37,921 nt of DNA, taken from NCBI GenBank assembly GCA_011959805.1, contig BLMC01000024.1, positions 1 through 37,921 on the forward strand, given 5' to 3'. The stretch comes from Lachnospiraceae bacterium (GTDB lineage: Bacteria; Bacillota; Clostridia; Lachnospirales; Lachnospiraceae). Shown here piece after piece: positions 1 through 37,921 of this stretch. The notes below the pieces were generated by a model. The model did not search any database. It worked only from the letters and a program-made list of their open reading frames with translations, and was not told where the DNA came from. Position numbers and translations under genes: made by a program. The first letter of the stretch is position 1, and each line of letters opens with the position of its first letter.

Positions 1-11
1 GGGGGGGGGGG
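1..11 (+). repeat. poly-G tract (at least 11 G) at the window edge
   Basis: The window opens with eleven consecutive G. The tract may extend further left. It lies within the open frame of the first gene, and matches in length the three other tracts in this locus. Confidence 0.8.
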
Positions 12-1061
12 TACTTGCGTGACTATTTGGACAGAGAGCTTTTACAATCTGTTGAGAACAAACAAAGTTGCAGTCAAGATGGATTTGAACAAAAAGTTTA
101 TGTAATCTGTGATGATAGTACCTATCGCTGGAAAACTCGTTTTGAAAAAGCAGGCAGCTCCGATATATTTATTTTTTTGTATGAGTTTTTAATGCATTAT
201 TATTATAAAATGCCATATTGGTATTTCAATTATTGCAAAATGCAGGTCAGTCAGAATATAAGCAGTGTTGCAACAGGGATTTCTTATATCAAATGTGCAT
301 TACAGGATTGCTCTATTTTAAATCTGGCGAATACCGGACAGGACTTAGAGCATGATTTTATAATGTTTGAGAAGTATATGGAGATATGTAGCCAAAGAGA
401 AATAAAAGTGGAGAATGCTATTATTGGTCTTTGCCCGTATAGTCTTAGATATTCAATGAAACAGTCACATGTGAATTGCCAAGAACTGTTGTTGTATGAG
501 CCTGTTGTTGAAGGAATACTCTTAGAAGAGGGATATCCTTATTATAGCTGGTGGTATGCATATCAAAAGAAGCTGATTGATATCTTCTTAAAGGATTTTG
601 ATATGCGAAAATGTTTTTTTGAATATTATGTTCCAATGTATGGAAAAGTTGACAATAAAGAAGCAGTATTTTGTGAACACCGTTTATCAAATGAGGAACG
701 GGCGGAATATCAAAATATACAGCATAGAATATATAATAAGCCATATGAAGCGACGATACAGAAAAATAAGGAAATTTTAAGAAAATATACGGACAGTGCA
801 TCCAACAGGGGGGTGAAAGTTATTTTCTTTCTTCCTCCTTATACCGAATTGTACAAGCGGGAATGGAACAGGGATTATTTAGAAGAACTCAAGCAATATG
901 TAATGGAATTAAGGAAAGAATATGAGATTCATGTATTGGATTTGACAGAAGATTATTTTCCTGACTGGTATTTTGAGGATGCAGGTCATTTAAATGCTGT
1001 CGGACAAAGAGCAGTCACAAAGAAAGTATTAGAGTATGTGGAAAATATACAGAGAGTATAA
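1..1061 (+). CDS. SGNH/GDSL-like hydrolase or O-acyltransferase, 5' partial, preceded by poly-G
   Basis: The gene is cut by the left edge of the window. The reading frame is open from base 3 through the run of G at 1-11 (Gly-Gly-Gly-Tyr-Leu-Arg) to the stop at 1061, so the TTG at 15 is probably not the true start. The last part reads WYFEDAGHLNAVGQRAV, which resembles the C-terminal Asp-x-x-His block of SGNH hydrolases and DltD-like proteins. A preceding strand (VKVIFFLPPY) fits the same fold. The N-terminal Gly-Asp-Ser block would lie upstream, outside the window. The protein probably adds or removes acyl groups on sugars of the surrounding glycan locus. The gene ends 26 bases before the next epimerase gene, so the two are likely cotranscribed. 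Family assignment is by motif only and moderately secure; whether the tract is in frame with the missing start cannot be judged. Confidence 0.55.
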   Translation, partial: GGGYLRDYLDRELLQSVENKQSCSQDGFEQKVYVICDDSTYRWKTRFEKAGSSDIFIFLYEFLMHYYYKMPYWYFNYCKMQVSQNISSVATGISYIKCALQDCSILNLANTGQDLEHDFIMFEKYMEICSQREIKVENAIIGLCPYSLRYSMKQSHVNCQELLLYEPVVEGILLEEGYPYYSWWYAYQKKLIDIFLKDFDMRKCFFEYYVPMYGKVDNKEAVFCEHRLSNEERAEYQNIQHRIYNKPYEATIQKNKEILRKYTDSASNRGVKVIFFLPPYTELYKREWNRDYLEELKQYVMELRKEYEIHVLDLTEDYFPDWYFEDAGHLNAVGQRAVTKKVLEYVENIQRV

Positions 1062-1087
1062 AAATAACATTTAGAAAGGGATGGCTT

Positions 1088-2038
1088 ATGAGAGTATTAG
1101 TAACAGGCGGAGCAGGTCATATAGGATCGCATATTGTGGAAAGATTGTTGGCAAAAGGAGACAAAGTGCTGGTAATAGATAATTATCAGACAGGCAGGCG
1201 CGATAATTTAAAAGAACACATGAATTTGCAGATTGTAGAGGATAGTATTGCCAACACGAATAAGATATTTGAAGTATTTGATGCATTTCAACCGGAAATT
1301 TTGGTACATGCAGCGGCTTCTTATAAAGATCCTGAAAATTGGATTGAGGATGCAACAACCAATGTAGTCGGTGCCGCAAATTTGGTAAAGGCAGCTAAAA
1401 AAGTAGGAGTGAAGAGAATTATTTATTTTCAGACAGCGCTTTGCTATGGATTAAAACCGATTGAACAGCCAATTACCTTAAAACATCCATATTTTTCTGG
1501 CGGATATGCAGGGGGCAGCAGCTATGCAATCAGCAAGACAGGTGGAGAGTTGTACATTGAATTGTCAGGAATTGAGTTTCTGTCTTTTAGACTTGCAAAT
1601 TCCTATGGACCTAGAAATTTGAGCGGTCCTCTTCCTACGTTTTATAACAGGCTTACAAATGGAAAAGAATGCTTTGTGATGGATACCAGAAGGGATTTTG
1701 TGTTTGTGGATGATGTTGTGAATGTTATTATGAAGGCGATTGATGGTATGGGAAGTTGTGGATATTATCATATTTCAAGTGGAAAGGATTATGCGATTAA
1801 GGAATTATTTGATGCGACATTGAAGGCGCTGGACATAACCTTGGAGAACCCTGTTGAAGTACGCCAGAGAGGTGAGGATGATGTCTATACAATTCTCCTT
1901 GATCCGAATAAGGTAAAAAAAGACTTTGACTGGGATGTGCAGACACCATTAGAAGAAGGGATTAAAAAAACGATTGAATGGTATCAGCAATATGGTATTA
2001 CACAGACCTATACACATTTAAAAGGAGAAATCAGATAG
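1088..2038 (+). CDS. NAD-dependent sugar epimerase/dehydratase (extended SDR)
   Basis: This 316-residue protein is an extended short-chain dehydrogenase/reductase that would act on a nucleotide sugar in the cytoplasm. The NAD-binding motif VTGGAGHIGSHI is at residues 5-16. The catalytic Tyr-x-x-x-Lys is Y146-AIS-K150, with T116 in FQTALCYG as the likely partner Ser/Thr. The length and spacing are normal for UDP-glucose 4-epimerase-like or dehydratase-like enzymes; substrate cannot be told from sequence alone. The start ATG at 1088 has a GAAAGGG ribosome site. The next gene begins with a GTG that overlaps the stop codon by one base, so the two epimerases are translationally coupled and may act in consecutive steps. 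Confidence 0.85.
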   Translation: MRVLVTGGAGHIGSHIVERLLAKGDKVLVIDNYQTGRRDNLKEHMNLQIVEDSIANTNKIFEVFDAFQPEILVHAAASYKDPENWIEDATTNVVGAANLVKAAKKVGVKRIIYFQTALCYGLKPIEQPITLKHPYFSGGYAGGSSYAISKTGGELYIELSGIEFLSFRLANSYGPRNLSGPLPTFYNRLTNGKECFVMDTRRDFVFVDDVVNVIMKAIDGMGSCGYYHISSGKDYAIKELFDATLKALDITLENPVEVRQRGEDDVYTILLDPNKVKKDFDWDVQTPLEEGIKKTIEWYQQYGITQTYTHLKGEIR

Positions 2039-3111
2039 TGACAAAAGAGGATTACAGTTTATTTGAAAATAAATGTGTTTTAGCAGTTGGCGGAGCTGGA
2101 TTTGTCGGAAGCAATTTAGTTAGGCTTTTATTAAATAATGTGCAGGAAATCAGTATTATAATTGTGGACAATCTATTATCCGCGGAGATTGTAAACGTAC
2201 CTAAAGACAAACGCATTACATTTATTGAGCGTTCTATTACAGATTTTCGCGTTCTTGCAAATTTATCGAATAATATAGATTATGTTTTTCATTTGGCTAC
2301 TTTTCATGGCAATCAAAGTTCTATCTTTGATCCGATTGCGGATAATGAAAACAATACACAGACAACATTAAAATTGTTTGAACGTTTGAAGGATTTTCAC
2401 AACCTTAAAAAAGTGGTGTATTCCTCAGCAGGGTGTTCTGTGGCTAAAAAAACATTTGGGGAAGCAATTGCAACAACAGAAGAAAGTCCTATTGAACTTC
2501 ATCAGGATAGTCCTTATTCCATCTCAAAAATAATCGGAGAATTTTATTCCGTGTATTATCATAAACAATATGCTCTTCCTGTTGTCAGAGCCAGATTTCA
2601 AAATGTATATGGTCCGGGAGAAATTTTGGGAGCTGGTAATTGGAGAGGCACTTATGCAACAATTTGGAGAAACGTGACACCGACTTTTATTTACAGGGCA
2701 TTAACGAATCAGGAGATTTTGTTGGAAAATGAAGGAATTGCCACAAGAGATTTTATTTTTGTGGAAGACATTTGCCGCGGTCTTATGCTGTGTGCTTTGA
2801 AAGGAAATGAGGGAGACGTGTATAATATCGGTTCTGGAGTTGAAACTTCTATTTCAGATTTGGCACAAAAAATTATACAAATTGCAGATAGTAAGTCGAA
2901 ATTGAAAATAATTCCTAAAAGGGCATGGGATACATCAGGTAAGCGGTTTGCTTCGGTAGTAAAGTCAAAAGAAATACTAGGATTTACAGCTGAGGTTGCG
3001 TTACAGGAAGGGCTAGAAAAGACTGTCGCATGGACAAGGCAAAATCAGACTATAATACAAAGATGTATAGAAAAGCATGAAAGGCACTTGGCATACTACC
3101 AAAATAAATAG
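2038..3111 (+). CDS. NAD-dependent sugar epimerase/dehydratase, second copy type
   Basis: A second extended SDR enzyme, 357 residues from the GTG at 2038. That start is chosen because it overlaps the upstream TAG (TAGTG) and has AAAGGAG about nine bases ahead; the longer open frame from 1978 would run into the upstream gene. The Rossmann motif GGAGFVGS lies at residues 18-25, and the catalytic Tyr-x-x-x-Lys is in SPYSISK, about Y160 and K164. FHLATFHGNQ is the usual strand-4 region. It is clearly different in sequence from the gene before it, so this is not a tandem duplication. Likely role: epimerisation or dehydration of an NDP-sugar feeding the glycan cluster. Exact product unknown. Confidence 0.83.
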   Translation: MTKEDYSLFENKCVLAVGGAGFVGSNLVRLLLNNVQEISIIIVDNLLSAEIVNVPKDKRITFIERSITDFRVLANLSNNIDYVFHLATFHGNQSSIFDPIADNENNTQTTLKLFERLKDFHNLKKVVYSSAGCSVAKKTFGEAIATTEESPIELHQDSPYSISKIIGEFYSVYYHKQYALPVVRARFQNVYGPGEILGAGNWRGTYATIWRNVTPTFIYRALTNQEILLENEGIATRDFIFVEDICRGLMLCALKGNEGDVYNIGSGVETSISDLAQKIIQIADSKSKLKIIPKRAWDTSGKRFASVVKSKEILGFTAEVALQEGLEKTVAWTRQNQTIIQRCIEKHERHLAYYQNK

Positions 3112-3128
3112 TTATAAGGATATATACT

Positions 3129-5066
3129 ATGTGTTCAATAGCGGGAATGTTAAATATTAAAAAGGATAAAATACAGGATATTTCATATAAATTAAATGTC
3201 ATGAACGATATGCAGAAACATAGAGGACCAGATGACACAGGTATTTGGGCAAATTCGCAGGAATATATTGGTTTGGCACATAATCGCCTAAGTATTTTTG
3301 ATTTGACAGATTGCGGACATCAACCTATGAAGGATAACGAAACGGGGAACATAGTATGCTTTAATGGAGAAATATATAATTACATAGAGCTTAGGAAAGA
3401 AATTGGATGTGTATTTAGGACAAACACAGATACAGAAGTGATTTTAAAGGCTTATGAGAAATGGGGGACAGATTGTGTAAAGCATTTTAAGGGAATGTTT
3501 TCCTTTGCTATTTGGGATGAGAGAAAACAAACCTTATTTTGTGCAAGGGACAGATTTGGTATTAAGCCGTTTTACTATGCAATTGTTGACAATGTTTTTT
3601 ATTTTGCCTCCGAAATGAAGGCGCTTCTTCCTTTCCTTCAAGATATTGAAACAGATGTGGAAGGCTTCAAGGATTATTTGACCTTTCAGTTTTGTTTGGG
3701 AAATCACACACTGTTTGAGGGAATTAAAACGCTGGAGCCGGCACATGATATCGTAATACAGGAAAATAAGATTCATTTCCAAAGATATTGGCAAGTGTTT
3801 TATGATTTGGACTGGAATCATACAGAAAAGTATTTTATTGAGAGACTCGATGAACTTTTGCATAATTCAATTCGTTATCACATTAGAAGTGATGTACCTA
3901 TTGGAGGATATGTGAGCGGAGGCGTGGATTCTTCTGTTATCTCTGCGATGGCAGCAGAGATGGTAGGCGGGGAGAATTACGCAGGATTTACAGGAAAATT
4001 CAGTATTAGCAGACTCTATGATGAGAGCATGTATGCGGAAGATATAGCAAAAGAACATAATTTTTCGTTATATCAGATTGACATGACTTGTGCGGATTTT
4101 TTGAACAATATTGAAAAGGTTATCTATCATTTGGACATGCCTGTTGCAGGACCTGGTTCTTTTTGTCAGTATATGGTTTCGGGACTGGCAGCAAAGCATA
4201 GAAAAGTGGTACTTGGTGGTCAAGGAGGGGACGAGATCTTTGGAGGGTACACAAGATACCTGGTAGCTTACTTTGAACAATGTATTAAAGGTGCAATAGA
4301 AGGAACAACGGACAATCAAAAATATATCGTGACATATGAATCGATTATTCCTAATTTGATAGCACTTAGAAATTATAAACCAATGATAAAAGATTTTTGG
4401 AGTTCTGGATTGTTTGAAGAAAGTGATAAGCGATATTTTAAATTGATTAACCGAGCACCGATGCTTTATGATTGTATTCACCAAGAAATGCTAAGTGATT
4501 ATGATCCATACCAGACATTTCATGATATTTTTTATGCCGAAAACCTAAAAAATATTTGCTACTTCGATAATATGACACATTTTGATTTTAAGACATTATT
4601 GCCAGCTTTGCTGCATGTAGAAGACAGGATGAGTATGGCTCATGGACTTGAATCAAGAGTGCCGCTTTTGGATGACGAGCTTATAGAGTTTGTAGCAACA
4701 ATTCCAGCAAACTTTAAATTAAAAGCCGGAGATATGAAGCATATTTTTAAGAAATCAATGAACAAATATTTGCCGGATAGTATACAAAAACGCACAGATA
4801 AGATGGGGTTCCCGATTCCATTTAACCGATGGATTAAGAATGAGGCGAAAGATTTTATACATGATATCCTTGGTTCAAAGAAGGCACTTAACAGACAGCT
4901 TATTGATAATAATAAGGTCATTTGGAAAATGGAAACGGAAAGCGATTTTGGAAGAAGTATCTGGGGAGTGCTTTGTATGGAGTTGTGGCAGAGGGCATTC
5001 CATGACAAGAAAGCAGAATACAAAAGAAAGCTAAGGAACTGTTCAGAAAGTTATTGTCATGAATAA
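3129..5066 (+). CDS. asnB: asparagine synthase (glutamine-hydrolysing)-type amidotransferase
   Basis: A 645-residue class II glutamine amidotransferase. The catalytic Cys2 is exposed after removal of Met (MCSIAGM), followed by the HRGPDDTG block (31-38), the FNGEIYNY block (78-85) and DRFGIKPFYY. The synthetase half carries the PP-loop SGGVDSS (263-269) and LGGQGGDEIFGGY, both needed to form the acyl-adenylate. All residues needed for the standard reaction seem present. In polysaccharide clusters such AsnB paralogues often amidate a uronic acid or similar carboxylate rather than make free asparagine; that is family knowledge and only an inference here. It sits 18 bases after the epimerase and is probably in the same operon. 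Confidence 0.85.
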   Translation: MCSIAGMLNIKKDKIQDISYKLNVMNDMQKHRGPDDTGIWANSQEYIGLAHNRLSIFDLTDCGHQPMKDNETGNIVCFNGEIYNYIELRKEIGCVFRTNTDTEVILKAYEKWGTDCVKHFKGMFSFAIWDERKQTLFCARDRFGIKPFYYAIVDNVFYFASEMKALLPFLQDIETDVEGFKDYLTFQFCLGNHTLFEGIKTLEPAHDIVIQENKIHFQRYWQVFYDLDWNHTEKYFIERLDELLHNSIRYHIRSDVPIGGYVSGGVDSSVISAMAAEMVGGENYAGFTGKFSISRLYDESMYAEDIAKEHNFSLYQIDMTCADFLNNIEKVIYHLDMPVAGPGSFCQYMVSGLAAKHRKVVLGGQGGDEIFGGYTRYLVAYFEQCIKGAIEGTTDNQKYIVTYESIIPNLIALRNYKPMIKDFWSSGLFEESDKRYFKLINRAPMLYDCIHQEMLSDYDPYQTFHDIFYAENLKNICYFDNMTHFDFKTLLPALLHVEDRMSMAHGLESRVPLLDDELIEFVATIPANFKLKAGDMKHIFKKSMNKYLPDSIQKRTDKMGFPIPFNRWIKNEAKDFIHDILGSKKALNRQLIDNNKVIWKMETESDFGRSIWGVLCMELWQRAFHDKKAEYKRKLRNCSESYCHE

Positions 5067-5111
5067 TTTATTCAGTTCCTTGACAAGTAGAAACGAAGAG
5101 GGGGAGAATTT

Positions 5112-5828
5112 ATGCATATATTTAATGCAACAGATGTTGAAAATTACATGAAGCAGGATTGGATCATGCAGCTTCTGAAAAGCTGCGCAGAGAAAAGCTG
5201 TGTAGAGAAGAATGTGATTACAGTGGCAACAAACGAATGGTTGATGACAGATGTGAATAAACGTATGATATATGCGGAAATGTATGGGGATTTTCTGATC
5301 GAAAAGCAGAATAAAAAGGTACTAGATGCGGGGGGGGGGGTATCACTCTTAACAAATGTGCTAGCAGAAAACACAGAATATACGCTTGTGGATCTGCTTG
5401 CTCACGGGGGTAAGGAATATCTAAAACAGCACAAGAATCTGCATGTTAAGTTAAAAGCTTTGGACTGGTATCTGTTGGAAATGGACGAAGACTATGATGT
5501 CATTCTCGCAAATGATATTTTTCCAAATGTAGATCAAAGAATGGAACTTTTTATAGAGAAAATGTTACCACATTGTAGAGAATTAAGAATGAGTGTTACT
5601 TATTATAATACGCTGCGTTTTTATGTTACACGGAGATTGGATGCTGAAGAAATATTGACAATGCTTTGTTATGACGGCGATATGGTATCATCAAAGCTCA
5701 AAAAATATTTATCCGAAATGATTGATACCAAAGAAAAAGATCTGGTGGATATGAAAACAGACAAATCAAGTATTTACGAGAATGGAAGACAAGTTGCCTA
5801 TATCAGAATGCGTGGCGGGATACAATGA
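5112..5828 (+). CDS. SAM-dependent (sugar O-)methyltransferase with in-frame poly-G tract
   Basis: A 238-residue class I SAM methyltransferase. Motif I is KVLDAGGGVSLL (residues 69-80), followed by the acidic strand-2 end YTLVDLL and YDVILANDIF, the usual strand-4 motif. The three glycines of motif I are encoded by an 11-G tract at 5330-5340, and with 11 G the frame is intact. One base more or less would truncate the protein soon after residue 76. The neighbouring sugar enzymes suggest a sugar O-methyltransferase, though the acceptor cannot be read from sequence. The gene has a GAGGGGGAG ribosome site and is followed 38 bases later by an SGNH gene with its own G tract. Confidence 0.75.
   Translation: MHIFNATDVENYMKQDWIMQLLKSCAEKSCVEKNVITVATNEWLMTDVNKRMIYAEMYGDFLIEKQNKKVLDAGGGVSLLTNVLAENTEYTLVDLLAHGGKEYLKQHKNLHVKLKALDWYLLEMDEDYDVILANDIFPNVDQRMELFIEKMLPHCRELRMSVTYYNTLRFYVTRRLDAEEILTMLCYDGDMVSSKLKKYLSEMIDTKEKDLVDMKTDKSSIYENGRQVAYIRMRGGIQ
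5330..5340 (+). repeat. poly-G tract (11 G) in methyltransferase gene, in-frame state
   Basis: Eleven consecutive G within the codons of SAM motif I. At this length the 238-residue frame is continuous. Such tracts are classic slipped-strand mispairing sites. Confidence 0.9.
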
Positions 5829-5866
5829 CAAATTTCGTGCTAACAATTTATGAAATGGAGATTGCG

Positions 5867-6504
5867 ATGAATATATATTTTTTTGGAGATTCTATTAGCT
5901 TTGGGCAAGGGATATCTGTGGATTTAACATGGGTGAATCAGATAGCGCAGCAGTTACGTCGGGCATACAGGGGGGGGGGGTAATTATGGTCGTGAATACT
6001 TCCATCAACGGAAATACGACGAGAATGGCGTTGGAAAGAATGCCTTATGATGTGCAGAGCCATGAAGTGGATGTTTTGGTGATAGGATTTGGGATGAATG
6101 ACTGTAATTACTGGGTAACCGATAAAGGGATGCCAAGAGTGTCACCCAATGCGTTTAAAGCGAATCTGGAGGAAATTATAGAACGTGCATTTCGTTTTGG
6201 AGCTAAGCAGGTAGTTCTTAGAACTAATCATCCATCGCCCAAAACGGATTATATGACTCATACAACCATTACGTATGGGGAGAGCAATCACTTTTATAAT
6301 GAAATTATAAGGGAGGTTGCAAAAAGCAATCCAAGAGTCATATTTGTGGATATGGAGCAGGAATTTAATAGATACATAGCAGAGCATTCTGTCCCATTAG
6401 AGGAATTAACCCTGTCTGACGGAGTTCATTTAAGCTTGCTGGGGCATAAAGTGTACTTTGACTGTATGTATCCTGTCATTTCAAAAATAGCAGAGGAATA
6501 TTAA
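5867..6504 (+). CDS. SGNH/GDSL hydrolase-like protein, frameshifted at a poly-G tract (phase-off)
   Basis: Translation from the ATG at 5867 gives MNIYFFGDSISFGQGI, the SGNH block I with catalytic Ser, and runs to RRAYRGGG where it meets TAA right after the 11-G tract (5970-5980). The continuation lies in another frame: VVNTSINGNTTRMALERM, then VIGFGMNDCNYW (block III, GxND) and, near the end, LSDGVHLSLLGHKVY (block V, Asp-x-x-His). Adding one G or removing two joins the parts into a protein of about 212 residues with all four SGNH blocks. It is therefore either a phase-variable gene in the off state or a homopolymer sequencing error. Likely role: O-acetyl esterase or acyltransferase on the glycan. 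A 23-bp direct repeat begins at its stop codon. Confidence 0.8.
5970..5980 (+). repeat. poly-G tract (11 G) in SGNH gene, out-of-frame state
   Basis: Eleven G followed by TAATTATGG. With 11 G, the upstream frame ends at the adjacent TAA. With 12 or 9 G, upstream and downstream SGNH blocks are joined. Confidence 0.9.
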
Positions 6505-6526
6505 GAAGCCAATAGGCGAGCGGTGC
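6504..6526 (+). repeat. 23-bp direct repeat, copy 1
   Basis: A perfect 23-bp match to 6910-6932. This copy starts at the last base of the SGNH stop codon and is non-coding. The second copy encodes residues 9-16 (QKPIGERC) of the formyltransferase. The 406 bp between the copy starts contains the promoter and leader of the formyltransferase gene. Confidence 0.85.
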
Positions 6527-6884
6527 ATGGCGATAATGCTTTTTTTGAGAGACAGATAATGAATAAAAGAACCTTGACAATTTTATACTTTATATCATGA
6601 AAAACAGGACATATGTTTGAAAAACTTGACAAATACGAACATATACATTGTACTATAAAGTAATAGTTATTTTATTGAATTTGGGAAGGAAAAATATATT
6701 TTTGTAAAAATGCAGCGGATTATTATGAAAAAATTGAGTTAGAACGTGTTTTCTTTTCGAGTTGACTATTATTGAATCATATTATATTAAATTAATCCTG
6801 ATGTAAAGTATGAAATTGTCTGACAGACAATGGAAGTAGTATACCTCAGGTTTTTTGTGCGGGAAGCGCAGGAGGAATATTTAG
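6527..6884 (+). promoter_or_regulatory. gene-free promoter/leader region ahead of the formyltransferase
   Basis: No credible gene is seen here. TTGACA at 6574 and again at 6626 are candidate -35 boxes; for the second, TACTAT lies at 6651 with a 19-base spacer, a weak match. Neither promoter is certain. The distal part holds a terminator-like hairpin (listed separately) followed by GGAGGAAT and the start codon at 6885. The CTTGACAATTT core and the later GTGTAAAG/ATGTAAAG-TATGAAATTG block recur upstream of the LpxD-like gene, so the two regions look like paralogous regulatory modules. Confidence 0.5.
6797..6856 (+). terminator. terminator-like leader hairpin (possible attenuator)
   Basis: CCTGA (6797-6801) can pair with TCAGG (6846-6850), followed directly by TTTTTT. 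Inside lies the perfect palindrome ATTGTCTGACAGACAAT. It stands between candidate promoters and the start codon of the formyltransferase gene, where an attenuator or a processive-antitermination target would be expected. A similar block precedes the LpxD-like gene. Confidence 0.5.
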
Positions 6885-7661
6885 ATGTTACATATAATGT
6901 TTATGGGTCAGAAGCCAATAGGCGAGCGGTGCTTTAAACAACTGTTGAAACGCCAAAATAATCATTACCAAATTGCAGCGGCTGTCTCAAATATAGATAA
7001 GACAAAGAAATGGTGGAATGGGAATAAAATATATGAGCAGTGCATGAGCGAAGATATTATTTTTATAGATAATACAAAGAAAAATGAAGAGAGAATCAGG
7101 GAAGTAATTATCAAAGAAAATATCAATTTTATTGTTTCAGTAGGGCACGGATGGATATTGAGCGATAAAATACTTCAATTAGTAAATTATCATGCTGTGA
7201 ACCTGCATCTAGCAAAGCTGCCAGAATATCAGGGAAATTTTACTTACAATCATGCTATTTTAAATGGGGAAAAGGAATATGGAGTTACGCTTCATTGGAT
7301 GACGGAAACGGTCGATTTGGGAGACTGTATTTTCACAAAAACATTTCCTGTCGGCGATGATGATACGGCATATTCATTGTATACAAGGTCTGTTGATGAA
7401 GGAGCGGCATTGTTTGGACAGTTTCTTGATTTTATTAGTGATGGAAGGAGACTACCAAGGAAACCAATGATAGGGAAGCAGCGTTTTTACAGCAGAGATT
7501 CTTTGAAGGGATTAAGGGAAATAAGGCATAGTGATAAACCAGAGCACGTTGTACAAAAAAGCAGGGCATTTTATTTCCCGCCTTTTGAGAATGCATATTT
7601 TGTGATTCAGGGAAAAAAGTATTTTGTATATCCAGAAGATACAGGCAATGGAGCAAAATAA
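6885..7661 (+). CDS. Fmt-like formyltransferase (probable sugar N-formyltransferase)
   Basis: A 258-residue protein of the N10-formyltetrahydrofolate-dependent transferase fold. The catalytic triad expected for this family is present as N106 and H108 in VNLHLAKLPEYQG and D144 in TETVDLGDC; these are the same numbers as in the E. coli methionyl-tRNA formyltransferase. The protein lacks the full C-terminal tRNA-binding domain length (Fmt is usually about 310 residues), which favours a sugar amine as acceptor. Known relatives N-formylate dTDP- or UDP-4-amino sugars. It is the first gene after the 6505-6884 leader and sits 17 bases before a glycosyltransferase gene. Function as sugar N-formyltransferase is inference from context. 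Confidence 0.78.
   Translation: MLHIMFMGQKPIGERCFKQLLKRQNNHYQIAAAVSNIDKTKKWWNGNKIYEQCMSEDIIFIDNTKKNEERIREVIIKENINFIVSVGHGWILSDKILQLVNYHAVNLHLAKLPEYQGNFTYNHAILNGEKEYGVTLHWMTETVDLGDCIFTKTFPVGDDDTAYSLYTRSVDEGAALFGQFLDFISDGRRLPRKPMIGKQRFYSRDSLKGLREIRHSDKPEHVVQKSRAFYFPPFENAYFVIQGKKYFVYPEDTGNGAK
6910..6932 (+). repeat. 23-bp direct repeat, copy 2 (inside formyltransferase gene)
   Basis: Perfect copy of 6504-6526, here coding for residues 9-16 of the formyltransferase. Confidence 0.85.
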
Positions 7662-7678
7662 CAAAAGGAGGCAGAAAA

Positions 7679-8903
7679 ATGCGGGTATTAGTGTTATGGA
7701 GGCAGCCTGTGATCAATATGAGAAATACAATCATTGACCATGCATTCAGCTTTCAAAAATATGATGTAAAGAATGAATATTTTTATTTCAATATCTATAA
7801 TGGAAGATTTGCCGAAGATTATAGTTGGATTGATGACAAAATGTTTGATATTGTAATCTTTCATTACTCTGCAGTTTCATTGAGAGGTTCTAACAGATAT
7901 TGGGATAATTTCTTACATTTAATGATATCTATATGGAGCGATTATCCCTGCAAAAAAATTATCATACCGCAGGATGACTATACGGTTACAAAACGAATTT
8001 GGGATTTAGCTTTGGGGATAAAAGCAGATGTGATATATACTGTAATACGGGAATGTGATTGCGCTGTTTTATATCCTAAAGAGAAACTGGGGAATATTGA
8101 AATCAAAACCGTTTTAACAGGATATGTGGAAGAGGATTATGTCAATAAGATTCATCTGCAAAGTCATAGATATAGAAAATACGATGTTGTTTACAGGGCA
8201 AGGAAACTGCCCTATGAATTTGGAAGGCTTGGTCAATTGAAATATGAACTGGCGTTGTATTTTAATAAGAAATTAAAAGATACCGATTTGATATATAATT
8301 TGGCAAATACGGATGACGATCAAGGCGCGCTGTTAGGAGATGGCTGGTTTACATTTCTTGCTTCTTCAAGAACGACAATTGGGTGTCTGGGAGGAGCAGG
8401 ATTTGCGGATATAACAGGAGACTATGAGAAAAAAGTAAGGGAATACACATTGATTTATCCAAATGCTACATATGAGGAAACGAAAGAAGCGTGTTTCCCC
8501 AATGTTGAAGAAAATCTTACAGGAATGGTTTCACCTAGAATTTTTGATGCGGCACTGATGAAAACCTGTCAGATACTGGTGGGGGAAGATTATGACTTGT
8601 TACGGGGGGGGGGGTATGCGTCCTGACGTTGACTACATTGTCCTGAATGCGGATTTTAGCAATATTGATGACGTGATAAAGAAAATGAAGGATATTGATT
8701 ACTGTGAGGAAATTGCAAGCAACTGTTATGAACATCTTGTGAAGTCTGAGAAATATACATATGCAAAGTTTGTGGAATGGATCATAAAGGATATTGGGAG
8801 TACTGCTTATGACAAAAACCGCTGTGGCGATTTAAGCAGATATATAGAGAAAATGTGCAAAAAAAATAATGAGTTAGTAATGAATGAAATAAAATCGCGA
8901 TAG
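7679..8903 (+). CDS. glycosyltransferase-like protein, frameshifted at a poly-G tract (phase-off)
   Basis: The frame from the ATG at 7679 (good AAAGGAGG site) runs 315 residues and stops at 8626, a few codons after an 11-G tract. The frame that continues (RPDVDYIVLNADFSNIDDVIKKMKDIDYCEE and onward to 8903) matches the C-terminus of the intact paralogue next door. With 10 G the two parts join to a 407-residue protein, against 405 for the paralogue, so this is the on state (13 G also works). VSPRIFDAALMKTCQILVGEDYD resembles the C-terminal nucleotide-sugar binding part of CgeB/GT1-like glycosyltransferases. The enzyme class is moderately sure; donor and acceptor are unknown. Confidence 0.72.
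8604..8614 (+). repeat. poly-G tract (11 G) in glycosyltransferase gene, out-of-frame state
   Basis: Eleven G at the site where the neighbouring paralogue has the non-repetitive codons for YQGVLIPEIDY. With 10 or 13 G the reading frame is restored. Confidence 0.9.
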
Positions 8904-8937
8904 AGATAGAGAGCAGGGGACATGGAGGATAGTTTAA

Positions 8938-10155
8938 ATGAGGGTATTGGTGTTATGGAGACAGTCTATGATCAATATGAGAAATACAGATATTGATCAT
9001 GCGTTTTGCTTCAAACGATATGATACAGAAAATGAATACTTTTATTTTAATATATATAAGGGACGATTTGCAGAGGATTATGCATGGATAGATAAGAAAA
9101 TGTTTGATGTTGTTATTTTTCATTATTCTGCTATGGAGTTGAGAGGTGCAGAGAAACATTGGGAAAATTTTGTGCGGCTTATGACAACTATTTGGAGAGA
9201 GTATCCTTGCAGGAAGATTATTATGGTGCAGGATGACTATACACGTACCAAAAGCATTTGGGATTTGGCATTAGGAATAAGAGCAGATAAATTATATACG
9301 GTGATGCGGGAATGTGATTATCCTATTTTGTATCCCAAAGATAAAATGAACTCTATTGAAATAAAAACGGTTTTGACAGGATATGTTGAGGAAGGTTACA
9401 TCAATAAGTTATCTCTGCGAAATCATAGACAAAGAAAATATGATGTTGTTTACAGAGCAAATAAACTTCCATATGTATATGGAAAACATGGTCAACTAAA
9501 ATATGAGCTGGCGCTATATTTTAAAGAATGTTTGAAAGATATTGGATTTATATATGATATATCTGGCACCGATGGCAATAAGGGAGCGGTGCTAGGAGAT
9601 ACATGGATTGAATTCTTAGCTTCGTCAAGAATAGCTATTGGATGCTTGGGTGGTTCTGGATTTGCAGATATAACAGGGGAATATAGAAAAAGAATAACAG
9701 AATATATGACAGAGCATACGGATGCAACATATGAGGAAACAAAAGCTGTATGTTTTCCTCATGTAGAAGAAAATCTCACAGGTGTGATTTCTCCTAGAAT
9801 TTTTGATGCTGCAATCACAAAGACTTGCCAAATACTGGTAGGAGCGGATTATCAGGGAGTTTTAATTCCTGAAATTGATTATATTGTTTTACGTCCTGAT
9901 TTTGGCAATATTAATGAAGTGATAAAGAAAATGAAAGATATTGACTATTGTGAAGAAATTGCCAATAACTGTTATGAGCACGTTGTAAAATCTCAGAAAT
10001 ATTCATATGCAAAATTTGTAACGTGGATAAAGAATGATATTGGGAATATTGATCATGTAAAAAGTCCTTCTAGCGAGTTAAGTAAATATATAGAAAGAAT
10101 GTGTCAAAAAAATAATGATATGGTGATGAATGATATTTTATTAAGGGAAAGGTAA
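8938..10155 (+). CDS. glycosyltransferase-like protein, intact paralogue of the preceding gene
   Basis: This 405-residue protein is similar along its whole length to the gene before it, starting with almost the same residues (MRVLVLWRQSMINMRNTDIDHAF). The pair arose by tandem duplication and has since diverged. The C-terminal part (ISPRIFDAAITKTCQILVGADYQG) resembles the donor-binding half of GT1/CgeB-like glycosyltransferases. Unlike its neighbour it has no G tract, so its expression should be constant. GGAGGATAG precedes the ATG. The two copies may add the same sugar to different sites or different sugars; the sequence cannot tell. Confidence 0.65.
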   Translation: MRVLVLWRQSMINMRNTDIDHAFCFKRYDTENEYFYFNIYKGRFAEDYAWIDKKMFDVVIFHYSAMELRGAEKHWENFVRLMTTIWREYPCRKIIMVQDDYTRTKSIWDLALGIRADKLYTVMRECDYPILYPKDKMNSIEIKTVLTGYVEEGYINKLSLRNHRQRKYDVVYRANKLPYVYGKHGQLKYELALYFKECLKDIGFIYDISGTDGNKGAVLGDTWIEFLASSRIAIGCLGGSGFADITGEYRKRITEYMTEHTDATYEETKAVCFPHVEENLTGVISPRIFDAAITKTCQILVGADYQGVLIPEIDYIVLRPDFGNINEVIKKMKDIDYCEEIANNCYEHVVKSQKYSYAKFVTWIKNDIGNIDHVKSPSSELSKYIERMCQKNNDMVMNDILLRER

Positions 10156-10171
10156 AAAGAAGGAGATTAAT

Positions 10172-11542
10172 ATGAAAAACAAATTGATTTTATTTGGAGC
10201 AGGTGCTTATGGCAGAAGGGCGTTTGGCAATCTGAAAGCGGAGCATGAGATTGTATGTTTTGTGGATAATAATCCTTCCTTTTGGGGCACAACACTGTTT
10301 GATGTTCCAATTGTTTCCGTAGACCAGATACCCAAATACCAACAGAATGGGGCAGACATTGTAATCTGTATTGCGGAATATCATCAAGTGAGAGAGCAGC
10401 TAAAAGAAATAGGAATAGCTGATTACTATGTTATGCTTGAAGGTCATTTATATAAAGGAAATGAGCAGAATTTGATGGCGGGCAGGGTGTGTACAAGGTG
10501 CATTATGAATAGTGAATCTGATAAATGGATTCTTTTTGACGAGAAGGGACAGTGTAATTATTGCAATACTGCATTTGAGAATATAGGAAAAACATATTTT
10601 CCCAATGATGAGGGAAAGAAGAAATTGGATTTACTGTTAAGTGAAGTAAAAGAAAGCGGAAAAGGGAAAAAGTATGATTGTATTATGGGACTTTCCGGAG
10701 GGCTTGATTCGTCATACTTGGCATATCTTGGCTATAAATGGGGGTTGCGGGTTCTTGCAGTCCATATAGATGATGGATTTGATACGGAAATATCCAAGTC
10801 AAATTTACAGAAGCTGATTGCAGCGACAGGATTTGATTATGAGGTGATTGAGCCTGATGTAGTGCAGTTTAATGACCTGACACTTGCATATATGCGGGCT
10901 GGGGTTCCTAATATTGCCATTCCGCAAGACAATGTTTTGTTAGCATTCTTATATAAAAAGATGAAAGAATATAATATTCAATACTTTCTTTCTGGTGGTA
11001 ATTTTGCGCTTGAGTGTATATTGCAGAGGGGGAATACATACCATGCATTTGATGTAACCAATATTATTGATATACATAATAAATTTGGAAAAGAACCAAT
11101 TGATAAGTTGGAGCTATTGTCAAATAAACAGATGAAAGAAGATCAAAAGGTTTTTGGGATAGAATCCCCTAGACCATTAAATTATATTGATTATAATAGG
11201 GAAAAGGCATTTAGGGAATTGAGTGAATTTTGCGGTTTTGAATATTATGGACGCAAACATCTTGAAAATATTTTAACAGCATTTGTTCAGTTATATTGGT
11301 TTCCGAAAAAATTTGGCGTTGATAAAAGAACTTCTCATTTATCGAGTATGATTGTAAGTGGTCAAATGACACGTAAGGAAGCTCTCAAAAAAATGAAGGA
11401 ACCTATATACGACAGGAAAATGATGGAGAGCTATATAGCAATTCTCAAGAAAAATTTAAGAATAACAGACAAAGAATTTGATGAAATAATGTCCGCACCT
11501 GGACATCAACACGAAGAGTATGCAGTAGATAGCAGCTATTGA
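10172..11542 (+). CDS. N-acetyl sugar amidotransferase (PseA/WbpG type) with N-terminal Rossmann-like module
   Basis: A 456-residue two-part protein. Residues 1 to about 95 form a nucleotide-binding-like module (LILFGAGAYGRRAF, CFVDNNPSFWGT). From about 105 it is a PP-loop ATP pyrophosphatase: VCTRCIMN (C107, C110) and CNYC (C128, C131) form a likely zinc site, and SGGLDSS at 175-181 binds ATP. Members of this family (WbpG, PseA, LegG-like) install an acetamidino group on 2,3-diamino sugars or nonulosonic acids using ammonia from a HisFH-type partner. No such partner lies in this window. The extra N-terminal module is not part of the standard family and is shared with four downstream enzymes. 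Confidence 0.82.
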   Translation: MKNKLILFGAGAYGRRAFGNLKAEHEIVCFVDNNPSFWGTTLFDVPIVSVDQIPKYQQNGADIVICIAEYHQVREQLKEIGIADYYVMLEGHLYKGNEQNLMAGRVCTRCIMNSESDKWILFDEKGQCNYCNTAFENIGKTYFPNDEGKKKLDLLLSEVKESGKGKKYDCIMGLSGGLDSSYLAYLGYKWGLRVLAVHIDDGFDTEISKSNLQKLIAATGFDYEVIEPDVVQFNDLTLAYMRAGVPNIAIPQDNVLLAFLYKKMKEYNIQYFLSGGNFALECILQRGNTYHAFDVTNIIDIHNKFGKEPIDKLELLSNKQMKEDQKVFGIESPRPLNYIDYNREKAFRELSEFCGFEYYGRKHLENILTAFVQLYWFPKKFGVDKRTSHLSSMIVSGQMTRKEALKKMKEPIYDRKMMESYIAILKKNLRITDKEFDEIMSAPGHQHEEYAVDSSY

Positions 11543-11575
11543 GGAAAATTAAAGGGATCATAAAAGGTGTGATAG

Positions 11576-12988
11576 ATGAAAAAATGTATTATATTTGGCT
11601 GTGGCAAGATAGGAAAAGCAGCTTATGAAAAACTGAGAGAATATTATGAGGTTATTGCATGGTCTGATAATAATCAGAGATTACATGGACAGGAAATAAA
11701 CGGCATACCGGTAATAAGGCCTTCTGATATTCCTTCGTTTACACAAAAGTATGATTTGGATGTATTTGTTTCTATATTCCAAACAAGTGAAGTTGTAAAT
11801 CAACTCAGGACATTAGGGATATCAAACAGCTATGTTTGGAAAGAAGGATTTTTCTTTTCGTCTGATGGATTGTTTCCATTGGAATTTCCTGTGTTGAAGT
11901 ATCATAAAAAGGGAAATGATACATCGTTACATGTGCTTTTTGTTTCGAATGTTGCCAATATTAGGGATCATAAGATGGCGGCTCTTGTAAAAAAGGCAGG
12001 AGAAAAAGCGTTTCTTGCATATATAGTTCAATCGCCCCATGATGAATGGTCACAATATATAGATTTGTATGAGGAAATATATCAAATTATGTCCCTACAG
12101 TCTCTTTTGGATTTTGTAAAGAACAGTGAGTTCGATATAGTACATTGTTCAAGTGAGCCGGATCATGTAACGCCAGTGCTTATTCATTCTGGAAAAACAG
12201 TGATTCATGATTGTCATGATTTACGTAGTTCCAGTCAATCAATGTCTCCTGATAAATTGGCACTTGAATATCTTGCGCACTCAGGTGCTGCCGGCGTGAT
12301 ATATCCAACGGATAGTTTAAGGGATGAGGCTGTAAGAAAATTTGCATTGTCTAAAGAACGAACACTGGTAATTGAAAATTATCCATTTGAAGACTTACTG
12401 CAAAAAGAAAAAAAACAAAAACTCAGTGATAGAGATGGAGAGATCCATTGTGTATATGAAGGCGGAATAACACATGGGAATAAGGAGTGCAGGCGTTATT
12501 TTGAGAAAATCTGGTTGAAATTGGCGGAAGCCGGATTGCATATACACTATTATTCACAGTCTGATGAAAAGTATTGTAGATTTTTGGAAACATTACATCC
12601 ACGTTTCCATTATGAGGGAAATGTGTCATCTTATACTCTGTCGTCTGAATTGACGCGGTATGATGTGGGGTTATGTATCTATAACAGTACACCAAAATAT
12701 CAGTTGTATTTAGAGTATTCATCACCTAATAAATTATATGAATATGTGAATGCTGGCATTCCTGTGGCGGTAGGAGATATAAAAAGTCATATTTTAATTG
12801 TTGAAGCAAACAATTTTGGAAAATATATTGATTTCAATGGGGATATCATGCAGCAGATGAAAGAGATTGTCGAAATAGAAATACCATTTGGAGTATTAGA
12901 AGAAAAAGGATTTACGTTTGACAGTAAGACGGCTGAGCTAATGAAATTTTATGAAACCGTTCATAAACATGCGCAAAAGGGAGTTTAA
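11576..12988 (+). CDS. glycosyltransferase (GT4-like) with N-terminal Rossmann-like module
   Basis: A 470-residue protein. Residues 1-95 are the shared module (CIIFGCGKIGKAAYEKL, AWSDNNQRLHG, GIPVI). The rest resembles a GT-B glycosyltransferase: FDIVHCSSEPD and VIHDCHDLRS in the first Rossmann domain, and YSSPNKLYEYVNAGIPVAVGD in the second, which is the usual donor-phosphate region with the Glu of the E-x7-E type motif. The following gene is a paralogue with the same plan. It is likely a cytoplasmic enzyme adding a sugar to the glycan. The start ATG is at 11576, with a weak AAAGGTG site. Confidence 0.75.
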   Translation: MKKCIIFGCGKIGKAAYEKLREYYEVIAWSDNNQRLHGQEINGIPVIRPSDIPSFTQKYDLDVFVSIFQTSEVVNQLRTLGISNSYVWKEGFFFSSDGLFPLEFPVLKYHKKGNDTSLHVLFVSNVANIRDHKMAALVKKAGEKAFLAYIVQSPHDEWSQYIDLYEEIYQIMSLQSLLDFVKNSEFDIVHCSSEPDHVTPVLIHSGKTVIHDCHDLRSSSQSMSPDKLALEYLAHSGAAGVIYPTDSLRDEAVRKFALSKERTLVIENYPFEDLLQKEKKQKLSDRDGEIHCVYEGGITHGNKECRRYFEKIWLKLAEAGLHIHYYSQSDEKYCRFLETLHPRFHYEGNVSSYTLSSELTRYDVGLCIYNSTPKYQLYLEYSSPNKLYEYVNAGIPVAVGDIKSHILIVEANNFGKYIDFNGDIMQQMKEIVEIEIPFGVLEEKGFTFDSKTAELMKFYETVHKHAQKGV

Positions 12989-12991
12989 TCT

Positions 12992-14413
12992 GTGAAAAGG
13001 AATATTATTATTTTTGGAATTGGATATTATGGGAAAAATGCATATTGGAAATTAAAAAATGAGTATCACATTGTCTCTTTTGCAGATAATAATCCGAATA
13101 TGCAGGGCACATTTTATGAAGGGATTCCAGTAATATCTGGAGAAGAACTTAAAAATCTGGATATAAGTGATATAGATATTATTGTTTGTACACGTGCCTA
13201 TTTTGAGATTGGATCCCAAATATTTGATATGGGTATTTTTAGCTATTATGTAATGCTGGAGGGATTTTTGTACCATACAGATTTGAATGAGACTATGATG
13301 CCAGTGGAGTTGTGCCGTGTGTCCTATCATCAAAAAGAAGATAATGAGAAGAATATATTGTTTGTACAGAATGCTGCATGTATACGAACTCATAGAATTG
13401 CGGAGATTATGAAAGAGGAGGGATATAGGGTTTACCTCTTATATACATTGTCATATCCATATGCGGCATATGAGGAGTTTGCTGATATTTATGAAGAAAT
13501 TTGGGGGTTTTCTTCGGCGAATGGTGTTCTTGACTTTATTTCAAATAGTGATTTTGATATTGTACACTGCTCAAATGAACCAGATATATTGGTTAATATT
13601 GTACAAAAAAGCAATAAGCCTGTGGTTGCAGATACACATGATATGCAAAGTATACGAAGTGATATCGGAATAGAAACACTTGTGTTAGAGTATTTGGCGA
13701 ATGTAAACAGCGATGGGAAAATGTATATATCAGCTTCTAGTGCGGATATAGCAAAAGAAAAATATCAGTTGGATAATAAAAGGGTATTTTTTATAAATAA
13801 TATGGTAATGGAACAGACCACGGTTAAAAATGCATATCAAAAACTAAGTTCCTTAGATCATATGATTCATTGTGTATATGAAGGAGGAGTAGTTGGAAAT
13901 GATATAGCGAGTCATCGTTTTTTTGATGATATGTGGAAAAAAATAACAAATACAGGGGTGCATATTCATTTCTATTCTCCCTCAGAGATAGAATATTGTA
14001 AAAGATTAGAAAAAATTAGCCCTCTGATTCATTATGAAGGGAGTCTCAGTGGGGAGAAGCTGATTCTTGAAATGACGAAATATGATTGTGGATTGGCTGT
14101 TTTTCATTCGGTTGGCAATAACAGATTTCATCTTGAAAGTGGGTCGCCAAATAAATTATATGAATATCTAAGTGCTGGTATTCCTGTGATATCAGCCGGA
14201 ATACATTCGCTGAAAAAATTTGTTGAACAGTACCATGTGGGTATAGAATTGGATTTTGCAGGGGATATCAGAAAACAATTAGAAGAAGCGTGTAAACTAC
14301 ATATTGAGAATGATTTTTTAACGCGAAATAATATGACAATGAAATCTTGTGCAAAAGAATTGGGAGCATTTTATGAAAGGATAAAGCAAAGGAAAGTAAT
14401 TGCATGTAGGTAA
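12992..14413 (+). CDS. glycosyltransferase (GT4-like) with N-terminal Rossmann-like module, paralogue
   Basis: A 473-residue paralogue of the preceding gene, starting at GTG 12992 just three bases after its stop, with AAGGGAG inside the end of that gene. The shared module is clear (IIIFGIGYYGKNAYWKL, SFADNNPNMQGT, GIPVISGEE). The GT part has DFDIVHCSNEPD, VVADTHDMQS and SGSPNKLYEYLSAGIPVIS, in the same order as in its neighbour. The gene ends the second transcription block: the next 480 bases hold a new promoter/leader and a remnant only. Confidence 0.75.
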   Translation: MKRNIIIFGIGYYGKNAYWKLKNEYHIVSFADNNPNMQGTFYEGIPVISGEELKNLDISDIDIIVCTRAYFEIGSQIFDMGIFSYYVMLEGFLYHTDLNETMMPVELCRVSYHQKEDNEKNILFVQNAACIRTHRIAEIMKEEGYRVYLLYTLSYPYAAYEEFADIYEEIWGFSSANGVLDFISNSDFDIVHCSNEPDILVNIVQKSNKPVVADTHDMQSIRSDIGIETLVLEYLANVNSDGKMYISASSADIAKEKYQLDNKRVFFINNMVMEQTTVKNAYQKLSSLDHMIHCVYEGGVVGNDIASHRFFDDMWKKITNTGVHIHFYSPSEIEYCKRLEKISPLIHYEGSLSGEKLILEMTKYDCGLAVFHSVGNNRFHLESGSPNKLYEYLSAGIPVISAGIHSLKKFVEQYHVGIELDFAGDIRKQLEEACKLHIENDFLTRNNMTMKSCAKELGAFYERIKQRKVIACR

Positions 14414-14619
14414 TATCAATTACAAGCACAAGACTTTAGCTTATAAAGGTAATAGAAGTATCGCATTTTGTGAAAAATAGAAAATGAGAAAATAAAAGAA
14501 AAACACCTTGACAATTTCATATATTACATCAGATTTTTCTCGTGTTAGATTTTAGTTTTTTCTATGTTTACATGCCAAAATTTAAATAGCAAAGATATGG
14601 CAAAAGCCTGGTGTAAAGT
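14414..14619 (+). promoter_or_regulatory. gene-free promoter/leader region, similar to 6574-6856
   Basis: No gene is seen. CACCTTGACAATTTCATATATTACATCA (core TTGACA at 14508) resembles the 6571-6597 region closely, and the block GTGTAAAGTATGAAATTG at 14611 nearly repeats the one at 6801. A -10 box could not be fixed with confidence. Confidence 0.45.
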
Positions 14620-14645
14620 ATGAAATTGCTTTATATCAGGCTTTT
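14602..14645 (+). terminator. terminator-like leader hairpin (possible attenuator)
   Basis: AAAAGCCTG (14602-14610) pairs perfectly with CAGGCTTTT (14637-14645), closing a loop that contains the TAAAGTATGAAATTG block shared with the leader at 6802-6818. It may attenuate transcription into the LpxD-like gene. Confidence 0.5.
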
Positions 14646-14904
14646 ATTGTGGGTAAGAAAGTATAAATATTTATCAGATTCTCGCAGAAATTGGAAAGAG
14701 GACGTGTTGGATATTATAAAAAAAGATCAATACAGTCGGCTGCACATATTGATACACCCGTTTTGGTACAATGAACGCGAAATACCAGCAAAGGAAGTTT
14801 TGCGCTCTTTTTGTAAAAAGCAAGTATACCAATGTTACAAAGAATTAGATAGAAATATGCGTGATTTAAGCGAATTGCTTCAGAAACGAGAGCTGTTTGT
14901 TTAG
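14620..14904 (+). pseudogene. remnant of a polysaccharide deacetylase-like gene (C-terminal part)
   Basis: An open frame of 94 codons whose first codons lie in the leader hairpin. SDSRRNWKEDVLDIIKK and LHILIHPFWYNE resemble the C-terminal section of polysaccharide deacetylase-like proteins of surface glycan loci, where a Ser-Asp-Ser-x-x-x-Trp segment is followed by the His-Pro-x-Trp motif. The N-terminal catalytic domain with the metal-binding Asp and His is missing, so this should not be an active deacetylase. The fragment appears to have been fused to the leader by deletion or recombination. It might still be translated, since the frame is open. Family assignment is by motif and moderately sure. 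Confidence 0.5.
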
Positions 14905-14914
14905 GAGAAAATGG

Positions 14915-15829
14915 ATGAAGAAGATAAGTGCAGAAGCGTTATTTGAATATTTAAGAACAAGAGATACGAGCATAGAGATTCATGGGAATAAGAATAGAGA
15001 TATTCTTGGTTTTTCTTCTTTGAATAATTATAAGACAGGAACGATCACTTGGATAAAAAAGCAGGTTGGTGCGAATGTATGCCATTTGAAATTGACGGCG
15101 GTGGTATGCCCTCCTGATGCCCAAACAGAGGCAGAGGTTAGGTTTGTGACGGATAATCCGAAAGATGTATTTTTTACGGCAGTAGAATATTTGGCTGATC
15201 CAATAAGTGCATCAAAAATAGCTCCGACTGCAGTATTTGGCAAGAGTGTGCAAATAGGAGAAAACGTTTCCATTGGAGATTATTGTTGTATTGGAGATAA
15301 TGTGCAGATTGGTGACGGGACAATTATAGAGGCACATGTTGTTATTCATAAGAATGTGAAGATAGGGAAAGGGTGTTTGGTAAAGTCAGGAGCAATTATT
15401 GGCGGGGCGGGATATGGATATTCCAAAAGAGACCATAGGTATCATAAAATACGTCATTATGGCAGTGTCGTTATTGGTGATAATGTAGATATAGGAAGTA
15501 ATACATGTATTGATTGTGGAACGATAGATGATACAGTTATTGGAAATGGCGTTAAAATAGATAATTTGTGTCATATTGCCCATAATGTGACCATAGGAAA
15601 TAATTCATCTATTGTGGCAAATAGTACTATTTGTGGCAGTGTTGTTATTGGATGTGAAGTGTATATAGCCCCTAATTCTGTCATAATGAATCAAATAAAA
15701 GTAGAAGATGGGGCAATGATTGGGATGGGAGCAGTGGTAACGAAAAATATAGAAGAGAGTACAGTTAATGTCGGTTTTCCAGCCAAAACAATTCGTATTC
15801 GAACAAAAGAGGATTGGCGTAATTACTGA
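14915..15829 (+). CDS. LpxD-like hexapeptide-repeat N-acyltransferase
   Basis: A 304-residue protein from the ATG at 14915, chosen because AGGAG lies seven bases ahead; an in-frame TTG at 14897 is less likely. Residues 1 to about 90 resemble the N-terminal UDP-sugar binding domain of LpxD (IEIHGNKNRDILGFSSL). From about 100 on there is a left-handed beta helix of hexapeptide repeats (VFGKSVQIGENVSIGDYCCIGD and following), with GGAGYGYSKRD and VKIDNLCHIAHNVTIG, the latter with the His expected to be catalytic. Lipid A is not expected in this kind of organism. In such clusters LpxD homologues probably acylate an amino sugar such as a UDP-4-amino sugar. Substrate is inferred. Confidence 0.8.
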   Translation: MKKISAEALFEYLRTRDTSIEIHGNKNRDILGFSSLNNYKTGTITWIKKQVGANVCHLKLTAVVCPPDAQTEAEVRFVTDNPKDVFFTAVEYLADPISASKIAPTAVFGKSVQIGENVSIGDYCCIGDNVQIGDGTIIEAHVVIHKNVKIGKGCLVKSGAIIGGAGYGYSKRDHRYHKIRHYGSVVIGDNVDIGSNTCIDCGTIDDTVIGNGVKIDNLCHIAHNVTIGNNSSIVANSTICGSVVIGCEVYIAPNSVIMNQIKVEDGAMIGMGAVVTKNIEESTVNVGFPAKTIRIRTKEDWRNY

Positions 15830-15839
15830 TGTTTTTAGA

Positions 15840-15965
15840 ATGATTCGTTTTATAAATAGGAAGGAAGAAAGGTATTCTTTGACAAGTTTATTAAAGTATT
15901 TGATAAAATACAATGCAGAAAATAATATTAGCCATATATCAAAAAATGTGTTTGCTTTAAAATAG
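15840..15965 (+). pseudogene. remnant of a methyltransferase-like gene (C-terminal tail)
   Basis: A 41-codon open frame starting at ATG 15840. Its product (RKEERYSLTSLLKYLIKY and NAENNISHI) aligns with the last 40 residues of the 396-residue methyltransferase-like protein at 17299-18489 (IKEERYFLASLLEHLMKY, YAENDISHI). DNA similarity continues to just past the stop codon. It is best read as the end of a deleted paralogue that once stood here, or the end left by a recombination. Confidence 0.7.
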
Positions 15966-16002
15966 GAATCTTTATATTAGGCTTTTTGGAGGAAAACTAT
16001 AC

Positions 16003-17082
16003 ATGAAAATAGTATCAGTTGTAGGCGCGAGGCCTCAGTTTATAAAGGCAGCAGCAGTATCACGAGTGATTAGAAAATATGTAACAGAAATATTGGTTCA
16101 TACTGGACAGCATTATGATAGTAGTATGTCCAATATATTTTTTGAACAATTGGATATTCCAAAGCCTAACTATAATTTGGGAGTGGGATCAGGCTCTCAT
16201 GCAAAACAAACAGCAGAAATGTTGGTCAAATTAGAGGAAATTTTTTTAAAAGAAGAACCCAATTATGTGCTAGTATACGGGGATACAAATTCTACATTGG
16301 CAGCAGCGTTGGCGGCATCTAAAATATTAGTTCCAGTCATTCATGTGGAAGCAGGTTTACGGTCTTTTAATATGGCGATGCCAGAGGAACAAAACCGAAT
16401 ATTGACAGATCATATTTCAGAATATTTATTTTGCCCGACACAGACTGCGGTAAAGAATTTGGAGAAAGAAAATATTACAAGTAATGTTTATTGTATTGGA
16501 GATGTGATGTGTGATGCAGTGCACTTCTACCTAGAAAAGATAAGAGAAATTTCAAAAAGTATCTTTATGGCAAAACTTCAGTTGTTGTTTCAGTGGGACA
16601 AGCAATTGCAAAATTGGTATATTGCTACAGTGCATAGAGCCGAAAATACAGAAAATGAAATGGCATTGTGTGAAATCCTTAAAGCTTTTGAGAAATTAGA
16701 GTATCCTGTTATTTTTCCAGTGCATCCAAGGATTAGGAAATTTATTGACCAACTTATGGATAAAAATCATTATCAAAATATATGTTTTGTTGAGCCATTG
16801 GGATATTTAGAGATGCTTTACTTTACGGACAATGCAGTGAAGGTGATAACTGATTCAGGAGGTTTGCAGAAAGAAGCATATATTATGCATAAGAATGTTG
16901 TTACGTTGAGAAACCAAACAGAATGGGTAGAGACACTTGAAGGCAACCATAATATATTATGTACGATTGATAGCAAAAGTATTCTTGAAGCTGTTCAAAG
17001 AACAGATATTAAAGATCACTTTGATGATTGCTTATATGGCAATGGGAATGCAGTAGGGAAAATGTGTAGAATATTGTTTTGA
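16003..17082 (+). CDS. wecB: UDP-N-acetylglucosamine 2-epimerase, non-hydrolysing (WecB-like)
   Basis: A 359-residue enzyme of the WecB/MnaA/NeuC superfamily. Motifs along the chain are GARPQFIKA (residues 8-16), VYGDTNSTLAAALAA, HVEAGLRSFNMAMPEEQNR, VHRAENTE, PVHPR and ITDSGGLQKEA, all standard positions in the two Rossmann domains around the UDP-sugar. WecB-like members convert UDP-GlcNAc to UDP-ManNAc; the hydrolysing NeuC branch releases ManNAc or analogues for sialic/legionaminic acid synthesis. The choice between the branches needs a tree. The GGAGGAAAAC ribosome site precedes the ATG. A palindromic MITE-like element lies 36 bases after the gene. Confidence 0.85.
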   Translation: MKIVSVVGARPQFIKAAAVSRVIRKYVTEILVHTGQHYDSSMSNIFFEQLDIPKPNYNLGVGSGSHAKQTAEMLVKLEEIFLKEEPNYVLVYGDTNSTLAAALAASKILVPVIHVEAGLRSFNMAMPEEQNRILTDHISEYLFCPTQTAVKNLEKENITSNVYCIGDVMCDAVHFYLEKIREISKSIFMAKLQLLFQWDKQLQNWYIATVHRAENTENEMALCEILKAFEKLEYPVIFPVHPRIRKFIDQLMDKNHYQNICFVEPLGYLEMLYFTDNAVKVITDSGGLQKEAYIMHKNVVTLRNQTEWVETLEGNHNILCTIDSKSILEAVQRTDIKDHFDDCLYGNGNAVGKMCRILF

Positions 17083-17117
17083 TTCTATATTTTATAACAG
17101 CAGGATAAAAATCAGGG

Positions 17118-17270
17118 AAAACCTATAACAGTTCAGTCTAGGACTTTGCACTACGCTGCAAAGTCCGTAGGAATATGTAGTGGTTGAGATGCATCAAGCC
17201 ACCACGAAGTGGTTTTGCATGGCTTGATGTTCGTAACAGGAAACCGAAGGCTGAACTGATACGAAAACCT
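17118..17270. mobile_element. MITE-like palindromic element with 7-bp flanking direct repeats, copy 1
   Basis: The 139-bp core (17125-17263) starts ATAACAGTTCAG and ends CTGAACTGATACG. It is flanked on both sides by AAAACCT (17118-17124 and 17264-17270), as expected for a target-site duplication. Inside are two strong hairpins: GGACTTTGCA/TGCAAAGTCC (17141-17166) and CATCAAGCC/GGCTTGATG (17192-17229), the second with an inner ACCAC-gaa-GTGGT. CGTAACAGG stands before the right end. A second copy with the same plan but different stem sequences lies at 36218-36368. No protein is encoded, so mobilisation in trans would be required. Confidence 0.7.
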
Positions 17271-17298
17271 TAATTTTTTCTAAGGGAGATGTAGACAA

Positions 17299-18489
17299 AT
17301 GGAAAACTGTTTGGTCTGGGGAGTTGGCAAAATAGGCAGTAGCAGTGTATTAAAGGATATTTTATCACAAAAGTATCATGTTAGAGCATATTGTGACAGT
17401 AGTATGAATGGTGGAGAAATAATCAATGGTTTAAAAGTAATAGGTATTGATGAGATAGATAGATTTATAAAAGATGAGCAAATTACTGTTATTTTAATTG
17501 CGGCGCTGAACAAAGATATCATAAAAAGCATTAGAGAAAGTATTGTAGAAAAAATTACAGCGAATATCAGGATTTTGGAATTATATGATTCAGAATTGGA
17601 TAGTATGGAAAATTTGTATTTGTCAAATGTACATAAAGCAATGAAATTCCAGTGGGATGTCAATTTTGCAAACCAGTCCAAAGTATGGGTAGCAAATTTA
17701 ATAAGCGAGATAGAATACTGGACGGATGCATACTGTAAGACGCAAGGTACATTTCTCACTCCTTATATTGAAAATACGAATTTTACGACGTATTATCCTG
17801 AGTACAAAGAATTTGCAGCTCAGTTAAAAGAGAATGCGCTTATTTTAGATATTGGAGGAGGAATTGTCTCAAAATTGGGATGCAATACAGACCAAGGGTG
17901 CCTACTTCAAATTAGAACAATCGATCCCTTAGCATACTGGTATAATCAGTTTTTACCGATGGATATTTCAGAGAGTAAGAAGTGTCAGTTTGGATTATTT
18001 GAATTTATTGCAGACTTTTATCACAAAGAAAGTGTGGATGGTATTGTGATTAATAATGCGTTGGACCATTGCATAGACCCTTTTAAGAGTATTTTGGAAT
18101 GCTTGTACATATTGAAGACGAATAGTCAAATGGGGTTGTTGCATAGAAGGGCTGAGGCAGTTTATGAGAAATATTCTGGTCTGCATAGATGGAATATTGA
18201 CTATAATACGAAAGACCACTTTATAATTTGGAATCAACATCATGCAATCAATGTTACAGAAGCATTGCGTGAGATTGCAGAGATTAACTTGACACATTCG
18301 GAAGAATCCCTTCCAAGAGAAAAACAGATAATTAAAATTGAAATTAAAAAAAAGAATAATTTTGAATTGGAGCAATTTGTAGATATCAAGGAAGAAAGAT
18401 ATTTTCTGGCAAGTCTGTTAGAACATTTAATGAAATATTATGCAGAAAATGATATTAGTCATATATATCAAAAAATGCATTCACTTTAA
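17299..18489 (+). CDS. methyltransferase-like protein with N-terminal Rossmann-like module
   Basis: A 396-residue protein. Residues 1 to about 95 are a diverged copy of the shared module (CLVWGVGKIGSSSVL, AYCDSSMNGGEIINGLKVIGIDEI). From about 130 on it resembles a class I methyltransferase: ALILDIGGGIVSKLG is motif I, TIDPLAYWY follows strand 2, and VDGIVINNALDHCIDPFKSI is the strand-4 to helix region (HxxDP-like). The C-terminal tail of about 40 residues is also found in a remnant at 15840-15965. The protein probably methylates a sugar of the glycan, but the substrate is not known and the N-terminal module may have a separate role. It is the first gene after the palindromic element. Confidence 0.65.
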   Translation: MENCLVWGVGKIGSSSVLKDILSQKYHVRAYCDSSMNGGEIINGLKVIGIDEIDRFIKDEQITVILIAALNKDIIKSIRESIVEKITANIRILELYDSELDSMENLYLSNVHKAMKFQWDVNFANQSKVWVANLISEIEYWTDAYCKTQGTFLTPYIENTNFTTYYPEYKEFAAQLKENALILDIGGGIVSKLGCNTDQGCLLQIRTIDPLAYWYNQFLPMDISESKKCQFGLFEFIADFYHKESVDGIVINNALDHCIDPFKSILECLYILKTNSQMGLLHRRAEAVYEKYSGLHRWNIDYNTKDHFIIWNQHHAINVTEALREIAEINLTHSEESLPREKQIIKIEIKKKNNFELEQFVDIKEERYFLASLLEHLMKYYAENDISHIYQKMHSL

Positions 18490-18506
18490 AATAGTGGAGA
18501 AAAGAA

Positions 18507-19658
18507 ATGCTATTAAGATGTACTTCATTTGAACAAATGCGTAGAGAGATTGAGGACAAGAACAGACCGATTGTCATATTTGGAGCAGGTGTTATTGGCA
18601 CCGTTACAGTGCCAGAGATTTTGCGGCAATATCACCTGTCAGAGCGTGTAATGTGCTATATCGATAATAATTGTAAAGAACAAAGAAAAACAATCAATGT
18701 AGCAAATAAAGTAGTGGATATTGCTCCAGTTGATCAATTAAACGAGGCTGATAAAAATACAGCAATCATAATTGCTATCAGCAGATATGCAGAAGTATTA
18801 GAGCAATTAAGCAATATGCTTTGTACGCAACACATGCTTTGTTTTATTATGCCAATGATGTGTATCCATAATTTTTGCAACAGTATTTCAGAGGGCATTC
18901 CAGTATTATCAGATAAACCACTCATTCCTAAAAAGATTCATTATATGTGGTTGGGAAAAAAGCAGATTCCTGATAAACTGCAAAAGTGCATTGACAGTTG
19001 GGAAAAATATTGTCCCGATTATGAAATTATACGATGGGATGAATCAAACTATGATATAACAAAAAATGATTATATGAAACAGGCATATGAGGCAAAAGCA
19101 TATGGTTTTGTACCAGATTATGCGCGGCTCGATATTTTATACCAACACGGCGGAATATATATGGATACAGATGTGGAAGTGGTTAGAAATTTAGAGGATA
19201 TGCTTTATCAGCAGGCATTTTGTGGCGTAGAAAAGTGGCAGACAATAAATTTTGGCGGATGCAGTGGTGCGGTTAAAGGGCACGAGGCAATCTTAAAGGT
19301 GCTAAATGAGCGGGAAAACGTCTCCTTTTTTATGAAAGATGGAAGTCCTAATAGAACGACTTGTGGGTTTTATGATACGAATGTGGCGCTGAAAAATGGA
19401 TATATCATAAATGGGAAAACGCAAAATATTATGGGAATGAATATCTATGCATCGGATTATTTTCATCCTTATGATTATATGTCCATGCAGACAAACCAAA
19501 CCAATCATACATATTCTATCCATTGGTTTAATGGTGGATGGTTGGATGAAAAGACGCGGCAAGCAAATATGCTTGTTTCTCAAAAGTATGACAGCATTTA
19601 TCAACAGTGTATAAAAAACCAAGAAAAAAGTATCGACGATAAAATAGATATGAACTAG
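18507..19658 (+). CDS. capsular-type glycosyltransferase (DXD sugar-binding) with N-terminal Rossmann-like module
   Basis: A 383-residue protein. Residues about 20-110 form the shared nucleotide-binding-like module (IVIFGAGVIGTVTVPEIL, CYIDNNCKEQ). From about 145 the sequence KKIHYMWLGKKQIPDKL opens the Gly_transf_sug/TcdA-TcdB-like GT-A domain, with DYARLDILYQHGGIYMDTDVEV carrying the DXD metal and donor site. Such enzymes use a UDP- or GDP-sugar and are common in capsule and glycoprotein loci. It starts 17 bases after the methyltransferase and lies 15 bases before the pentulose-phosphate epimerase homologue. Linkage and sugar are unknown. Confidence 0.78.
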   Translation: MLLRCTSFEQMRREIEDKNRPIVIFGAGVIGTVTVPEILRQYHLSERVMCYIDNNCKEQRKTINVANKVVDIAPVDQLNEADKNTAIIIAISRYAEVLEQLSNMLCTQHMLCFIMPMMCIHNFCNSISEGIPVLSDKPLIPKKIHYMWLGKKQIPDKLQKCIDSWEKYCPDYEIIRWDESNYDITKNDYMKQAYEAKAYGFVPDYARLDILYQHGGIYMDTDVEVVRNLEDMLYQQAFCGVEKWQTINFGGCSGAVKGHEAILKVLNERENVSFFMKDGSPNRTTCGFYDTNVALKNGYIINGKTQNIMGMNIYASDYFHPYDYMSMQTNQTNHTYSIHWFNGGWLDEKTRQANMLVSQKYDSIYQQCIKNQEKSIDDKIDMN

Positions 19659-19673
19659 CGGGAGATAAAACTT

Positions 19674-20357
19674 ATGACCTTGGAACTCACAGCTTCTTTA
19701 ATGTGCGCAAATTATGGCAACTTGGAGAAAGAAATCAAAGAGCTTGACGAGGGTGGTATCGACTCTTTCCACATTGATATTATGGATGGGCGGTTTGTGC
19801 CTAACTTTGCAATGTCGTTAAACGACATGAAATATATAGCTAGTGCGACAAAAAAACCACTAGATGTGCATTTGATGATTGAGCACCCTAACAACAATGT
19901 GCAATTATTTTTAAACAATCTTCGTCCTGGCGATACAGTTTATATTCATCCAGAGGCAGAATATCATCCTTCTACGACCTTGCAAAAAATTATTGATGCT
20001 GATATGGTTCCTGGGATTGCGATTAATCCAGGAACTAGTGTAGAAACAGTTTATGAAATGCTCCGCATTGTAAAAAAAGTCCTGATTATGACAGTGAATC
20101 CAGGGAATGCAGGACAAATGTACATGCCTTATGTTGGAAAGAAGATTACACGGTTGTTAAATTTAAAAGATGAGATGAAATTTAAAACCTATTGGGACGG
20201 GGCATGTAGTGCGGACAAGATTCTTAAATTTGCGCCGATGGGAATGGACGGATTTGTGCTTGGCACTACACTTTTGTTTGGAAAAGAAAGATCTTATAAG
20301 GAAGTAATACAAGAAATTCGTCGTTATTGTGATAACTGTGATAGGAACAAACGTTAA
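19674..20357 (+). CDS. ribulose-phosphate 3-epimerase family protein (diverged)
   Basis: A 227-residue TIM-barrel protein. SFHIDIMDGRFVPNF carries the expected metal-site His/Asp, DVHLMIE the second His, and MTVNPGNAGQ the phosphate loop. The first block reads ASLMCAN in place of the usual S-I-L-S-A-D, and the C-terminal acidic block is YWDGACS in place of V-D-G-G-I. The core catalytic residues appear kept, but these changes suggest a specialised paralogue (for example acting on an allulose-, ribulose- or xylulose-type phosphate) and not the housekeeping pentose-phosphate enzyme. It stands directly before a cytidylyltransferase gene, so it may supply a pentulose phosphate for CDP activation. 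That pathway is inference. Confidence 0.75.
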   Translation: MTLELTASLMCANYGNLEKEIKELDEGGIDSFHIDIMDGRFVPNFAMSLNDMKYIASATKKPLDVHLMIEHPNNNVQLFLNNLRPGDTVYIHPEAEYHPSTTLQKIIDADMVPGIAINPGTSVETVYEMLRIVKKVLIMTVNPGNAGQMYMPYVGKKITRLLNLKDEMKFKTYWDGACSADKILKFAPMGMDGFVLGTTLLFGKERSYKEVIQEIRRYCDNCDRNKR

Positions 20358-20418
20358 ACGAGATTAGAACAAAAAGTTATGGTGAGTTGCGATTCAATAG
20401 TTTCGTTGGAGGATAGGT

Positions 20419-21126
20419 ATGAATATTGCACTGATTTTATCAGGAGGGACAGGTACACGCCTTGGAGCCAATATTCCCAAACAATATATAAAGGTAGACG
20501 GCAGAATGGTCATTTCTTATTGTATTGAACAGTTTGTAAAACATAAAGAAATTGATGCGATTCAGATTGTGGCCAATAGGCAGTGGCATAATACAATCCA
20601 AGCATATTTTGAAAAGCTTGATTGTTCTCAAAAAGGCAATCATACAAAGTTTCGCGGTTTTTCTAAACCGGGGGAAAATAGACAATTGTCAATATATCAT
20701 GGACTGCAAGATATTCTTTTGTATGCATTAGAATCGGATAAGATAATAATACATGATGCAGCAAGGCCCTTAATATCTGCACAGATAATAACAGATAGCC
20801 TAAAGGCATTAGAGGGACATGACGGTGTGATTCCAGTGCTTTCTATAAAAGATACAGTATATAGAAGCGAGGATGGAAAGGAAATTAGTGCATTGATTGA
20901 CCGAAGTAAAATTTATGCAGGACAGGCGCCAGAGACTTTTCGACTTGGAAAATATTATAAAGCGAATGTAAAATTATTACCAGACAAAATATGGTCGGTG
21001 AATGGTTCCACAGAACCCGCAGTCCTAGCAGGATTGGATATTGTTATGATACCTGGCGATGAGAAAAATTTTAAAATAACAACAAAAGAGGATTTAAAAC
21101 GATTTTGTGAAGTGCTGAAAAGTTGA
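20419..21126 (+). CDS. IspD/TarI-like cytidylyltransferase
   Basis: A 235-residue nucleotidyltransferase. LILSGGTGTRLGANIPKQY is the CTP-binding loop of the IspD/TarI family, HDAARPLI the second conserved block, and the C-terminal FKITTKEDLKR the third. TarI-type enzymes make CDP-ribitol from ribitol 5-phosphate; IspD makes CDP-methylerythritol. The location at the end of a glycan locus and next to a pentulose epimerase favours a CDP-polyol or CDP-sugar precursor over isoprenoid synthesis. No TarJ-type reductase is present in the window. The gene is followed by an intrinsic terminator, the likely end of the glycan operon. Confidence 0.78.
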   Translation: MNIALILSGGTGTRLGANIPKQYIKVDGRMVISYCIEQFVKHKEIDAIQIVANRQWHNTIQAYFEKLDCSQKGNHTKFRGFSKPGENRQLSIYHGLQDILLYALESDKIIIHDAARPLISAQIITDSLKALEGHDGVIPVLSIKDTVYRSEDGKEISALIDRSKIYAGQAPETFRLGKYYKANVKLLPDKIWSVNGSTEPAVLAGLDIVMIPGDEKNFKITTKEDLKRFCEVLKS

Positions 21127-21152
21127 AAAAATAGAATGAAACAACAGGAAAA

Positions 21153-21178
21153 GATGAGTGCGTTGGCGCTCATTTTTT
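21153..21178 (+). terminator. intrinsic terminator at the end of the glycan locus
   Basis: ATGAGTGC and GCGCTCAT form an 8-bp stem (one G-T pair) with a GTTG loop, followed by TTTTTT. It stands about 30 bases after the cytidylyltransferase stop. Confidence 0.8.
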
Positions 21179-21409
21179 ATGCGCACAGACGCGGATAGGA
21201 AATATGCCGCAAGAGTTTACATATAGCACTAACTTTTCTTCTTGTTCTGTCTAGTAAAGCAAAAATCATTGTGGTAAAATAACAGAAGAGTCGTCAAATA
21301 GACAATTGTTTATTTCACTTCAGTCCCTAAGATTGAAGTGCAGTTAGTTACGAATACTTGGCATAAGAAGAATACACGATAGGTTTTTTGATAGAAAAAG
21401 GTGCGATAA
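21179..21409. other. intergenic region before jetA: truncated structured repeat and a leader hairpin
   Basis: No gene is seen. The segment right after the terminator (ATGCGCACAGACGCGGATAGGAA) resembles the start of the structured repeat units at 37575-37748 and ends early. CACTTCA and TGAAGTG (about 21317-21341) form a hairpin in what should be the jetA leader. The jetA promoter could not be fixed. Confidence 0.45.
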
Positions 21410-22843
21410 ATGATATTAAAAAAGATGATTCCAAAAGATTTTTATAAGTTATTCCGAACTAGAAATATGGATGCATATATGACATTTTTGATTGCCATCT
21501 ATGATGAAAATAATGAGATTTATACAGCGCTTGGACTTACTATAGAGGACGGTCAGGCAATTATTGGCGAATTAATTAGTAGGATGCAGATTGAATGGAT
21601 GGATGACAGTGAGGAGACAGAAGAAAACATGGTCTTTGAAGGAACAGGAACCTCCTCTGCTATTCTTAATACGCTGATTCGTTGGGGGTGGATTAAGAAA
21701 GACTATGATGAACAGTTAAACACTTATATTTTGTCTTTTCCAGAATATAGTCAGCTCTATGTAGAACTGTTTAAGAAGCTTTTTAGCGCAGATGACAGCA
21801 GAGAGCGAGAGAGTATTCTTTCTATATATAGTGCACTTTTTACCTATCAGGCAGACAAGGAGAAAAATAATGATATTTTAAAAAGTGCCTTGATTACCTC
21901 TAAAAATTTGGAGACGCTTCTTGCAAATATGCAATATGGAATGCGGACTTACTTTGATGTGCTTTCAAGAAGCAAAAATTTTATTGAAATACAGCAGGTG
22001 CTTGTGGACGAGATTAATAATAGTGACAGTGAAAAATATGCGATTCTTACAACAACAGATAGTTTTTATCGTTATAAAGAGTCTGTAAAAGAATTAATTA
22101 CTCAGATTTTGAGTCAGCATGATCAAAAAAAAGTCGAGTTGTCAAAGGCATTACATGCGTATGAGAAGAATCGTTCTGCGTGTGCACAGTTACATAAGGC
22201 TTTGCAGTATAATGATGAGGCAGTCGAGCTTGTCTACAAAATAGACCGTCAGTTTGATTTGATTGAGCGAAAATATAATAAGCTAGTGGAGCAGAAGGTA
22301 GTCTTTGCCAAGCGCGCGCTTGCTCGAATCCACTATATTTTTCAGGAAGGTGCAGCTGATGAAGACAATGTGATTCGACTGGTTCGACTCATAGAAAAAA
22401 GTGCAAATTCAGAGCAGATTTTGGAAGATTTAAGAGGGAAAATTTCATTGACAGCACCGTTTAAGATGTTTGATGACAATAGTGTTTATAAGCGGCATGA
22501 TGGCAGTGAGAAATTGTTTGAACCGTTGGTAGTAGAACGTTTAGAAGAACAAAATACAACAAAAATTACGGATTTTGTGCCAAAACCACGCTACACAAAG
22601 AAAGAATTGCAGGCATTTTGTGCGCGCAATGTTAAGAACGGAGCGTTTCAAGCGACCGCAGAGACTGTTCAATCGGTGGAGGATTTGGAAAAGCTTTTGT
22701 TTTTGTGGCAGGAAGTCACTGGAAAACAACCAAAACAAGACCCAATACAGCTTGGAGAAGAGCTTCAAAGTAAGGAAGGATTTACTTTTTCTGCGCTTCG
22801 TATCGCGATAGAGGAGGAAGATAACAATGAAATACATGGATGA
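21410..22843 (+). CDS. jetA: JetA/MukF-like kleisin subunit of an SMC (Wadjet-type) complex
   Basis: A 477-residue protein with the order, size and neighbours of JetA. It starts MILKKMIPKDFYKLFRTRNMDAYM, a winged-helix-like N-terminus, and continues through long helical segments (about 190-320) to a C-terminal part rich in charged residues. In MukBEF/MksBEF and Wadjet complexes this subunit bridges the two ATPase heads as the kleisin and binds the MukE/JetB dimer. The next gene overlaps its end by 17 bases, so expression is coupled. The identification rests mainly on the three-gene order with the unmistakable ATPase downstream. Confidence 0.75.
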   Translation: MILKKMIPKDFYKLFRTRNMDAYMTFLIAIYDENNEIYTALGLTIEDGQAIIGELISRMQIEWMDDSEETEENMVFEGTGTSSAILNTLIRWGWIKKDYDEQLNTYILSFPEYSQLYVELFKKLFSADDSRERESILSIYSALFTYQADKEKNNDILKSALITSKNLETLLANMQYGMRTYFDVLSRSKNFIEIQQVLVDEINNSDSEKYAILTTTDSFYRYKESVKELITQILSQHDQKKVELSKALHAYEKNRSACAQLHKALQYNDEAVELVYKIDRQFDLIERKYNKLVEQKVVFAKRALARIHYIFQEGAADEDNVIRLVRLIEKSANSEQILEDLRGKISLTAPFKMFDDNSVYKRHDGSEKLFEPLVVERLEEQNTTKITDFVPKPRYTKKELQAFCARNVKNGAFQATAETVQSVEDLEKLLFLWQEVTGKQPKQDPIQLGEELQSKEGFTFSALRIAIEEEDNNEIHG

Positions 22844-23438
22844 GCTGTCACAAAGTGAGGCGGCAGGAATTAAGAAAACAATACAGGATTTGTTTCGCCA
22901 GACTTGTATTTTGCAAATAAAATGTGACCCAGTGACACTCATACAACGAGATAATCCCAGATATCGGATTTGTGCAAATCATAGGGAATTTATTGCGGAT
23001 TATTTGTCGGTGCTCGACTGTGAACTGGTACATGATCCCCAAGAGCATATCTTTCGCATAAAAGGAGAAAGTATGCCGATTGACAGATTGACCCTTACAG
23101 GAACCCGTATTTTATTAATTCTTAAAATCATTTATCGAGATAGGATTATGGGAGAAGGGCTCAATGCAACAGTGACTTGTCTTCGGGAAATTCGCGAGAT
23201 TGGAAGCAATACCAATCTATTGACAAGGAAACTGACAATGCAGGAATGGCAGGATACATTGGCTATACTTAAGGTACATCAAATAATAGAGTTGCCTGGA
23301 GCGATTGGCAATCTCGAGGATGATTCTCCAATTTATATCTATAGTACCATTAATATTTTTTGTTCGTCAGTAGAGATTAATGAATTGATTAAAAAGTATG
23401 AGGAGTCGACAGGTGAAGAAAGCGAAGAAGATATTTAA
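22827..23438 (+). CDS. jetB: JetB/MukE-like subunit (DUF4194) of an SMC complex
   Basis: A 203-residue protein, GAGGAGG just before the ATG. Its size and position between kleisin and ATPase are those of JetB/MksE. LTGTRILLILKIIYRDRIM is a typical winged-helix segment of the DUF4194 family. The subunit would bind the kleisin and DNA. The gene overlaps jetA by 17 bases and jetC starts inside it, so the three proteins are made in fixed ratio. Confidence 0.75.
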   Translation: MKYMDELSQSEAAGIKKTIQDLFRQTCILQIKCDPVTLIQRDNPRYRICANHREFIADYLSVLDCELVHDPQEHIFRIKGESMPIDRLTLTGTRILLILKIIYRDRIMGEGLNATVTCLREIREIGSNTNLLTRKLTMQEWQDTLAILKVHQIIELPGAIGNLEDDSPIYIYSTINIFCSSVEINELIKKYEESTGEESEEDI

Positions 23439-26400
23439 GAGAATGTGCCTGAATAACTGGGGAGGAATTACACACCAGATTCTTGAATTTCATGAGTATG
23501 TGAATCTCTTTAGCGGAATGAGCGGTTCAGGAAAGTCCACAGTGATGGATGCCATACAAGTTATTCTGTATGGAAGCATTTCATCAAATTTTCTCAATAA
23601 AGCGGCAGATGATGCTAGAAATAAAAGAAGTGTTTTAAGTTATTTAAGAGGAGAGCAGAAGGATGGAACAGCAAATCGTGCGGGAAAGGATTTCTGTTCC
23701 GTTATTGCACTTGAGATTGAGGACACTGGAAGTCATATGGCAAGTTGTGTAGGGTTGGCATTTGAGATTCGGAAAAATGACACAGAGATTCGGAAAATGA
23801 TTTATTTTAGTCATACTGGAAATATGCCTGAACAAGGCTATTTGACACAAGCAGGGTATCCATATACCAATCAGGAGATAAGAAAGTTGGTGGAAGAGCG
23901 CGCTGCAGGCACCCAAAATCGAGGACGCAGTGATGTGAATCGCATTTATCCTTCCAAGGAGGCGTACACAAATGCGCTTTATGATAATCTGCTCGGCTAT
24001 ATTGACGGAAAGCGATTTCATGTGATGGAAAAGAGTGCCATTGCACTCAAAATGACAGATGGTACGGGACAATTTATCAAGGATTATATGTTTCCTAAAA
24101 ATGATGGGGATATTATTGGAAAGATTAGCGAACAGTTGGGAGCATATCGCGATATTCAGGAAAAGATTAAGGATATGCGTCAGCGCATTGCACTTTTGAC
24201 GCAAGTACAGCAAGCAGGGCAACGCAAAACGGCAGTCAGTGCAGATATCTTACGGTCGAGAGCAATGATACAGTGTGTGGAGGTCATAGAACTTCAGAAT
24301 AAGATTGCGGTGAATACAGAAGAAATTCAAAATGCTGCACAAGAATTGGTGCGCCTTGAAGATGCTGCAAAAAGAATGGAAGTAGAAATGGCTGATATCG
24401 ACGGGGAGTTAATTCAGGTATCAGCGGAACTTAAAGCGAGTGATGTTGGAATAAAGCAGGACCAACTTAAGGAACTTATCAAACTGCAACAAATGTACGC
24501 AGCGGACAGTGAGCAGTGGCACAAGATTACAAAGGGACTTGTAAAATGGGAGCAAGATGAGATTGTTACAGATTATATCACCAATCCAATGCTCAATCGA
24601 ATTGCTGCGTTTTGTAAGGGAAAGGTGGACGAAGACTTATGTCAAAATCTTAGGAAAAATATTCAGGATGCAAAGACAAGCATCGATGAAGTTCTTGAAG
24701 AGTACAATGAACAGCGGCGGGATTTAGAAAAAGAAATTCGAGAATTGACACGACTTGTCGATGATATGCAAAATGATAGAAAACCTTATCCGCCAGTGCT
24801 AAAAGAGGCTAGGGCGGCGTTGGAGCGCAGACTGACGGACAGTTATGGTCGTGTGATTAAAGTCAATATTTTTGCTGATTTGTTTAATGTAGAAGATGCA
24901 GCGTGGAAAAATGCTATTGAAGGCAGGTTGGGACGACTAAAATATTCGCTTGTGACAGAACCAAAATATGCGCAGGATGCAGCTAGGATTTTTCGCGAGA
25001 TGAAAAAGTATGAGGAAGTTGAACTAATTAACACAGACGCAGTGCTTAAACAAAAGTTGTTTGTAGAAGAAAATTCTTTGTATGAAGCTGTGAAAACAGA
25101 TATTTCATATATGGATGCTTGTCTGAAAAGATATCTAGGACGAATACAGAAATGCTATACAATTGAGGAATTAGAGCATGTGCGTGACGGTGTGACACCA
25201 GATTGTTATTCTTATAGTAATTTTATATTTCGTCATCTTCGCAAGGCGGACTACGAAAAACATGCTTGTATTGGCACAAAAGTTTCCAAGGCAAAATTGG
25301 AAACTTATTGTGAAAAGTTACAGGAACGTAAGAAGGAGTATGCAAAGGTTAAGCAGGTAGTAGACCAATTGAAAGCGGCGGCAGGATTTGAGGACTTGAA
25401 CAACGATACCACATACTTTATCCGTCTGTCCAAAGCCGGAAAAGAACTAGATAAAGTGACAGGGGAAATCACAGCTCTTCGACAGGAGATTGCACGCATT
25501 ATAGAGGGTGAGTTTAAGGAGCTTCAAGAGCGAAAGGACAGATTAACAGAAAAAAAAGAAAATAAGCGCATAGAGCAAAGTCAAAATCAGAATCGAATCA
25601 ACGAGTATACAAGAAAGAAAAGTCATAGGGAAGGCGAGTTAAAGACACTTGCATTAGATTTGGAAGAAAAAAATGCAGTGTATAAGACAGATATTCAGAT
25701 TGAAGAGGAAGTTCGGCGGCAGTTAGAAACACGTTCTAGTCAAACAGTGCGCAGTAAATTGTCAACACAAATTAACAGTTTGGAGGAAAAGGAACAAGAG
25801 GAGATAGAGACACTACAAAATGCCAGAAATCGTTTTAACAGAGAATATCCGTCGGTTGGATTTAGCGGTGCAGAAAAGGAAAATACCGTGTATGAGAGAT
25901 TGTTGCAGGATTATCAAAGTGATTATGAACCAAAGTATGAAAATGAATTTGAGAAACAGTGTAGTCTTATATACAAGAGTTTGCGCGAAAATGTAATTGC
26001 GACAATCCACGGCGATATCAATGCAGCAAAGCGGCATACGCATGAAATTAATCGGTTGCTTCGGGAAACGAATTTTGCAGACAGTACCTATCAGATTAAG
26101 ATTGAGCCAGCCAGAGATGAGAAGGGACAATTCTATGAAATGTTGACAGCACCAGAGCTAGACAGCAAAAATATTGGTACAGATATGACAGAAGGACAGA
26201 TAAGTCTTGGAGAAGATACGTTTTATCAGAAATATGAACAGAAGATTAAATTGTTGACAGATAAGTTTATGCCATTGCGGGAGGAAGATGGTAGAATTCG
26301 GGAACAGCGAATACGCGATATGGAGGAATATGCTGACTACAGAAATTATCTTTCTTTTAGTATGTATGAACAAGTAACAGATGAAAATGGAACTGTTGTT

Positions 26401-26790
26401 CGAGAAAATTATGTAGATGAGATGGCTGGGCGTGACTCTGGAGGAGAGGGACAGAATCCAAAATATGTAGCACTGCTTGCTGGCTTTGCAATGCTTTATA
26501 ATACGCAGAGTAGTAGAGACTCCAAGATTAAGCTAGTACTGCTCGACGAAGCTTTTTCTAAGATGGATCAAGAGCGCAGTGCAGTATGTTTAAAATATGC
26601 GCGCAAGATGGATTTGCAATTGATTGTCTGTGTTCCTGATGAGCGTTTACAGTCGTTGATTCGGAATGTGGATTGTGTCTATGGTTTTCGGCGATTTCAA
26701 AATCAGATTTCAATGATGCATATTGACAAGGGAAATTATCTTGAGCTGTTGGAAGGAGAGAAGACTTATGGAACAAATGACTCTATTTGA
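23413..26790 (+). CDS. jetC: JetC/MukB-like SMC ATPase of a condensin-type complex
   Basis: A protein of about 1125 residues from the GTG at 23413, chosen for AGGAG seven bases ahead; an in-frame ATG at 23398 would add five residues. The N-terminal head has the Walker A motif GMSGSGKST (about 35-43). Two long coiled-coil stretches follow, separated by a hinge-like region around residues 470-620. The C-terminal head has the ABC signature DSGGEGQNPKYVALL and the Walker B box KLVLLDEAFSKMD. It is therefore a complete SMC-like ATPase of the MukB/JetC branch. Known complexes extrude DNA loops, and the Wadjet ones restrict plasmids when the JetD nuclease is present. No jetD follows; rarA overlaps the last 23 bases. 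Confidence 0.88.
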   Translation: MKKAKKIFKRMCLNNWGGITHQILEFHEYVNLFSGMSGSGKSTVMDAIQVILYGSISSNFLNKAADDARNKRSVLSYLRGEQKDGTANRAGKDFCSVIALEIEDTGSHMASCVGLAFEIRKNDTEIRKMIYFSHTGNMPEQGYLTQAGYPYTNQEIRKLVEERAAGTQNRGRSDVNRIYPSKEAYTNALYDNLLGYIDGKRFHVMEKSAIALKMTDGTGQFIKDYMFPKNDGDIIGKISEQLGAYRDIQEKIKDMRQRIALLTQVQQAGQRKTAVSADILRSRAMIQCVEVIELQNKIAVNTEEIQNAAQELVRLEDAAKRMEVEMADIDGELIQVSAELKASDVGIKQDQLKELIKLQQMYAADSEQWHKITKGLVKWEQDEIVTDYITNPMLNRIAAFCKGKVDEDLCQNLRKNIQDAKTSIDEVLEEYNEQRRDLEKEIRELTRLVDDMQNDRKPYPPVLKEARAALERRLTDSYGRVIKVNIFADLFNVEDAAWKNAIEGRLGRLKYSLVTEPKYAQDAARIFREMKKYEEVELINTDAVLKQKLFVEENSLYEAVKTDISYMDACLKRYLGRIQKCYTIEELEHVRDGVTPDCYSYSNFIFRHLRKADYEKHACIGTKVSKAKLETYCEKLQERKKEYAKVKQVVDQLKAAAGFEDLNNDTTYFIRLSKAGKELDKVTGEITALRQEIARIIEGEFKELQERKDRLTEKKENKRIEQSQNQNRINEYTRKKSHREGELKTLALDLEEKNAVYKTDIQIEEEVRRQLETRSSQTVRSKLSTQINSLEEKEQEEIETLQNARNRFNREYPSVGFSGAEKENTVYERLLQDYQSDYEPKYENEFEKQCSLIYKSLRENVIATIHGDINAAKRHTHEINRLLRETNFADSTYQIKIEPARDEKGQFYEMLTAPELDSKNIGTDMTEGQISLGEDTFYQKYEQKIKLLTDKFMPLREEDGRIREQRIRDMEEYADYRNYLSFSMYEQVTDENGTVVRENYVDEMAGRDSGGEGQNPKYVALLAGFAMLYNTQSSRDSKIKLVLLDEAFSKMDQERSAVCLKYARKMDLQLIVCVPDERLQSLIRNVDCVYGFRRFQNQISMMHIDKGNYLELLEGEKTYGTNDSI

Positions 26791-28084
26791 CAGGGAATTG
26801 CCACAGCCGTTGGCAGCGCGGCTGCGACCGCAGTCTTTGGAGGAATATGCAGGACAGACACATCTGTTAGAAAAAGGAAAAGTATTGCGTCGTCTGATAG
26901 AGAATGACCAAGTATCCTCTATGATTTTTTGGGGACCACCAGGTGTTGGTAAAACAACACTTGCACGAATTATTGCGGGCAGAACAAAGTCCTCGTTTAT
27001 TGATTTTTCGGCGGTGACAAGCGGTATCAAAGAAATTCGCACAGTGATGGAACAGGCAGAACAAAACCGCCGATTTGGGGAGCGAACAATTGTATTTGTG
27101 GATGAGATTCATCGGTTTAATAAGGCACAGCAGGACGCATTTTTGCCATTTGTAGAAAAAGGTAGCATTATTTTAATTGGTGCTACCACTGAAAATCCAT
27201 CGTTTGAGATTAACAGTGCGCTTCTATCACGGTGTAAGGTATTTGTATTGCATGCGCTTACTGTGGAGGAGTTGACAGCACTTTTGTCACGTGCATTAAA
27301 AGACAATAGAGGCTTTGGAATGCAGCAGGTGCACATTTCCGATGAACTGCTTCAGGCGATTGCTAATTTTGCCAATGGAGATGCAAGAAATGCACTGTCA
27401 ACTTTAGAGATGGTTGTTTTAAACGGTGAAATCGAGGAAAACGGGGCAGTCAGAATCACAAAAGAAATTTTAGAACAATGTATTTCTAAAAAATCCTTAT
27501 TATATGATAAAAAGGGTGAAGAGCACTACAATTTAATTTCTGCTTTACACAAATCCATGCGCAATTCTGACCCAGATGCTGCGGTGTATTGGCTTGCCAG
27601 AATGTTAGAGGCAGGAGAAGATCCGCTTTATATTGCGAGGCGAGTGACACGTTTTGCAAGTGAAGATGTGGGTCTTGCTGACCCACAGGCGCTTCCTATC
27701 GCAGTGGCAGCATATCAAGCGTGTCATTTTATTGGTATGCCAGAGTGCAGTGTGCATTTGACGCAAGCAGTAATTTATTTGTCGCTTGCACCCAAATCCA
27801 ATGCATTGTATATGGCATATGGACATGCAAAGCAAGATGCTATAGAGCAGCTTGCCGAACCAGTACCACTGGTGATACGCAATGCAGTCACCGATTTAAT
27901 GGGGAGATTAGATTATGGAAAAGGCTATCAGTATGCGCATGATACAGAAGAAAAAATTGCACATATGCAGTGTCTTCCAGATTCTTTAATGGGAAAAGAG
28001 TATTATCAACCGACTACACAAGGACAGGAATCCATCTTTAAGGAGCGGTTGGAGCAAATTAAAGAATGGAAGGCGGGAAAATAA
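26768..28084 (+). CDS. rarA: RarA/MgsA replication-associated recombination ATPase
   Basis: A 438-residue AAA+ protein from the ATG at 26768 (AAGGAG ahead), beginning MEQMTLFDRELPQPLAARLRP, the usual RarA N-terminus. Walker A is GPPGVGKTT (56-64), Walker B IVFVDEIHRF (about 103-112), sensor 1 GATTENPSF, and the C-terminal helical domain has SEDVGLADPQAL, a hallmark of the MgsA/WRNIP1 family. It acts at stalled replication forks as a clamp-loader-like tetramer. The gene overlaps the 3' end of jetC by 23 bases, so it is very likely part of that operon, and ends inside the convergent dus gene. Confidence 0.92.
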   Translation: MEQMTLFDRELPQPLAARLRPQSLEEYAGQTHLLEKGKVLRRLIENDQVSSMIFWGPPGVGKTTLARIIAGRTKSSFIDFSAVTSGIKEIRTVMEQAEQNRRFGERTIVFVDEIHRFNKAQQDAFLPFVEKGSIILIGATTENPSFEINSALLSRCKVFVLHALTVEELTALLSRALKDNRGFGMQQVHISDELLQAIANFANGDARNALSTLEMVVLNGEIEENGAVRITKEILEQCISKKSLLYDKKGEEHYNLISALHKSMRNSDPDAAVYWLARMLEAGEDPLYIARRVTRFASEDVGLADPQALPIAVAAYQACHFIGMPECSVHLTQAVIYLSLAPKSNALYMAYGHAKQDAIEQLAEPVPLVIRNAVTDLMGRLDYGKGYQYAHDTEEKIAHMQCLPDSLMGKEYYQPTTQGQESIFKERLEQIKEWKAGK

Positions 28085-29057
28085 GTGTGCATTCCCGAAA
28101 AAGGTTATTTACAGCAATTTTATATTCTGTATAGTTTGATGCTTTGCGGATTTTTTTGAGATGTTTGTCAGATGCAACAAAACTTTCACTCAAGTAGGTC
28201 CATAAGTCCTTCATTTTAAAGAGAGTTGGGGTTTCTCCGGGCATCTGTTCAGAGTAACCCATAAAGATTTCATTGTGAAATGCTTTGAGGACTTCTTTTA
28301 AGGCAGCGGTATCTACGAAATCTGTTGAACATGATAGATTCGCAGAAGTTTTTTGCAAAACAGACTGTTGGATTTGACTGGTCAACATCGGATTTTTGAG
28401 GATACCTCGTCCAATCATAACACAGTTTGTCTGAGGAAGAGCACAGAGTAATTTCTCAAAATTATTTGGCGAAGTAATATCTCCATTGTAACAGAGGGGT
28501 GTATTTGGCAACATTGCAATAGCTGATGCGAATGCTTCTTTGTGAGGAGTGGATTGATAAAATTCTTTCTGCAAACGTGGATGGATAATTAACTCTTCCA
28601 TTGGATACTTTTTGTAGATTTCAAGAATACGGGGCCACTCTGCAATAGATTCAATACCAATTCTTGTTTTAATGGAGATGTTGAGCGGTGATTTTTCAAA
28701 AATTTGAGACAAGAAATGGTCCAATTCGTGCGGAATACTTAGAAATCCTGCACCGCGTTTTCTGGCAGTGACAGTGCCAGAGGGACAACCGAGATTGAGA
28801 TTTACAGTTTTGTATCCGTATTCTGCAATTTTATTAGCGATTTGTAGAAATTCTTCTGCGCGGTTTGTTAGAATTTGTGGTACCACAGTTAGATTTTTGT
28901 TGTGCTCAGGTAGAATTTCATTCCGTTCGCGCTGGTTCATCTTTTTGCTTGTAATAAATGGTGTAAAATACTTGTCGATACCGCCAAAGTAACGATGGTA
29001 AGCATTTCTAAAAATGTAAGTAGTGATTCCTTCCATAGGGGCTAAATAAAATTTCAT
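28059..29057 (-). CDS. dus: tRNA-dihydrouridine synthase family protein
   Basis: A 332-residue flavoenzyme on the minus strand. The start ATG at 29057 has TTGGAG ahead on that strand and gives MKFYLAPMEGITTYIFRNAY, the canonical Dus N-terminus; the longer open frame is not supported. LNLGCPSGTVTARKRGAGFL holds the catalytic Cys, RIGIE the Lys/Arg region, and CYNGDITSP and MIGRGILKNP the FMN phosphate site. The usual V-H-x-R block reads IIHPRLQKEFY. It reduces uridines in the D-loop of tRNA with NADPH. Its stop lies inside rarA, so the two convergent genes overlap by 26 bases. Confidence 0.88.
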   Translation of the reverse strand: MKFYLAPMEGITTYIFRNAYHRYFGGIDKYFTPFITSKKMNQRERNEILPEHNKNLTVVPQILTNRAEEFLQIANKIAEYGYKTVNLNLGCPSGTVTARKRGAGFLSIPHELDHFLSQIFEKSPLNISIKTRIGIESIAEWPRILEIYKKYPMEELIIHPRLQKEFYQSTPHKEAFASAIAMLPNTPLCYNGDITSPNNFEKLLCALPQTNCVMIGRGILKNPMLTSQIQQSVLQKTSANLSCSTDFVDTAALKEVLKAFHNEIFMGYSEQMPGETPTLFKMKDLWTYLSESFVASDKHLKKIRKASNYTEYKIAVNNLFRECTLIFPPSIL

Positions 29058-29452
29058 AAAACTCCAATCTATTATTATCTTGTTACTATAATGAAATGTT
29101 TTATTTTCGCAAGCAATGATCCAAGCGACTAAAACAGACGTTTGGCCAATGCCGCAAGTTGCGGGCTGTTGACTTACTTTACCATTTTTCTTGTGTTTTT
29201 GCAATAAAATAGATATTTTACTGTGGAGTGTAGTGTGAAATCAAAGATTTCCCACATCTTGATTTGTATGCCCGCAAAAGCGGGCAGATGGGATATTCTA
29301 AATCAAAAATATAGCAATCATTAATCTAATTTTAATGGAAATAGCATTTTGAATTAATTTTGATTGTTTATGATAGTATTATCAACAGAGCACAAAAGCA
29401 ATACGCTTCGATAAGATTCATATTAAAAAACAATCAAAAAGGAGAGAGAAAG
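29058..29452. other. intergenic region between divergent dus and the UBA-like gene, with a perfect hairpin
   Basis: No gene is seen in 395 bases. TGCCCGC-aaaa-GCGGGCA (29269-29286) is a perfect 7-bp hairpin, and TTGATTT (29259) can pair with AAATCAA (29301), so alternative or nested pairing is possible. There is no T run after it. AT-rich sequence near 29350-29390 with TTGAAT and TATGATAGTAT may hold the promoter of the next gene, but this is weak. Confidence 0.4.
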
Positions 29453-29992
29453 ATGGATAATTTTCAAAAGGTAGAAAAATTAAGAGAACATGCAAATGTA
29501 TCATACGAAGAGGCAAAACAGGCTTTGGAGAACAGCAATTGGGATATTCTTGACGCGATGATTTATCTGGAGCAAAACGGCAAAGTACATGGACCAGAAC
29601 AGGCAAGTTATACAACACAATCAGAGAAAGTAAAGATTGAGTTGGATGAAAAGGAGTGCAAGTCAACTTTTTCGGACAATCTAAAACGATTTGGAGACTG
29701 GTGTTTGGGACTGTTTGAGAAAGGAAATAATAACAGCTTTTGTGTGGAGTATGAACAAAGAGAGATTTTCCGAGTGCCGATTACTTTGTTAGTAGTGTTG
29801 TTGTTCTTCTCATTTTGGGTGGTAGTTCCACTGTTGGTAATTGGGCTATTCTTTGATATGAGATACCATTTTGCCGGACCCAATGTGAGAAGTGTCGACA
29901 TTGATCTCAACAAGGCGATGGACAGCGCAGCGGATGCGGCGGAGAGCATTAAGAACGAGTTTAGCAATACTGCAAAAGAAGAGAACAAGTAA
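29453..29992 (+). CDS. UBA-like/DUF4342 domain membrane protein
   Basis: A 179-residue protein from the ATG at 29453, which has AAAGGAGAG ahead; the longer frame has no such site. Residues 1-45 (FQKVEKLREHANVSYEEAKQ, NWDILDAMIYLEQNGK) form a three-helix UBA/TS-N-like fold seen in DUF4342 proteins. A charged linker follows, then one or two membrane-spanning stretches (VPITLLVVLLFFSFWVVVPL) and a cytoplasmic tail. The function of the family is not established. It is monocistronic by the look of it: a hairpin terminator follows directly. Confidence 0.7.
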   Translation: MDNFQKVEKLREHANVSYEEAKQALENSNWDILDAMIYLEQNGKVHGPEQASYTTQSEKVKIELDEKECKSTFSDNLKRFGDWCLGLFEKGNNNSFCVEYEQREIFRVPITLLVVLLFFSFWVVVPLLVIGLFFDMRYHFAGPNVRSVDIDLNKAMDSAADAAESIKNEFSNTAKEENK

Positions 29993-30008
29993 TTGGATAT
30001 GGATGGGG

Positions 30009-30036
30009 CTGGCTATTATAAAATAGCCAGTCTCTT
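30009..30036 (+). terminator. intrinsic terminator after the UBA-like gene
   Basis: CTGGCTAT (30009-30016) pairs with ATAGCCAG (30023-30030) around a 6-base loop, followed by TCTCTTT. The T run is short. Confidence 0.7.
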
Positions 30037-30099
30037 TGTGTACTAATACAATGAAAATTAAGGAACAGGTTGTGTTTCGATTATTGTGAGGAGGCAGTG

Positions 30100-30786
30100 A
30101 TGGCAGTGACAATTTTGATTGTGGAGGATGAGGAGAAGATAGGGCGTTTTCTTGAATTGGAACTTGTACATGAAGGATATGAGGTTATGAAGGCGGTAAA
30201 TGGCAGAGAAGGATTAGAAAAAGCACAGAATAGCAAAGTAGATTTGGTGGTGCTTGATGTGATGCTTCCAGCGCTAAATGGGTTTGAAGTGTTGCGGAGG
30301 TTGCGTAAAAATTCAGATATTCCTGTTATAATGCTTACGGCGCGCGACGAAGTGATGGATAAGGTTGCTGGATTAGATGGCGGTGCAGATGATTATATGA
30401 CAAAGCCATTTGCGATTGAGGAATTGCTTGCGCGCATACGGTTGGTACTCAAAAAGCGCGGCGGTGTAGTCCACTTGGAAAAAAATCAGCTCAGCGTTGG
30501 AAAACTTAGAATGGATGTGCAGCGTTATGAGGTTTCTTATGATGGAAAATCGGTTGAATTGACACATAGAGAATTTGAACTTTTGCGTGTTTTGCTGGAA
30601 AATAAAAATATTGTGATATCAAGAGATACTTTATTAGAAAAGGTCTGTGGATATGATTATATGGGAGAGACAAATATTATTGATGTGTATGTGCGATATC
30701 TTCGGAGTAAACTTGATGATGTGTTTCAGGTAAAGATTATTCAGACAGTGCGGGGAGTGGGGTATTGTATCAAAGATGAAAACTAA
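30100..30786 (+). CDS. OmpR/PhoB-family response regulator
   Basis: A 228-residue two-domain regulator from the ATG at 30100 (GAGGAGG ahead). The receiver has the acidic pair E9/D10, phospho-acceptor D53 (VVLDVMLP), the switch Thr in VIMLTARDE and the Lys in MTKPF. The C-terminal winged helix (VELTHREFELLRVLLE, TNIIDVYVRYLRSKL, TVRGVGYCI) is the DNA-binding Trans_reg_C domain. The kinase gene overlaps its last 11 bases, so the pair is coupled. The stimulus and targets cannot be read from sequence; the adjacent EamA gene may be a target, which is speculative. Confidence 0.92.
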   Translation: MAVTILIVEDEEKIGRFLELELVHEGYEVMKAVNGREGLEKAQNSKVDLVVLDVMLPALNGFEVLRRLRKNSDIPVIMLTARDEVMDKVAGLDGGADDYMTKPFAIEELLARIRLVLKKRGGVVHLEKNQLSVGKLRMDVQRYEVSYDGKSVELTHREFELLRVLLENKNIVISRDTLLEKVCGYDYMGETNIIDVYVRYLRSKLDDVFQVKIIQTVRGVGYCIKDEN

Positions 30787-32098
30787 AAAAAGAGAAAATA
30801 AAAATAAGGACAATAAAAATACAAAGATTAAGAAAAATAAGTCTTTTGACACTGTGCGGGTAACTTCCATTGCAAGAAAGATTAATTTGAATAATGTAGG
30901 TCGCTTGTTTCTTGCATATGTGGGAATGGATATGCTTATATTGATAATACTGTCGGTGGTTTTTGTAATTGGTATGGATATACAGATAACGGGGAATTTT
31001 TCGCTTTCCTATAATCGAGAGTTTTCCTATAATCGAGACTTATGGAAAGTGTTGTATACCGTTTTAGATAGCACAAACGAGAGATTATACCAAATACCTG
31101 TTGGGATTTGGTTTGGTTTGTTGCGCATTGGCGGGTTGATTGTTTTGGCAATACAAATATTTGATTTGATTACAGTGGCTTTCTCTGGGACGGCGCAGGT
31201 ACGCAGAGAACTGCGCCCGTTGAACCAGATAGCAGCGCGGGCGCAGGAACTGAGTGAGATTGCATTTGACGAGACAAAATATCATAGTCTGGAAGATGCA
31301 ATTACCAACTTAAAGGTAGAGGCGATGGAAAATGGAATTCATATGCACGATAAAGACTTGCAAGGGATTGAGATTGCTCTTAATGGATTACTTGAGCGTA
31401 TTCGTGCCTCTTACAAGCAGCAGACGCAGTTTGTATCGGATGCTTCCCATGAACTGCGCACTCCAATTGCTGTTATACAAGGATATGTTAATATGTTGGA
31501 CCGCTGGGGAAAGGAAGATACTGCAATTGTTGAGGAGTCTATTGAGGCAATTAAAAATGAAGCAAACCATATGCAGAAGTTGGTGGAACAACTTCTGTTT
31601 CTAGCAAGAGGGGATTCCAACCGACAAAATCTTGACAGGAAACTCCACGGATTAAATAGTATTATGCGTGAAGTTTATGAAGAGTCACTGATGATAGATG
31701 AAAAACATCGATATCGTTTTGAGGAGTCAGGTGTGGTTCAGGTGTATGCGGACAGCGATCTGTTAAAGCAGTCCGCAAGGATATTGATTGACAATGCTGC
31801 AAAGTATACAAAGCAAGGGGAGGAGATTTTGATACGTGTTGGTACATGGAGAGACGGATCACCATTTTATGGAATACAAGACAATGGAATTGGTATGTCA
31901 CAGGAGGATGTAGCCCATGCATTTGACCGATTTTATCGCGCGGATTGTGTGCGAAATAGTAAGACCGGAGGCACAGGGCTTGGGCTATCGATTGCAAAAT
32001 GGATTGTCGATAAACATCAGGGGTATTATGATATTGTGAGTCGGGAAGGATTGGGAACTCGATTTAATGTGGTGTTTCCTATACCAGACACACTTTAA
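30776..32098 (+). CDS. sensor histidine kinase, partner of the OmpR-type regulator
   Basis: A 440-residue membrane kinase. After a Lys/Asn-rich cytoplasmic N-terminus of about 40 residues come TM1 (about 43-66), an extracellular loop of only about 45 residues, and TM2 (about 111-136). The H-box is FVSDASHELRTPIAVI with H225. The ATPase domain has DNAAKYT (N box), IQDNGIGM (G1) and GGTGLGLSIAKWIV (G2). The small outer loop suggests sensing in or close to the membrane, such as cell-envelope stress, but this is inference. A lysine- and asparagine-rich start is unusual for the family. Confidence 0.92.
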   Translation: MKTKKRENKNKDNKNTKIKKNKSFDTVRVTSIARKINLNNVGRLFLAYVGMDMLILIILSVVFVIGMDIQITGNFSLSYNREFSYNRDLWKVLYTVLDSTNERLYQIPVGIWFGLLRIGGLIVLAIQIFDLITVAFSGTAQVRRELRPLNQIAARAQELSEIAFDETKYHSLEDAITNLKVEAMENGIHMHDKDLQGIEIALNGLLERIRASYKQQTQFVSDASHELRTPIAVIQGYVNMLDRWGKEDTAIVEESIEAIKNEANHMQKLVEQLLFLARGDSNRQNLDRKLHGLNSIMREVYEESLMIDEKHRYRFEESGVVQVYADSDLLKQSARILIDNAAKYTKQGEEILIRVGTWRDGSPFYGIQDNGIGMSQEDVAHAFDRFYRADCVRNSKTGGTGLGLSIAKWIVDKHQGYYDIVSREGLGTRFNVVFPIPDTL

Positions 32099-32177
32099 TA
32101 TAGAAATCAAAATAAAAGAGAACTTGCTATTAGATATGCCGTCATATATAATAAGGATAGAAAGAGAGAAATTGTTT

Positions 32178-32591
32178 ATGTGGTTTATATTTGCATTGTT
32201 ATCCGCAGTGTTTGCGGCATTGACTTCTATATTGGCAAAAATTGGTGTTGAGGGTGTAAATTCCAATCTTGCGACTGCCATTAGAACCGTGGTAGTAGTT
32301 GTAATGGCATGGGGAATGGTGTTTTTGACAAACGCTCAAGGGGGTATTTGGCAGATTGGAAGAAAGAGTTGGATTTTCCTTATTTTATCGGGGCTTGCCA
32401 CAGGTGCGTCTTGGCTATGTTATTATCGCGCGCTGCAAGTTGGGGAGGTCTCCAAAGTAGTTCCAATTGATAAATTAAGTGTTGTTATCACACTAGTGCT
32501 TGCGTTTGTGTTTTTACGGGAACAGTTTAGCGCCAAATCGTTGCTTGGATGTATTTTGATTGGCGCAGGAACACTTGTGATGGTACTTTAA
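32178..32591 (+). CDS. single-domain EamA (DMT) family transporter
   Basis: A 137-residue hydrophobic protein with about five membrane segments. The start ATG at 32178 gives MWFIFALLSAVFAALTSILAK, a normal first helix for EamA; the longer frame overlaps the kinase end and lacks a clear ribosome site. SGLATGASWLCYYRALQVGEVSKVVPIDKLSVV is the EamA hallmark. Most EamA transporters have two such domains in about 300 residues; this one has a single domain and would have to act as a dimer, as do the small multidrug-resistance-like members. Substrate unknown. Confidence 0.82.
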   Translation: MWFIFALLSAVFAALTSILAKIGVEGVNSNLATAIRTVVVVVMAWGMVFLTNAQGGIWQIGRKSWIFLILSGLATGASWLCYYRALQVGEVSKVVPIDKLSVVITLVLAFVFLREQFSAKSLLGCILIGAGTLVMVL

Positions 32592-32710
32592 TTTACAGAA
32601 AAGATTTTTCACTGTGAAGAATAACATCATAAACAATTATTTGGTATAAACGATAAGAAAAATAGCAAAAGGATTGATACAAAAAGTACATAGGACAACA
32701 GGAGGATACT

Positions 32711-35700
32711 ATGGCATTTACACATCTACATGTGCATACAGAGTACAGTTTGCTCGACGGTTCCAATAAAATTAAGGAGTATGTCAAGCGCGTGAAGGAA
32801 CTTGGTATGGATAGCGCGGCGATTACAGACCACGGTGTCATGTATGGCGTAATTGATTTCTATAAGGAAGCGAAGGCAAATGGTGTTAAGCCAATTCTTG
32901 GGTGCGAAGTCTATGTCGCGCCCAACTCGCGTTTTGATAAGGAAGTTGGGGGCAAAGAGGACCGTTATCATCATCTAGTGTTGTTGGCGGAAAATAATGT
33001 CGGCTATGCCAATTTGATGAAAATTGTGAGCAAAGGATTTACAGAGGGATATTACTATAAACCACGTGTAGATATGGAAGTGCTAAAACAATATCATGAA
33101 GGCATTATTGCACTTTCTGCTTGTCTTGCCGGTGAGGTGCCCAAACTGTTGACGAAAGGATTGTTTCAGGAGGCGAAGAAGACAGCACTCAAATACGAGG
33201 AATGTTTTGGCAAGGGCAACTATTTTTTGGAATTGCAGGATCATGGAATTCCAGAACAGCGCACAGCCAATACAGCGCTGTTGCGTTTAAGTAAAGAGTT
33301 AGAGATACCACTTGTGGCGACAAATGATATTCACTATACATACGCGGAGGATGCCCAGTCACACGATATTTTACTCTGCATTCAAACAGCTAAAAAAGTT
33401 TCTGATGAGGATCGAATGCGCTATGAGGGGGGACAATACTATGTTAAGAGTGAGCTTGAGATGCGTGAATTGTTTCCTTATGCACAGCAGGCGATTGATA
33501 ATACAGCGCTGATTGCAGACCGCTGTAATGTGGAACTTGAATTTGGCGTGACAAAATTGCCCAAATTTGAGGTTCCAGATGGTTATGATTCGTGGAGCTA
33601 TCTCAATAAACTTTGTACCGATGGATTAAAAGAACGATTTCCTGATGACGATGGTACAATTAAGGAAAAGCTAGATTATGAGCTTGGCGTTATTCAGAAG
33701 ATGGGATACGTCGATTATTTTTTGATTGTATGGGATTTTATTAACTGGGCAAGAGAACATGATATTCCAGTTGGGCCAGGGCGTGGCTCAGCAGCGGGAA
33801 GTATTGTTTCGTATTGTCTTCATATTACAAATATTGACCCAATACGCTATCGTTTGCTGTTTGAGCGTTTTCTAAATCCAGAGCGTGTATCCATGCCAGA
33901 TATTGATATTGATTTCTGTTATGAGCGTAGGCAGGAAGTGATCGATTATGTCAGTGAAAAGTATGGACATGATAAGGTGGTACAGATTGTAACGTTTGGT
34001 ACAATGGCGGCCAAGGGTGTGATACGTGATGTTGGACGTGCGTTGGATCTTCCATATAATTATGTGGATGGAATTGCAAAGATGATACCAAATGAAAACA
34101 ATGCGCCAGTGAATATTACACGTGCGTTAGAGATGAATCCAGAGTTTCGGACCTTGTATCAGCAGGATGAACAGGTTCAATATTTAATTGATATGTGTAA
34201 ACGGTTGGAGGGATTGCCGCGCCATACCTCTATGCACGCAGCAGGGGTTGTTATCTGCCAGAAACCAGCAGATGAATTTGTTCCTTTATCTCGTGGAAGT
34301 GACGGTGCTATTACAACGCAGTTTACAATGACTACAATTGAGGAGTTGGGACTCCTAAAAATGGATTTTTTGGGTTTGCGCACGTTGACTGTAATTAAAG
34401 ATGCTGTGGACAATGTGGAAAAAACAACGGGGATTCATATCGACGTAGATCATATTGATTACGATGATAAAAAGGTATTGGCCTCTCTTGGGACTGGGAA
34501 GACAGATGGTGTGTTCCAGTTAGAAAGTCAGGGCATGAAAAACTTTATGAAGGAATTAAAGCCCCAGAATTTGGAAGATATTATAGCAGGTATTTCGCTT
34601 TATCGCCCAGGACCAATGGACTTTATTCCAGCGTATATTCGAGGCAAAAATAACCATAACGCTGTTACGTATGCTTGTCCACAGTTGGAGCCAATTTTAT
34701 CACCTACTTATGGTTGTATTGTCTATCAGGAGCAGGTAATGCAGATTGTCCGTGATTTAGGAGGTTATACATTGGGGCGCAGTGATTTAGTGCGTCGTGC
34801 AATGAGTAAGAAAAAGAAATATGTTATGGAACAGGAACGCAAAAATTTTGTACATGGCAATGTTGAAGAAGGCGTTCCAGGGTGTGTAGCAAGTGGTATT
34901 TCAGAGACTATAGCAGATCAGATTTATGGAACCATGATGGATTTTGCCAGATATGCATTTAATAAATCTCATGCAGCGTGCTACGCGGTTGTCGCTTATC
35001 AGACGGCATATTTGAAATATTATTATCCAGTGGAGTTTATGGCGGCTCTTTTGACATCGGTGATCGATAATGCCTCCAAAGTGTCAGAGTACATTATGGT
35101 TTGTAAGAGTATGGGGATTCAAATTTTGCCGCCAGATATCAATGAGGGAGAAAATGGATTTTCCGTGTCAAACGGTGCAATTCGCTATGCGCTAAATGCA
35201 ATTAAGAGTGTTGGAAAAACAGTTATTGATGGAATTACACAAGAGCGAAAAGAACATGGCAGATACCAAGATTTAAAAGATTTTATAGAGCGCACACAGG
35301 ACGTTGATATCAATAAGCGGGCTATTGAGAATTTTATTAAGGCGGGGGCACTGGACAGTTTTGGGGCAACAAGAAAGCAGCTTATGAGTGTCTATGCGCA
35401 GATTTTGGACAGTATTGTACACACCAAGCGCGGTGTGATGACAGGACAGATATCACTGTTTGATATTGTTTCGGAGGAAGATAAAAAAGAGCTTGAGATT
35501 CCAATGCCTCATGTTGGAGAATATGAAAAAGAACTTCTGCTAAGTTTTGAAAAGGAAGTGTTGGGTTTCTATGTCAGTGGTCATCCAATGCAGGAGTATC
35601 AAACCTTGTGGGAAAAACGTATCACGGCAAAGACTTCAGATTTTTATCTTGATGAGGAGACAGGGCAGACACATGTGGAGGATTATGCCAAGGTAGTTGT

Positions 35701-36169
35701 CGGTGGTATGATTATGGAGAAAAAGATTAAGTATACCAAGCAGGATAAAATTATGGCCTTTATAACCTTAGAAGATTTAGTCGGAAGTGTGGAAGTTATT
35801 GTTTTTCCAAATGCATATGAAAAGTATTCTTCAAAGCTTTTGGAAGAAAATAAAGTGTTTATTGAAGGCAGAGTAAAAGTAGAAGATGAGCGCGACGGTA
35901 AATTAATCTGCGAGAGTATTACTGCGTTCGATGAGATTCCAAGGAAAGTATGGCTTAAGTTTCCGGATATGAATACTTATAGGAAAAGAGAAGCTGCTCT
36001 GTTTGATGCAATTTATGAATCAGAAGGGATCGACAATGTTATTATATATATAGAAGAAACTCGTCAAAAAAAGACGCTTCCCCCCAATCGAAATATTAAG
36101 GCCGACAGTGCAGTTCTTGATAAACTGCGCAGTTTATTTGGAGAGGAGAATGTAAAAGTGGTTGGATAA
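32711..36169 (+). CDS. dnaE: DNA polymerase III alpha subunit DnaE
   Basis: A full-length DnaE of 1152 residues, AGGAGG ahead of the ATG. The N-terminal PHP domain opens with FTHLHVHTEYSLLDG. The polymerase core has GPGRGSAAGSIVSYCL and the catalytic aspartates in MPDIDIDFCYERR (about 396-399), RHTSMHAAGVVI and FQLESQGMKNFMKELKP. The helix-hairpin-helix region (INKRAIENFIKAGALDSFG) and a C-terminal OB fold (VGGMIMEKKIKYTKQDKIMAFITLED) follow. In Firmicutes DnaE extends primers beside the main replicase PolC. PolC-type exonuclease motifs are absent, as expected. Confidence 0.95.
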   Translation: MAFTHLHVHTEYSLLDGSNKIKEYVKRVKELGMDSAAITDHGVMYGVIDFYKEAKANGVKPILGCEVYVAPNSRFDKEVGGKEDRYHHLVLLAENNVGYANLMKIVSKGFTEGYYYKPRVDMEVLKQYHEGIIALSACLAGEVPKLLTKGLFQEAKKTALKYEECFGKGNYFLELQDHGIPEQRTANTALLRLSKELEIPLVATNDIHYTYAEDAQSHDILLCIQTAKKVSDEDRMRYEGGQYYVKSELEMRELFPYAQQAIDNTALIADRCNVELEFGVTKLPKFEVPDGYDSWSYLNKLCTDGLKERFPDDDGTIKEKLDYELGVIQKMGYVDYFLIVWDFINWAREHDIPVGPGRGSAAGSIVSYCLHITNIDPIRYRLLFERFLNPERVSMPDIDIDFCYERRQEVIDYVSEKYGHDKVVQIVTFGTMAAKGVIRDVGRALDLPYNYVDGIAKMIPNENNAPVNITRALEMNPEFRTLYQQDEQVQYLIDMCKRLEGLPRHTSMHAAGVVICQKPADEFVPLSRGSDGAITTQFTMTTIEELGLLKMDFLGLRTLTVIKDAVDNVEKTTGIHIDVDHIDYDDKKVLASLGTGKTDGVFQLESQGMKNFMKELKPQNLEDIIAGISLYRPGPMDFIPAYIRGKNNHNAVTYACPQLEPILSPTYGCIVYQEQVMQIVRDLGGYTLGRSDLVRRAMSKKKKYVMEQERKNFVHGNVEEGVPGCVASGISETIADQIYGTMMDFARYAFNKSHAACYAVVAYQTAYLKYYYPVEFMAALLTSVIDNASKVSEYIMVCKSMGIQILPPDINEGENGFSVSNGAIRYALNAIKSVGKTVIDGITQERKEHGRYQDLKDFIERTQDVDINKRAIENFIKAGALDSFGATRKQLMSVYAQILDSIVHTKRGVMTGQISLFDIVSEEDKKELEIPMPHVGEYEKELLLSFEKEVLGFYVSGHPMQEYQTLWEKRITAKTSDFYLDEETGQTHVEDYAKVVVGGMIMEKKIKYTKQDKIMAFITLEDLVGSVEVIVFPNAYEKYSSKLLEENKVFIEGRVKVEDERDGKLICESITAFDEIPRKVWLKFPDMNTYRKREAALFDAIYESEGIDNVIIYIEETRQKKTLPPNRNIKADSAVLDKLRSLFGEENVKVVG

Positions 36170-36542
36170 TGGCAATGTGTATAGATATACAAAATGTTGC
36201 AGAAATATATCATAGTAATCTGTTGTAACAGTTCAGATAGGTCTGAGCATTTACTGCGCAGACCGTGAAGATACGTTTTAGGTGACAAGCATCCGCCCCA
36301 TTGCGCAGCAATTTTTAATGGGCGGATGCCGTAACAGGACAGACTTGTCTGAACTGTTACGATCTGTTATAAGATTTGATAAAAAATTATCAATAAATAT
36401 TGTAATATAACAAAAAAAGGTATAAAATATTTATGATTATGCGGAAGAATACTTCCGTAGAGCATACAGATTATAGTAAGCAAAAGAGCTTTAAGCTTGT
36501 AAAAGGAACAGGGGATATTTTTATATAACAGGAGGTATAACG
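36170..36542 (+). promoter_or_regulatory. dnaE-pfkA intergenic region with a MITE-like element and a pfkA leader hairpin
   Basis: No gene is seen. The left part is occupied by the palindromic element at 36218-36368. Further right, CGGAAG-aata-CTTCCG near 36441-36456, within TATGC...GCATA, forms a leader hairpin. The TTATCA ... TAATAT region at about 36387-36409 is a weak promoter candidate. The pfkA start is set by ACAGGAGGT at 36530. Confidence 0.45.
36218..36368. mobile_element. MITE-like palindromic element with 7-bp flanking direct repeats, copy 2
   Basis: The 137-bp core (36225-36361) begins GTAACAGTTCAGA and ends TCTGAACTGTTACG, a perfect 13-bp terminal inverted repeat. ATCTGTT flanks it on both sides (36218-36224, 36362-36368). 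Two inner hairpins are GGTCTG/CAGACC (36240-36264) and GCATCCGCCCCATT/AATGGGCGGATGC (36289-36329). CGTAACAGGA before the right end is shared with copy 1, while the stems differ in sequence and keep pairing. Confidence 0.75.
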
Positions 36543-37517
36543 ATGTCTAGTGAAATCAAGACAATAGGTGTATTGACAAGTGGGGGGGATGCACCGGGAA
36601 TGAATGCTGCTATTCGTGCAGTGGTAAGAAAAGGTCTGACAAATGGTGTGAAAGTGAAGGGAATTAAGCGCGGTTACATGGGACTTCTCAATGAAGAAAT
36701 TGTTGATATGGAAGCGCACAGTGTAGCAGACATTATCCAAAAGGGCGGTACAATTCTTGGCACAGCAAGATGTCTTGAATTTAAGGAAGAGAATATACAA
36801 CAGATGGCAGTAGAAATATGCCGTAAGCATGGAATTGATGGACTTGTTGTAATTGGAGGAGACGGGTCTTATAGAGGAGCACAAGGACTTGCAAGACATG
36901 GCATTAATACAGTTGGTGTGCCCGGAACGATAGACCTTGACATTGCATGTACCGAGTATACAATTGGATTTGATACAGCGATCAATACTGCGATGGAGGC
37001 AATCGATAAAGTAAGAGATACGTCCTCTTCTCATGAGCGGTGTTCTATTATTGAGGTTATGGGAAGACATGCTGGGTACATTGCACTCTGGACTGGTGTA
37101 GCAAATGGCGCAGAAGATATCCTGATTCCAGAAAAATATAATTATGATGAACAAGAATTGATTAACAATATTGTTAGAAGTAGAAAAAAAGGAAAAACAC
37201 ATCATCTTATTGTCAATGCAGAAGGTATTGGTCACTCTACATCGATGGCAAAGAGAATTGAGGCAGCTACAGGAATTGAAACAAGAGCTACGATTCTTGG
37301 TTATTTGCAGCGTGGAGGCAATCCAACCTGTAAGGATAGATTTTATGCTTCGATAATGGGAGCATATGCAGCAGATATTCTTTGCGATGGCAAATCAAAT
37401 AGAGTAGTGGCATATAAGCATGGTTCCTTTGTGGATTATGACATTGAGGAAGCACTGAATATGAGAAAAGGAATAGACGAATATCAGTTCGATATTTGCC
37501 GGAAATTATCGAGGTAA
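36543..37517 (+). CDS. pfkA: 6-phosphofructokinase (ATP type)
   Basis: A 324-residue glycolytic enzyme phosphorylating fructose 6-phosphate. TSGGDAPGMNAAIRA (12-26) and GGDGSYRGA (105-113) are the ATP-binding loops; the Gly-Asp-Gly-Ser form marks the ATP rather than the pyrophosphate type. The catalytic block reads GTIDLDIACTEYTIGFDTA, where D131 and D133 are kept but the Asn normally between them is Leu (132). MGRHAGYIALWTGVANGAE and LGYLQRGGNPTCKDR bind the sugar phosphate. The start has ACAGGAGGT nine bases ahead. A strong terminator follows. The length is normal (about 320). Confidence 0.93.
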   Translation: MSSEIKTIGVLTSGGDAPGMNAAIRAVVRKGLTNGVKVKGIKRGYMGLLNEEIVDMEAHSVADIIQKGGTILGTARCLEFKEENIQQMAVEICRKHGIDGLVVIGGDGSYRGAQGLARHGINTVGVPGTIDLDIACTEYTIGFDTAINTAMEAIDKVRDTSSSHERCSIIEVMGRHAGYIALWTGVANGAEDILIPEKYNYDEQELINNIVRSRKKGKTHHLIVNAEGIGHSTSMAKRIEAATGIETRATILGYLQRGGNPTCKDRFYASIMGAYAADILCDGKSNRVVAYKHGSFVDYDIEEALNMRKGIDEYQFDICRKLSR

Positions 37518-37543
37518 GGTAGCGTTTAGAGAGGAAACAAAAG

Positions 37544-37572
37544 CCAAACACAAGAACGTGTTTGGTTTTTTT
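37544..37572 (+). terminator. strong intrinsic terminator after pfkA
   Basis: CCAAACAC (37544-37551) and GTGTTTGG (37558-37565) pair perfectly around AAGAAC, followed by seven T. Confidence 0.92.
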
Positions 37573-37574
37573 AT

Positions 37575-37748
37575 GCACACGGACGCGGAAAGGAATTGTG
37601 CAGCGAAGGCTGCCCGCGTCCGGCGCGCGAGTAGGAAAGATGAATCTTTTCTACTCGATTGCACAGACCCGTGCAGAGGAAATAAGCCGCTAAGGCGGCG
37701 CACGGGTCGCGCGCAAGTAGGGGGAATATGAATCTTTTCTACTCGATT
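37575..37748. repeat. tandem pair of structured 86-88 bp repeat units
   Basis: Unit 1 is 37575-37660 and unit 2 is 37661-37748; a third begins with GCACAGGA and stops. Both have a long stem of different sequence, CGGACGCGG/CCGCGTCCG in unit 1 and GACCCGTGC/GCACGGGTC in unit 2, each with an inner hairpin (GCAGC-gaag-GCTGC; GCCGC-taag-GCGGC). A conserved right part follows (GCGCGCGAGTAG or GCGCGCAAGTAG, then ATGAATCTTTTCTACTCGATT). A shortened relative lies at 21179-21212, also right after a terminator. The unit is much richer in GC than its surroundings. Function unknown. Confidence 0.75.
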
Positions 37749-37921
37749 GCACAGGAGTGTTTATAAAAAAGTTGTCAATAGAGTTGACAGACATTTGACA
37801 GTTTTTGCACTATAATGGTTTATACCTTATAAGAGATTTTTTGAAATTTTTTGCGCAACAGATTATTTCATAACTCAAACTTCGCACTTGAATAAGTGCC
37901 TATGCACCTTGAAAATTCAAT
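37749..37921 (+). promoter_or_regulatory. promoter and leader at the window end, possibly of an rRNA operon
   Basis: TTGCAC (37805) and TATAAG (37828) are spaced by 17 bases. TTGACA at 37784 and 37795 and a consensus TATAAT at 37811 add further, less well spaced boxes, suggesting overlapping promoters. GCACTT-gaat-AAGTGC forms a hairpin downstream, and the last bases CACCTTGAAAATTCAAT resemble the sequence seen ahead of 16S rRNA genes in Firmicutes. The rRNA itself is not in the window. Confidence 0.5.

Follow-up and report, generated by a model that had tools for sequence, protein, structure and literature searches.

Four poly-G tracts in a surface-glycan locus

The question raised by this locus is why four runs of 11 G should sit inside the genes of a single glycan cluster. 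The window, by which we mean the whole stretch of 37,921 nt analyzed here, is the entire contig C24 of a draft, Lachnospiraceae-like genome from a gut-type Gram-positive bacterium; genus placement rests on DnaE identity. Exact counting puts G11 on the forward strand at 1-11 (tract 1, at the contig edge), 5330-5340 (tract 2), 5970-5980 (tract 3), and 8604-8614 (tract 4), followed by TAC, TAT, TAA, and TAT, respectively. These positions, and 7 as the length of the longest other G run, had been given in an earlier note and are borne out; that G7 run lies at 36582-36588, and the longest C run is 6. In 300 first-order Markov windows built from the window sequence, G runs of at least 9 occurred at a mean of 0.07 per window, and a longest run of 11 in 1 of the 300. 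The four runs are genuine, far exceed what chance would give, and lie within open frames. Sequence comparison leads us to regard them as probable intragenic poly-G contingency switches of surface-glycan genes, at a probability of roughly 0.83.

The surrounding genes, all on the forward strand, belong to a glycan locus that probably continues on another contig. Tract 1 is followed by the 3' part (12..1061; 349 aa open) of an SGNH/GDSL-DltD-like gene, with Lipase_GDSL_2 (E 2e-4) and DltD (E 3e-4) matches that are both under the Pfam cut-off; its 5' part probably lies on contig C35, and no homologue covering both halves was found among the fetched loci. Next come two NAD-dependent sugar epimerase/dehydratase genes, at 1088..2038 (PF01370, E 5e-38) and 1978..3111 (PF01370, E 1e-40; the first ATG is given, and the real start may be later), and an asparagine-synthase-like amidotransferase gene at 3129..5066 (PF00733, E 8e-81). 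The tract-2 gene (5112..5828; 238 aa, in frame) gave no Pfam or NCBIfam match; it is called methyltransferase-like from the motif VLDAGGG, judged by eye, whose glycine loop is encoded by the tract, and from a weak match (E 0.05). At tract 3, a GDSL/SGNH esterase gene (5867..6504; PF13472, E 5e-18) has its frame broken at the tract, with an upstream frame from the ATG at 5867 and an open frame downstream at 5929-6504. A formyltransferase recognized by profile match (6885..7661), likely of a sugar-modifying type to judge from its context, precedes the tract-4 gene (7679..8903), which is broken at its tract into frames 7679-8626 and 8592-8903 and is followed by an intact, tract-free paralogue (8938..10155; 70% identical). 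Neither the tract-4 pieces nor this paralogue matched Pfam or NCBIfam, and structure predictions of the tract-2 protein and the paralogue were unusable (mean pLDDT 38 and 39). Farther along lie an N-acetyl sugar amidotransferase of the WbuX subfamily (10172..11542; TIGR03573, 242.5 bits against a cut-off of 203.2), two glycosyltransferase-like genes (11576-12988 and 12992-14413; PF13439, slightly above cut-off with E 1e-7 and 2e-6), and, across 14897..21126, genes for a hexapeptide acyltransferase, a UDP-GlcNAc 2-epimerase (WecB type), a DXD glycosyltransferase, a pentose-phosphate epimerase-like protein, and a cytidylyltransferase (IspD/TarI-like).

Family and neighborhood together indicate that the tract genes act on a surface structure, weakly so for tract 2 and with no family assigned for tract 4. 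The gene labels proposed earlier hold in part: esterase stands for tract 3, tract 1 is SGNH/DltD-like by matches under cut-off, methyltransferase for tract 2 depends on the motif and weak match, and glycosyltransferase for tract 4 is unsupported, the family being without a Pfam or NCBIfam match. At the recorded lengths, tract 2 is in frame and tracts 3 and 4 are out of frame, in agreement with the earlier count of one in, two out, and one (tract 1) not decidable from the window alone. The "up to 16 glycan forms" once calculated for the locus is arithmetic.

Tract lengths within the genome and between species

The genome holds 15 runs of at least 9 G. The equal lengths once called curious do hold on contig C24, where all tracts are G11; the other tracts of the genome are 9 to 12 long. 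Contig C35 ends in a G12 run (C35:30913-30924) and 13 further bases, which agree at 12 positions with the sequence after window tract 1; the two tracts are probably one site at two lengths (G12 versus G11), and the overlap is suggestive, no further, of a length mixture within the population. If the C35 end is the missing 5' side, arithmetic places tract 1 out of frame at both lengths.

A methyltransferase gene on the strain's own contig C2 carries G10 and is frame-shifted, and its orthologue in sister genome G002 carries G9 and is in frame; likewise, a membrane protein gene on contig C77 is shifted at G10 (the contig has just 13 codons before the tract), and its orthologue in sister genome G060 is in frame at G9. 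Length thus differs between related genomes with a matching change of frame in two orthologous pairs, both outside the four window tracts; one paralogous pair was equal. This comparison covered the fetched loci, most of them chosen around tracts. In G060, no tract was found at the orthologous place for tracts 2 and 3: the tract-2 homologue (66% identical) has GGG there, and the GDSL gene has a G tract elsewhere in the gene. For tract 4, the related gene in G060 likewise lacks a tract at the corresponding place.

Among 65 tracts of the genus that are followed by TA and have at least 40 open codons on both sides (seven genomes; each gene was defined by the longest open frames, possibly wrongly in some), 27 are frame-shifted. 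The 85 tract gene pieces scanned include 10 methyltransferases, 4 sulfatases, 4 LRR surface proteins, 3 GDSL proteins, and 3 hexapeptide acyltransferases. The multi-gene poly-G phase variation that the earlier note had proposed, in a Gram-positive and with a Campylobacter-like logic, is well supported by the two orthologous differences in length and frame, the contig-end overlap, and the many tracts of the genus; its support is comparative in kind. The nearness of six of the genome's tracts to contig ends and the link between spacing and frame, both described below, also count in its favor.

The flanks of the tracts

In the genus, TA follows long G runs at 206 sites, against 14 in the reversed control, and in all codon phases. 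Many sites go further: 38 of 85 fit the fixed register TRC-N-G9-TA, as do all eight TA tracts seen in genome G010, and flank rule and register are common to several species. Both features appear to be new. A protein-level constraint was rejected as the source of the TA, because its T is spread over the codon phases (25/26/22 of 73, and 10/8/11 among modal-spacing tracts with long downstream frames). Nor is TA a general trait of G runs, being present after 8 to 14% of G3 to G5 and after 85 and 92% of G9 and G10, the latter two values coming from loci picked around tracts (another listing gave 100/150); runs of A show no comparable jump.

Spacing within the register goes with reading frame. At zero deviation from the modal spacing 21 of 27 tracts are in frame, at +1 seven of 10 are shifted by one, and at +2 three of five are shifted by two; altogether 33 of 48 tracts obey this spacing-frame rule, a number reached in 0 of 20,000 shuffles. 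With the register ignored, 28 of the same 48 are in frame. The rule is broken by 4 of 6 tracts at -1, 3 of 10 at +1, and 6 of 27 at 0, and window tract 2 is in frame despite its +1 spacing. Tracts of the genus often lie in this short setting, TRC-N-G9-TA(T), whatever the codon phase; most genes are in frame when TRC and TA stand at their modal distance, and additional Gs are mostly accompanied by a frame shift.

TRC and GTA, at the two ends of the motif, come close to being complementary. A covariation test for dyad symmetry found complementary pairs across the tract about as frequent as column composition predicts. One tentative and rather doubtful idea treats each tract of the genus as a copy of a cassette dedicated to hypermutation, TRC-N-G9-TA, with near-complementary ends that might set length and mutability through a small replication hairpin or enzyme recognition.

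Mismatch repair bears on any such scheme. Of 38 genomes of the genus, 34 have a MutS1 match over cut-off, so slippage rates should be lower, which counts against switching. Escape from mismatch repair is unsupported as an explanation of the flanking TA, since MutS1 does not track TA excess: among Bacilli MAGs with strict TA, G349 and G351 are without a MutS1 match and G353 has one; G350 and G352 have MutS1 and are without TA excess; and in Helicobacter, four genomes that lack a full-length MutS1 gave TA versus reversed-control counts of 29:17, 22:11, 15:4, and 14:30. This test is rough, the Bacilli and Helicobacter genomes having been reached through G10TATA and being perhaps incomplete, and the TA of G351 being that of a -10 box.

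Beyond the genus, a single universal TA rule was rejected: part of the sites in other lineages act as promoter spacers, and the TRC register is uncommon in four other Lachnospiraceae-type genomes, where it fits 2 of 17, 1 of 6, 0 of 5, and 0 of 5 tracts. No case of it was seen among 80 typed rows for other genera, 15 of which have C at -11. In viral contigs, at least 120 stretches carry G10TATA, against 73 reversed.

Alternative readings

Artefact deserves attention as the least improbable rival, unlikely as it is: the tracts would exist, with lengths, and so frame breaks, miscalled in draft data. Of the genome's 15 tracts, six are no more than 400 bases from a contig end (p 0.0008; treating C35/C24 as a single case gives 0.004; the 400-base limit was chosen after the distances were seen), one base after the tract differs in the C35/C24 overlap, and passages of PMC9187656 report poly-G read failure on Illumina. 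Errors of draft assembly or of poly-G sequencing could produce apparent differences in length, that overlap included. However, G010, which includes contigs longer than 1 Mb, has tracts with kilobases on either side, flank rule and register recur in several species, and spacing deviation tracks frame shift, although by itself this last finding would also be compatible with miscalling of a constant in-frame length. A still less probable reading takes TRC-N-G9-TA as a conserved protein-binding or RNA/DNA structural site within genes, with off-frame copies as pseudogenes. Constant spacing, the uniform fit in G010, and the near-complementary ends (showing no covariation beyond column composition) would suit a fixed motif; the 27 shifted genes of 65, gene classes that are the usual phase-variable ones, and an orthologous site that differs by one base between species with frame changing to match all speak against it. 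Some tract genes may simply be decaying, a counterpoint to switching in its own right.

Two further readings seem very improbable. Programmed ribosomal or transcriptional frameshifting could exploit a slippery homopolymer and would accommodate the 27 shifted sites, but TA occurs in all three codon phases, 21 of the 27 modal-spacing genes need no frameshift, and neither a conserved slippery phase nor obligatory two-frame coding was found. Promoter-spacer variation, with TA as the start of a -10 box, does hold in other lineages: G351 has G10 to G17 before TATAAT at 10 of 10 sites viewed, and in other families a -35-like box and TAnnnT occur together at 6 of 29 loci. In the genus, a -35-like box stands at promoter spacing in 13 of 86 tracts, against 4 at control spacing, yet it is joined by TAnnnT in only 4 of 86; long frames flank 65 of 86 tracts, the open frame on the G strand is clearly the longer in 85 of 89 TA tracts, and the window tracts lie within genes rather than between -35 and -10 boxes upstream of one.

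Probable contingency switching and known systems

If the tracts are contingency switches, gain or loss of G during replication would move the downstream part of a gene into or out of frame. We infer slippage as the mutational step, and with it reversibility, on/off expression, variable glycans, and any role of the flanks in mutability. Cells may then carry different on/off sets of decorating enzymes: the esterase, the methyltransferase-like protein, the tract-4 enzyme, and one or more further products of tract genes on the contig before it.

Knowledge of localized poly-G hypermutation comes mostly from Gram-negative pathogens, of which several lack full mismatch repair, and poly-G promoter-spacer phase variation is known from the Neisseria porA/opc type. 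As in the latter, the G tract here is directly followed by TA, and such spacers were found in other lineages; unlike it, the window tracts lie inside genes, and promoter boxes accompany few tracts of the genus. The PhasomeIt study (PMC6321876) describes a Campylobacter phasome with intragenic poly-G in many surface-modification genes, switched ON/OFF by frame and varying in length between homologues. The likeness lies in tracts of similar length within many surface-modification genes of one genome, whereas the present host is Gram-positive with MutS1 and its tracts are followed by TA, often in the TRC-N-G9-TA register, a comparison made from the literature. Closer in host is Bifidobacterium breve UCC2003, a Gram-positive gut commensal whose pilus genes, in passages of PMC9187656, contain intragenic G10/G11 tracts with measured length mixtures; those passages give no flank motif and place the tracts in two pilus clusters, in contrast to the glycan locus and genus-wide set described here. 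A search of open-access literature turned up neither poly-G phase variation in Lachnospiraceae nor the flank rule, and passages of PMC13317340 and PMC11868660 had no bearing on either.

With many poly-G tracts in its surface-glycan genes, a Lachnospiraceae-like genus would allow glycan variation from cell to cell to be tested in gut Firmicutes, and such variation would matter for recognition by phages and antibodies. The fixed flank register provides a specific hypothesis on what makes tracts mutable with MutS present; if the cassette idea is true, a bacterium that keeps MutS could mutate chosen surface genes locally.

Poly-G tracts in the window and the source genome

The four runs of G that the earlier note had described in the window (tracts 1 to 4, at 1-11, 5330-5340, 5970-5980 and 8604-8614) are present, each exactly 11 G long, and its statement that the longest other G run is 7 likewise holds; the longest C run is 6. 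A set of 300 windows generated by a first-order Markov model averaged 0.07 G runs of at least 9. The draft genome of the source organism (4.25 Mb, 431 contigs, 86.5% complete), of which the window makes up one whole contig, C24, holds 15 such runs, 9 to 12 G long and 12 of them followed by TA (TA tracts): one each on C2, C7, C17, C63, C77 and C101, four on C24, three on C28 and two on C35. Six of the 15 are no more than 400 bases from a contig end, a limit chosen post hoc, against an expected share of 8% (p 0.0008; 0.004 with C35/C24 counted once), as would be expected if length variation or trouble in reading poly-G breaks the assembly. DnaE identities (72% with bacterium 1xD42-87, 68% with Hungatella sp., 67% and 61% with two Lachnospiraceae-labelled MAGs, 49% with a Clostridia-labelled MAG) point to Lachnospiraceae as the family of the source organism.

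The glycan locus and its probable continuation

Around the window tracts lie two sugar epimerases, an asparagine-synthase-like amidotransferase, a GDSL esterase, a formyltransferase, a WbuX-type sugar amidotransferase, glycosyltransferase-like genes, a UDP-GlcNAc 2-epimerase, an acyltransferase and a cytidylyltransferase, a content that marks the locus as one for surface polysaccharide or glycan. Contig C35 carries further glycan genes (DegT aminotransferase, oxidoreductase, hexapeptide acyltransferase, glycosyltransferase), with a G10 inside a gene that has a methyltransferase domain and is in frame, and ends in G12 plus 13 bases, 12 of which equal the first 13 after tract 1. From this we place C35 ahead of C24, which would mean that tract 1 has been recorded at two lengths, 12 and 11 G; doubt remains because of the single mismatch and because none of the extracted loci holds a homologue spanning both halves of the tract-1 gene. 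If the contigs join, that gene would be out of frame at both lengths.

Upstream of the C35 glycan genes, at 7248-9880 of locus L031, lie genes for a tyrosine integrase and a TnpB-like protein (Cas12f1-like TNB domain, E 7e-12), which hint at mobility of the locus. Within the window, a 22-base direct repeat (6505-6526 and 6911-6932, copies 406 bases apart), whose second copy falls within the 5' portion of the formyltransferase gene, suggests a partial duplication before that gene. Directly 3' of the glycan locus, at 21410-26790, are Wadjet type I JetA, JetB and JetC (PADLOC E 8e-211, 5e-108 and 0); the position directly downstream is taken by an MgsA-type AAA ATPase gene, not by a JetD.

Reading frames and comparison with relatives

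In keeping with the earlier note's count of one gene in frame and two out, tract 2 is in frame and tracts 3 and 4 are out; the tract-4 gene has an intact, tractless paralogue directly downstream (8938-10155, 70% identical). The syntenic locus of the sister genome G060 (73 to 83% nucleotide identity) reads GGAGGTGGTATT, without a tract, at the tract-2 site and has no G run at the tract-3 site, and its copy of the tract-3 GDSL gene bears a G9 tract elsewhere, near the C-terminus. These differences point to turnover of tract positions, with the GDSL gene having acquired a tract in each lineage. The comparison of tract lengths across related genomes that had been proposed, made here among extracted loci, yielded two source-genome tracts with orthologous tracts in the same place and of different length: the C2 methyltransferase (G10, frame-shifted; G9, in frame, in sister-species genome G002) and the C77 membrane protein (G10, frame-shifted, the contig holding just 13 codons upstream of the tract; G9, in frame, in G060). 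A paralogous pair within genome G035 (L061/L066) has equal tract lengths. Extracted loci of seven genus genomes hold 105 distinct tracts, of which 89 are TA tracts, a share biased by picking loci mostly from TA listings. At least 40 open codons flank 65 of the 89 on both sides, 38 in frame and 27 shifted, with the longest open frame taken as the gene, which may not always be the true one.

Flank rules: TA and the TRC register

Across the 38 genus genomes G9-TA occurs 206 times, in 27 genomes, versus 14 for the reversed pattern (109 versus 5 without the four richest genomes). TA comes directly after 100 of 150 listed tracts; it follows 8 to 14% of G3 to G5 runs. Since the T uses all three codon phases (25/26/22, n=73) and the clearly longer open frame is on the G strand in 85 of 89 TA tracts, the rule belongs to DNA or RNA rather than to protein.

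The least expected finding is a fixed flank register, TRC-N-G9-TA, in which N=G yields a G10. Anchored on TA, C stands at -11 in 31/36 G10 and 21/44 G9 tracts, and T at -13 in 25 and 21, respectively; the full TRC at modal spacing is found in 38/85 genus tracts, and every position beyond -16 and +4 stays at 0.25 bits or below. Counted species by species, C at -11 is present in 8/8 (G010, at 20 contigs the least broken assembly of the seven), 17/28, 8/11, 7/13, 5/9, 3/7 and 4/11 (source genome). Among 48 tracts with TRC and long frames, departure from the modal TRC-to-TA spacing is associated with the frame shift: 21/27 at modal spacing are in frame, 7/10 at +1 are shifted by one and 3/5 at +2 by two; contrary to the rule, 4/6 at -1 are still in frame. 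The rule, derived and tested on the same tracts, matches 33/48, which 0/20,000 shuffles reach, although the gain is modest in number because 28/48 are in frame when register is ignored. Tracts 3 (+2) and 4 (+1) fit it; tract 2 (+1, in frame) breaks it. Being rare in four other Lachnospiraceae-type genomes (2/17, 1/6, 0/5, 0/5), the register is, as far as tested, a trait of the genus. It may reflect a slippage-favouring context, a hairpin or a recognised site.

In bacterium 1xD42-87 one G10 tract (L459) lies inside an inverted repeat, TTTTCTA...TAGAAAA, and several others have TTTTTC-rich left flanks, a context unlike that of the genus.

Promoter-like sites outside the genus

In other families of the order, long frames lie on both sides at 1/29 extracted G9-TA sites, most of these being outside long frames, and 6/29 have a -35-like box plus TAnnnT. 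A MAG of uncultured Bacilli (Lapin-012 bin34) has TATAAT directly after G10 to G17 in 10/10 viewed sites, an open frame beginning within 100 bases at 9/10 and a -35-like box at 7/8 distinct sites, which looks like a promoter-level phase-variation family. In the genus, a -35-like box at promoter spacing occurs in 13/86 tracts versus 4/86 at control spacing, and together with TAnnnT in only 4/86.

The Bacilli genome has 29 G9-TA sites and 0 reversed; near-identical promoter-like sites (L480-L487) carry G10 to G17 between a TTGCCA-like box and TATAAT. Two apparently orthologous promoter-like sites from another family of the order (L432 in G045, L433 in G300) read TTGCTT...G-tract-TATGAT; the tract is G11 in one genome and G9 in its counterpart. 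Viral contigs (L229 to L417) contain G10TATA in at least 120 stretches versus 73 reversed; phages may carry such tracts too.

A probable contingency system in the genus

MutS1 scores above cut-off in 34/38 genus genomes, and its presence does not account for the TA excess in genomes outside the genus. The proposed system shares its logic, as the earlier note suggested, with Campylobacter phasomes (PMC6321876), and also with the pilus G-tracts of Bifidobacterium breve, for which mixed G11/G12 populations were measured (PMC9187656); it differs in host, gene set, MutS1 presence and flank register. Searches of open-access literature turned up no report of such a system in Lachnospiraceae, nor of the flank rule. 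The multi-gene phase variation first proposed for the window widens, with switching itself as a prediction, to what is very likely a poly-G contingency system across the genus, in a Gram-positive.
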